The position numbers and the translations under genes were made by a program. Of a stretch of 64,000 nt of DNA, positions 1-64,000 are shown in pieces. The notes beneath the pieces are model-generated. The model was given only the letters and a program-made list of their open reading frames with translations, was not told the origin of the DNA and did not search any database. Source of the DNA: Nymphaea colorata (lineage: Eukaryota; Streptophyta; Magnoliopsida; Nymphaeales; Nymphaeaceae); the NCBI RefSeq assembly GCF_008831285.2, contig NC_045140.1, forward strand, positions 13,016,505 through 13,080,504, read 5' to 3'. Positions within the stretch are counted from its first letter, which is position 1, and the number at the start of each line of letters is the position of its first letter.

Positions 1-759
1 GGTCAAGCAGTGCTGACCTAATAGATTAGGATTGCAATGAATTTAAGTATAAACGTTTACAAAGGCATGGGGTCAATCCGAACTTTGTGAAGGCTGCTAT
101 TCGAAATCGAATCAGATGTTGAACATGAATTAAATGGAATTTCTGTTGAGACTTCTGGGATCTTGACAGCACCACCACTCCTATGCTTCGAAGTGGAAAA
201 ACTCAACATCCTTATTCTGGCATGAAGAAGAAGTTGTCTGTGAACTTTGAAGAGGATATTTACAGATGACCTTGGTTAGTAATAAAACTTCTCATTTGAG
301 GGACAGAGACCACACAACAAGTTTCTCACATCAACGCTCATTCCATGGATGCAATTGCCATAAATATTGATTAAGATTTATCGATGTCTTTACTATTATT
401 ATTATTATTATTATTTGAAATGAACAATTGTTGAATGAAATGTATGAGCATATTGTTCATATAAAAAAGTTTCATGCATAATTTATGTTCTTGTCCAATT
501 GTTTTTTTTTATATGAGGGGATTGCGCATTTATAGTCAGCTGAGATAGTGATCATTCCAAATGATTAAATCTACTATGACAAAGCTCACATATTTATAAA
601 TTACATAAATAGTGGGAGATAATTGAGAACTTTCAAACTTTCAATCTTACTTTATGTATGAAACAATTATATATTTTTTTGTTTCGTAATAGATACATAT
701 AAATGTGTAAATAGTTAGAAACATGCTAAAGTTGATTTACCCTTGTATGTCAAAAAAAA
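1..759. other. Intergenic, AT-rich, with one possible terminal exon
   Basis: No confident gene. Frame 165-269 (+) reads DSTTTPMLRSGKTQ, then PYSGMKKKLSVNFEEDIYR and a TGA stop. This looks more protein-like than the surroundings and could be the last exon of a gene lying to the left, but I recognise no family and see no convincing splice acceptor. The rest is AT-rich with a (TTA)n run near 398-415 and poly-T tracts. Confidence 0.25.
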
Positions 760-822
760 ATGGCAGTACCTAGCAAGTCTCTGTTAGACATAGCCAAAAT
801 TGAAAAATTGAACGGTAACAAT

Positions 823-1008
823 TGTTGTCGTGAGAGAAACAGAGAGAAGAAAAAACGTCCAAAAATCTTATTGATCACTTATCCTAACCCTTACTTAAGG
901 GAGAATTAGGGCACAAAACAGAATTACAATGTAAACCAAAAAGTTATTGTAAATAATTAAAGAACTGTCAAGTTCTTTAATATTTTAAAAACTACCTCAA
1001 CATCAACA
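823..1008 (-). repeat. 3' LTR of the short Copia element
   Basis: It starts TGTTGTCGTGAGAG and ends ...CATCAACA. The other copy at 2212-3862 has the same start, the same AACGTCCAAAAA segment and the same ATTGTAAATAATTAAAGAA segment, with a few substitutions. Confidence 0.88.
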
Positions 1009-1026
1009 CTCCCCCTCAAGCTGGAG
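1009..1026 (-). other. Polypurine tract (minus strand)
   Basis: CTCCCCCTCAAGCTGGAG directly follows the LTR. Its complement is the CTCCAGCTTGAGGGGGAG purine tract that primes plus-strand DNA in Copia elements. Confidence 0.75.
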
Positions 1027-1369
1027 CATAGATATCTAGCATGCTCAGTTTGTTACAATACTTTGAAAATTCACTAATTGCAAGAGCTTTAATAAAGATA
1101 TCAGCAGTTTGTTCTTCAGATACCACGTGAGTTGTAGAAATCACTCCTCCTTGAACTAAATCACGAATGTAATGGCAGTCTACTTCAATGTGTTTACTTC
1201 GTTCGTGAAAGACTGGGTTATTTGCAATATAGGTGGCTACCCTATTATCACAAAACATTGTCATAAGTAGTTGAACTGGAATGTCAAGGCTATCAAGCAT
1301 GGATTTAACCTGTTGTTGTTTGGGTGATTGCCCTATATTCTGACTCAACACTAGATCATGAGACCACAT
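1016..1369 (-). pseudogene. Copia RNase H C-terminal remnant
   Basis: The frame contains MFCDNRVATYIANNPVFHER followed by SKHIEVDCHYIRDLV and TADIFIKAL. This is the C-terminal end of Copia RNase H (consensus CDNxxAxxIAxNPVxHxRTKHIExDxHxxR). It ends beside the polypurine tract, as expected. Upstream pol is missing: the frame runs straight into gag sequence at about 1350, showing a large internal deletion. Confidence 0.8.
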
Positions 1370-1548
1370 TCTGTTTCTTGCTCCTTAATAACATGTTTCT
1401 TTCTGTGCCCCTTAACAGACATCATAAATACGCGAGACCAGATTTCATAGTTTGAGCCGTCTAACTTCAAGGTAGACCCAAATAAAAGAAGATTCCCAGA
1501 AACTTTATATTCTCCCTGCATATCAGCAATAGTATCCCTCTGCTCCAT
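1351..1548 (-). pseudogene. Copia gag N-terminal remnant
   Basis: A 66-residue frame starts MEQRDTIADMQGEY and contains KLDGSNYEIWSRVFMMSV, the conserved Copia gag start (LDGxNYxxWSR). It is cut after about 60 residues, where the internal deletion joins it to the RNase H remnant. The preceding 600 bp (1560-2198) would be the untranslated leader; it holds CAA/CAG-rich stretches and a repeated block containing GGATCC(A/C)AGCAGCCACACCATG. Confidence 0.7.
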
Positions 1549-2198
1549 AGTGAAGATCAAAGAAAAAAATTCTGCACACTTAATGTAGACTGCTGAACAA
1601 AAAAAATGAACGTGCAGGCAGAAAAATCCAGTCACAGATTTTAACATCTAGATACTGTTAACATGCATTCAAAGCAGGTAGCAGTCACACCTCCTTCACA
1701 ACCCTGAACAGCAGAAAGCTTTGCCGACAATTACTACTGAAAAGACAAACTTACAGACGATGACTGCCGCTGCTTTTTTTGTTCCTAACCTCAACTTTCA
1801 AACAACAACCTCAACTTTCAAACAGCAAGTCCACATCTTGTTGTCCCACAATCAGCAATGTCAACAAACCATCTCCACGATCAGCAACAGCTATCCACGA
1901 CCAGGAACAGCAACAGGAAAACTCTGATTAGCAACAGCGACAGGATCCCAGCAGCCACACCATGTCAGCAAGAGGCAATTTCTAATCAGCAACAACGACA
2001 GGATCCAAGCAGCCACACCATGTTCCACATAGGCGTGATCAGATTCCACCCACCAGCGGGCAATATGGAGATGAAGAAGAAGAAGACAAGAAAGGAAAGG
2101 GGGAGACGGGAGAGGAGGAAGAAGAAATCTGATCGTCACTGGAGAAGAGATCGTCGGAAATCTACCAGTCGCCGGCAGCCTGAAGTGATCACGCTGCT

Positions 2199-2211
2199 GG
2201 CTTTGATACCA
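2199..2211 (-). other. Primer binding site for tRNA-iMet
   Basis: The complement reads TGGTATCAAAGCC directly next to the LTR start. This matches the plant initiator tRNA-Met 3' end (TGGTATCAGAGCC) with one change. It fixes the minus-strand orientation of the element. Confidence 0.8.
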
Positions 2212-2825
2212 TGTTGTCGTGAGAGAAAGAGAGAGAAGAAAAAACGTCCAAAAAACTTATTGATCACTTACCCCAACCCTTACTTAAGGGCCCGTTTGAT
2301 TGTCGGGTTAAATTTAACGTGGTAAATTTACCATGATAAATTTTTCTGGAAAAATTTACAGGATGAAATTTCTCCTTCTTCCAATCTGAGGCTCTGTTTG
2401 ATGCACAAGAAGAATTTAACGTGGTAAATTTAACCATGTTTGATGCACAAGAACAATTTAACGTGGTAAATATTGTTTTTTTTTCTTTTCTCGTCCCCAA
2501 TGATTTTATTGCAACCACTAAAGCAGTTGATCGGCGTGATATAGATTTTATTGCAACTACTAAGGCAGTTGATCGGCGCGATATAGGTACGTTCTTCCCA
2601 AGTATTGATGAAAAGAGGGCTAGCATATGGAATACAAAAATAATGACTAAGTATTGAATGAAATTGTTATGGAACATATCTTAGAGATTACAAAACAATT
2701 ATGTTGAACTGGATTGACCACCATATCAGTATCAGAGTACACAAAAAATAAAACAGCAGCAAATTTTTAGTTGTAAAAATCAATTTGGTCATCTTCCTCT
2801 CCTCCCCCTGATTAGAACTGCTCTT

Positions 2826-3096
2826 CCCAGATGCTCGTTCCTTGTGATCATTTGTTCGAAGACAACAACAGCTTCGGAAGCAAGGCCATTCTGACAAAAC
2901 CCAGAAATCATGGAATTCCAATAGCCAACATCTCTGCAAAACATTTTATCAAACACTTTGTGCACGTCCCAAGCAGCCCCACATTTCCCATACAAATTGA
3001 TCAGAGAAGAAGCCACATACTCATCCTAATGAACACCCAACTTCGCAGCCCAACGATAATGCTTTTGCCCTTCCGAAATAATTTTAAGAAGGCCAT
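2826..3096 (-). pseudogene. Captured PPR-protein fragment inside the PIF-like element
   Basis: The minus strand reads EGQKHYRWAAKLGVH, stop, DEYVASSLINLYGKCG, then VFDKM, RDVGYWNSMISGFCQNG and ASEAVVVFEQM. This is about two pentatricopeptide repeats of the plant PLS type (VASSLINLYGKCG...VFDKMxxRDVxxWNSMISGFCQNG). Such proteins bind organellar RNA. Here the fragment has no start, carries an in-frame TAG near 3028 and is enclosed by transposon ends. It is therefore a passenger piece of a host gene, not a working gene. Confidence 0.8.
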
Positions 3097-3680
3097 GGAG
3101 AGAGAGGAGGGGAGGGAGAGAGAGTTGCAAGGGAGGACAGGTAGCGCAGAGAGAGATATGATCAACTTACGAAACTCGAGAATTCGAACTAAGGTGACAG
3201 GTTTTGGAGAGAGCGAGCCTTCAATTTTCTCTGGTCTTCTCGTTCGCTTCCTCTTCATGTTCATCACCCCTTCGTGGTTTTGATTTTGGGTCAAAGAAAA
3301 TGGGTGGGAGAGCAAACTCGGCCAAAGCAATTATGGAGGGGGCATGACTGTCAAAATCATGGCGGAGGAGAAGCATCCTCATGCCCCTCCTGCTTGTGGT
3401 CGTTGTCCTCGCTGAGATTTCGTTTTTGGGACGTCTCAACATCATCATCGTTGTCATCTTTTCCTCTCTTGGGTACTGATGAATTGGGCAAGGAGATGTG
3501 CCAGAAGTGGCTGGAGAGAGAGGACGCCTCTGCTGCACCTTCAACCCTCTCCGACGGCGACGGCCTTTGCTAAGTGGGAGCTCGTCGACTGCGAAGGAAG
3601 ATGCACGGGTGAAATGAACAGAAGCCTTCGAAAGGAAAAGGTGAAATTTCACCCCGTTTGATGGTTTTTGTGTCGGGCGG
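3097..3680. other. GC-richer passenger segment of unknown origin in the PIF-like element
   Basis: The composition is higher in GC than in the neighbouring sequence, with a GAGA-rich stretch at 3097-3140 and long overlapping open frames on both strands (3221-3652 minus, 3274-3573 plus). The minus frame is rich in R/T/S/M and the plus frame in S/W/G. Neither matches a family I know. It could be a second captured segment such as a 5' UTR or exon. Confidence 0.35.
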
Positions 3681-4500
3681 GTGAAATTTCACCCGCCCGT
3701 ACATATTTCAACCGCTCCACCAAATTATTCTGGGCAATCAAACGGGCCCTAAGGGAGAATTAGGGTACAAAACAAAATTACAATGTAAACCAAAAAGTTA
3801 TTGTAAATAATTAAAGAATTGTCAAGTTCTTTAATATTCTAAACACTCCCTCAACGTCAACAACAATTAAGATATAAGGCATTGTAAAATACACTTTGCA
3901 CTACAAGATGCTTAAGCTCTCAAGGTTTTAGAACATGTTGTGAATATACCTAAAAATACCAATACAACCAAGGTCAAAAAGACAATGTGGCCTATGAAAA
4001 ATAGAGGTGCATTAACAGTGTAACCAGAATCTCCATGCTCTATGCAATGCAATTATGTGAATCTCCATGCTCTATGCAATGGAATTATGTGTTGGTTTGA
4101 ACAACCTGAGACTGCTTGTCTGATGTAGATGGTATAAAAAAGATAAGTTTGGTGGAACTTCGAAAACCAAACTTAGAAATTTGGCTATCAAGTTTGGCTT
4201 TTATAGAAGCCCTTGTAGGATATTTTGATTTCTATCCTAATTTCTGTTTTTCTGCCCTAATCCTAAAATCTTTGATTTCTGCCCTAATTTCTGTTGTCTG
4301 CCATAATCCCTGACGTCTGCCCTAATCTCAAAATTTTCTGCTTTATCTCTGTTTTTTTTATTGTTGTTGTCTGCCCTAATCCCTAATGTCTATATTTAAT
4401 TCCAAAATCTGCCATCTGCCCTAAACCAGTTGTCTAGCCTAATTAAAAGTCACACGCCGTAAGTTTTCCATTCTTATACTTATAGCTTCAAAATTCAACT

Positions 4501-5400
4501 ATGCACCATGACAACCACAATTCCACCATCTTGTCGTCCAGTTTCCTCTCTCAACTCATCTCACAAAAGCTAAACCATACCAACTATTGGACATGGAAAC
4601 GTCAAATACTCCCTTTCATCAAGAGTCATCGTCTTTATGGACATCTGAATGGCATCATACATGCACCACCAGAATGGATCATGCGAGAGGTGTAGAATGC
4701 TACTGTTGCAAAAATCAATCCTGAATATGAAATGTGGATGGCTCATGATCAATCTCTTGTTACCTATATCACTTCCACACTATCAAAAGAAGTTCGGGGG
4801 GGTTGGGCATTAATGATGATCTTTCAGCACTTGAGTTGTGGAATGTACTTGCTACCAATCAAGCGAGGAACATGTTCAGTTTTAGAATACATACATAAAA
4901 TAAAAAATGTCAACGACTAGCGTCCAATCATAGGGCACCCAGCCAGTGAAAAGGACAAGGTATAGTTAGCTCTGAGTGGATTTGGGTCAGATTTTGATGT
5001 TTTCTGAACTGTTGTTCTTCCCACTTTTGAAGACTTGAAAGTAAAATTGATTCAGCATGAAGCGAGTCGTATATAGCAACAAGAATCACCTTCTTCTGGT
5101 AGTCATAATGTGCTAGTCACTGACACCCATGCTTTGCAAGAAAGTCATCCTAGAGTTTGGAAACCATAGGCAGGGATGGGGAGAGGTCTTATTCCTACAC
5201 CAAACACAAATACATAAGTAAATGCACCATGAAGAATGCCTACTTGTTTTTAATGCAATAAGAGATGTCATGTGAAGTCAGAATGTTGGCATAACCCCCA
5301 AAATAAAGGAAAACAAGTTAGGTGTGACACTAAGACAGTAGGATCAATTGTGTCGAACTCGATGGGAGCATCAAACATTCCTCTCAATGTGCAACAAATG
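4501..5400 (+). pseudogene. Gag of Copia A, broken
   Basis: The ATG at 4501 opens a gag frame with FLSQLISQKLNHTNYWTWKR, ending at a stop near 4695. It continues in fragments: EMWMAHDQSLVTYITSTLSK (about 4729), then the region equivalent to the zinc knuckle near 5240. Compared with Copia B (9318-10346), the middle is frame-shifted and several codons are stops. It can no longer make a capsid protein. Confidence 0.7.
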
Positions 5401-5403
5401 TAA

Positions 5404-8400
5404 ATGACAACTCTATCCAAAGTCAATTTTAAACAAAATGAGGAAGGAAAATGGTATGTGGATTCTGGTGTTGCAGCTCACGTGATTGATGATGCAGGTA
5501 AGCTCTCTAATGTTTTTCCTTATTTAACTAAATGCTCAGTTGTCACAAAATATCTCATGTTGGAAATGCACACATATCCATGGTTTATTCATCTATACTT
5601 TTAAAAAATGTTCTTGTTGTTCCAAACGTCAAGAAAAACATCATTTTTGTTTCAAAGCTTATTGATGATACTCATTCCTATGTTGAGTTTACTCATTCTT
5701 ATGTTTATGTCAAGGATGCTTGAACCAAGAAGACATTTGTTGAGGGTGTTCACAAAAGGAACATGTAGTCATGTGTTTTAGAATCATCTTTTTCCAGCCA
5801 TAGTGAAGTCAATATAACAGAGTATGATAAGCCATCCATTTGGCATGGTCATTTAGCACATTGTAGTCGGTCTTTCATTCAAAGTCTTGTTGCAGACGGA
5901 CTATTACAAAAGTTCAGTCTAAGTCCAGTCAATGAATCTAGCATGTGCTCAAGTTGTTATATTTATAAGAATCATGTTCTTCTTTTTCGGCCAATAAATA
6001 AGTGAGCTTCAAAGTTATTTGATACCATATATTCTAATGTTTGGGGGTTTGTTCCTATTTCTTCTTCTTATGGGAGCAAATATTATGTTATTTTTATTTA
6101 TTCTTATTCATGTTATACTTCGATTCACTTCATGAAAAGCAAATCAAAGGTTTTTCACTTGTTCACTCAATTCCATGCATTGGTCCAAACAAAAACTCTA
6201 TTAATATTATGCATTTCCAATGTGATGGTGGTAGTGAATTTATTAAGTATTTACTAAATCATGGGATCACTAGACAAATTTTCTGTCCACACACACCACA
6301 ACAGAATGGTATTTGTTGAAAAAATGCATAGACACATAATGGAAAGTGCACTAAGTATGATGCATAACACAGATGTACCCATGGATTTATGGACTGAAGC
6401 TTTTCATACTACCGTTCGTGTCATTAATCGACTGCCATTATCTCTACTTGAAGGAAAATCTCATTTCTTTATTTTACATCAAGAACAACCAAATTATGAT
6501 GAACTACATGTTTTTTGGGTGTGTCTGTGATGTCCATATTGATGTTTCCTTGAGAAATAAGTTTTAAGATAGAGTTGTTATGCGCAGCTTTGTGGGTTAT
6601 GCAGAAAATTATAAGGGCTATAGATGTTACGCGTGTATATGAGCTCAGGTTGAAGGATTTAAAGGAGCCACAGGCAGCACTTAATGTAAGAGATAATGTA
6701 TATGATTCATGGCTGAATGCTGAAATATTAGGCCAAGGAGCTGATCCATACCACACAGAAAATGACAGAATTATTGATGAGTTCGAGACAGCCACAGATA
6801 CCCAGATGGACAGCACACCTTCATTTACTCATACCAAGAACATATCTCCACCTAATCGGTTTTCAGGAATGGTATATACTCGATGATTATTTCCAGCAAC
6901 TGCTCCAAAAACTGCCACTACTTGTGCACATATATCAGAACGTGTGTGACCCTATTGATAGATGGGTAAGTTATGATAAATTCTCTTTGGATTTTCAGCT
7001 TTTTATGACAGAATTGAGCAAAAAGGTGGAGCTAAAATGCTATGAACATGCATGCAAAAGCAAATATTGGATTGAGGCCACGAATGAAGAAATAGTTGCC
7101 TTAAATGAATGTCAAACTTGGGAGATTGTTTCTCGTCCAGATGGTAAGAATGTAGTGGGTTCAAATGAGTTACAAACTCAAAGTATAAACCCAATTACAG
7201 AATTGATAGATATAAGGCTCGTCCTGTGGCTAGAGGCTTCATTCAACAGTATGGAGAAGATTATGATGAAACTTTTAGTCCAGTTATCAAGATGGGAACG
7301 ATCCAGGTTATCATTTCTCTTCCAGTCTCACATGGATGGACTTTATATCAGTTGGGTGTTAAAAATGTTTTTCTTCATGGTTTTCTAAAAGAAGTATATA
7401 GAGAACAACCTCCAGGTTATGCTACTAATGATCCAACTCAATGGGTGTGCAAATTACAAAAATCGTTGTGTGGGCTTAAGCAAGCATCTCGCTTATGGTT
7501 CGATAGATTTTCTCTTCATATACAGTAGACTATTTTTATCAGAAGTTCATTTGATCATTCTTTATTCATATATTATTTAGGTGAAGTTAGATGACATAGT
7601 TCTTACTGGAAATTCTTCATGTCATATATCCCATATTAAGGAGGTATTGAAACAAGAATTTAAGATGAAGGATCTCAGTGAACTACGGTATTTTTTGAGT
7701 CTTGAACTTGATATAAATGGTGACACATTAACGCTTACGCAACACAAATATGCTCTTGATATTTTGGATAGAGTAGGTATGACAAACTGCAAGCTCATAA
7801 AAACTCCTAGTGTTCTCAATACAAAATTGAATGCCTTTGGTGGGAATGATACATACTCAAATCCTGGTTTTTATCAGCGTATAGTTGACATGTTGCACTC
7901 TCTCACTTTTACACGCCCAAACATAGTATATGCAGTGAATCAAGTACCTCAATTTATGTATGCACCCACAGAAGGACATATGGACGCTACTAAACACATT
8001 TTGCATTACCTTAAGGCCACTCTTGGGGATGGACTCATCTACACAAGACAGTCAACTGATATGAATGGATGTAACATTTTCACCTATACTGATGCAGATT
8101 GGGTAGGTGATCCAAATGATAGACGATCAATTTTAGGTTATTGTATTTTCTTTGATTTCAATCGTATTTGCTGGAGTAGCAGAAAACAACATGCAGTTGT
8201 CAGATCTAGCACTGAGGTAGAATATAGGGCAATGGCTGTAGGCATAGCTGAAGCTTCATTGTTACATCATCTTCTTGGGGAACTCTCCCTCATTGTTACA
8301 TCATCTTCTTGGGGAACTCTCCCTTCTCATTGCTCAGTCATCTCTATTTTGTGACAACCAAAGTGCGATCAAGATTGCTTTCAATCTTGTTCTACATAAT

Positions 8401-8510
8401 CACACTAAGCATATAGAGTTTGATCAACACTTCATTTGTCAAAAGGTTGAGAAAGGCAAAATTGTTCCTACTTATATAGTCGCAAGTATTTGATCTATTT
8501 ACCAAGGGGC
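5404..8510 (+). pseudogene. Pol of Copia A, broken
   Basis: Domain order is retained. Protease: KWYVDSGVAAHV at about 5450 (catalytic DSG kept). Pre-integrase: IWHGHLAHCS near 5838. Integrase core: FQCDGGSEFI near 6210 and NGI/RHIMESALSMMHNTD at about 6305-6370. RT starts near 7050 with [20 protein letters not shown] at 7220 and WVCKLQKSLCGLKQASRLWF at 7440. RNase H: YTDADWVGDPNDRRSILGYC near 8090 and TKHIEFDQHFI near 8405. A short duplication (CATTGTTACATCATCTTCTTGGGGAACTCTCC) sits at 8257-8320. Frameshifts and stops break it throughout. Confidence 0.75.
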
Positions 8511-8569
8511 TCATAGGACATCATTTCTGGGAATTGAAGAACAAGTTGTGCATGATCATACCACATGCA

Positions 8570-8592
8570 CAACTTGAGGGGCCTATTAAGAT
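8570..8592 (+). other. Polypurine tract of Copia A
   Basis: CAACTTGAGGGGCCTATTAAG lies immediately before the 3' LTR of A. It corresponds to AACTTAAGGGGGGC in front of the 3' LTR of B. Confidence 0.6.
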
Positions 8593-8741
8593 TGTTAGAC
8601 TTGGTTCGGGTCAACCCAGACCCAACCCATCTTCACCACACGCCCACACATAATGGGTGGTGGCATACTTGTAAATTATCATTGTTTTATGTATTTACTT
8701 GTAACACAAGTTAGTATCTATTAATGACAAGGGGCAGGCGC
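8593..8741 (+). repeat. 3' LTR of Copia A, first part
   Basis: It starts TGTTAGACTTGGTTCGGGTC and shares the CACACGCCCA...GGTGGCATACTTGTAA block with the LTRs of B. It is cut at the GGCGC target site and continues at 13942-14070, ending AAAATCTTACA like the LTR of B. Confidence 0.7.
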
Positions 8742-9050
8742 TGTTAAGTTTGTGCGCCTAGGATCGGGTCTGTCCAGACCCGATCCAATTATTTTATATC
8801 CACACGCCCAAATATACTAGGCGGTGGCATACTTGTAATTTTTTACATATTTTTGTACAAACTATTGTAATCTGATTAGGTTATCTTAATATAACATTGA
8901 TTAAGGATTGCAGGGCGTCTCTTACGCTAACTGCACCTTTTCTTCCATCGGCTTCTATCTTCTCTACTCATCTCTTCCATTGGCTTCTATCTTCTCTACT
9001 CAATCACTCTTGTTTCAGGCCAAAGAGACAGATTTCTGGAAAATCTTACA
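8742..9050 (+). repeat. 5' LTR of Copia B
   Basis: It runs from TGTTAAGTTTGTGCGCC to AAAATCTTACA and pairs with 13626-13936. Near its start (8761-8786) is a perfect palindrome with 12-bp arms, GGATCGGGTCTG and its complement, separated by TC. A polypyrimidine stretch (CATCTCTTCCATTGGCTTC) lies near the 3' end. Confidence 0.92.
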
Positions 9051-9063
9051 TGGTATCAGAGCC
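9051..9063 (+). other. Primer binding site of Copia B
   Basis: TGGTATCAGAGCC directly follows the 5' LTR. It is an exact match to the 3' end of plant initiator tRNA-Met, the usual Copia primer. Confidence 0.93.
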
Positions 9064-9317
9064 AGGTTCAGCATCGTCCTCCAGTAAATGGATTCAGTCC
9101 TGGCGTGATTTGCCCTAATTCCAGTATTTGCCCTAAATCATATTTCTGGCGTGATTTGCCCTAATTCCGATACTTCCCCTAAATTCTACCTCTGTGTTAT
9201 CTACCCTAATTGTGTTCCATTTAATTTCTACATCACATAATCCTAATCCTCTTTGCCCTAGCTCTGTCCAAACTCGTTTCATTATTCCTCTTTGATTTCT
9301 GTTCTCATTATTTAGCC

Positions 9318-10346
9318 ATGGACCAGCGAAACTCCTATCTCTTATCCTCCAGTTTTCCCTCCTAACTTATCTCCCAAAAACTGAATCACAACAACTATTT
9401 GACTTAGAAACGTCAAATAGTCCCATTTATTAAGAGCCATCGACTCTATGGACATATCGATGGCACCACTCTAGCGCCTCCAAAGTGCATCAACAGTGAA
9501 GTGAAGAGGATTGTAGCGGCAGATCAAGTTGATGGGACTTCAGCTGGGACTGAGATCAGATTTGAGTATGAAACTCTTACTGAAAACAACCCTGAGTATG
9601 AAGTTTGGCTGGCTCATGACCAGTCCCTTGTTGCCTACATTACTTCTACTCTATCAGAGGAAGTATTGAGAGGCGTTGATGATGATTTAACAACCCTAGA
9701 GTTGTGGTCTATGCTTGCCACGATGTACTCTCAAGTATCGGAAGCACGATTTCTACAATTAAAAAGGCAGTTTCAGGACATCAAGCACAGGACGCGTACA
9801 GTTTTGGAATACTTGAATGAAATAAAAAATGTAAGCGACCAGCTTGCTGTCATTGGATATCTGGACAGCAACAAGGACAAGGTGCAGCAAGCTTTAAGTG
9901 GACTGGGAACAGATTTTGACATATTTTGCACAGCTTTGGAAGTTCTACCTGTCCTCCCATCCTTTGAAGATCTGAAGGCCAAGTTATTTCAGCATGAAGC
10001 TAGTCGTGTACAGCGACAGAACTTGATTCCTTCCAACAGCCACAATGTACTGATTACAAAGACACACGCCCTGCAAGGGAATCGCACCCGTCCTTGGACT
10101 CCTCAGGCAAGAATGGGAAGAGGTATTCTCCCAACACCACCAGGCATGAATACTACATCTACCACGCCTAGAAGGGTTCCTACTTGCTTCTATTGCAACA
10201 AAAGAGGGCATGTAAAATCAGAATGTTGGCACAACCCTCAGAACAAAAATAACCAGATCAGGCGTGAGAACAAGGCAGTAGCAGGGTCAGCTTCATCATC
10301 ATCCGGCTCAAATGGGACATCAAATATTTCAACAGACGTGCAATAG
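9318..10346 (+). pseudogene. Gag polyprotein part of Copia B
   Basis: The ATG at 9318 opens MDQRNSYLLSSSFPS. A TAA replaces a CAA-type codon, then LISQKLNHNNYLT is followed by TAG where related Copia has TGG. From 9501 the frame is open for 281 residues, with AHDQSLVAYITSTLSEEVLR, a helical gag core, and a CCHC zinc knuckle CFYCNKRGHVKSEC (about 10187-10228) that binds template RNA. The two early stops look like C-to-T/G-to-A changes, as expected from methylated DNA. It ends at the TAG at 10344. Confidence 0.85.
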
Positions 10347-10352
10347 CTTTTA

Positions 10353-13300
10353 ATGACAGCCCTATCTAAACTCCAGTTGAAAGAAAATGAGCAAGGAGAA
10401 TGGTATGTGGACTCTAGAGCAGCAGCCCATGTTACTGGTGACACATGTAATCTCTCTAGGGTTTTCCCTTATTTAGATCAAGGCTCAGTTGTCACGGGAG
10501 ATGGTTCCCATCACACAATATCGCACATTGGAAATGCGCAAATTTCTATGGGTTGTTCTTTCATACCATTAAAGAATGTCTTTGTTGTTCCAAATGTCAA
10601 GAAAAATATTATCTCAGTGTCCAAACTTATTGATGATACTCATTCCTCTGTTGAATTCACACAATCTTTTGTTTATGTCAAGGATGCTCGAACCAAGAAG
10701 ACATTCACTGAGGGCACTCGCAAAGGAGATATGTATGTCCTTAAAGAAGCTCCAAAGATGTCAAAACCTTACCTTTCAGATTCATCTTTTTCGAGTCATA
10801 GTGAAGTTAATGTCGCAGAGTATAATAAGCCGTCCATTTGGCACGGTCGGTTAGCTCATTGTAGTCAGTCTTTTGTTTGGAGTCTTGTTGCAGACGGGCT
10901 CTTAGATAAGTCCAGTCTGAATTCAGTTAGTGAGTCTAGCATGTGCTCGAGTTGTCACATCTGTAAGAGTCATGCCCTTCTTTTTCAATTAATTAATAAA
11001 AGAGCTTCAAAGGTTTTTGACACTATATATTCCGATGTTTGGGGGCCCGCTCCAATTCCTTCTTCTTCCGGGAGTCGATACTATGTCATTTTTATTGATT
11101 CATATTCCCGATATATTTGGATTTCATAAAACAGAAATCAGAAGTTTTCCTCTTGTTCACTCAATTTCATACCTTGGTTCGAAATAAATACTCCAGTGAT
11201 ATTGTGCATTTTCAATGTGATGGTGGTGGCGAATTTATTTCAAACGAATTTACTGAGTACTTACTAAATCATGGGATCACTAGACAAATCTCATGCTCGC
11301 ATACACCTAAGCAAAACGGAATTGCTGAAGGGAAACACAGGCATATCGTTGAAAGTGCGCTCAGCATGATGCATGACACAGATTTACCTATGACATTATG
11401 GACCGAGGCTTTTCATACGGCTGTCCATGTTATAAATTGGCTGCCATTGGCTTTGCTTGATGGAATCACCATTCTTTCTATTACATCAAGAACAGCCAGA
11501 TTATGAGGAATTGCGTGTTTTTGGATGTTTGTGGTACGTGCATATTGATGTTTCCTTAAGGAACAAATTTCAAGATCGTGTTGTTTTATGCAGATTTATG
11601 GGGTATGCAGAAAATTACAAGGGCTATAGATGTTACAATCCTAAAACTGGTCGTGTGCATATTTCACGGCATGTTGTTTTTTATGAAAGCATGTTACAGG
11701 ATCCAAAGGTGCCTTCTGTGACACTGAATGACAAAAATGAGGTATATGATACTTGGTTACATGCTGAAATTTTAACACAAGGGGCGGAAATGTTGCCTGA
11801 GCAGAGAGAGCAAGTTGTTGATGAGCCCGAAAAATTTGTCAGTAGTTCCTTGGACAGCACCACTTTCTTGGACAACCTGCCTTCATCCTCTCAGCCCAAT
11901 GATCCACCTATAGATAACCGCTTCTCAGGCCTGGTGTATTCTCGGCGGTCAGTCCCTACCGCAGCTCCACACAAATCACAACGCGTACGACATCCTATTG
12001 ATAGATGGGTAAGCTATAACAATTTTTCCTTGGATTTACAGCTTTTTATGCCAGAAGTCGGCAAAAAGGTGGAACCAAAATGTTATCAACATGCGAGTAA
12101 GGAAAAATGTTGGTTGAAGCTATGAATGAGGAAATGGCAGCCTTGAATGAGTGTTAGACTTGGCAGATTGTTCCTCGTCCAGATGGTAAGAATGTTGTGG
12201 GCTCCAAATGAGTTTACAAACTGAAATATAAGTCTGATGGTAGCATTGATTGATATAAAGCTCGCCTTGTGGCGCGAGGCTTCACTCAGCAATACGGGGA
12301 AGATTATGATGAAACATTCAGTCTGGTCATCAAGATGGGAATAATCCGCGTAATTATTTCTCTTGCAGTCTCATATGGATGGACTCTCTATCAGTTGGAT
12401 GTCAAAAATGTCTTCCTTCATGGGATTCTAAAGGAAGAAGTATACATGGAGCAACCTCCCGGCTATGCTACACATGATTCTCAAAAATGAGTATGTAAGT
12501 TACACAAGTCTCTATATAGGTTGAAGCAGGCTTCTAGGTCATGGTTCGATCAGTTTTCTCATCATATACAACAAGTTGGTTTTCTCTGAAGCTCTCTCGA
12601 TCACTCTTTATTTATGTACCATAACAGGGAAGTTACCACTTAGTTACTTATCTATGTTGATGATATTGTTATTACTAGAAATTCTTCTTCACATATATCT
12701 GATGTTAAAGATATGTTGAAGCAAGAATTCAAGATGAAAGATCTTGGCAATCTACGATGCTTCTTGGGTGTTGAACTTGACAGGACAGATGATAGATTGA
12801 CTCTTATGCAGCACAAGTATACTCTTAATATTTTGGACAGGGTAGACATGATTAATTGCAAACCCATAACTACTCATAGTATTCTCAACACTAAATTGAC
12901 TGCCTCTGATGGAACTGCTGCATATCCCAATCCTACATTCTATCGCAGCATTGTTCGTATGTTACAATACCTCACTTTTACACGCCCAGACATAGTATAT
13001 ACTGTAAATCAGATCTCTCAATTTATGCATGCACCCACGGAAGGACATATGGATGCCACTAAGCGAATCTTATGGTATCTCAAAGCTACTCTTGGAGATG
13101 GACTAGTCTACTCAAGAGGCCCCAATGTTATGCTTGGACATTGCATTTATACCTATACCGATGCAGACTGGGCAGGAGATACCGATGATCGACGATCAGT
13201 TTCAGGTTTCTGTCTTTTTCTTGATTCTAATCTCATTTGTTGGGCAGTAAGAAGCAATGCACGGTTGCTCGATCTAGCACTAAGGCAGAATATAGAGGAT

Positions 13301-13631
13301 GGCTACTGAGACAGCTGAAGCGTCATGGTTACACCATTTGCTTGGAGAACTCAGCCTTCCTATTGTTCAGTCATCTTTACTATGTGACAACCAAAGTGCG
13401 ATAAAAATTGCCTTCAACCCCGTTCTGCATAATCGCACCAAACACATAGAAATTGATCAACACTTCATCCGTCAGAAGGTTGAAGAAGCCGAGATCTTGC
13501 CTACTTATGAACCCACCAGTAAACAAGTAGCTGACCTCTTCACCAAAGGACTCACAGGACAACACTTTTGGGAATTGAAGAACAAGTTATGCATGATCAA
13601 ATCTCATGCACAACTTAAGGGGGGCTGTTAA
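10353..13631 (+). pseudogene. Pol polyprotein of Copia B (protease-integrase-RT-RNase H), broken
   Basis: Protease is at 10401 with WYVDSRAAAHVTGD; the catalytic DSG reads DSR. Pre-integrase: IWHGRLAHCSQSF at about 10835. Integrase core: DTIYSDVWGPAP (11018), HFQCDGGGEFIS (11208), GITRQISCSHTPKQNGIAEG (11270) and [31 protein letters not shown] (12272), [14 protein letters not shown] (12390), YVDDIVIT near 12655. RNase H: YTDADWAGDTDDRRSVSGFC (13153), KHIEIDQHFIRQKVEE (13441) and SKQVADLFTKGL. Frame changes near 11115, 11490, 12120, 12490-12650 and 13300, plus several stops, break it into overlapping frames. In life, pol would be made as one polyprotein with gag. Confidence 0.88.
13612..13625 (+). 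other. Polypurine tract of Copia B
   Basis: AACTTAAGGGGGGC immediately precedes the 3' LTR. Confidence 0.8.
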
Positions 13632-13936
13632 GTTTGTGCACTTAGGATCGGGTCTGTCCAGACCCGATCCAATTCTTTTATATTCACATGCCCAAATATA
13701 CTAGGCGGTGGCATACTTGTAATTTTTTACATATTTTTGTACAAACTGTTGTAATCTGATTAGGTTATCTTAATATAACAGTGATTAAGGATTGCAGGGC
13801 GTCTCTTACGCTAACTGCACCTTCTCTTCCATCAGCTTCTATCTTCTCCACTCATCTCTTCCATTGGCTCCTATCTTCTCTACTCAATTACTCTTGTTTC
13901 AGGCCGGAGAGACACAGATTTCTGGAAAATCTTACA
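13626..13936 (+). repeat. 3' LTR of Copia B
   Basis: It matches 8742-9050 end to end with scattered substitutions. The same palindrome is at 13645-13670. Confidence 0.92.
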
Positions 13937-13941
13937 GGCGC

Positions 13942-14070
13942 CGAACTGCTGCCCTCTTTTCTTTCTCTCTCTCTATTTCACGAGCAGTCCACTCCCCTTC
14001 TTCTTCTTCTCCTCTTGCACCTACTAAAGACGTCATCTGGTGGTTTAGTGCTATATATCAAAATCTTACA
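13942..14070 (+). repeat. 3' LTR of Copia A, second part
   Basis: The sequence after the GGCGC target copy is not part of B. It ends ATCAAAATCTTACA like the LTR of B, with a polypyrimidine stretch (TCTTCTTCTTCTCC) before it. It completes the LTR begun at 8593. Confidence 0.65.
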
Positions 14071-15765
14071 ACAATGAGTCGACATCTCTAGAATCTAGCT
14101 AACATGATTCAAGAATTGAAATCTGGTAGACATAATTTGACTAATGGGCATTCCCTCATAGTTTATGAAAATTGATATGACACAAAATGAGAGTCAAGAC
14201 ATTTGATCATATTGCACATCCTCCGGAAGTGGAATATAAGTGCCTTGAGGTAGCTAAGGTCAGTAGTCAAACATTTTTTGTTGGAATTCTTTATAGATAT
14301 CCCAATTGAACAAGAGGGGATTTGGAAAAAAAAACAGTTGAAAAAACCTCAGAGCAATGGGGAAGTCAAAGTATAGAAAAAGCAGAACAAGAAATTCACA
14401 CATTGCCAAAGGGAAGCTTGGTGGAGAGAATGACAAAGCATATGCTTCAAATGCAGAAAATGGGTCATTTTGCTCATGAATGCGCTAAGCAAAATAAAGT
14501 ATATGTTTGCAAAAAAAAATTATTGTTATGTTTCTAATAGTGCATTGATTGTTGAATCTTTATCCTTTATGGATTATAGACTCAAGAGCAGTAAACCATT
14601 TGACTAAAGACTGCAGCCTACACGTCAAATATCGTAAATTTTTTTGTTAGAGAGAAATGGTTATTCCTGAGGAACAACAACATGATTGAAGTCAAAGAAA
14701 TTGATGCCTGCAAATCTGATTTAAGAACATGAAGAACTTTATACCTATATGTTATATTGCATCTTCTTGATATTGGCAAGAATCTTGTTTTTGTTTCTGC
14801 TCTTTTGGACTTTCACTACAGAGTTGAGTTTAAAAATTCTGTCGTAAAAGAATTTCTTGACGAGACTTTAGTATGTTTTGGTGTGGAAATGAATGGTTTC
14901 TTTGTGATAGATGTTATACATAATTGCATGAATGTGTAAGATGACAGTTTTTCTCTTGTCGGTTCCGCTAATACTATGAGTGTGGATGTATCTACATTGC
15001 ATACTTGATTAGGATATATTGGGCAAAACTAGAGAGGACTTTTGAGTTCAATTACAAAGATTGACTTGTCCATACTGTGCATTGCCTTACAGGGAAAACT
15101 ACTATAAGACCATTTGATAAGGCAACTTGATCAAGTTATCCATTACATTTGATTCATTCACATATTTCTGGCCCCATGAATATAATAGAGAGACATAATA
15201 TATCTTATTCCATCGCTTTTATTGATGATTTTGCTGGTTTCATTTATGTTCATTTAATATCTCATAAATATGAAGCTTTAAATTGTTTTAACTGGTTTAT
15301 GAATTTGGTTGAGAACCAGTTGATCAAAAAATTAATTCTTTGAGAACTGATCGAGAAGAAAATGTCTATCTAAGCAGTTCAAAGAACTTTGTGATGAAAA
15401 GTGCATGAATAGACAATTAACCACTCTTAGAACACCATAAAAGAATAGTTTTGCAGAAAGAAACGATAGGACATTAATAAATATTGCTAGTTCTATGGTG
15501 ACATAGGCAAAATTACTTATCTCCTATTAGTGAGCTTGCCTGTTGACTACTGCATATGTGTTAAACTGTGTGCCAATTAAATCTGTCAATACTACACATT
15601 ACAAACTATACACATGCATGAATCTTGGCCTAAGTAACTTAAGACCCTACGGGTATGCATCCTACGTTCATGATCTTTCCCATAAGTATGAAAATTTGGA
15701 GCCAAGGGAAAAGAAATATATCTTTATAAGATACTGTGGATATTTAAAAGGATATGTACCATAGC
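14071..15765 (+). pseudogene. Copia gag/integrase remnants, possibly the rest of fragment E
   Basis: Gag core: NLANMIQELKSGRHNLTNG at about 14095, a pattern seen in Copia gag (MIxELKxGGxxLTD). A damaged zinc knuckle lies at 14435-14485 (KMGHFAHECAK). Integrase part: HISGPMNI then YSIAFIDDFAGFIYVHLI (15165-15260). Integrase C-terminal part: LNCVPIKSVNTTHYKLY, SNLRPYGYASYVH, LEPREKKYIFIRYCGYLKGY (15560-15760). Stops and shifts are frequent. RT and RNase H are missing. It follows the 3' LTR of Copia A directly, so A probably inserted into it. Confidence 0.7.
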
Positions 15766-16852
15766 CCACCAATTCCAGATAGGTAAAGAACCATTGTCGT
15801 TATTGGGGCTCGATAACCAAATTGGCTCGATTTAAGCCGTCAACAAGGACTTCTGGCCAGCCCAAACCTACTTTGTGTTAGGCCTGATGCCCAGCCTTGG
15901 GTGCCCTTGCTTTTCTTGTTTAATGGTATTCCGATGGCGCTATTGAGGTGGACGATGGACTAGATCCTCTCTTGAATCGGTCTGCCTGAAGCCGAGCTTC
16001 CAAAACGTGTCTGTTGATCGAGGGTGGACTCCTTCCAACCCCATAAGCCAACCTGCTCCTCCACCCGTTCACTCCATCTAAGACAATCAATTAAGTCTAT
16101 CTGTAGCCTCCGACGTGAGTCCCCGTGATTTACTTGTATATGTGTGAGTGTGTGCGCGCATGTGTGCGTGTGCAGGTGCATGAAGCAATTTCGGCTCTTC
16201 TTAATTTTTCTTTTATTGATTCCTTTCGTCATAAGTAATTTGTCTATTCCAGTTTGGTTAAATTTTTATTATTGATGCAATATCCGTTAAATCCTTTATT
16301 TGGGTGCGCTAATGCTCCACATGAGAAAACGTGGTATGTTTCCGTTGATTCTTTTGTTAAGATTATTATGATTTATTTGCTTAGTTGATCTAATTAATGA
16401 ATTCTCCTTTCGTACTTATTTCCCTTGCAATTTTGTTGACTCGTGGGGTTTACAATCATCAACGTCACATTGGCTGTGGTGTTACTGCAATTGAAAGGTT
16501 AGCACCTCCTTTGTTGACGGATCAAATTGGGATTGGATATCTAATCAAATTGATTCCAAAAAAGCTAGATGTTCAAAAAAAAAACAGAGATTTGTTGTTA
16601 CTGTCATAAGTAATGACATATACTTGTATAAAAAGTTAAATAATTTTTTAGATTTCTTTTCTCCAATCTTCATCATTTTAAGGTGAGAAGAATAGTTGAA
16701 AAAGAGAAAGAAAAGAATAAACTAAGAGATGGGAAGAGAAAACAGGAGAAACATGTGCTTGTATGTGATAATTTTTCAGAACAGACCATGTTGTGAAACT
16801 ATCATGTTTCAATAGCTTATTGGCTTTTGGAGACGCAGAAATAAATTGCATT
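15766..16852. other. No gene recognised; possible hAT-type remnant at 15805-15898
   Basis: TTGGGGCTCGATAACC ... TAGGCCTGATGCCCAGCC at about 15805-15898 resembles the ends of the GGGCC-rich hAT-like islands (inverse of GGCTGGGCATCAGGCC), but no target duplication is visible. A (TG)n-rich stretch is at 16139-16175. The rest is AT-rich without coding signal. Confidence 0.3.
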
Positions 16853-17290
16853 CTTTTCCAAATCACTAGCATGTGCCATTCTGAAATTTATACCCATCTT
16901 AAGGAAACACCTTTAACAACATTTGGCGATAAATGGTATTTTATTATCTATTCAGAAAATGGTAAGCAAACAAATAAAATTTACAGCTTCAGCAGGATTG
17001 GTGTAATTATTTTAACTATTCAACTATGATACAACAAACAAAAACCCATTTAAATCATCTAGCTTGCCTTTTATGCTTAATCAAGTCATCTCATGATGAG
17101 GGGACGTATGCACAAAATTGTCCTCAGCTCAGCAACAATTCAGTTATAACTTATTGCTAGACATAAAAGCAGTAAGCTACTTGTAACATGATATAGGATG
17201 AACAAAGAAACATGAATCGCTACCTCCTCCAATGTTGAAAAGTAAAAATCAAAAGTATATATGGCATTCACGCTTTGAACACTATTATTG

Positions 17291-17596
17291 TCATGGAAAA
17301 TAAGTTGTATATCTCAAGGAATGAATGAATACAGATAAAAAAGGGCACACTAGTGACAACAAATGCTGCAGAACCAAAACATGCAGCCTGAAACCAAGCC
17401 TGTGAGATGTAGCAGTCAAAACAGCAAATATCTTTTGCACAATTATCAAGAAATAGGCCATATGAAACTGATTGCAGAACTCTGAAGCAGAAGATGCTAA
17501 GGTAACGAGAGTGAGAGTGATCACTATAGCCTGATATCTTCTCAATGTGGAAGAATCAACCCCAAATGTAACCCCATATATAGTTAGCCCAAGCAT
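17291..17596 (-). pseudogene. Unrecognised membrane-protein exons (copy 1 only)
   Basis: The minus-strand frame starts LGLTIYGVTFGVDSS and contains YQAIVITLTLVTLASSAS, a likely transmembrane helix. A second frame after a CACAG splice-like site reads AWFQAACFGSAAFVVTSVPF, FICIHSFLEIYNLFS and FKA before a stop, again strongly hydrophobic. These look like two exons of a multi-pass membrane protein. I do not recognise the family. The sequence is absent from copy 2, so if the gene was ever whole, copy 2 is deleted. Confidence 0.35.
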
Positions 17597-18287
17597 ACTT
17601 AAGGAGAGAGAACTTCAGAAAAATTAAAACTGAGTTATATAAGTACAAGAAATTAATCAGAGATTCAGAATCAATGAATTGAGTGCATGAAGATTGTGAT
17701 GACTCGTGCCTAAAAACAAAAAAAAATAGACAAATTCATACTTTTGGATACCCAAAATCAGCTTCTTCTTTTTTGTATTTAAACATTAATTAATGCACAG
17801 ATATTTTACCACTGAAAGGATCTCTTTCAGTTTCTGAAACCTTAAAAGATCTGAACGTTTTATCTAGACATTTTTAGCAGTAAAAGTTCTGAATGTTTAA
17901 AGGTTTCAAACCTTTTACAACCAATATTTAGACGATCTAAAACATTTCTGTGAACGCCAATAAAGAATGACAAAACTAAGACTTTCATGTGATTTTATCA
18001 AGACAAGGGATCTTCCCCATTTTCACTGCTGTAGCACAGCTGCCTTTTACTCTTTCACCTAAATCAGCTTTTTGTTTCATTAGCTTGATGCCTTGACTTG
18101 TAGTAGACCCATGTTTCTTAGCCATAGTAGTGTAAATGACTAAATTTCTGTTCTCTCTAGAACTACTTACAAGATATCAAAACAATGATAAAATTGTTAA
18201 TCCTACTCAGCACACATATAAAGTGTGAGTGTGTTTTATTTCATTGACATAAAATGAAACTTATGATCACCAAAATGCAGTCATGAA

Positions 18288-18395
18288 ACTGTATACATGC
18301 CATAGTCTCCAAAGCTATAGTTGAAAATTCCTCTTCGACTAGCTTCATTTTTAAAAGCTCTTTTCACAAAGCTCTTGAATTTTCCCGAAAATGGT
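18288..18395 (-). pseudogene. Possible exon PF(S)GKFKSFVK...FGDYGM, copy 1
   Basis: After a pyrimidine-rich acceptor (TTTCTTTTCTCCAAG) the minus strand reads PFSGKFKSFVKRAFKNEASR and RGIFNYSFGDYGM. It is conserved in copy 2 (26254-26361) with only a few replacements. A GT donor after FGDYGM (CAT|GTATAC) is possible, otherwise a stop follows. The family is unknown. It lies upstream, on the minus strand, of the membrane exons at 17291-17596. Confidence 0.35.
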
Positions 18396-19675
18396 TCTTG
18401 GAGAAAAGAAATGAAAAGTTCAGACTAACCAGAGATGCAGTCATAATAGAAATGACTAAAAGTTCAAGATGGTGGAGAGCACAAATTTTAATAATTTCAT
18501 TTTCATTGATAGTAGAAAAAAAGAAGTCTCCAAAATGCTAAGGGAAATAATTTAAGCCGATGTTTAATCCACAAAAATGAAAAAAAGGAAAACATGATGC
18601 CTTAATTATTGTGTTTTCCCTTCTATAAAATCTTCTTGAAGATGGAAGAGAAAACATATAAAAAGATATACACGTAGGGAAACCATAAGTATGCCTGTGG
18701 GGACTAAAAATCTGAAGGTGGTGACAAGGAGATGAAGGAAGATAGAGATCTCCACCTAGCAAGCTAGTAACGTAGGCGGAGATGGGGTCCCCATGGAATG
18801 AGGTGATGATGCTGGCTTGGCTCCTTATTGTCCCTCTATCCATGCAAAAAATCACCATCGTGTTTGTCCAAGGTGAAATTCGCTTTTTTAAAATGCTACA
18901 ATGATAAATAGACAAAGAATTGAAAGAACATTTCCATGGCATCTCCATGGCACAAATATGGGTGTGCGAGAGAGAGAGAGAGAGAGAGAAAGATTGTCCA
19001 CCTCGATGCTATAAAAAACAATGAACTAGGCTATGTCATTCAAATGATTGATTCATCTATCCTCTTCTGGCCACCAATGGCGAATCATTCACTGTCCACA
19101 AAGGGGAAGAAGCAACGACGATGCTAATTTTTATTTATTTCTGTACAGAGCAATGACGATGTAAATTTTTATCTACACGAATTGGAAATGTACACATGAA
19201 TGCAAAAGGAAGATAAACCGATTGGAACCCAACTATTAGAGGGATCCGCAATCCTCTTTTCAAAAATTCAAACCCTAGAGATTTATCCACGTCCATTAAA
19301 GAGGGAATTAAAAGATTTCAAGAAACATTAGAGAAAAAAGGTGAAAGTTCATTCACAAACCAAACGAAAGATTTTTGCAAAGGAAGATTACAAGCATAGA
19401 TCCAGAAAAAAGGACCTTAGCAACAATTCAACTAAAAAAAAAAAATAACAGAACACACTATTTTACCGATTGTTCACTGCTGTATAGACAGCTTTGTCAG
19501 TTTCTGCCACAATGCCCATCATCCATAAGTGGTAACAGGGCTTCTTTATGCCCTCTTCGGCGACCCCATACACCATGCTATAAAGACGAGCGAAGACGAG
19601 GAAATGCTCCAATTTCTGATGAGCAGAGTGAGAGGAGAAGGAGAGGGGCAAAGTAAAATCGAGATTGTAATGCCG

Positions 19676-20984
19676 ATGGCAAAAGAAAATTCGAGATTGT
19701 AATGCGGATGGCCGAGGAAAACTATTACACCAGTTATTCGAATTCATAGCGACACACATTTTAATTCAAACTTAACAGACTAACTGCCCTTTCTTTTGTA
19801 ATTACAGAGTTTTAATTAGAGTTAATGGATAATGGTGGGCCTAATTATTCTACATTTCAGCTTTAACTCCAAAAATAGTCCTTTTATTAATTTTTAAAAG
19901 ATTGTACGCTTCGAGACAAAGAAGGTGTGTTATAAGGCTGATATTTATTAAACATTTCTTGGTTTTATTTTAGTGAATTAACTTTGTGAAAAGTGGATCT
20001 AGTGCCTTGCAATTGACACCCATGTACCTGTAGTGAAAGGGGCATGCACCCATGCTCTATGATCCATATCTCCTATGAAATAAGCAAGTGCACTGAATCA
20101 TCCGTTTTTGGCATTCCATGTAAAACCAAGCGCTGACCTGAATCTTAGTTAAATCATAATATTGATCTACCACATATGAAAAAGATTTTGGTCCAGGAAG
20201 TTGGATTTTTTTTTTTTTTTTTCTGTTTTTCGTGTTGGCATGTAGGAAGATAGTCTACCAAATTATCCTAAAACTATCGAAATGTCTACATTGAGATCCA
20301 TCCAATCCATCTCGACAATGGCTTATCAAAACCAGTTTACGATCCAAATTTTGGTAAAGAACGGTGCTTCAAGCTGGTCTTTTGCATCTTTTTGCGTCTA
20401 CGTAAACCGCTATGGTGAAAGGCAAGGACATTTCCAAAATTTCTCATAAACTTTTAGTATTTGTTGAAAAGGACACAAGCTCCTTAAATCTTTGGGGTCC
20501 AATAAACAAGCGATCTTTCAGATAAATTACCATACATGAGCAGTTTATTTCCTTTGAAAGATATTCTTGTTTTGGCAAATGATGCATGACAATGGCCTGT
20601 CACCAACATGGAAAAATTAAAGAGCTTAAGAACTCGGTTTTGAGTAAAAAAATTAGTTGTTTAGCATTAGAAAAAGTAGAAATCTAGTTTTATTTGTTTG
20701 AATGATAATTGAAAGCTAGTGGTAAAAGTGGTACTAAGGCTACGATTGTTTTTGCTTGGATCTCAAATATGAGGGGACCTCAAATCCACAATGGAACAAA
20801 CGGTGGATCTCAGCTTCTCCCTACAATGTAGACTTCAGAGCCACGCCTTTGAATTTCAAATACACAGAGGTGACCAAAGGTATATTGAAAGACCTCGTTT
20901 TCTTGATATTTGTTCTTTTTTATAAGGTTTTCAAGCAGCAAAATATGATTCTTGATTTTAAACATTGCATTAAGAACTGAAAGA
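19676..20984. other. No feature recognised
   Basis: AT-rich sequence with a poly-T run at 20202-20222 and no coding frame I would defend. Confidence 0.5.
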
Positions 20985-21234
20985 TAAGGGTGGGCATCGG
21001 GCCGGGCCGTCAGGCCGGTGAGCCTGGCCCGGGCCCGGCCGATAGCCTGGGCCTGGCCGAGCCCGGCCCATTTGAAATTTAAAAATAATTTTTTTAATTA
21101 TAAAATAAATTTTTAAAATATAAAATATATTTAATAATAATAAATATTTATTTTTAAAACAAAAGAAATTAAAAAATAATAATCTAAACTGGCCGGGCCG
21201 GCCCGACGGCAGCCCGGCCTGATGCCCAGGCCTA
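20985..21234. mobile_element. Non-autonomous hAT-like element with GGGCC subterminal arrays
   Basis: The left end is TAAGGGTGGGCATCGGGCCG. The right end, inverted, is TAGGCCTGGGCATCAGGCCG. Flanks CTGAAAGA (20977-20984) and TTGAAAGA (21235-21242) match at 7 of 8 bases, the duplication size of hAT elements. Both ends are packed with GGGCC/GGCCC while the 120-bp core is almost pure A/T. The ends match those of the complete hAT element at 34167-39564. It contains no gene; the long P/G/R-rich open frame across it is compositional. Confidence 0.75.
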
Positions 21235-22872
21235 TTGAAAGACCTCAGCTGATGAATCAAATTAAACAAAAGTAAGCTAAGCAAAGTTCCAAAATAAAAT
21301 CAAATTTAAAAAGAAATGTTTAAATCAAAATCAAGCCAGAAACCAGCCCTCAACAACCTAAACCTTGTTGTGGAAGTGTCTGGCGCCAGTGTTATTACCT
21401 GCTAGTGTTAGTTAGAACCAGTACATAACCATAACTACACCGGTATAGATGTAATATTTTTGGTGACTAAGAGTTAGTTGCGGTGGCGCATGCCTCATGT
21501 GCACCTCAGGTGCCAGCTTATCGCTCAAGTCTCTATTTTTCTCTGTTGTGTGATTAACGATTTATCCTTTTCAATTTTCCTATTGTCTAGTTATATTTTT
21601 GTTAACGTACTTTTGTCTTTGTTTATTTTTTTTCTCAACATCATAGTAGAATTTAACTAATGTTGGATGAAATCAGTCAATGAAGGATTTATTGAACACT
21701 GTTTGTTGAATGAAAACATGGAATTTAGAAAATCTTGGATAAAATCATAAAAGTTAGTGAATTTATTGAACTTGTAACCATTAGATGAAACAGGTGCTCC
21801 TATATGTTGCTTAAATTAAAAAAGTAATGCTTTTTCTTTCATCTGCAATACATAAAAGATATTAAATGTTTCATAATCTTTGATATAAAATTGTCAATAC
21901 CATCTAATTAAATTTTATGCCTGCACAACAAATGACAGAGCAATGTCAACGTTCATTTCTGATTCTGGCGTGAGAAAAAAATGCATAGTGCATGTTGTTT
22001 TTTTTTTTAAAATAAAAAATTGACATGATCTTTGTGGGATATTATGTACTATACTATTTTTACCCTATAACTTAGGCTTCAGTACGCATCGCTTAGCTAT
22101 GCTTCCCTTCACAAGATCAGCACTTTGTTTCGCTTTGTTGCACCAATCAACATTGTATACTACCATGAATTGCTGGCTAAGATTTGAAAAGACACTCAAA
22201 TCAATAAAATTGAGCAACACCCAAATCAATAAAATTGAGCAACTGTCCTTAAACTTATATGAAAAAAAGTGCATGGTAATATTAATAAGACTATGACAAT
22301 AAATGAACCGAAAATTTGAGAAAGCTTTTTACCATATTCATGCTTATATGTACGAATTACAAAATGACCCATGTGCATACCAAAATGATCAACCTTGACT
22401 TTATAGTTTTTTGTCCAAAATAAAATTCAAATGCAAAGCAATTAGAAAAAAACAGTACCAAATTATATTTAAAGGCCTACTCGTTTTCTTGGTAACTGTT
22501 TTTTCTATATGGCTTTCAAGCATCAAAATAGGATTCTAAATCTTAAACTTCTCATTAAGCTGAACTGAAAACTATAGCTCCCGATTTTGACTTACACTTG
22601 TCTAGTAGTGTTCTAAACTATATTTTATAAATATAATCTTATAGGTGAATCAAAGATGTGAGAAAACAGGCCATGCCTGGCCACCGTTGTTTGAGGCACA
22701 TGCACACCTCAAGTGCGCCTCTCTCACACGCTCTCTCTCTCTTTCTCTCTGTTTTGCATTGACGCTTGGATCTTTTCACTTTTTTTATTTTATAGTTATA
22801 TTTTCTTCAACATATTTTTGTTTTGGTTTACTTTTTTCTCAGTCCATTTAGCTAACGTTGGATGAAATGAGT
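21235..22872. repeat. Two diverged copies of an unidentified repeat
   Basis: The segment 20897-20980 plus 21440-21690 (CTCGTTTTCTTG...TTTTCAAGCA, then CTCAGGTG...TAATGTTGGATGAAAT) is matched by 22480-22580 plus 22660-22875 (CTCGTTTTCTTGG...CTTTCAAGCATC, then CTCAAGTGCG...TAACGTTGGATGAAAT). Order and orientation are conserved. No ends or duplications were found. The hAT-like element at 20985 interrupts only the first copy. Confidence 0.45.
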
Positions 22873-22990
22873 TCCATCTTGCAGCAGCATCAATCCAGGC
22901 ACGGAGAGTATGGTTGGCACGCAAAACTTGTGAGTTGTGACCATTAAGATCCCGCAAAGCATTCCTTACTCTGGAATGACCTCCCTACTT
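22873..22990 (-). other. Possible exon remnant of unknown gene
   Basis: The minus strand reads VRNALRDLNGHNSQVLRANH then TLRAWIDAAARWNSF without stops, with an in-frame stop just upstream (GEQQARK-stop). It has an amphipathic, helical look. I do not recognise the family. Confidence 0.25.
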
Positions 22991-25219
22991 TCTGGCTTGT
23001 TGCTCACCTCTTTAGGCAAACCTGAACAGAAATGTTAGAGAGAATATCACACCAAATGAAGAAAATTGTACAAACATGAAATGATTTCAGCTAGAAATTT
23101 TGGACAAGATTATTTCCTGCATTCTCCAATATCCAAACATTTTCTGTTTGCAAGTCCAATCAAACATGATAAATAACCTCTCATCACAAATTAATTGGTG
23201 CACCTAGGCCAATAGTGAGTGTTACACCAAGTTTCGGGTCATGAATTTGGAAATGCCCCAACTACTTTTCAAAACGGGAATGTTATTTTTTTTTTCCCAT
23301 ACTTAAGAAAATTTGTATTGGGATCTGACCCAAAATCAGCACTAGCACTTGAAGGGTGCTAACACTCAGCAACAATTGTATGCAAAGATAGAAGTTTGTA
23401 TTTGGAAGTATCAAGCTCAAGGTGCTGAGTGTTAACACGATTCCGACTCAGATACCAATTCAAATTTCCTTAAGCAGAGGCAGAAATGACTTTGAGGTTT
23501 TCAAAAGTACTTGGGGCATTTCAGAAGGCATGACCTCAAACTATGAGTTTCATTGGGACCTTCGAAACTCATTGGAACCTTCATGTGTTTGGGAAGCCCT
23601 TTTTTCTTTTGTATAGTCCTGGAGCACCATTTTCTTTTGCTGAGTTCAACTTCATCAGTGGCACCCTTTCAACTTGCTCATCCTCCTCCACGTGACCAAC
23701 GCACCATCTTTCATCCCATTGGAAGCACAAATCCTTCCTCCTATCTCTGATTTGATCCAGATTCAATCGCTTGGCTATGCCGTTGTTCGGTTTTATGCCT
23801 CATGCTACATTGTTCGGTTTTATGTTTTTGCAAGCTAACACTCATTCATTTACATTTCTCGTCATCGATTCTAGCTAGTTCAAAATTCTCTAGCAGTTGC
23901 AAAGCTATCCAACAACAATTGTGGCTTAGCTGCCTATACTTTAATGAAAAATTTCATCACGTAGGCCTCCTACTAAAGGAACCCATGCTTCCAGGGGCAT
24001 ATAATTTATTTTGTCAAATTCAGCCTGTCTGATACTCTAAAACATCCTTTCTGCATGAATTCAGATAGTTCAATATTATAATCTAAGAAAGTTGAAGTGC
24101 CAAAACGAACTTGATTTTCTTCGGCCTCAGTTGAGCAGTAAATTTGAGACTGAGGAAAATGAGAATAAAAAATGATAAGTTTTGGATTATGATTTATGAA
24201 TATGTTATTTTGTTTGTACTTTTTTGATATATATGTGCGAATATGTTATTCTGTTTGAAATTTTTTGACATGTTATATGTAAGTTCTGTCATCCTTATTT
24301 TCAAACCTAAAATTAGTTTAACTACTTGAGAATCTCATTTTGCTAGCTCATGTTTTTAGATGTTGGAGTTTATTTAAAACATGAAGGCCTGCTTGTTCTG
24401 CTATTTTTGAATTTCTGAGAATTTGCAATTCTTAATTAATCTTAAAAATTTATGTCCATCTGTGTGCCGATGGACGTGGCAGTCTTTCATATGTCGTACA
24501 ATTTTTTGCATTTTTCTTTCTATTTCCTAATTCTTTTTGTGCATCTCAGATTCAACTCATGGCTTTCATACAGAAGCTATTGGTTCCCAATGGAATAATG
24601 AACCCATACAAATGTTCTTCCTTAGGCCGTACCTTGCTAAAGGTAATATAACTTTGGTTGACTGTAAAGTTCCTTCTTATACTCTCCTTATGTCATATTT
24701 TTAGAAAATGGTTATAACAAAATTACTCTGTGTTCCTCTTTTCGATTATAATTGACAATGTGTTGTTTTTCAAGTGCCCATGTCTTTCCTCATGCGAAGA
24801 AAGATTGATTAAAGGTGCACCATGTTCATTTTTCAAAGAATCGTGTACTGTGCTTCTGAATCACTCAACAAAATAGGGTTTCAAATGTAGCATCCTGTAT
24901 CATTTGTATTCTACTACTGAAAATGCCAGTGATGCGAGATTGACATCTAGAAATCGACAAGCATGCAACTGCAGATGAACAAGTGCATGGTCCTCGTCCT
25001 CATCCTTCTCAAGCACCTTAGTCACAAGCTCAACAAACGGGTAGCCAGCAAACCTATGTCAGTCCCCCAATGACACTCCCTACATTAAGACGCCCAAGGA
25101 GGGATTTCACTCAGCTGGATCTTTTGGGCTGAGTAGTACCCTGACTGCCAGGAAATTTTAGTTAGGAAGCACTAGATGGTATAAGTAGTTTGTCTCTCTA
25201 CAAGGTGGCAGCAATCTAT
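22991..25219. other. No gene recognised; one splice-flanked open stretch at 24551-24643
   Basis: TTTTTGTGCATCTCAG precedes, and GTAATATAAC follows, a 93-bp open stretch (+) reading DSTHGFHTEAIGSQWNNEP and IQMFFLRPYLAK. Acceptor, donor and frame agree, so it may be an exon of an unrecognised gene or gene fragment. A short frame near 25035-25130 (LRRPRRDFTQLDLLG) faintly recalls Ty3-type gag. Nothing else is supportable. Confidence 0.25.
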
Positions 25220-26937
25220 TGACTTTTCCAAATCACTAGCATGCGCCATTCTGAAATTTATACCTATCTTAAGGAAACGCCTTTAACAACATTTGGCGAT
25301 AAATGGTAATTTATTATCTATTCAGAAAAAGGTAAGCAAACAAATAAAATTTACAGCTTCAGCAGTTTTGGTGTAATTATTTTAACTGTTCAACTATGAT
25401 ACAACAAACAAAAACTATTTAAATCATCTAGCCTGCCTTTTATCCTTCATGAAGTCATCTCATGATGAGGGGACGTACACACAAAATGTCCTCAGCTCAG
25501 CAACAATTCAAATAACTTATTGCTAAACATAAAAGCAGTAAGCTACTTGTAACCTGATATAGGATAAATAAAGAAACATGAATCGCTACCTCCTCCAATG
25601 TTGAAAAGTAGAAATCAAAAGTATATATGGCATTCACACTTCAACCACTATTCTTGCCATGGAAAATTCATATTGTTAGCAATTCATATTTTTGGATACC
25701 CAAAATCAGCAGCAGTTTTTTTTTTTTTGTATTTGAACATTAATTAAGTGTACTGATATTTTACCACTGAAAATATTTCTTTCAATTTCTGAAACCTTAA
25801 AAGGCCTGAACGTTTTATCTAGACATTTTTAAGCATTAAAAGTTCTGAATATTTAAAGGTTTCAAACCTTTTACAACCAATATTTAGATGATCTAAAACA
25901 TTTTTGTGAAGGTCTATAAAGAATGACAAAACTAAGACTTTTATGTGATTTTATCTAGACAAGGGATTTCCCCATTTTCGCTGTTGTAGCACAGCTGCCT
26001 TTTACTCTTTCACCCAAAATCAGCTTTTTGTTTCATTAGCTTGATGTCTTGATCTGTAGTAGACCCATGTATCTTAGCAACAGTAGTGTAAATGACTAAA
26101 TTTCTGCTCTCTCCAGAACTACTTACAAGATATCAAAATAATGATAAAATTGTTGATCCTATTCAGTACACATATAAAGTGTGAGTGTGTTTTAATTCAT
26201 TGGCATAAAATGAATTTATGATTACCAAAATGCAGTCATGAAACTGTATACATGCCGTAGTCTCCAAAGCGATAGTTGAAAGTTCCTCTTCGACTAGCTT
26301 CATTTATAAAAGCTCCTTTCACAAAGCTCTTGAATTTCCCTAAAAATGGTTCTTGGAGAAAAAGAAAAGAAAAGTTCAGACTAACCAGAGCTGCAGTCAT
26401 AATAGAGATGACTAAAAGTTCAAGAGGGTACAGAGCACAAATTTTAATATTTTCATTTTCATTGACAGTTGAAAAAGAGGTCTCCAAAATGCTAAAGGAA
26501 ATAATTTAAGTCGATGTTTAATCCACGAAAATGGAAAAAAAAAAAAAGAAAACATGATGCCTTAATTATTGTGCTTTCCCTTCTGTAAAATCTTCTTCAA
26601 TATGGAAAGAGAAAATATATAAAAACATATACACATAGAGAAACCATAAGCATGCCTCTGGGGACTAAAAATCTGAAGGTGGTGACAAGAAGATGAAGGA
26701 AGATAGATAGAGATCTCCACCTACAAGCTAGTAACCTAGGTGGAGATGGGGGCGCCAATGGAATGAGGTGATAATGCTGGCTTGGCTCCTTATTATCCCT
26801 CTATTCATGCAAAAACCACCATTGTGTTTGTGTAAGGTGAAATTCCCTTTCTTAAAATGCTACAATGATAAATAGACAAAGAATTGAAAGAACATTTCCA
26901 TAGCATCTCTATGGCACAAATATGGGTGTGTGTGCGA

Positions 26938-26968
<31 letters not shown>

Positions 26969-27660
26969 TGATTGTCCAACTCGATGCTATAAAAAACAAT
27001 GAACTAGGCTATGTCATTCAAATGATTGATTCATCTATCCTCTTCTGGCCACCAGTGGCGAATCATTCACCGTCCACAAAGGGAAAGGAGCAACAACGAC
27101 GCTAATTTTTATTTACTTCTGTATAGAGCAATGACGATGTTAATTTTTATCTACGCGAATTGGAAATGCACACGTGAATGCAAAAGGAAGACAAAGAGGC
27201 GACAGATAAACCTATTGGAACCCAACTGTTAGAGGGACTTTCAAAAATTTCAAACCCTAGAGATTTATCCACGTCCATTAAGGAAGGAATTAAAAGATTT
27301 CAAGAAACATTAGAGAAAAAAGGTGAAAACTCATTCACAAACCAATCGAAAGATTTTTGCAAAGGAAGATCACAAGCATAGATCCAGAGAAAAGGACCTT
27401 AGCAACAATTCAACTAAAAAAAAGAAACAGAACATAACATTTTACCGATTGTTCACTGCTGTATAAAGACATTGTCAGCTTCATCAGTTTCTGCCACAAT
27501 GCCCATCATCTATAAGTGGTAACAGGGCTTCTTTATTCCCTCTTCGGGGATCCCATACGCCATGCTATAAAGACGGGCGAAGACGAGGAGATGCTCCAAT
27601 GTCTGATGAGGAGAGCGAGAGGAGAAGGAAGGGTGCAAAGAAAAGTCGAGATTGTAATGC
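25220..27660 (-). repeat. Direct segmental duplication, copy 2
   Basis: It matches 16853-19675 in order and orientation, separated from it by about 5.5 kb. It lacks the 440-bp segment present at 17296-17735: the join lies at GGAAAATTCATATTGTTAGC near 25660. It retains the possible exon at 26254-26361 (EPFLGKFKSFVKGAFINEAS, then GTFNYRFGDYGM) and the (GA)n tract at 26935-26968. Confidence 0.8.
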
Positions 27661-29440
27661 GTAAAAAATGAACAGAAACGATTTCAATTGAGTTGGAAAT
27701 TGATTTTATTACACCAGTACAAGAATTGATTACATGTGAATCTCAAATTATATGGGCCCTAGTTTAGTTGAACAATATATAATTATTTTGGAATCAAACG
27801 GGATCGGTCTCCTTCCAATCTTTTATTAATATAAAATAACACAAATTGCTATACATCTAATTATTTGAGATTGGCAATAGCTAAATTGGATTTGAATTCA
27901 CTAAGCTCCAAAATCCTGACATAGCCAAACAATGTTGCCCGTCCCAAAATATACCATAGTAATAGTTTAAACTAGTTGCCAAGCTGAGACGAGGAGTCTT
28001 GACATAGTTGTTTCCTAATCAGGATAAAATTAATATTTAGAATTTATGCAAAAAATTCTGCTTTATGACCTGTTTAGGTGATGCAAAGCCAGTATTACCA
28101 GGAAAAAACGAGAAAATGAATATTAAGGAAAATTTATTATAGACTGCTTTTTTTGGTCATTATCTCAAATATGAGACTTTAGGTTTCTCATATTTTAATT
28201 ACTTTGTTACTTTTACCGACCAATGTTGTTAGAATCAGCTTAAATGAATGGCAGTGACGTTTTTTTTGGCAAAGCTTTTCCTGACTCTAGAAGATAACAT
28301 TGAAAAGTCTGGAGTCATGTCACAAAAAATGTGTTTTTTCTAAAAAAACATAAAAGAACGTGATAAAATTAAATTACCATTTAAAACTTTTAAAAAGTAT
28401 GTTTTTTGAAAAAATGTAAAAAAAAAACGCGTTTTTGACACGTTTTAACGCGGTTTTTTATGGTTTTTTCACTTTGTTTCATCTTTTTGTATTTTTTTAA
28501 CGTTGAACAGTTGTTTTTTTACTTTTTATTTTTTATTTGTTACAAATTTACTTATCTTTTGATGTTTGTGTTATTAGCTTCTCACTTAATTTATTTTTTT
28601 AAATTTTTTGAAATTTACTATATTTTTCTCATTTTTTTAAGTTCATCGTATTTTAGTCGTGAAAAACCTCACCATTTAAAACTCTGAAACATTATTTGTT
28701 ACTATGATATAGACTAATCTTATTATAATCGGCATCATTGGGCCTCCATAAGCCGACCCAAATTGAATTTGACAGTAACCAGTTCAATTCAATGAAAAAT
28801 TAAAGAATGCAATATGCTGTTTTCCTTAAGCTGTTCGTTCATCCACATTTTGAGAAAAAAGTAAGGCATTGTTTGATGGGTGCCATATTTCTTTATTCAT
28901 TTGCTAAGGAATCCTTTGGTCCTTACATGAGAGGTGGGAAGATCTTGTAAGGTTGTGTGTCTTGGAACTCTTCAGCATGGAAATGAACACCACCAATCTT
29001 TCATATGTTGCTCGCTCAGAGGTATTCTTTTATTTCTACTTTCTACGGAAAGTCAGAAACTACCCCACAGTATGAACCTTCCTTTTTTGTCTAGTTTTGG
29101 TAAATTGTGCACTTTAGGTACCTTCAAAACTATTTTGAAGGTAATCAAAAGCAATAAGGAGTAGTAAGTTGCACCAATGTCAGGTGCCCAAAATGAAACA
29201 TATAATGATCAGTCATAAACATTGATTTTCCAGTTAAAAGAAAACATCAAATCCTTCTAAATCTTGTTTGAAGACACCTCGACCATAGCACATTCATTCT
29301 TTTAGTATGAGGAAAGTTCGCATCAGGCAGCAATGATTCTGCCAGACCCTACGGTATGGTGGTTGGAGTTCACTTTGGCGCTCCTTTCATGAGTCAAGCC
29401 CGTCAAATAATCTGATCGATGACTTGTTTTTCATAAGAGA
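27661..29440. other. No gene recognised
   Basis: AT-rich, with T-rich runs at 28440-28640. Short open frames are low-complexity F/L/Y-rich. Nothing coding is supportable. Confidence 0.5.
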
Positions 29441-29469
29441 TAATTATAGCTCAGCTCAGCAAGCCCGCA

Positions 29470-31377
29470 TCACAAAGCTTGAATGTCGTCTAGGCAAGTT
29501 AACTGGGGACTTGAACTTGAGAACCAACATCTAGGGGCTTGCTTTAGCCCATATAGAGATTTTCTAAGCCGACATACTCTAGTCTCCCCCTTTCCTCTAT
29601 ATCCTGGTGGGAGGCTCATGTAAATCTCTTCTTGCAAATCCCCATGGAGAAACATGTTTTGAGCATCCATTTGATGTAACTGCCAATTAAATTTCATGGC
29701 CAATGTAAGGAGGCATCTAACAGTAACAAGTTTTATTACTGGAGCAAAAGCTTCATCATAGTCAAGTCCTTCAATTTGTGTGTATCCCTTTGCAACTAAT
29801 CAAGCCTTGTGTCTCTCTATAGTTCCATCAAATTTGTATTTGGTTCTAAACACCCACTTGCAACCTATCGGTTGTTGTCCATGAGGGAGTGACACCATCT
29901 CCCATGTTCCATTGTTTTCAAGAGCCCTTAATTATGCCGCCATAGCATTATGCCAATGATTAAACTGTACCACCTCACTATAGGTGAGAGGTTTGGTTTG
30001 TTTGGAGACAGCTAGAAGAAAGGATTGATGAGAACGAGAAAAACGACTAAATGAAACATAATTGGTTAGAAGATACCAGCTGCCTCTTTTGTGATCATGC
30101 TGTGATGGAACATTGATTCCAATCGTGGCAACACCACAATAGAAGTCTCTTAGCAGCAATGAGGGCTTGGGTTTGGGAAGTGATATCTTCTCAGTTCCAT
30201 AGTTTGATCATTGGTTCCTGGTGCACCAAGTGGTGGAGGTAGAGATACATGTTGAGCTGATTCAGAAGTGTATCAATAGCTGATGGGTGGTGACTTGTGA
30301 ACTCATTTGTGAATGTAAGGTTTTCTTCTTGAGAAGGTGAATGTCTAAGAACTTCATTGCTATCCATTACATCATCTGTAATTGGCAAAGGCAGGACTCT
30401 ATTGGGTGGTACACTTTCTTTATTTTTAAAAAGAAATACATTTTCACAAAATTCGACATCACGACTGGTAAACAATTTTTGTGTCTCATGGTCATATACT
30501 TTATGTCTTTTGGCCATATAGGTAACATAGAAATATACATCTATGTACACTTTGATCAAATTTATGCTTAACATTCAAATTTGTAGCATAACACAAGCAC
30601 CCAAATATTTTGAGATGTGAAAATTAGGCTTTTTATTATATAATTTTTCATATGGTGACTTACCTTCAAATAATGGAAAGGGTGTCCTATTTACTAGATA
30701 GGCAGTTGTTAAAACACATTCGCCCCAAAATTTGAGAGGAAGATCAGCTTGAAAACGCAATGCTGGCACTACACACAAAAGGTGTCGATGTTTTATTTCA
30801 ACAACACATTTTGTTGTGGTGTCTTGACACAACTATGCTCATGAACTACACCATGCATTTGAAAAAAATCAGTCATCTCTTGTAAAAAAAAAATTAGCAC
30901 CATTATCGGTTCTAATTCTTTGGATTTTGACATTAAATTGATTTTCAATCAGTGAAAAAAACATTGCAACAATTTTTTTTGTTTGATGCTTGTGCCTCAT
31001 AAGAAAAATCCATGTCATAAATCATCTACAATGCTCAAAAAATAATATGCACCTGTTAGAGATTCTTGAGAATAAGGACCACATATGTTGTAATGTATCA
31101 ACTCAAAAGACTTTAAGGAATTGATTTCAGATATTTCAAATGGCAAGCATGACTGTTTTGAGAGAAAGCAAACATCACAACTACAATCCTTTAACTTAAT
31201 CATAGAGTCATAAGTTTCAAGCAACTTATTCCTAGAAATGAAATGATGACCTAATCTCCAATGCCAAACATCTATCTGTGGGTTAGAAGAAAACATTACT
31301 GAAGATTGTATGGGTGTTATGCTGCTAGAGACCCTTAAGTAGTATAATCTGTTTCTGAGATCAGCTGCTCCAATCAC
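29470..31377 (-). pseudogene. Pol of Copia D: integrase and N-terminal RT, broken
   Basis: Pre-integrase: VWHWRLGHHFISRNKL and CDVCFLSKQSCLPF (31140-31280). Integrase: SFELIHYNICGPY and YYFLSIVDD (31020-31110). C-terminal integrase: LPLKFWGECVLTTAYLVNRT and KSPYEKLYNKKPNF (30600-30760). RT: WEMVSLPHGQQPIGCKWVFR (29850), IEGLDYDEAFAPVIKLVTVR (29730) and HQMDAQNMFLHGDLQEEIYM (29620-29680). Frames change at 31010, 30575, 30190 and 29930, with stops in between. Confidence 0.8.
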
Positions 31378-31740
31378 AGTCTTGTAGTCCTGGTCCTTTA
31401 TGAGGCAACTGATATGAGAAAAGACAATAACAAGGTCAGAATTTTAGTAGCTTGCTGGTTAAGAGCAAGTTGAACTTAAATTCAAGGACAAAGAAAACAT
31501 GATGCAAGATTAAGTAAGGCGAGATTTTGATGGTTCCAACATGAGTGGCAAAGACTAATCTATTGTTGGGTAAACGAATAGGAAACTAATTTTCAAGTCT
31601 AGAAAATTCAGAAAACAGAGAAAGAGAGGATGCCATATGGTCACTAGCACCACTATCTAACAACCAGTCATTGGTTTGAGATGAGGACATACCGGCAAAG
31701 TGAACTTATGAAGAAGATGATTTTTCATTCAGTGTTTGAA

Positions 31741-32600
31741 TCAACTTATGACACTCCTCCATAATAAGTGCAGGGACAGTTTCTTTCTCGGCTCTAATGC
31801 TATGTTCAGCAGCTTTGCAGGCATCTGAAAGTTTTTCAGCAAAATTGTGTGTTGTAGCAACTGTGGACTCTTGTTTCTGTTTGGTGTTTTTTTGTGATTG
31901 GAAGGATATTCATGTAATTTGAAGCATTTTTCTCTAGTGTGTCCAATTCCTTGACAGTAGGTACAAAAGATTTGTGCACGCCTATTGTTTCTGGTTTTAC
32001 TGAATTGAGTGTTCATAGTAGCTAGACACGTGTTTTCAGTAGATGGCAGAAGGCAGGCCTCCCTTTGTTTTTCTTCCTGAATGACTAATGAGTATCGCGG
32101 TAGGGGATCTATTAGCAAAATCTGTCCTCGAATGGTACTATAGGTGTCGTTTAGCCCCATTAGGAATTGTACAACTTTTTCTTCTTGTTGTTTTTCAATA
32201 AGAACCTTCATCACTCCACATATGCAGCTTGGTAACGTATCATAAGAAGACAATCATCCCAATATGACTTTAACTTTGTGAAATACATTGCAACCGATTG
32301 AGATTCTTGTGTGTGCCTATTCATAGCATATTTTATCTAAAACCTTTTGGGTGCACTGCTCTGTGTGAATTTGTCCTTCAAATCCATCCAGAACCTCACA
32401 AGCCTTGGTTGCATAAATGACAGTTCCAGCTAATTCTTTAGACAATGAGTTTATTAGCCAAGATAATACCATGTTGTTGCAACGCAACCAGTAAATATAT
32501 TCAGGTTGAGAAATTTATCCATCAATGAATCGTAACTTATTTTTTGCGGCTATGGCCATTGACATGGACCGACGCCATGTTGAATAGTTGTCTCCATTAA
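31741..32600 (-). pseudogene. Gag of Copia D, broken
   Basis: The N-terminal part reads LVSQHLNGDNYSTWRRSMSM and AIAAKNKLRFIDG (32520-32610). A middle part follows with stops, then LIEKQQEEKVVQFLMGLNDT, TIRGQILLIDPLP and a CCHC zinc knuckle CTYCQGIGHTREKC (about 31920-31965). This is the long-gag Copia type with FLMGLND and PLP motifs. The first residues are separated from the rest by the hAT-like insertion at 32624-32799. Confidence 0.78.
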
Positions 32601-32623
32601 GATGTTGGGAGACAAGCTATGGG

Positions 32624-32799
32624 GCTGCCCAGGCACCCAACGGGCTGGGTTCGCTACCCAAGCGCAGCCCATTATTGTGTTAGGCCAGGCCGTGCTTGAC
32701 ACAATACCAGCCCACCGAGTCAAGAGCGTACCTAGGCCCGAGCCTGTGCTAACTGAGTATCAGGTACACGATGGCAGCCTAACCTGATGCCCAGGCCTA
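32624..32799. mobile_element. Non-autonomous hAT-like element inside Copia D gag
   Basis: The right end, inverted, reads TAGGCCTGGGCATCAGGTTA, close to the element at 20985 and the complete hAT element. The left end, GCTGCCCAGGCACCCAACGG, is more diverged. The flanks GCTATGGG and ACTATGAG agree at 6 of 8 bases. The interior is rich in GGCC/GCCC motifs. The surrounding gag frame resumes correctly on both sides, so this is an insertion. Confidence 0.55.
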
Positions 32800-32860
32800 A
32801 CTATGAGGATGAGGTGTTATGATCTTCACACCAACATGATCAGTCCAGATTTGAGAGATC

Positions 32861-34158
32861 AGATTATTTTAGTGGGACTAAAAGGGAAAAATTTTTAGAT
32901 GTAGAGTCATTTCTATGGAAGAAGATAACCTTTTGGTGAATAATATGACAAAAGAATTTTCGTTCTTGCATGTGTTTATTTAGAGATTGAATGATATGAG
33001 ATCTCAATCTAACATATTCCTAGTTTAGAGCGATTGAAAATGTTGAGACTTGTGAAAATAGAATTTGATCTAGGGCACAATGGGCAATCTTTGGGCAGTG
33101 GCCATGCTATATATTTATCCCTTTTGCGGGTACAAAATATTGTATAATCTTAACCAGCATACAGTATGTTTTCATTGCTTCATGCTCTCAGTGATGCAAA
33201 CATATTTGCCAATATGTATATGAGATATGCATATAGTTCAATGCTATTGTTTTTCTTATCATGTGCAAGTTGGAGGATGTTTGGAAATTGGATTTGGATC
33301 CGCTCAGGATTAAAAAAAATGTATGATTTGTTTTTTCTTATATCTAAATTTGACTTTACCCTAAATTCAAAGTTTTAAACTGATAATGGGAGTGGTTTTG
33401 GAAACCACTCCCATCCCCATCCTTTTCCAGTATGTCTAAGTTCAGAGACAGTGAAACAGTGAAAGTTAGTCCCTGTTTTCAATTAAAAAAAATCTGAGAA
33501 AGGGTGTGCACTGCATCCTTTTTTGCAAATAGAATTGTTGAAGTATACATGTCTCCATTCTATGAGAATTGTTATTTTGTCGCATTCATTCTAGTGTTAC
33601 AATCTTGAGCAAGCTGTCTTTGGGTATAATATTTTTTTTTTGGTCATTTCAATTTCCTATCAGCAAGTCAAGGAGCACTTGCAAGCATCTTTCAAGAATT
33701 CAACTCTCTTTTGCATTTGTCTTTCTATCTCATTTCACATGCCATAAGGAAACCTGCCTCTGTGCAGCTTGATGAGTCCTATGATACCAATCATTCCATA
33801 TGTTCGCCACGATGAAATAAGAATGTTTGCTACCACATCTTCTTCCTCTAACCACTTACCCTTGGTTGATAACCAATCCCTTGTCGCCATCATATTGTTG
33901 TCATTCCTATTCAATTTCTGAACAAGCTGACTTTCCATACTTCAGTTACTGCATTAACAGGGAGGTTCATTATGTAAAAATTGACTGAATTTCTTAATTT
34001 CCAAGAAAATCAAATTCTTATGTGGATAACATTGTTTCAAAAATTGCATAAGTCCATGTCTTTGAATTTTCTTTTCTCCACTATTTCAGCTCATTACTAA
34101 TTTCCCTTGGGCAATTCGGTAGTGACAAACTGATTTCCAACCTTGCACCATGCATCAA
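32861..34158. other. No gene recognised; probable LINE 3' remnant at the right edge
   Basis: The last 60 bp (minus strand VDAWCKVGNQFVTTELPKGN, then a stop) continue the LINE sequence found beyond the hAT element at 39573. The 67-residue minus frame at 33735-33938 and the rest of the segment are unrecognised. Confidence 0.4.
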
Positions 34159-34166
34159 CTACCATA

Positions 34167-34400
34167 TAGGCCTGGGCAACGGGCCGGGCCAGGCCGGCCC
34201 GGCCCGTTTATGTGATGTCGTTAATGACCCGCAAGTGGATCGGGTCGGCCCGCTACCCGATTATTACCGGGCCGGGCCGGGCTGGGTCATACATGTCTGA
34301 AGCCCGGCCCGACCCGTTTTGTTAACTGCCGGGCCGGGTCGGGCCGAGTAGGGCCGGGCCGGGTCGGGCCGAGTAGGGCCGGGCCGGGTTGGGTCTGTTT
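34167..34400. repeat. Left subterminal GGGCCGGG array of the hAT element
   Basis: A dense run of GGGCCGGG, CGGCCCG and GGGTCGGGCC motifs on both strands. It includes a tandem unit GGGCCGGGTCGGGCCGAGTA at 34331-34350 and 34356-34375. In Ac/Ds and other hAT elements, short motifs repeated just inside the ends bind transposase. That role here is inference from position and density. Confidence 0.7.
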
Positions 34401-35391
34401 GGTTTTTAAAACTAAGCATTATTTACTTAAATGCCAAAATTGTCAAGTTGCACGGATATATGCTTCCTAATAATGGATTCAGTCAATCCTAATTTGTATT
34501 GTATCCATTTTGTTTAGTATCTGTAATTAAACAAAAGCATCATAACACCAATTTGCCTCTTGACAACTCTGATCGGGTTGGGCATCAATCAGACACAGGA
34601 AAGAAGAAAGACAAGCAAGGCATTTGATATAGAAACCTTGACGGTCAAACAAAGTGACATTCTCATTCATTAACCAAGTGTCTGCATCAGAGCATATCCC
34701 CAATGTCAGTTACGCATTACAGTCCTTTCAAACAGTCTCCTCATTTCTAAAATCATCTTGAAGAAACTGCAAGAAATAACAAAGTGGCAAAATCATCCAA
34801 TGGATGACAGAGTCATATCACCACAGCACATCAAAGAGAGATCATGGTTATGTTTTGCATCTAAGTGGAAGGAAGAACCTGCACACCATTGAGCTGTTTT
34901 CTTTTGTATACTGTTGTCATTACCACTATATGGATGAGAAGCATTAACCTCAAGCATTGCATTGTCAAGCATTTTCTCATACATCAAAGTTAAACATAGA
35001 GAACGACAAAAACTGAATCTACAATTAGAACTCAAAAAAGAATGATAGCTTCAATAGGGAGTTCATGGTTGTAGTTCCTTACAACAGCAACTACAAAATC
35101 ATTTGACAAAGGTTTTGTTGGAACAAGAACCGGCTTCCAAAAATGCCAAAGCAACATCCAAATAGCAAAGCCTAAACTATTGCAACATGAAAATTAAAGT
35201 AAACATCTTCAAAGTCCATCAACAACCTGCATATGAAAATCAAAGTAAATGTCTTCAAAGTCCATCAGCAACCTTGAAATGTCCATCTACAATTTAACAC
35301 GAAAAAGAAATGTTAATAAAAATTAACAGGTGCTTGCCTGCATGGAATAATAAGAATGCATTAAAAATTACCGTGATAATCATGCATTTGA

Positions 35392-37478
35392 TTAACTTTT
35401 CTCATTTGAATGGTGCTCTGCATCATGAGAACTGTAACACATGTTAATTTAAGCACACTAGTATGTTAATATGTAAAATAAATTACAAAATGGATTATGA
35501 ACATCTTACCTTTCACCCAAGTTGTGTGCATCACGAATCCAACTCTGTGTGCATATCAATGATTCAACATTTTCAGGCGTAGTTGAGCATCGATAATCAT
35601 TAAGAGTTCTTCCTACTATACTGAATGCAGATTCTGAAGCAACTGTAGATACAGGAATGGCTAATATATCTCAAGTCATCTTTGCTACAATTTTATATTT
35701 ACTTTCATTTGTCTTCCACCAAGATAATATGTTGAAGTCCGCATTATGTGCAATTTCTTCCATCGGATCCATCAAATATTTGTCCAGATCTGTGTGAGCC
35801 ACTATAGGAGAGACAAAGCTGGAGTATGCTTTGAACCTACATCTAGCCACACTTCTATACTTTTCTGTTGCAATCTTGGTACTAGTGTATGCATTGTCCC
35901 TTTGCATATTACTTGTGTCATTATCATCATATATGTTTTTGTATTCAACATACAAATCATGAAAGATCTTCTCTACAACTTCATATTTTACCATTGCATC
36001 TGGTTTATCCAAATCATCAAGCAAATACTTTAGGTATGACAACTTGAACCTAGGATCCAAAACAACTGCAATTGCAAAGAGAATATTGTAGCTCTTGAAG
36101 TATTTGTCAAATTTTTCTTGCATTTTGCAAGTCAATGCCCTCATATGCTCATTTGATGTTCCACGATGCCTACGCAAAAATGATGGTAAATTGATAAAAC
36201 TTTTTCAAAAACAAGATTAGATGTTACCTGCTTAGAGGTAGAGAATAGATTTGTTGCATCATAAAATATCTTTAAGAACTGACATAAATCAAATGCATGA
36301 GACTACTCATCCTCAGAAGGCAAACATGCATAACTAGGATCACACGATGCCAAATGTTGAAAGACATCTCTGAATAACAATGCATCTCTCAACATTATAA
36401 ATGTAGAATTCCATCGAGTAGGAACATCATAGTTTAAACTTTTTTTCTCATCCAAACTCATTGCCTTTACACATTGTTTAAAAGCATGTAGTCGTTTTGG
36501 TGATCCCCTTACATATTTAACACTGTCACGAATTTTTGAAATTGTATCAACCATATCATTCATACCATCTTGAACCATAAGGTTTATAATATGTGCACCA
36601 CAACGAATATGAAAATATTTCCCTCTCAATGGAAATGACATATTATTTTTTCTTTCTAAGGTCCTTCTTAGTAAACTGATCACACTATCATTTGCTGAAC
36701 AGTTATCAGCAGTAATAGAAAACAACTTAGCTTGAATGTTCCACTTAGTAGTAATGCACTCTGATAAAATGTCACTTATACAAATTGCATTATGTGGTGG
36801 AGGCACATGTATAAAACTAAGTATATGAGAGTGCAATTGCCAATTTGTATCAATATATTGGGCTGTCAAGCATAAATATCCTAACGTCTGTTGTGATGAC
36901 CACATGTCAAACGTCAATGAAACCCGCTGCACATGGTTACTTAAAACTCCTTGATATCGCATTTTTTCAGTCTTGAACATTGACTGAACCTCTTTTGTAA
37001 GTGTTTTTCTAGAAAATGGAATAAATCTTGGATTGCAAGCCTTTAGAAGATCGTTGTGATATTCATATTCAGCAAAACTAAAAGGAAGTCCATGCATGAT
37101 TGTACACTTAGCCATACATTTTTTTATGGCCTCCATATCAAATTTGTGTAGACATAAAGAAGCTACACCAGAATCATTAATTCCAACTGACAAAGTTCTT
37201 TGTTTTCCATGAGCAATTTGTCTTTTGGCACATGTATCTCTATGTAGTTTCAAGTGGCTCGTACCATTAGAACTATGTCCACCTAATCGTTCTCCACAAT
37301 GGTTGCATTTTGCAAACTTGTTTCCCTTATACTGTACTAATGTAAAGTCATTCCATACAACTGAAGTTCTTTTCCTCTTGGATTCAACTTCCTTTTCAGT
37401 TGATGAAAACGATTCATTTTCCTCTGTATTTGTCAATGTCGTCGGACAGTATTCATCATTCCCAACGCTAGAAGACAT
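35392..37478 (-). pseudogene. hAT transposase (BED zinc finger, hAT-C dimerisation), three lesions
   Basis: Exon 1 is 37478-35510 and exon 2 is 35431-35392, with GT..AG ends, finishing SSHDAEHHSNEKS and TAA. A BED-type finger is near residues 38-85: VVWNDFTLVQYKGNKFAKCN, then CGERL and THLKLHRDTC-like spacing (TSHLKLHRDTC). The core has LTFDMWSS and SITADNCSANDS, positions of the hAT RNase-H-fold acidic residues, then DVPTRWNSTFIMLRDAL. The C-terminal dimerisation domain reads YKSYNILFAIAVVLDPRFKL and PVSTVASESAFSIVGRTLND. Lesions: TAG for TGG at 36303-36305, loss of one base in an A run at 36176-36180, and TGA for CGA at 35671-35673. It would excise and reinsert elements with matching ends if intact. 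Confidence 0.9.
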
Positions 37479-39379
37479 AATTTACCAATTGAATGGAATT
37501 CAAACAACCTAAACACATGAAATGATTCAACTCTTGAGCTAAAGAAAAGGCATAAAACAAGATGAATATCTTTCAGAGATTAAGAAATACCCACAATAGT
37601 CAAGATCACAAGTGGCGAATATACTAGGAGGGAGGACGTTGGTGTGTAAGTTAGTGCAACTTATGTTTTGATAAATCCACCTACATCAGCCACAAAATTT
37701 GAAGTTTACTTTCTTTCCACCTTTTGAGTGGGTAAAATGGTATTATGTATATCACCTATTGTGAAGTAAATTATTTAAAACAATAAACAATAGCACTACA
37801 TTGAAAAGCCATGACACAAAATGCGGACCTCGTTTGTTGCTAAACGGGCCTTTTCTTTGGAGATTTCTTCAAACTTTCCTTGCAACTCAAGTACTGCAAA
37901 ACAAAACATAAAAAAAAAAGAATAAGGCCTTTGTCTATTCACCAAGAGATTCACCGAGAAAAGATTAGCAATATCACCGGAAATATATTGAGTTTATATT
38001 GCAAAGCATGTCCAGACATTGGGTCCATGGTTTCATGGCCAAACACTACGAACTACATGACAACCGGGGTTTCAGTTGGTATGATGTCTAGGCATTTTAG
38101 TGTGTCCAAAAGGGAACAATGACACTAACACTGAGAGCAAATGATAGAAAGTCTAGCAACATGAAGCAATTAGCATAGGAAGTAAATGCCTACTAGAAAG
38201 AAGATTTGTTCAAACAAATTCTAGGGCCAAGAATGCTTCACGATCTGTACAAGGCATCTATGATTCTTTCTTTCTTTGGGAAGGAGGGTGTAGCTTGGCG
38301 AAGTTTTCTCTTACATTGCATATGACCACGATAACGATATGCCAAGAGACTATAGCATTTCATTTTCATTGATAAAACTTAAGTTGTGGAAGTTAGGCTT
38401 TGCATAAAAAAGGAAAGGAAAAACATCCTTATCATTGGTATTAACTCATACCATATGTAACAGCTGATTTTCCAAGCCCTCAAGTTTTGCTGAGGCTTTT
38501 AGCTCACTTCAATGAAGTAATTAACCATATATTGACAAGCAAGAAAGGAGGTCAGCCATAATCACATAAATAATAACGGCCGGCCAGCAGCTGCCAGTAA
38601 AAGTCTGAATCCTTACTGAAGTTCTAACACTTACAGCAAGACCTGTGGTGATGATAAGCAGGTTCAGCAAGATGACATTCATGATAAAGAAGCAATTTCC
38701 ACAAAATGGCAATAAGAAAGCTGCTTGTTCCTTTTAGTTACTGTACTTTAAGTTTAAGTTAACATGACAGACGACCTGATTTTTCAGATACTGCAAGTGG
38801 GTGTAAATGCACATGGCATGCTACCTAAACACCGGGTATCAGAAGAAAAGCAAGCGGCAGAAAATGTTATGCTGAAAAACCCAAAAAAATGTAAAACCAA
38901 CATTATAAATGCATCAAAGGAGCGAGCAAGCATGGTAACAAGAAGAAACACCAGCATAGAAGAACGAAACGTATTACCTTACAAAGTATTCCTTCTTTTC
39001 AACAAGGCCAAGGAGGTGCTTTTCTTTATTGGAAATCTGTTTATCGCTTCCTCCCTTAAGAGCAAGAACGGTGTTTGAATATGACTAGAAACGAGAAAAA
39101 ACAAAGGAAAGAAAGAATCGCAAGTAAGTATTTGGGGGAGGGTGAAGCACCGACTAATGTAAAAGAAGATTTGAAGAGGAGAGAAGAGAAAGGGGGAAGA
39201 AAGCTAGGCCAAGAAGATTACTGTTCACAGCTAATGTTGTGATGAAAGCAAGCGACGACGGTGACGGACCAGCAGTGCGACGGTGGCGACGGCGACGAAC
39301 GGTGGTCGGTGGATAGGCACAGTGAGCAGCGCAGGCAAAAGGGAAGAGAATTAGCAAATAGCAATTAGGGCGAGAGTTG

Positions 39380-39564
39380 AGACTCGACCTAAGCACAACC
39401 GGGTCCCAATGGGCCGCAACTTAAAACAGGGACCCGGCCCGTTTTTAAGTCGGGCCGGGCCGGGCGCAACGGGTGAAGGCCCGACTTTCGCAAATCGTGG
39501 CCCGGACCCGTGCCGGGCCGGGTACCGGGTACCCACCGGTGACCCGGCCCGTTGCCCAGGCCTA
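39380..39564. repeat. Right subterminal GGGCCGGG array of the hAT element
   Basis: Motifs GACCCGGCCCG, GGGCCGGGCCGGG and CCGGGTACCGGGTACCC lead up to the terminal CGGCCCGTTGCCCAGGCCTA. It mirrors the left array. R/G/P-rich open frames across it are compositional. Confidence 0.7.
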
Positions 39565-39572
39565 CTACCATA

Positions 39573-41748
39573 GGGCATAAAAATAAGATGTGATAGGTAA
39601 TTTCCTCTATGCCTTGGCAGAGGCTACTATACAATGTCCAGACTGCCCTTGATGCCAATGCTATTCCATAGGCCTTTCCTCCATGGTTCCCTTTTAACAA
39701 ATCTCTTCCCAAAAAAAGCTAACCGCTCACTGTCTTTCCATGTTAGGTAGCTTGAGCCATTGATTGATTGTTAATGCCAAACAGCCGTCACTTGGAATGT
39801 GGTACAGATATTCCTTCCTATGAAGTTTTGGATAAAAGTTCCAAGAAGGAATTGTTTAGCCAGCATTGTAGTCTATCATATACTACTGCCATCACCAGCA
39901 TACCGTCATCTCATGCTAGCTTGGATTCTCTTTCAAGCACAGAATATTACCTTCCATATGATTGAATTGATGAGCCATCCAAAACAGGTTGGGCTTCATG
40001 TGCCCGACAATGATTCTACTGATAGGCATATGCGCACTATTACATAATGAAATGTGTCTGAAATTCGAAGATTAAAGTCACTTGACTTTTTCGGAATGGG
40101 CACCAATTGGGTACAATCAACCCTTCTTACAATTCTCCCATACTGAAAGAAATTATGCATTGCCATGCCAATGAATTTATTTCCAATTGTCTTGAAAAAA
40201 AAAAAACATTTGGAAAGCCGTCTAATCCTGGGATGCGCCATGCGAATGGCCTGTGGGAAGTGCATTAGTAGCATTACATTCTATTAATAGATCACTAAAG
40301 TATGAGGTGCACACGGCTTGAATCTGAATAGGACAAGTGAATCTATGTTTTCTACCTGGACCTTTTGAATTTTGTATCCTACCTTTTATGAATTCGAGAA
40401 CAAACAAACTTTGTACTCGAGCCCCCACCTTTTGGCCATTTATATTTGGCCTTCAAGAAATCTTTTCTAAATATAGTAAAAGATCCAGCTTTTTGATAAA
40501 GTTGCCCTTCTTGCCAAAATTAAAAGCAATGCCTCTTTCATTTTTTGACTATATCATAGCGATAGACAGAGACTAATCCATTCTTCTTCCATTCCCTATG
40601 AGCACCCTTCACTGCATCCAACTTCCTTTGCACTTGAATCATGTGCAACCACTACTACTAGCTTCTCAAGCGGCATGGTTTAATTCTTTGCGTTCTTCAA
40701 AAGAACTCTAGTAATTGTAGAATCTAAAGCAGTCTTGCCTGCAATATCAGATTGACTAGGCTGGATGATAAACAACAATGCATTATGATCCAATGTGGAC
40801 CTGCTCAAGATAGTGAGATTTACAATGTCATGGACATGAGACATCCAATTACGGCTGAGAAACACTTTGTCAAGCTTACACGACATTTTCCTATCCAGTG
40901 GTTGGTGCTGATAGGGCTGCACAATAAGCCGAGCCAACTCGGGCTCTACTCGAATTCGCTTGAAAAAAACTCGGCTCATGCTCGAGCCATTTATAAATGA
41001 GCCGAATTCGAGTTTACAAAGATACTCAAAAAGATAAATGAGTCGAGTTCGAGTTTCAGGAAGTCGACTCCTTTATACTTGACTTGACCCGCAAACCCGT
41101 ACTTTATATAATATTGTCAAAACCAGTTTCACAAGTTACACTAGTTAAACGAGTTAATGCTTACACGAGTTAGCGCTAGACAAGTTAACACCTGAACAAG
41201 TTAAATGGGTTAAACGAGTCGAGTTCGAGCTCCATTTTGTGTAGTTGAGAGTCGAGTTCGAGCTCCATTTTGTGTAGTTGAGTCGAGCTGGAGCTTGCTA
41301 TAAGGAGCTCAAGCCGAGTTTGAGCCGAGCTCGAGCTCGAGTTTTGTGAGCCAGGTCGAGCTCGAGCTGGCCAAGCTCATGCTCAACTCGGCTCGTGTGC
41401 AGCCCTATTGGTGGTGGACGTCAACTTGTATGAGCGCTTCAAAGTTTCAGCTAGATCATTGGCGTTAATGAAGCTAACAAGATCTGCATGAGGCCATGGC
41501 AGGGCTTTGCTTGTTTTCTCATTTGAGCCAAGGGCTAAGTTAAAGTGATTTCCACATATGAATGGATCATTAACTCTGCTAAACATGTTGGGAAGACTTT
41601 GAAACTGCTTAACATGGACTATGTACTCTGTGTCAAGATACATGGCAAAAACTTCGAAAGTGTTTTTGAGGTGCCATCGAATTGAATTGCAAACGAAGAT
41701 TAAAAAAAAAAATGAATAAGAACCAAGGATCAAGCTTACCTCTTCCAA
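39573..41748 (-). mobile_element. L1-type LINE remnant, interrupted by two hAT elements
   Basis: Endonuclease is at 41408-41748: FICGNHFNLALGSNEKTS (family G-G-D-F-N; the Asp is now His) and WPHADLVSFINANDL. It continues at 40690-40909 with CKLDKVFLSRNWMSHVHDIV and STLDHNALLF (family S-D-H). Linker: CTSYFSDLL near 40300. Start of RT: AMHNFFQYGRIVRRVDCTQL then VPIPKK near 40100. The zinc-binding end is near 39580-39640: EEITYHILFLCPM. The RT core with its catalytic FADD motif is missing. The hAT elements sit at 40910-41407 and, at the low end, 34167-39564, beyond which the LINE continues as VDAWCKVGN. Nothing is functional. Confidence 0.75.
40910..41407. mobile_element. Non-autonomous hAT-like element with CGAGCTCGAG motifs
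   Basis: Ends are (GA)TAGGGCTGCACAATAAGCCG and, inverted, TAGGGCTGCACACGAGCCGA. The flanks TTGGTGCT (40902-40909) and TTGGTGGT (41408-41415) match at 7 of 8 bases, with two extra bases at the left end. The interior is saturated with GAGTCGAG, GAGCTCGAG and GAGCCGAG. A 31-bp unit (GTCGAGTTCGAGCTCC...) is duplicated at about 41218-41283. It splits the endonuclease frame of the LINE, which resumes on both sides. Confidence 0.7.
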
Positions 41749-42425
41749 GTTCTACAAAACTAGGATTCTGGTCAGAGTTTGTTGCTCTGCAAATCGAAAT
41801 TGCAACTGTAGCGAAAGAATTTCAGCAAAAATTTCATCAAATTTACTTGAGACAGCACGGTATCTACCACCTACAAGTTTACTCAGAAATCTCTTTGAGC
41901 ATAGGATTGCACTAGTCCTCTAACATTCTAAGTGAGCAACTCCATGATTAAATAATTTGGCCTTGGACTCCAACTATTGGTGAAGTTGTCTCCCCACTTT
42001 TTTCCCCATGTCTTTCGGGTCCAAGGATGTGTGGATGTCTGGGACAGAGTCAGTCAACTTCTAACACTCTATCTCCATGAACTACACGAGAGTAATGCCC
42101 ATAAGAACAGAACTGAGAGCGCGATCTTAACACGCCAGAAGCCACACCAAGCACGCTACTCTCCTTGAGGCACCCCAGTAGAGCTTCTCTTTCCTCTCTC
42201 ACTTTGTGCAAATTGATCTTGGTCTTAAGAATAGTAAAGTTCATTTTTTATTGGTTAAAAGAATAAATAAAAATTTGTGTCGAAGTGTTTTACATTATAA
42301 AACAATTTTGACCTTATAATCACCTGCATGAAAAAGGAGAAGGCCTGCGGAAATATAAGGGGCTGATTAAGGTCATTTTGGCTAATTTGGCCATAAATCA
42401 GGTAACAATTAAATTAAATAATAAT
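41749..42425. other. No feature recognised
   Basis: It may include further decayed LINE sequence on the minus strand, but no motif is clear enough to call. Confidence 0.4.
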
Positions 42426-42842
42426 TAGGGATGTCAACAGATTGGATTCGGATCGGATATGCTTTTAACTGTATCCACCTTTTCGAAGATTGAAACATTT
42501 GGATCAGATTTAAATACGAGCAAGAAAAAGTCATATCCGAATTCAAATCGGAATCCCATCCGAATTTGATTTTTGCATTTATATCTGAATCCTTATCCGA
42601 ATTTAGCCAATTTCAAACGTAAGAGTATTAGATATCGGATAGTTTTATATTAAATCCAATCTGAATCTGAACCTGAATCCAATCAAATATTTATGTATAT
42701 CCAAATTTGATTGCAATCAAATGTCATTTCTTAAATTTGAATCTGATCCGATTTTTTAATCGGATATTAAAATTTTTCTATATCTGGTTTTTTGGAATGG
42801 TTTAATTGTATCCAATCCAAATCGGATATATTGACATTTGTA
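42426..42842. mobile_element. Non-autonomous hAT-like element with GGATCGGATAT motifs
   Basis: The left end is TAGGGATGTCAACAGATTGG and the inverted right end is TACAAATGTCAATATATCCG. Both resemble the classical Ac end TAGGGATGAAA. An exact 8-bp duplication ATAATAAT flanks it (42418-42425 and 42843-42850), although this is low-complexity sequence. The interior is dominated by GGATCGGATAT, AATCCGAAT and related phrases on both strands. No gene. Confidence 0.7.
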
Positions 42843-44528
42843 ATAATAATATACATTTTTACTAAGAAAATGTGGGCAATATTAGCGTCTGTATTTTCAT
42901 CCCTTTAAAAATGATCTTATAATGTTTATGCCTACAAGGGTGTCAATAAATTGGACTTGAATTGGACGTACCCTTTATTATATTTTATTATGGAATGTTC
43001 ATATATTAATAATTAAATTCCAGCTTGAGACTAATAAAGAAATACTATATCCAAATCCAACTGTTACTTTGAAATCAATCCAACTTTTAAATTCACAACT
43101 AAATTTGAACTCTATTATGATAACCGACTTTCAAAATTTATAGATACTAAATATAGGAAAATTTAACCGGCCAGAGATGTTTATTATTTAATCTGATATT
43201 TATTTGAAACCGACTTGGAGTCCGATTGAATGTGATGGATTTTTTTCTATACCTACTTTTTTCTAGAATAATTCGTTTGAATATCCAATCTGCATGTACA
43301 TCCCCAATTTTATATCATCGACATAAATTTGCATTCACCCAAAAGACGAACATTCTCTCTGTAATGTTCTTTTCATCTTTTGGATGCCTTTTAAAATATG
43401 ATTTAGAAATTTACCTTTATCATTGTGGCTTACTTTAGTTAAAAAAAATCAGCTACATCCAATGAAACTGCATCATTATCCTCCTTTCTGTTTATATAAG
43501 GGGAAAAGGCGAAAAGCTATATTCAACTTCAAAAAAAAGTTTAAAATATATATAAGTAGATCTACACACTTAGAAATAACAACTTGGAACCGTGCGCTTG
43601 CTTGGTGGATGTTATGCTTTATCGAAAAGTTTCTGCAAAGCGAATCAGAGTTTCCATCCGAGACAAACCAAAAGAGAGGATCACATGTAAATGAGAACAA
43701 CCAACAGCAAGGAAAAGGAGGCAATCTAAAAGAAGTCTAAGCATAAGCTTGAGAAAAAAGGTTCCGAAAAATATTGCTGTAGAATATATAATGAAATTTA
43801 AGAGAGTGCATAAGCAAAAGATAAGCACGTTGTTTAGTAATTAAAGGGATAGTCGTTTGGCTTGAAAAAGGATCTAAATGTATAGAATGAAGCTTTATTC
43901 AAAATGAAATTTTACCAACTTTTTGATGTTGGGGCTTTTGATTCCAACAGTTAAATGTAGGTTCACTGGTTTAACCAGAATAGAATAGTTGATTGATGTG
44001 CCGAACTGCAGTCAGCTTCCGAAGGAATAATAATGGCAAATACTGGAACAGTTTTGTCAAAATTGGTTACTTTTTTTCTTTTTTCCTTCTGTTGACTCTG
44101 TAATGCCGACAGAACTATCTGCAATTGATGGACGCCGGCATCTTTTGTTCTTTTTTTGTCACTTTGCTTTATCTTCTGAGTGTGTTCAAGTAATCCGGTA
44201 TCAGTTCCAAGTCAAAAGGAACATTTTTGTAATGGATGAATACCACCATCTTTTTTTTTTTTTTCCACTGAAATTGAAGCATCTGACAACGATTCCAAGC
44301 TTCTATTTCACCATTGATGGAGGTGATTAAGGATGAGACTTTGTTGACTCAAAATTCCTAATTTCACCCACTCAGTTTCGTTTTCTGCATCATGAATGAA
44401 GCACTTAATTGTGGCACTGTAAAATCCAGAATTCCCAAATTGACCAAGAACAGGAGGCATTCTGTAGAGGGAAACAATTATTGGGCATATTGACCTCTTT
44501 CTTTTTGCAGTTGAATAAGCATCTTGAA
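42843..44528. other. No gene recognised; possible second GGAT-type hAT-like element at 42944-43307
   Basis: CAAGGGTGTCAATAAATTGG at 42944 and, inverted, TTGGGGATGTACATGCAGAT at about 43307 resemble the ends of the preceding element, with ATCCAA/TTGGAT phrases in between. I found no convincing target duplication. The remainder is AT-rich with no coding signal. Confidence 0.35.
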
Positions 44529-47259
44529 TCACATGTGACAACTTTTTGGTGCCCTCCAAGTTGGGGGTCTACTCCTCTCCAATGTGGTCTGCACAGTGAA
44601 GTTTCTCCAATCGTCAAGGGTGAGTCTCAAGTCACTTAGTTTGTTCTGAAGGCCAATGCAGCAGTTTGCGTGCATTGTACAGACCTTGTTCATGTCTTTG
44701 CTAGGCTCGCAGAACCCACCAAAATAAGCAGTGTCAAGAAATTTCATCTTCAGACCAATTTCGTTGGTGAAGCTGTTCTTTTTAATGATGTCCAGCACAT
44801 CTTGGTCATGGAGAGCAGGATAGAACTTTCCTGAGTTGTACCAAAATTCATAGAACCGAATTGTTCGGTGGTTTGATTTCACATATTTAAAACCACCATT
44901 CACAAAGTTGTTCACGTCTGATGAATTGCCATTAAATTTGTCGCATGCTATCTGGAAATCTGCATCTGGGAAGAATTGGTGGAATGGATTTCTGAACCAC
45001 ATTATGTCTGCATCCTGGAAAAGTTAAAATAGATCAGACAGAAGCCTTTCATTTGTAAGCATATAAGTCAGATGATCACTGCGTGAAAGAGACGCTGGGG
45101 CTTAAGAATGAATAAAAAGAACCCTTGATTCTAAGAATTGAAGCGTTGAGTCCATCTTAAACCTTCTTATTATCTTCCAGCTTTTTGTGTTCTGCTTTAA
45201 TTTCAAAATATGTCACCTGGATGGTTATGACACAAATCTTTAAGTTGGACCATCAAACCTTAAGATATTTCGTTCTACTTGTGTAATTGGTTTATCTGTT
45301 AACTATAAAAATGAAGTTTTTTGATGTATCATAGGATTTTCCTTCACTAACAAATGAGAACAAATGGGGTTTGTGGTTGCTGGAAATGGTCCAGCCAAAT
45401 GCAGAGGAAAAAAAAAATCCACTTTTTGGTCATGCATCCAACAACCATTTTCAAAGTATGAAGATTAAGCTCAAGATGTGCTGGAATTACTGTGAAAACG
45501 AAATCGAAACCCAATTCCAGAACAGTCCGCAAGAACTTGATCCTCCTCCACATCATCTTCAGGTAATCGGGTGTTCCAAAGAGCTTTTCAGCAGAGAAGT
45601 CTGTGCCTTCTGTACTGAGCAAGAAACAATGTGAATGTATTGACTCACATCTTTCGACTGAACTTTGATCCAAACAGATGATAACCAAATGGTTTAGTAG
45701 ATCGCTAGTTTGTTCTCCAATTCTGAAACTCTCAAGAAAGAGATCGATGATAGAACCAGGAGCAGCCCATGCTTTGTTCAGTGTGGTTAAGATGACTGTT
45801 CTGTTCCTCATCGCTGCTCTGTTTAATACTCCTTCCAAAATTTCATTTTGGTTGGCCTGTTCATCATCCAACATAATTAGCCATTTAGTGGGATCAGCTG
45901 ATGAGATAAATGGTTTTGATTCAGATAATCTAAATACAATAGAAATCAAATTTTGTTGCATTCAGCTCAGTTGACAACCTGAACTGTGCAGAGTCTCAGC
46001 TAAGAAAAAAGTTAGTGGGGGAAGTTCAGCCCCAAAAGTAAAACATAGTGAAGAAAAGTACTAGAACAATGTAAAATAAGCCTAAAACTGAGTTTTGACT
46101 TTGCTGAGTGAAGAGAAATGCCAAAACAAAGTAAGAAAACTGATTCCCCACAACAGTATTTGCGGGATTCACTTATCCTTAAATCTGGCATAAGTTTGAA
46201 AGTCTTGCGATACATCGCAGAGCAATTTTTCATCAGCAAGGTTCTGTTACTTCCAGCATTTCTTCTGGAAGTGTTGAAATGAATGCAACTATGGAGGACA
46301 CTAAAATATGATCAACTTCATAAAAGCACGGCAGAAATTTTTTATCAATTTAACCTCATGATGAGACGACATATTTTCGGAATTGGTAAATGGCACTGTT
46401 ACGCAAATCGTTCTCGTTTTGGGGCACGATATCAGACTCAAAGGAACAACAAAATTGCTCAAATTCCAAAGATGGTGAGATTTGTGACAAAAATTACTGT
46501 AGATTCACAGACATAAAAGTGCAGAGCATGACAGAAATCAACGGCATGGATTTTCAACCAGAATGTTTTGTTTTGTCACGATCCCTCTTCATTGGAAACT
46601 ACCAACCACTTTAATTAATGGCATGGAAAAGATCAGACTGAATTACTCTAGGGCAGCTTATAAGCTACCATAAAGAAAACTAAGAAAAGATGATTTCGTC
46701 ATTAAATTCATGTCAGAATATTTAAGAAAAAATCACAAAGCGCAAGATCAGAACCAACTTAGATATGGTTGGTCAGACAGAACAAAGAACGTTAAAATCT
46801 TGGTTCAGAGAATTTGTTCTCAAGAATAGAGAGAAGACGTCAGAGAATTTGAGGAGAAAGATGAAGCTTTAGATCTGAACGATGCACATGGTTGATGTTG
46901 CAGAAAGTAACAAGAACACCAAAATCTTGGTCGCCAAAATTTTCATACAGAGAATTGCCCATTAATGAGTTCAGAAAGGAGAGAAAAAGAAATCAACGGA
47001 TACCAACTTAAGAACAGAATCAAGAACTCACTTCCTGAGACCCCCAAAGCCACGGAGGTTCAGTTAGCCGAAGGTTGAAACTGAACTTCCAACTTGAGCT
47101 GCGCTGCAAGACGCCAACTCTTGGGACGCAGAAAAGGAAGAAGAAGCAGAAGCCTGAGGCAGTCATGACCAGAGAGAAAACTCCGAATGCATAAGCCCTG
47201 TGGTTCCTCCTCGCAGCATGACAGATCATCTTCCTTTCTCTGTGAACTTGATCTCTCAA
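44529..47259 (-). CDS. Nucleotide-diphospho-sugar transferase family protein (PF03407 type)
   Basis: Type II Golgi-membrane glycosyltransferase, by family. Exon 1 (47259-47032): about 30 polar residues, then a membrane anchor AFGVFSLVMTASGFCFFFLF, ending at a GAA|GTGAGT donor. A large exon (45897-45491): EGVLNRAAMRNRTVILTTLN then AWAAPGSIIDLFLESFRIGE, LVIICLDQ and DYLKMMWRRIKFL, ending FDFVFT at a GTAATT donor. Last exon (45014-44529): DADIMWFRNPF, the D-x-D nucleotide-sugar/metal site, then QIACDKFNG, GGFKYVKSN, FLDTAYFGGFCEPS, and a stop at 44529. A join across the last intron gives FVFTDADIMWF, as the family requires. Exon 1 (phase 0) does not splice in phase to the acceptors seen at 45897 or about 45935, so a short exon in 45940-47030 may be missing. 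No stop or shift was seen in the recognised exons, so it may be active. The sugar and acceptor are unknown. Confidence 0.85.
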
Positions 47260-48441
47260 AATCTCCTATTTCTTCATTCCTTTTGCTGACTTCTCGAGTT
47301 CTGTAACGTCACAGAACCCTTCGATTTGATATGGTAATTGAAATTTTATACTGGAAGAGGCGTTTGGTACAACTGACGAGCACCTATGAGTGAAGCAGTG
47401 CTTCTATTTTTCTTTTTTTAACCAAGCTGGAGTCCTGTTTCACATGGTGTGAGCCAGATCTTGGTGCTGGAAAGAGACGGAATATATGCAAGGCTGGCTA
47501 CAGTGGTTGCAATTTTTTTTTTTTTTTTTTTTCTTAAATCAAAAGGGGAAAGTGGAGCTGAGCGGAGTGACTGAAATTCCACGAGAAGCCTTTTGGAAAG
47601 ATGACTTCTCGTGTTCCCTGGACCACTCATGATCTCATCCTCTCTGTGACTTCATGCAAGTCGAAACTCATACTCGTGCATCGAGTCAATTACAGTCCGG
47701 CCATAGATCGATCAGCAGTAATTCCCAATTTACCTGGCCATCTTGGCTCATTTGCTGTTAGTGGTAAGTTTGAGAAGAGCGCAATAATCTTACATTAGCG
47801 AGTGAGTGTTGTTTCAGTTGGATGGAGTGGGAAGGTCCACCTTCTTTCTTTTTTGGTATTGGACCCGGGATGACTTCTGCTTCTAACTAGCTTTCTCTCT
47901 TTTCCCTCTCCTCCCCCCACCCTCTTATTGTGTTGTCTAGTTACTCTTGCTTTCTTTGCTAATGTTTTTCTTTCATTATTTATATATAAGTGAGAGAAAG
48001 AGAGAGTGAGAGAAAGAGAGGCTTTACAGTTCATGGGAAGTGATAGGCTGGAAGATTTTTAATGGCAGGAGGGGACTTGTAGCAGCGCGACGAAATTGGT
48101 ATCCATCCTTGAGGAGATGTGTTCCACGATCTGCCTACCTACTTAGTGACTTGTAGCTCCCTCTAAATCTTATCTTAAAACACTCAAAACATTCGTTAAG
48201 AATTAAATAAACTAAGTAAAACTACTGTGTTCTCTCAAGGTTCTGTTAATTAATTGGAAAGGAATAAATAATAATACAAGCATAAAATGGTAAAATATTT
48301 AAACAGTAATAATCTGAATTCATTCATTTCATCTATTGGAGGGTTTTCCACTGATTGGGTATATAAACCAACTCATGAAAATTTAAAGAGAAAAACATAA
48401 AATTTTGATAAAAATAAATATAACGAATCAGGTTGTCTGTC
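47260..48441. other. Upstream region of the glycosyltransferase; no gene
   Basis: A poly-T run at 47513-47532, CT/AG-rich tracts at 47880-48020 and no coding frame. It presumably holds the glycosyltransferase promoter; no individual element can be assigned. Confidence 0.4.
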
Positions 48442-48534
48442 TGTTATGGGGAGGCATAAGAGGAGGAGCCTCCACGGCACCTCCCGTTGGCACGCAGGGA
48501 AGGAAAGGCTCCTTTTATGCCTTACCCCATAACA
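48442..48534. repeat. Inverted repeat, about 28-bp arms, possible small MITE or hairpin
   Basis: The left arm, TGTTATGGGGAGGCATAAGA..GGAGCC, faces a right arm whose inverse is TGTTATGGGGTAAGGCATAA..GGAGCC. The arms differ by short indels and enclose about 37 bp. No clear target duplication was seen. Confidence 0.55.
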
Positions 48535-50039
48535 TACAAGTTGCACTCCTTATATTAAGTAGAAATAGACGGTTAAATGAAATAAATTCAAATTTAACAT
48601 GTTTTTCTCATATCATGATCTAAACAGATTTGAATTCTATGAATAGGTACTTTTATTAACATGCTTTTATTGACGTGATTAAAAAAAAAAATCACGGTAA
48701 AATCTATGATTAACTAAACTAAGGATCATAGATCAGCCTTAGTGTTATCCATGTTTGAAATTACCCTTTTTTTCATTGATTGAATTGAGAAAATGTTTGG
48801 ATTTAAGATCCAAGGAGAGGGTTCTCATCATCAAATCTGAACCCCCTCAGACTCAGAATCAGGGGCTTCTTTCTGGAGGAAAACAAAGTAGATGTGAAAT
48901 CTATATTTTCAGTTTTAGTCAGTCAGCAGTAGCCCCACAAAACTAAGATTTCAGAGATCCCCTCGAATCTCAAATTTATTTATGGGGGGAAAGTAAAACA
49001 AAGGGTGTCTTCTTGTGAATCGTTTGATGAACATAAGATGCCCAAAGTTTGAGTCGTAAGAATTTGATTCGTTTAAACTAGACTCGGGTTAACATAAACA
49101 AAGTTAAACAAATTAAGCAAGTCTAGCAGAGCTCAACACTTTATAGTTGAGTCGAGCTTGAGCCTGTCCTATGGAGCTCGAATTGTTTGAGTTGAGAGGA
49201 GCTCGAGTTGGGTCAGTTCGAGCTCGACTCTGCTGTACTGGTTACTCGTCTAATTGGCTTAGGCGTCAATTTTATACGGCTAACCCAGTTTTCTCATGTA
49301 AATAACTATGAAAGAGGGAGAGGGGAGCTCATGTAAAAAAATGCAAAGGCAAAAAAGATGAAGGGCAAAAACCACTGAAAAGCAAGGGGGAGAGGGAAAG
49401 GGAGAGAGTGAGAGGCATCAAGTTCTAAAAGCATGGCATGAGAATCTCTTTTGGCTGTTGAAAGATAAAAGAAAAGGTTTCTTTTTCTCTACGCCAATGC
49501 CTGCCTCGTGCATATTTTGAGTATAAGGTGTGTTTGTTTTACTGTGGATCTCAGATTTATGGTGATTTGAGATATATATATCTATATGTGTGTGTGTGGT
49601 CGAACCCTCCTCCAATCTCATCTTAAATTCATGATTTCTCATATGTTGCATGAATTTAAGATGTATAAAACACCAAATTAAATTCTGGATCATCTACTCC
49701 CAGTATTGTATAAAGTAAAGCCTCATTCAATATCTACCTCTTTGGGTAAAGACACCTGCTGGGGAGTAGGCCCCCGACTTTTATCAATAAACAAAGGTTT
49801 GTATGTGTGTCATTCGGTACCTCACGACAGGCTCACATCACTTATGGTGCACTTGCTGACAATGGTTTATCAGGTTCAAATGGAGCCCCAGTCAGTCGTA
49901 TGTTCAGACTATTCGAAATTCATGGGCCACTTGATTATCAGAATCATGAGTTTCATTTGCTCCTCTAGAAAATACAAAAGCTGATACACCAAACTTCTTC
50001 TTTCCAACCCAAATATGCTTTGAGATGTTTAAAAGATCC
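48535..50039. other. No gene recognised; CGAGCTCGAG-rich patch at about 49080-49245
   Basis: The patch (GAGTCGAGCTTGAGCC, GGAGCTCGAATTG, CAGTTCGAGCTCGACTC) resembles the interior of the hAT-like element at 40910 but has no recognisable ends. The remainder includes a short (TG)n run at 49588-49601. Confidence 0.35.
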
Positions 50040-50360
50040 GCAAAAGAATCTGTTTGTACTCCAAATGATCAATTCTTAGTGCAAGCAAAGGGTCAGACGC
50101 TCAAAAAGCAAAACGGGGAAGCTTGTGTTAAGCAGAAGAGGAAAGTGGTGACTGACGAAGGAGGTGCTGGCTTGCTCAGACCGGAGGAGTGAAGCTGCTC
50201 TATAATTGCCCTATTGTCGTTGAGTGCAGCTCCGGGAGATGAGCTCTGGGTTGAGCTGTTTCACAAAAAATACCCAGTGTTGAAAGGTCTTAGGAATGTG
50301 GCTTCCAAAAACAAATCACTCATGGTTTTTCGAAGGAAGTGTTAAAAGCTGGTCGACCAT

Positions 50361-50405
<45 letters not shown>

Positions 50406-51130
50406 TAGCAATTGGAAAATTGGTGAAGGTCGAAATGGTTTTTGGATTGAAAACTGGTCTGGGTTGATACTCTGGAACAAGCTTGGTGTGGAGGAACAAA
50501 TTTATTTCGCTGCTTACGGAATGATGACAGTTCAACAAATTATTGATTCGGATTTAATTCTGGATCCCAAGTTTTCGAACTTTCTTCAACGTGTTCAAGT
50601 AGCTTGGCCACAACTTGAACAAGGTTTTAATGGCAAGCCACCCTCCCCAGTTAAAATAGCTGATAAATGGAGTGGGACAAGGAAACACTATTCCAAGGAG
50701 CCTTGGAGAAGATGGGTGTAGTCCAAAGACGCGTACGCTCCCGGCGGTGGTTCACTTATGTAGCCTGTGAGGGCCGGTTGCCCACACCTGATCGTCTCCA
50801 GCGCAACGGGGCGCCTCTTGCTAACTGCTGGTGTCTTCTGCAAGAAGAATGTTGAAAGTGCTAACCACATCTTTCTGGAACGCAAATATGTCTGCAGGAC
50901 ATGGTTATTCATTGCAAAGCAATTTAACTAGAAAGCTCCAATCCGCTCCTCAATCATTGATTTATTAAAGTGTTCGTATAGCCAAAGTTCTAAGAGCTTG
51001 TTGGAGGACATTGCTTCCAAACGGTCATATGGGTACCATGGAAAGGTAGAAAGGCTGCTAACAGAACGATGTCCCCTGCAGGCTTGCTGAAACAGGTCTG
51101 GGCGTCATGTGTGGAGCAGTTTCAAGCCAA
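50040..51130 (+). pseudogene. LINE reverse-transcriptase C-terminal region with zinc-binding domain, decayed
   Basis: Frames in order: GGAGLLRPEE (about 50160), DELWVELFHKKYPVLKGLRN (50240), GRNGFWIENWSGLILWNKLG (50428-50490), then FTYVACEGRLPTPDRLQRNG, APLANCWC and KKNVESANHIFLE (50745-50880). This matches the segment downstream of RT in plant L1-type LINEs, where ACEGRLPTxDRLxxRG...C..C...E..NHIFxEC forms a zinc-binding domain. Stops and frame changes are frequent, and a (TA)n(GA)n microsatellite (50361-50406) interrupts it. It is on the plus strand, unrelated in position to the minus-strand LINE at 40 kb. Confidence 0.75.
50361..50406. repeat. (TA)n(GA)n microsatellite
   Basis: About twelve TA units are followed directly by about eleven GA units. 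Confidence 0.95.
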
Positions 51131-52743
51131 TTCCGTAACAAAACAAGAGAAGTAGCGAAAATTAGATTAGAGGATGGATGAAATCCTCTATAATTCCAGG
51201 GGATTGGCCTGCTCTTGGTCCTAGAAAGATGTGTATTAATATAGCTTCTCCAACAGCCCTAAGGTGCCTGATGGGTGGTGGTTGGACTCGAGCACGGCCC
51301 TAACATTGGACTCGAAGTTCTGTAGGAGGCTGCTCTCTCCCTTGCCCAAGTCTGAGATGCTCACCTTTGCCCTGCAAAACAGTCAGACGGAGGAAACTAT
51401 TGATATTATCATAGGTTCCAGCAACAAAGAATCGCTTGCAAGATTAAAACGTATGCTGGAAAGGAGAACTCCAGTCTGGAGCTCTCTAAAAACGTACAGT
51501 AATCTTTTTGCAAAATTCCGCATCACGCATGAAAGCCCTGCTCTTGATCATCTGTATATGCTTCCCAATTTTTGACTAGCTGCTAACCCTATGTTTTTGT
51601 TCGCACCAGCTATCTTTGGTTTCCTCTGTATATTTCCATTTGTTTGCTTCTTTAGCTTATTAATGAAAAGTTTTGGAAGGCTCTCCCAGCAGGAATGATG
51701 CGGAAGTGGAGACAGCTCCGTGCTTTACTGCGAATGTCAATGTCGGCATCAGACCCTCCTGACATAGTGTATCGGCCTGTATCGCCTTATTTTTCAATTG
51801 AATTAAAAAATAATAATTAATATATTTAAAATTGGTTTAAAAATGAAAAAAAAAATCACGTAGAGGTCAACATCACATCGGGACCAGAATTCAGCCAGGT
51901 ACAAATATTGCCACTTCTTCATTAGACAGTATAAAGTATAAACCACAGATTTCATCAGTTACGATAACTCTATAGGAAGCAAGTTGTTCGTCAACATAAT
52001 ATTTCTTTTATTTTCTGCGTCAAGAGATCTTAACTATTTAACATTCAACCTCTCAAGTTCCCTACTCACCTGGATGCTCGGTCGGGCTCAATGGTCAAGC
52101 TGGAGGATATCAAGATTTTAAGAATCACGCTGAGATTATACACCCATCTTGTCAATCCAAGGCACACAAACACATAAATAATCGGATTACCTTGAAGGAA
52201 AGCTATTCAATGATTAAATCCTCAGGAACCACCCATGCAAGCCACAATTAAGTTTGGTAACAGGAGAAAATTACCAACGCTTATGAATAAATTAAGAAGC
52301 ATTCCAAGGACAAGACAATTTTCTACCATCACTTGAGCGATAGATGCAAATCTAGATGATGCCACACAAATATGAATGGGAAATAGTTGGTTTCTGCTAC
52401 AAATGAAACGAGAAAGCATAGATTTCTACTGCCATCTGAAATCATAATATCATATTATGAGTATTCATGCCAAATTTTGTGAAATGAATCAATAAAAAAC
52501 CACAGAACCAAGGCTCCAACTCTTGTACCATTAATTAGAATTAACATAGATCTCACTATGATTGGAACTTCTATCTCCACCATATAAAAACAGCTATCAT
52601 GAGCTAAACATATAAAATACGTGCATCATGTCTACAAGTATTTCTATTTCCAACCAAAGTAACAGAGAAAAGTAAGAGGTGAACTGCCATAATGTTTGAA
52701 TGTGAAGGAAACATGAGGAAAACATTGGTCCCTTCGATAATTT
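51131..52743. other. No recognised gene; one unassigned open frame
   Basis: An open frame at 51264-51575 (+) encodes 103 residues with SPLPKSEMLTFALQNSQTEE and IIIGSSNKESLARLKRML. I do not recognise it; it could be a LINE 3' remnant or a gene fragment. The last few hundred bases before 52744 are the likely 3' UTR of the minus-strand signal peptidase gene. Confidence 0.35.
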
Positions 52744-53031
52744 CTACTTCTGATATCCCTTGGCGGTTCTCTTCTTAGTATTTGAAGTTTGAATATCTGG
52801 CTTCGGGTTCAGTTCAGCAAGTGAAGGATCCAACCAATTCAGTTGATGGCGATTGAAGAAAGGCCAGTTAGGAACAGTGATCAGCATAGTCAGCAAAACA
52901 CCAGCTGCATAGATGATAAGCATGTTCTGGAATGAACTCATCATATAACCAGTGACAAAGGCAATAAATGCAAAGATGGCTAACATCGCCTGCATCAGAT
53001 TTTCTGAGAGCTTCTGCCCTTGCCAGTCCAT
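52744..53031 (-). CDS. SPCS1: Signal peptidase complex subunit 1 (SPC12/SPCS1)
   Basis: 95 residues, the normal length for plant SPCS1. It starts MDWQGQKLSENLMQAMLAI, has two transmembrane helices (about residues 14-34 and 39-56) and the family signature TVPNWPFFNRHQLNWLDP (about 59-76), then a polar tail ending TAKGYQK. SPCS1 is a small, non-catalytic ER-membrane subunit of the complex that removes signal peptides; both termini face the cytosol in the family. The coding exon is single. A splice acceptor (AACAATTCTAG) lies directly before the ATG, so the 5' UTR is spliced to an exon starting at 54273. No stop or shift interrupts it, and it looks functional. Confidence 0.95.
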   Translation of the reverse strand: MDWQGQKLSENLMQAMLAIFAFIAFVTGYMMSSFQNMLIIYAAGVLLTMLITVPNWPFFNRHQLNWLDPSLAELNPKPDIQTSNTKKRTAKGYQK

Positions 53032-54272
53032 CTAGAATTGTTAAAGACAAAGAAATCAATAAGAACATCATAACTTCGAATGGAAGGTCTCAAAAAGAAA
53101 CCCTACAACAAAAACTAGCGAAAACCTTTCTTAGTTATTAAAATGCCACGACCGTTTCCCTATCTGAAAATGTATACAAGTAATAAGTGTAAGAATACAC
53201 CATGACGGAAGCAAGAAGGACTGTCATCATAAAAATTCACAATGTCCTACGTAGTACAAAAACCTAATTACAATAAATTCTGAACATCCATAAGATTCCA
53301 TTTCTTTTAAAAAAGGTTGATGCTTTCTCAATCAAAAAACACATGCAATTCTAGGATTACTCCTTGGGGCAGGGTCTTCCATGCGTACTTTATCTGCACT
53401 CATCAGAGGACACATAAACGGTAAGGGTTCATTCCGTACTATATCATAGACATATTACCAATTGCCATTACATCACAGGAAATTGCAGAAAAAGAGTAGA
53501 AAGTCGTCATTCAGCCCCAAAGGTCTCTGGCTACCTCATGTTTAAAGCTGCATCTTATGGATCTCTCCAGAATGGACATTGACAACGAAATAAAAAATTA
53601 ACCGACAGGCTGCTATGTAATTTTCCCGTGGAGACGATGTCTAACCTCATTCCCTACTATAAACAGAAAGGAGGACCATATCAAACAACAACATCCACCA
53701 CCAGGATGCTGATTCTAAACCACAAACCCTAGAATCAGCAACCCAAGCAAATTTAATTAGATTCGCAGGAATCCCAATGACAGAATAATGCTAAAGACAA
53801 AGATGATTATGAATTTATGACAAGGCTCCACTTCTTGCGACCACAAGAAAACGGTTGTTCAGCCAAAAGATTACACGAAACACCAACCGCAGAAGAAAAC
53901 CTAGAAAGGAAATACACGAACATCACACGATTAAACTAATCCTTGAGAAACACTCTCTATCTACTGACCGTAAAAATTTTTTATTCCTAAATTAGACCAA
54001 GATCGACATGCAATTACCACTCTCACCTTAGAGAAAAACCGAAACAAAACAAATCCTCGAACAGAAAGCAAAAAAGTCACGAGATTACACATCTCCCATT
54101 CCTAAAAGAGGGATCTCCTTCACGCCGCTTCGGGCCAAAGAATGTTAACAGATCAAAATCGAGGGAATTAATCGGAACTTAATTGGGAGCTAAGACCTAC
54201 AAACAAGATGCCCACTGTGAGCAAGAGAGACCGGAGGAGGACTAGAGAAAGAAGAAAGAAGACGTTGAATAC
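53032..54272 (-). other. 5' UTR intron of the signal peptidase subunit gene
   Basis: The donor GGCAG|GTATTC is at 54273/54272 and the acceptor TTCTAG is at 53032, immediately before the start codon. The intron is 1241 bp with no coding frame. Introns of this kind often raise expression in plants; whether this one does is unknown. Confidence 0.7.
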
Positions 54273-54440
54273 CTGCCCAGGCCGGAGGATGATGGCGACG
54301 ACGGCTTCAGATCGGGCGCGCCGCAGAGGAGACAGGGGAAGCAGGTAGGGAGTGGTAAAGCGACGTCGACGTCACCACCGGTCGCCGGCGGAACTCGATC
54401 GGAGAGGAGGTAACGCAGAAAGGGGTGAGAGTATGAGGAG
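54273..54440 (-). other. 5' UTR exon and promoter-proximal region of the signal peptidase gene
   Basis: GC-rich sequence on the minus strand with CCGGCGACCGG and CGCGCCCGATC phrases. The exact transcription start cannot be seen. Confidence 0.45.
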
Positions 54441-57400
54441 AAAGAATGGTCCTCAATAATTTAATGCAAACAACGGACGATATGTCCGTATCGGCGTCCT
54501 TCGGTCGTGCTTCGGGTCGGTCTGATCATCGCTCGACTCGATACTTAAAAACTCGGCCCCGGTCGGTTCAAAGACTTGGTGCCTGTCCAAGCTTGAAGTG
54601 TCAGATCCCTTCTTGGACTTCAACCTTCATTTTCTAATTAAGCTTATTTTAAAATAAATTCATTAAATTTTAACAAACTAATGAATGATAGCATTATATT
54701 AATAAATGGCAATTATAGTTTCAAGCCAGGTTCTTAACCGAAAGAATCGTTTCTTTTAAGATGGGCTCAAGCTCGGTCTGACCTTGTTGAAGTCGGTTTG
54801 AGTTCGGGAAAGTTAGGCGCATCTTGAATCCATGCATCACAAATGGATCAGCAGCAGTGATAGTCCAGTTCCGGTCGTCGGTCTATAAGCAGCGACAATT
54901 GCCTCTGATGCTCCGTTCCGTTAACTGGAAACCATGGACTATAACTCTTTCATTTTTTTAGATAATTTACAACAAAACCAGTTCTCAAACTACTGTTAGT
55001 CTGTTAGGAACAATAACTTTTATACGGGGTGCATATCTTACTTTTTTAAAAAAAAAACAATGAAAATATAATAAATTAAAATTCAAAAAAAAAAAAAAAG
55101 AAGAAGATGCTATAGTAGCCGACAAAGAAGGATGGGTATAGCCGTGTGTGCCGAATCAGGATACAACACAGATATCGATATTTAAGGCTGAGATGCAGAT
55201 CCTCACGTCACGATTGGCATTGCTTATTGCAAATTAATAACTAGTCTTTTCCCCAGTAATAAGCTGCATTTGTTTCCCAGAAAAAAGGTTTTGCATTTTT
55301 CATGAAATTTACTACTACACAGGTGTCAAAGATCTTCTTTTTATGACAAAGAAAGTAATCTAGAAGTAAACCACAGACACTTACTGAAATACGTGTAATA
55401 TTTTGAGAGTCAATGAATGAAAGTGTCTTCATTCTTGTAATAAAGCAAGCTAGCAAGAGAAGACTGCACCTTCTCTGATCCCAGAGAAGATGCTTCAACA
55501 CCACGTTCCACGTCCTAAATTTATCATTGTCATAAATATTCTCATTTTTCAAAAGGTGTAAAAAAATGTAAAGGAGCAGCAAAAGGTAGCAATCTTTTGA
55601 AAAAAAAAAAAAAAAAAAACGAAAATATCGCCTCATTTCAGAAAAATGGTTTCATCGTATTCTAAATATTTTAAGAAAATATTCACATTTTTCAAAAGGT
55701 GTAGAAAAAATGGAAAATAAAGAAAAAATTGTAAAGAAGCAAAAGATGGCAATATTTTGAAAAAAAAAAAAACTTTACAACCAAAACATGGCACTTTTTC
55801 TCACTTGATAAAAGAAAAATGCTTTCACCAAATTAAACGTTTTAAAATCCTCAACATGCGATCAAAACCTCACATTTGAGATGGGACCAAAAAAAGGGGG
55901 TAGTTGTTTTCTGACGACCTCAAGTCCTCAGATCAGATCAGATCAGATCAGATCAGAGAGATCACCCCCAATCTCGATACTCGTCGGCATCGATGATCAA
56001 ATAGGTACGAATAGGAGTCCGGAAGATGGTCTTCAGAGGCGACAACCGTGTCTCCCCGACAGTTCACATGGAAGCAGAGAAATAGCAGACAGTCGGGACG
56101 TACTTGACATGCACACTCCACATAACGTTGGTGCAAGAGTACAGACAGGTACATGTTCAGCCCCCTATGCATTTTCATATCAATAATTCAGTTGAACGGA
56201 CGGACAACTTTGGCAGTTGGCACGTAGAAGACGAACCATAATGGGACTAGAAGCTCATTTCAACCAATTCCTACTCCGTCTGATGACTTGAGAAACTAAA
56301 AAAAAAAAAAAACAGAGGAAACAAATAACCCTTCGTTGAATTTTTTACAATACATTGTTTTTTGTAAACTTTATGAACTCAGGCAGGCCTTCCAAATGGA
56401 CATCATAAAGAAAAACGTTACATCATCATCTGCCATCAGAGGAAGGGAATTAGGCAAAGTATCCAAGTTTCTTCTAGCTAGAAAATGTCACCTGTACATC
56501 TGACAACATTCTAAATAAGAAGATAAAACCGAAATTAATAGTTATGCAATATGGAATAAAATGAGTGTCAGGCGCCAGTAATAGTCATGCTTGAAGGGGT
56601 GAAGACAAAATACTAAATAGTAAATTGAAACATAGCAAAGAGTCACCTGCTAGTAGAGGATGAAGTAAACGAATGTCAATCCTACCATGATATACATATT
56701 GTCACAAGAAACAACGTTCCTATAACTCCCATACCCAAAGAAACATAAGATCCCATAACTCGAACCATTGGTGACATGCCAATCCCCATAGATTAGATCA
56801 AACTTGGAGAAATTGCTGATATTTTTTCCTGGTTTATGTGTTTCCACGAGCTAGACGCTCTGTGGCACATAACTTCATCTACATATATCAATTCAGTTTT
56901 GTTTCAGAAAAAAAGTCCCAAGCTGCTAACTCTGATCCGAGTGAATTGAGTGGAGCACCCGAACTTTGTAAATATGTTTGAACAAGAAACAAACATGCAC
57001 CATTTCTAATGCGGGAAAGCATGACAGGAGTTATGGTCCTTGGGTCAATACAAATTAACCTTGCAATAGTAGTTCCCTTAGGTTGAAGAGACACGAGGAA
57101 AGAGTGCACAAAATGTTGAACATATACATTTCATCTTGGCATTCAGCAAGATTAAGTTTAAGTTTACTTGTTTATAAGACCCATCATTCATCAATTGTGC
57201 ATGTGAATGAGCTGCAAAAATGTTCCTAATCATGCAGTCATTCTTGAAGATGGTCCACGCTTGAATGACAGAATCGAGGAAACTTTATCTAAGGACACAA
57301 AATGAGCACAAATCTAAGGCGCTTTCTTCATTCATCAAATCAAAGGCATTATTGGTTTCTCCAAACGCCAAACTGCCAACCCTCTGATGGAGATATTCAT

Positions 57401-58379
57401 CTTCCTTGAGTTCCTGCCACAAATAACAGTTTAGTTAGCTCAGTTTTGGCTTGAGTTTTCCATTTTCTGGTCAATGAGTAATATTAACCACAACGAACAG
57501 GGACAGGCAACACCTTCTTCAGTACTTATTTACAAGCCATGGTATTTGAGACCGGCACTTGAACCACCAAATGCAGTATCCCTTCCGAACATGCCCGCTC
57601 ATGACCTGAATCTGATCTCCTAGGTATTTACATCATCTGAATGTGAATCTTTTACATCAGTACCCTTGGCCATATACACAAATCATATCTCAACAACATT
57701 TAAATTGGTCTAGACCACAAAAGACAAATGATAATGCTTGAAACGATATTCAAATTGGTGTATCTGCATCCAATGTCTCTGAAAGATATGCTCAAATGAG
57801 GGGACTAAACAATAATTTCGTAAGTAACAAACAACTGGTTGTAAAAATATGAAAGGCATCAACCAACAATAACCAAGTGGTCACCCACCTACACCAGAAG
57901 CCACATCAAATGGTTATTGGTTAGCTTCCACATTTCCATACCATGGACATACTTATATAATACATTCCATTTGCAGATCACGCATGTAGCATATGGTATC
58001 TTTATAAGAGAAGAAACAATCATAAAAAGCACAACTAATTGCAAAAAGCCAATAAAATCAAACAAACTTAAACCTGAACCATCACTAAAAGTTGAATCAA
58101 TAGTCAAGCAGATGCTCACCAGATAACAGAATAGGTATTTACAATAGAATATGAAAACAATTACACAACAACAAGAAACAGTTCTTGAATCTTCTCTTAC
58201 TCATGCCCAAACACAGCAATTGTGGATTAGCAAAAAGTATCTGTTTGACCTTTTCTGCTTCTAAAATTCTTGTAACATGCAAAAAATTAAAGTCATGAAT
58301 CTTTGAATGTCATTACAGTACATTTAGGAGATGGTAACCTAACAGAATAATACATGAACTGTTACGTCATGGCATCCTA
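54441..58379. other. No gene recognised; repeats and a GTCGG-rich patch
   Basis: At 54490-54830, phrases such as CTTCGGGTCGGTC, GGCCCCGGTCGG and AAGCTCGGTC recall the motif-dense hAT-like islands, but no ends or duplication were found. (GATCA)n, about five units, is at 55931-55956. Poly-A runs occur at 55088-55100, 55600-55619 and 56299-56313. Short frames at 55241-55636 and 56650-57109 are not convincing as genes. Confidence 0.4.
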
Positions 58380-60919
58380 TTATTTTTTTAACCGAGGACA
58401 ATTTCGTTTATCATGTCCAGTTTGTCTACAAGTATGACATATTCTTGGCTTCCCAACCACAGTGTTTATAGAAGTACATCTGGAAGATAAATGATCAAGT
58501 TAAAACCATATCAAACACTATAACATTCGATGAATTGTTGAGAAAGAAACATGTAAAAAAGGATAAAGTTCTTACCCAACTCTTATGTTAGAAGCACATG
58601 TTTGAGAATCATGATCAGAACCATGACATGTAACAGATGTCCTTAAGGGTTTACTCTTATGAATAACTGATTCAATTTGTTTTTCAATTCCCATTGCACA
58701 TGCTTGTTTGCAATTTATGGGAGTTACATAAATACTTGAAGAAAGATCAGTTGACTGCAAGTCTCTTCCTTCTTCCCTATTAGTTGACATATTTTCAAAC
58801 GCACATGTAAATTGTTTATTAGAGCAAGGTTGTGCACTTGAAACTTCAGGAGTAATACCTTCCAATTCTGCCAAAATTTTATCAAATCTTTGTATGGCAT
58901 GTTCATATTTCTGTTGTGAATTGAGTGCTGCACTAATACACTTGTTTGCCTTTAGGCTTAATATGTGTCTCTTTACCATCAATGAATCATCACCTCCAAT
59001 TAGTTGACTTGAACAGCCCATATGATGCACTATGCCACTTCTTGCAGTTCTTGTCCACCTTTTAAGAACATAAATAGATGGAATTTCTTCAAATGATTCA
59101 TGTGTCAATATAGAAAAAATGTGGCGACATACAATCCTGGATGACTTCCATAATGAACAGGTGCAAGTCAATAGTTCCTTCAAATTCCCACTGAAAGTAA
59201 GCTCATACTCTCTGTCGACTCTCCCATGCAATTGTTTGTCAATCACTTTATATATTTTTGAATCACCATGACAAGTAAATGTGACTCTACAACAAAGTGA
59301 TTGTAGTAGTTGTTCTCTAAACATGTGAAAAACTGTTGGAGTACATGTACTCCTCAAGTGCAGCTCCATACTACCATTTGTAACTAAAGGTTCAGCTTCA
59401 TCCTTCATTTTGTGATCATATTTCAACTCTTTACGCCTTCGTTTTTTAATAGCTTCATCAAACTTTAGAATGAATTCTCCCAAAGAAGTCTTCTTATTAA
59501 CATAATTCTTAAAAAACTCATTCATACTGTCACTACGTTGAGTAGTTGACATTCATGCCATAAATGTGGAAGGCATATATGGTTTAGCCCACTCGGTACA
59601 AGTATTCCAAAATTTGACTACCCATTCACTTTCTTTCAAAGAGGGGAACAAAGTAACCAATTCACCCCATAAAGTTTTGAACTCTTGAATTTTTTCTGAC
59701 TGATATAGCCATTTCTCCCATAGATCACGAAATTCTAGATTCTTATACAACTCACTGATATAGTCCGTAACATTTTGGTATATGTGCCAAATATAATACT
59801 TTTGAATAGTATGTGGCAACACCCTCTCTATTGCGGAGTTCATAGCAAGGTCTTGATCACTGATAATAGCAGCTGGATATTTTCCACCCATTGCTTGCAA
59901 CCATTCACTAAATACCCACATCAAAGATGCTTCGGATTCATCTATAAGAAGAGCACATCCAAATACAATCGATTGGCAATGATGATTCACCCCAATGAAT
60001 GGCACAAAGGGCGTCATATAATTATTTGTTTTATAAGATGTATCAAATAAAACTACACCTCCAAAATAGTAGTAATCCTCTCGTGCTCTCGCATCTACCC
60101 AAAAACAATTACTGAATTGCCCCATCGAATCAAATTGAATAGCATAATAAAAGTCAGGATTCTCCTCTTTTTTTTTCTTAAAATGGCCTACAACATACTG
60201 ACAATCTTTTCCATAATAACTTCTGACCATCCTTTTAAAATGAACATCTAATTGTTCATCCATAAATGGAGCATTATGAAGGTCATCAGCTTCATGTGAC
60301 AAAACATCCACAACCTGGTAAGGTTTTAAACCTGAACTAATGCATTTATTTACAAACAATTCATGTTTCTCATTAAATTGATGTGCACCTTTCAATATTT
60401 TGAACTTTGATGGAGAGTGCAATTCATGATTGTGTTGTAGATATACAGAACTAATAACCCAAACCTTCTTTTCCTTTTTCCAAGAAAGGTTAACTTTTGC
60501 TGGACAACCACATCTTGTTGTAACCCTCTCTTTTTTTCCATCATTTGTTTTTCTCTTCATACCTTCTTTGTTACAAGTAAATTGTCTCCACACAACTATA
60601 CCTCGTTTTTTTTTACTTGAATACGAACATCAAATCCACTCATATCTGCATATACTCTGTAAAACTGGAAAGCATCTTTATCACTTTTAAACTCCATGCC
60701 AATTGAAGGTGTACAATGAATAGGTATAGATGGAGTATACCCTTCAATTTCATTATCAAGTGAAATGCTTTCTTTTTCGTTTCCTATAGATTCACAATCA
60801 TGGTCAAATCCTTGTTCAATATTCTCCATGAGATTCACAACATGTGCATTACCACTACTTCCAACTAATCCAACATTACTATTTTCATCAACATTACTAG
60901 GTTCATCTCGAAATAGCAT
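58380..60919 (-). pseudogene. FAR1-RELATED SEQUENCE (FRS)-like protein, two disabling lesions
   Basis: FRS proteins are transcription factors derived from Mutator-type transposases. Order on the minus strand: FAR1 DNA-binding domain (GMEFKSDKDAFQFYRVYAD, about 60700; RCGCPAKVNLSWKKEKKVW, 60500; YLQHNHELHSPSK). Next is the MULE-type core (FWVDARAREDYYYFGGVVLF, D-T-S-Y-K near 60040; IISDQDLAMNSAIERV near 59840; WHIYQNV) and STTQRSDSMNEFFKNYVNKK (59545). A SWIM finger CTCSLWKSSRIVCRH follows near 59140. The last exon (58479-58380) adds a zinc knuckle CHTCRQTGHDKRNC after a 96-bp intron with GTAAGA..CCAG ends. Lesions: one base lost in an A run at 60606-60614, shifting the frame before the RGIVVWRQF segment, and a TGA at 59553-59555 where the family has Gly. 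The start at 60919 (MLFRDEPSNVDENSN) is a guess. Confidence 0.85.
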
Positions 60920-61021
60920 TGTTGTCACTTTGTTGTTTTGCCCTGTACCTGTAACTTTTAAACAACACAATGACAAACATAATTCAATTGATGGTGATTC
61001 AAGAAATGTACAACATAGCAT

Positions 61022-61728
61022 GTAAAAACATGTCTAATTGAGAATAAACTAAATTAATGCACACAAAAATAAACTCAACATTTGGACTTTTGATACAATG
61101 CAATTGCTTTATTTTGAGAAAGACAATATGTAATTCATGTCTTCTTGTGGTGCTGATGCATATGAGTCGAGCAAGTGATGATCACATAAGCTCTCTCTCT
61201 CCAACACCCCCCCCCCCCCCCAACCTTTTGTTTCTACAATTACATACAAAAGGAAGTGAAATCATAGAGAGACTGATTAAAGAAAGTAAACTGTGAAAAA
61301 CATTTAACATAATGGCATTTTTTTTTCTTATGCATCATTTTCCAATTTTACGTTAGGCACTAGAGTGACAATCTTGGCAAATGTCGCTAATTATCTCTTC
61401 ACTCATGCATCCAAAGCATGACTGGTGCATTAGTTGCCACAAGACAATACAAAATCATGAGACAATTTGCAAACAACAAGAAATAATAAACTATTTGGAT
61501 TTATCATGGATGAGCCACAACAACTTAAAATTTATTCCATACATACGGGAATCACATGTGTGGAAAGCTAGGAGATACTACTAAGGGAACCCACACCTTA
61601 ACGGCCTGCCATCTATAGGTCCATGTGCATTGCCGAGAGGAAGTGATCAGGCTTTCGGAAAACCAGTAATTTTACGTGGAGATGAATGCTCAAGCATGAT
61701 ATTCCTAAAAACCTATAGGTAACCAACA
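61022..61728. other. No gene recognised
   Basis: AT-rich, with a 15-base C run at 61207-61221 and no coding signal. Confidence 0.5.
61207..61221. repeat. Poly-C run
   Basis: Fifteen consecutive C residues. Unusual in this AT-rich sequence and a likely site of sequencing or assembly length error. Confidence 0.9.
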
Positions 61729-62037
61729 TGTTGAATGCGGCAAGGGTCAATAGGTGTGAAATATTTTTCTCATGAGTATGGGCACGTTGAAGAGGAACAA
61801 GAAAAGAATGTTTATCAATGGAAGGTGATCATTATTCTATTAACGATTCAACGTAATATATACAATGGGTTCACAACGGTAAGGAGTGAGCTCTCCTTCC
61901 TTCACGTTAAAAGTTTTCCAAAGATACATTTGATATTCAAGGCAAGTTGAGGTGGGGAGCCTTGACATGAACGTTGAAGTTGAGGAAGACGTTGAGATGG
62001 AATGCCGTTGGATTTGAACGTTGACTTTCTTTTAACA
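61729..62037 (-). repeat. Probable 3' LTR of Copia 'F'
   Basis: TGTTGAATGCGGC...CTTTTAACA is bounded by TG...CA and lies directly beside the polypurine tract of the element. The right boundary is well placed by that tract. The left boundary is a guess because the partner LTR is outside the window. Confidence 0.5.
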
Positions 62038-62055
62038 CTCCCCCTTCAAACAGGT
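62038..62055 (-). other. Polypurine tract of Copia F
   Basis: CTCCCCCTTCAAACAGGT on the plus strand. Its complement is the purine tract, in the same form as at 1009-1026. Confidence 0.65.
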
Positions 62056-64000
62056 GTGTAAAGATTGATGACACCCAGTTTGAATAATAGATGATAAAAA
62101 CCTTCTTTTCCTAATGCTTTCGTAAATAGGTCTGCCAGCTGGTCTTTGCTTCGAATGTAGCATGTGTGTATTGTCCCCTGAAGCAATTTTTCTCATACAA
62201 TGTGACAATCTAGTTCGATATGTTTCGTACGCTCATGAAAAACTGGATTTGCAGCTATATGTAATGCTGCTTGATTGTCACAGAAAATTGTTACTGGATG
62301 TAGTTGACGTACTCCAAACTCGTTCAATAGATATTTCAACCATGTTATTTCGCATACCACATTTGCCATAGATCTATATTCAGCTTCAGCAGAGGATCGT
62401 GATACTGTTTGTTGTTTCTTTGACTTCCAAGATATGGGAACTGGGCCAAGAAACACACAATAACCAGTGCCAGATCTTCGCGTTTGACGGCAGGTGGCCC
62501 AATCTGAATCACAAAAGGCACTTAACTGCAAATTATTCTCCTTACTCATTAGGATGCCTTGGCCTGGATTTTTCTTGAGATATCGAACCACTCGAAGTGC
62601 CGCTTGTAGGTGAGGGATGCGTGGTTGTTGCATGAACCTGCTTAGGACATGTACAGCATATTATATATCTGGGCGTGTAATGCTGAGGTAGATTAATCTC
62701 CCAACAAGCCGACGATATTGTGTTGGATCCTTGATGTAGTCTCCATGATCTTCGTCCAACCCATGTTTTTGTTCCATGGGTGTTTCTGCTGGTTTTGCTC
62801 CCAAAAGACCTGTTTCATGAATAATATCTAGTGCATATTTTTGTTGTGAGAGATATATACCTTTTGAAGAACGGGCAATTTCAATTCCCAAAAAATACTT
62901 AGGTTTGCTTAAGTCTTTCATGTGGAATTTTTGACATAAAAATGATTTGAAGTTATCAATTGCATCCTTCACGTTTCCTGCAATCATTAAGTCATCAACG
63001 TATACAAGAATGACAAGAAAAACTTTATCATGCTTGAATGTAAAAAGGGAGTGGTCTGCTTTAGATTGCATAAAACCATACTCTTTCAGAGCAGTTAAAA
63101 GCTTGTGAAACCAATTTCTTGGAGATTGTTTTAAACCGTAAAGAGATTTATATAATTTACATACTTGATTCTCCCCCTGTTGAACATACCCTTGAGGTAT
63201 TTTCATATAGACTTCCTCATGCAAGTCACCATGCAGAAAGGCATTATTGACGTCCATTTGACACATGACTCAATCTTGATTAGCTGCTATAGTGAAAAAG
63301 GTACATACCGTGACCATTTTTGCAACTGGGGCGAAAGTTTCATTATAGTCCAATCCCTCTTGTTGAGCATACCCTTTGGCCACCAGCCTCGCCTTGTAGA
63401 CCCATCTGAATTTAGTTTAATTTTATAAACCCATTTGCACCCGATTGGTTTCATCCCGATTGGAAGTGAAGTAATAGTCCAAGTCTTGTTTTCTTGTAAG
63501 GCGCTAATCTCACTATCCATGGCGTCTCTCCATTCCTTATGTTGAACTGCTTCTTCAAAGGTTTGTGGCTCAGACTTGGAAACAAGAGATGTGAGAAACG
63601 CAAAATGATTACTAGAAAACCAATGAAAAGAAATAAAATTTCTTATAGGATACCTCGTTCCTTGTTGATAACCTGATTTGGAGATGTTTTTGGTTGAAGG
63701 TGAGGTAAGGAGTGAACATTGGAAATCTTTCAACCATACCGTTGGTTTTCTTATACGGGTAGATCTCCTAGATACTAAAGATGGATTTGGATCTGAATCT
63801 GGATCAAACGAAGATGGGTTTGGTTCATTTAAAGATGGATCTGGATCTAGATTAGACAATGATAGGTTTGGTTCATAGGTTTCCTGATCAATATTTTCTA
63901 GGTTAAGGGGATTAGAAATGGACGTGTCATGCCTTATAGCTTGAGTAGGATAGATGTCTAGATCATAAGGAATGGGTAAAGCAATACAGTTTTCATCAAC
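62056..64000 (-). pseudogene. Copia 'F' pol (RT and RNase H), runs off the window
   Basis: Pre-RT linker: RSTRIRKPTVWLKDFQCSLL (63760). RT: AVQHKEWRDAMDSEISALQE and [17 protein letters not shown] (63440-63560), MCQMDVNNAFLHGDLHEEVY (63200-63266), YKSLYGLKQSPRNWFHKLL, ILVYVDDLMIAG (catalytic YVDD, about 63000), RRLVGRLIYLSITRPDI. RNase H: FCDSDWATCRQTRRSGTGYC (62480-62540), SSAEAEYRSMANVVCEITWL, FCDNQAALHIAANPVFHERT then KHIELDCHIV. Lesions: a frameshift near 63415, TGA for a Trp codon near 63275, TAA after TRPDI (62661) and a shift near 62190. The linker has an acidic D-P-D-S/N-P repeat. The rest (integrase, gag, 5' LTR) lies beyond 64000. Confidence 0.85.

Follow-up and report, generated by a model that had tools for sequence, protein, structure and literature searches.

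A hAT element of the water lily Nymphaea colorata with GC-rich subterminal arrays of putative transposase binding sites

Results

A large hAT element with complete ends and a broken transposase gene

A large hAT element of 5,398 bp occupies positions 34167-39564 of the 64,000-nucleotide stretch of Nymphaea colorata DNA that was analysed (hereafter the window). Sequence comparison showed that it is flanked by an 8-bp target duplication, CTACCATA, whose left (34159-34166) and right (39565-39572) copies agree at 8/8 positions. The terminal inverted repeats, at 34167-34191 on the plus strand and 39540-39564 on the minus strand, are complementary at 24/25 positions and identical over the outermost 22. 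These repeats start with TA, and the ends of the family are of the TAGGNNTGGGCA type. The 8-bp duplication and the hAT domains led us to reject Harbinger, for which the rice table cited here lists a GG(G/C)CC repeat and a 3-bp target (PMC4423477). Taken together, ends, duplication and domains firmly support membership of the hAT superfamily.

The transposase gene lies on the minus strand. Its first open stretch (36303-37481) encodes a BED finger and the first part of the catalytic domain and is closed by a stop at 36303-36305; the same frame continues past this stop (36180-36302) until the frame changes near 36180-36204. The next open stretch (35671-36204, stop at 35671-35673) contains a hAT-like RNase-H and the start of the hAT dimerisation region, and the C-terminal stretch beyond the second stop (35506-35670) carries the conserved SESAFS region. 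The gene is therefore broken by two in-frame stops and one frame change, and the test for an intact gene, as of an autonomous element, was negative. The Pfam domains zf-BED, hAT-like_RNase-H and Dimer_Tnp_hAT all scored above their cut-offs, spread over two separate frames. An earlier note on this DNA had described a complete element with an exact 8-bp duplication, identical inverted ends of more than 20 bp and a BED/hAT-C transposase. The duplication, the ends and the domain content were all confirmed, and the word complete applies to the ends only, because of the two stops and the frame change in the gene.

A profile of 45 transposase sequences matched the Hermes transposase from the BED finger to the C-terminus (E 2.5e-31), and in a structural search Hermes was the sole match at E <= 0.001, with a modest TM of 0.38. 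The first transposase frame alone gave no sequence match to solved structures at E 0.001. The catalytic residues of hAT transposases are D, D and E. In the profile alignment, the regions of the first D and of the C-terminal E align with Hermes, and both are present in the pieces found in the window; at the second D the alignment is not clean. In the BED helix, the large element has a Leu at the position aligned to the base-contacting R70 of Hermes, and an Arg stands there in 23 of the 45 profile rows. Four other frames tried within the large element gave no Pfam match at E 0.01 that would indicate captured genes. When viral contigs were scanned with the transposase profile, none of the 19 pattern matches was confirmed as a relative, and the whole large element had no match in a plasmid search.

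GC-rich blocks with a repeated motif lie inside both ends

The left GC-rich block (34167-34397, 231 bp) contains 18 CGGGCC/CGGGTC sites counted on both strands, and the right block (39396-39564, 169 bp) contains 11, which are dispersed. Their GC contents are 0.70 and 0.69, against 0.36 for the body of the element and 0.37 for the window. Throughout the window, GGGCCGGG has 17 exact matches, of which the left block holds 10, the right block 5 and a small element near 21 kb 2. Shuffling the complete window gives an expectation of 0.14. The excess was also seen when each block was shuffled 1000 times with its own dinucleotides preserved, with 10 matches against a mean of 0.35 and a maximum of 4 in the left block, and 5 against a mean of 0.27 and a maximum of 3 in the right block. 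The blocks and the small element, about 1% of the window, hold 27 of its 33 CGGGCC sites, and all three clusters of at least three CGGGCC sites fall within these two elements, both of which bear hAT-type ends and duplications; this counts in favour of the sites being bound by a transposase. The motif of this element is unusually GC-rich, and GGGCC-type subterminal arrays were not named for hAT elements in the literature titles and abstract openings consulted, which is not evidence of novelty.

Measured as (CGGGC)n-like 10-mers with at most one mismatch, the arrays cover 53% of the left and 40% of the right block, and a period of five bases is strong on the left alone (z 7.3, against 1.6 on the right). 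The word GACCC occurs 11 times across the two blocks. Considering the large and the small element together, three of the four ends have sites at bp 14 and bp 19 from the tip. Inverted motif pairs adjoin the left repeat of the large element (34178-34208, with a 13-bp stem and a 5-base loop), and none of 300 shuffles gave an equally good pair. This signal was weaker at the ends of the small element (10/300 and 1/300) and absent, by the same measure, at the right end of the large element, where 243/300 shuffles were as good; an inverted tip pair as a rule for every end was therefore dropped.

Using a threshold of at least 60% GC in 100-bp windows, we found nine GC islands in the window. Three are the two blocks of the large element and the left block of the small element, one (39221-39362) lies inside the large element and outside its right block, and one (32599-32746) adjoins a solo hAT-type end. 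The remaining four have no link to the elements and contain 0, 0, 0 and 1 CGGGC words. The contrast between GC-rich ends and an AT-rich body that the earlier note had reported holds, as do its short-motif arrays inside both ends, but calling these arrays solid was too strong in view of the coverage, and its proposal that they explain the GC islands of the region applies to three of the nine and fails for four.

A small gene-less element and two solo ends

The small element (20985-21234, 250 bp) has no gene; its ends are of the hAT type, and it combines GC-rich sites with a core that is rich in AT. Sequence comparison identified its duplications, CTGAAAGA on the left (20977-20984) and TTGAAAGA on the right (21235-21242), which match at 7/8 positions. 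Its left end has a clear excess of CGGGCC (five copies, a count reached by 0.001 of dinucleotide shuffles). Its right end does not rise above shuffles (two CGGGCC, 0.097 of shuffles; no GGGCCGGG) and lacks sites at bp 14 and bp 19. About 50 bp of this right end align at 80% with the left end of the large element, and the right end was the one match at E 0.01 when the large element was compared with the rest of the window by blastn.

Two solo hAT-type ends were found on the minus strand, namely a probable relic at 32782-32799 that shares 17/18 bases with the right end of the small element, and a possible relic at 15882-15899 that shares 15/18 bases and for which no partner end was found in the window. 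Both have few intact sites, no transposase frame was seen with either, and the stretches behind them gave no blastn match to the large element at E 0.01. When the 32.6-32.8 kb stretch was locally aligned with the small element, the score was 48.5 over 33 bases that comprise the end alone, and 200 shuffles reached no more than 43.5. In public collections, the exact 20-base end occurred in one stretch of viral contigs and in two stretches of bacterial genome bins; since no array was found in the 201-301 bases around each of these matches, we take them as chance.

Discussion

Likeness to known hAT systems

In the cited sections of the literature, Ac, Tag1, Herves and Hermes are described as using short subterminal repeats (PMC3260210, PMC3143072, PMC10368747). 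Ac/Ds of maize makes 8-bp duplications, needs about 200 bp of each end and has a repeated short subterminal motif that is bound cooperatively, comparable to the putative sites of the large element; it differs in having AAACGG motifs and 11-bp repeats instead of CGGGCC/CGGGTC and 22 identical end bases (PMC3260210). Dart/nDart of rice shares with the large element the 8-bp duplication and gene-less relatives with common ends (PMC4423477), as well as a terminal repeat that begins with TA. The 19-bp Dart repeat, TAGAGGTGGCCAAATGGGC (reversed from the table), is of the same type as TAGGCCTGGGCAACGGGCC in the water lily, although the sequences differ (PMC2956540). The hAT consensus in the rice table starts with CA (PMC4423477).

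Housefly Hermes resembles the large element in the profile match over the BED, catalytic and C-terminal regions and in the position of its sites just inside the repeat; an inverted pair lies near bp 11-27 in Hermes and at bp 12-42 at the left end of the large element (PMC10368747). The Hermes site is AAG(T/C), however, and in the large and small elements the inverted pair is clear at some ends only; the right-end repeats of Hermes were not seen bound, according to the same source (PMC10368747). The transposases of Arabidopsis Tag1 and Anopheles Herves also bind short subterminal motifs. Those of Tag1, as given in the Herves paper, include TGACCC, which recalls the GACCC words in the blocks, but the motifs otherwise differ (PMC3143072). 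As for CGG recognition, BED-Hermes domains that derive from hAT elements frequently favour CGG or CGC words, and for the four hAT proteins that worked the motifs agree with the subterminal regions of their own elements; some hAT proteins favour AT-rich words (PMC8097297). These CGGBP-type proteins belong to animal and fungal lineages (PMC8097297).

The arrays as putative transposase binding sites

In line with published hAT systems, the best reading of the arrays, which the earlier note had also proposed, is that they are putative transposase binding sites, and we consider it probable that the large element carries subterminal CGGGCC/CGGGTC sites bound by the BED finger of its transposase family. 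The units, often paired or inverted, would serve as sites for the N-terminal BED zinc finger, and since they run inward from base 14, several transposase subunits might assemble at each end before cutting. The copy at 34167-39564, without an intact transposase, could be moved at most in trans, by an enzyme made elsewhere. Some observations do not fit easily. Against this reading stand the Leu aligned to Hermes R70, the right end of the small element, the Hermes repeats that are dispensable or were not seen bound, the AT-rich words favoured by some hAT proteins, and the modest structural match to Hermes together with the negative search of solved structures with the first frame. The two solo ends also speak mildly against it, unless these are decayed copies.

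A more elaborate proposal, to which we give a small chance, is that the CCGG-dense inverted arrays are methylation-sensitive landing pads of a CGG-recognising hAT lineage in an early-diverging flowering plant. Host methylation at the dense CG and CHG sites would then toggle transposase assembly, and CpG would stay close to expectation through selection for binding, even as the remainder of the element decays.

The blocks might instead serve the host or DNA structure, as promoter or CpG-island-like DNA, as a methylation target or as a former of G-quadruplexes or hairpins, with the transposase reading the terminal repeats only. They are indeed dense in CG (11.7-11.8 per 100 bp, against 1.4 in the body) and CHG sites (10.1-11.7 against 2.2), their CpG observed/expected ratios are 0.97 and 0.99 compared to 0.51 for the window, 11 of the 12 G-quadruplex motif starts of the window fall in the two elements (overlapping starts counted), and single strands of four stretches are more stably folded than shuffled ones (z -4.2 to -5.0). 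All these signals stem from the motif itself, however, a promoter would be pointless at each of the two ends or in an element that has no gene, and the agreement of the tip-proximal sites in three of the four ends also argues against this explanation, which we regard as unlikely. Tandem duplication offers another account, in which function is limited to a few sites near the tips and slippage added the others. A 25-bp unit, present in 2.6 near-identical copies (97% matches) at 34328-34393 within the left block, speaks for it, and since motifs lying more than 50 bp into the left end of Hermes are not required as sites (PMC10368747), the 170-230 bp of sites in the large element may be surplus. 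Against it stand the enrichment in both blocks, the right one without clear periodicity, and the 150-200 bp of ends that Ac and Tol2 require in the cited work (PMC10368747, PMC3260210), and we regard this account as rather improbable. Finally, public relatives of the transposase are named RICESLEEPER-like, which could point to a domesticated SLEEPER-type host gene. SLEEPER genes are described in the cited sections as being without hAT terminal repeats and duplications (PMC8616336, PMC3499209), but the locus at 34167-39564 has both and its frame is broken, so that domestication is almost certainly not the explanation.

With binding by the transposase as the preferred reading, CGGGCC/CGGGTC from bp 14 inward provides a concrete and testable motif for this water-lily hAT family. 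Ends of this kind also occur on the small gene-less element, which should help annotators to recognise some spikes of GC in otherwise AT-rich plant DNA as transposon ends. If the motif is indeed the site of the BED finger, CGG-type recognition by hAT transposases would extend to plants.

Ends and coding capacity of the hAT element

The hAT element at 34167-39564 is 5,398 bp long and is bounded on both sides by the 8-bp duplication CTACCATA. Its inverted ends match at 24 of 25 bases, the first 22 without interruption. Directly inside these ends lie two GC-rich blocks, a left block of 231 bp (34167-34397, 70% GC) and a right block of 169 bp (39396-39564, 69% GC), whereas the body of the element has a GC content of 36%, compared to a window mean of 37%. 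The hAT identity proposed in the earlier note is firm, and its exact 8-bp duplication, its inverted ends of more than 20 bp, and its GC-rich array blocks set against an AT-rich body were all recovered. A non-coding part of the element (35187-35274) also contains a tandem repeat of about two 46-bp units.

Two open stretches on the minus strand (36303-37481 and 35671-36204) encode a BED finger, a hAT-like RNase-H region and the first part of the hAT dimerisation region, in agreement with the BED/hAT-C transposase claimed before. By sequence, the first stretch (36303-37481) alone did not match any solved structure at E 0.001. A profile of 45 sequences, consisting of this stretch and 44 relatives hand-picked from the best 120 of 343, matched the Hermes transposase from the BED finger through the C-terminus (E 2.5e-31). 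The predicted fold of the same stretch (mean pLDDT 83.6, pTM 0.58) matched a single structure at E <= 0.001, Hermes 2bw3, and did so with a TM-score that is modest (0.38). Nymphaea colorata, at 91% identity along the full query, and N. thermarum supplied the closest transposases among the matches listed. In the BED recognition helix, this copy has a Leu where R70 of Hermes, a base-contacting residue, aligns; an Arg occupies this position in 23 of the 45 alignment rows. The transposase frame contains in-frame stops at 36303-36305 and 35671-35673 and changes frame near 36180-36204. Because the gene is broken in this way, the copy is not autonomous, despite its exact duplication and nearly identical ends, and the description of the transposon as complete holds for its ends but not for its transposase gene.

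Motif enrichment in the subterminal blocks

The GC-rich word GGGCCGGG occurs 17 times in the 64 kb, against 0.14 expected; the left block holds 10 of these copies, the right block 5, and a small element at about 21 kb the other 2. Since the composition of GC-rich DNA alone might yield such words, each block was compared with 1000 shuffles of itself that preserved its dinucleotides. The shuffles gave a mean of 0.35 and a maximum of 4 for the left block, and a mean of 0.27 and a maximum of 3 for the right block. CGGGCC is found 33 times in the window: 20 times in the two blocks, once in the rest of the large element, 7 times in the small element, and 5 times elsewhere. Together, the two blocks and this small element span ~1% of the window. 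All three clusters of at least three CGGGCC sites lie inside these two duplication-flanked elements. A period of 5 is clear in the left block (z 7.3) and weak in the right block (z 1.6), and part of the left block is built from 2.6 tandem copies of a 25-bp unit. The motif excess stands, but the arrays are not "solid" as had been stated: (CGGGC)n-like 10-mers, allowing at most 1 mismatch, account for 53% of the left block and 40% of the right one.

Related ends in the window

The window was scanned for pairs of TARGSSTGGGCAWC-type ends separated by no more than 8 kb, allowing at most 3 mismatches per end, 4 per pair, and 2 in the duplication. This yielded two pairs, the large element and a gene-less element of 250 bp at 20985-21234 whose core is AT-rich and whose duplication reads CTGAAAGA/TTGAAAGA. 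Sites exceeded shuffles in the left block of this small element and did not in its right end. Between the two elements there are three matches, every one confined to the ends, and ~50 bp of the small element's right end align at 80% with the left end of the large one; the small element is therefore a relative and not a simple deletion derivative.

With CGGGCC and CGGGTC scored on either strand, the large element has 18 sites in its left and 11 in its right block, and the small element has 5 and 2 in its left and right blocks. Sites start at bp 14 and 19 in three of the four ends, with neither position carrying a CGGGCC/CGGGTC site in the right end of the small element. The left end of the large element can form a 13-bp stem (bp 12-24 with 30-42) that none of 300 shuffles equalled; the small element's ends have weaker stems, and by the same measure (300 shuffles) the right end of the large element has none.

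Two solo hAT-type ends, at 32782-32799 (17 of 18 bases) and 15882-15899 (15 of 18), contain few intact GC-rich sites; neither has a firmly assigned partner, and blastn found no match between them and the large element. They appear decayed, although solo ends with few sites are also the form that weak evidence against a role of the motif in transposase binding would take.

Elsewhere, the window contains a MULE/FAR1-type transposase split over two adjacent open stretches (58572-60629, minus strand; MULE and FAR1 domains, SWIM finger slightly below cut-off), a copia-type gag (9408-10346, plus strand), a copia-type reverse transcriptase stretch (62661-63269, minus strand), and a nucleotide-diphospho-sugar transferase (glycosyltransferase) stretch (45347-45961) whose match in Nymphaea colorata reaches 98% identity across 61% of the query. 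This match and those of the transposase place the host as a water lily at or near N. colorata. A GC island at 54225-54441 (60% GC, CpG observed/expected 1.23) has one CGGGC word, and no link to hAT ends was seen.

Possible function of the arrays

The blocks contain 11.7-11.8 CG and 10.1-11.7 CHG sites per 100 bp, compared to 1.4 and 2.2 in the body. Their CpG observed/expected ratios are 0.97 and 0.99, whereas the window as a whole has 0.51. Of the 12 G-quadruplex motif starts in the window, 11 fall within the two elements. All these properties result from the GC-rich motif itself; on an alternative reading, they may matter for silencing or DNA structure.

Short repeats within element ends are bound by the transposases of Ac (PMC3260210), Herves and Tag1 (PMC3143072), and Hermes (PMC10368747), according to sections of these papers; in Hermes, a quasi-palindrome at bp 11-27 is bound cooperatively by BED fingers (passages of PMC10368747). 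Animal and fungal BED-Hermes domains of hAT origin often prefer CGG or CGC words, and some prefer AT-rich ones (parts of PMC8097297). The arrays are likely to be transposase binding sites, as predicted from these analogies. Beyond 50 bp, the motifs of the Hermes left end are dispensable as sites, yet another feature there is required (sections of PMC10368747), so the inner parts of both blocks may be surplus. By analogy with the subterminal repeats of other hAT transposases, the CGGGCC/CGGGTC units from bp 14 inward would represent putative BED sites of the family to which the large element belongs.
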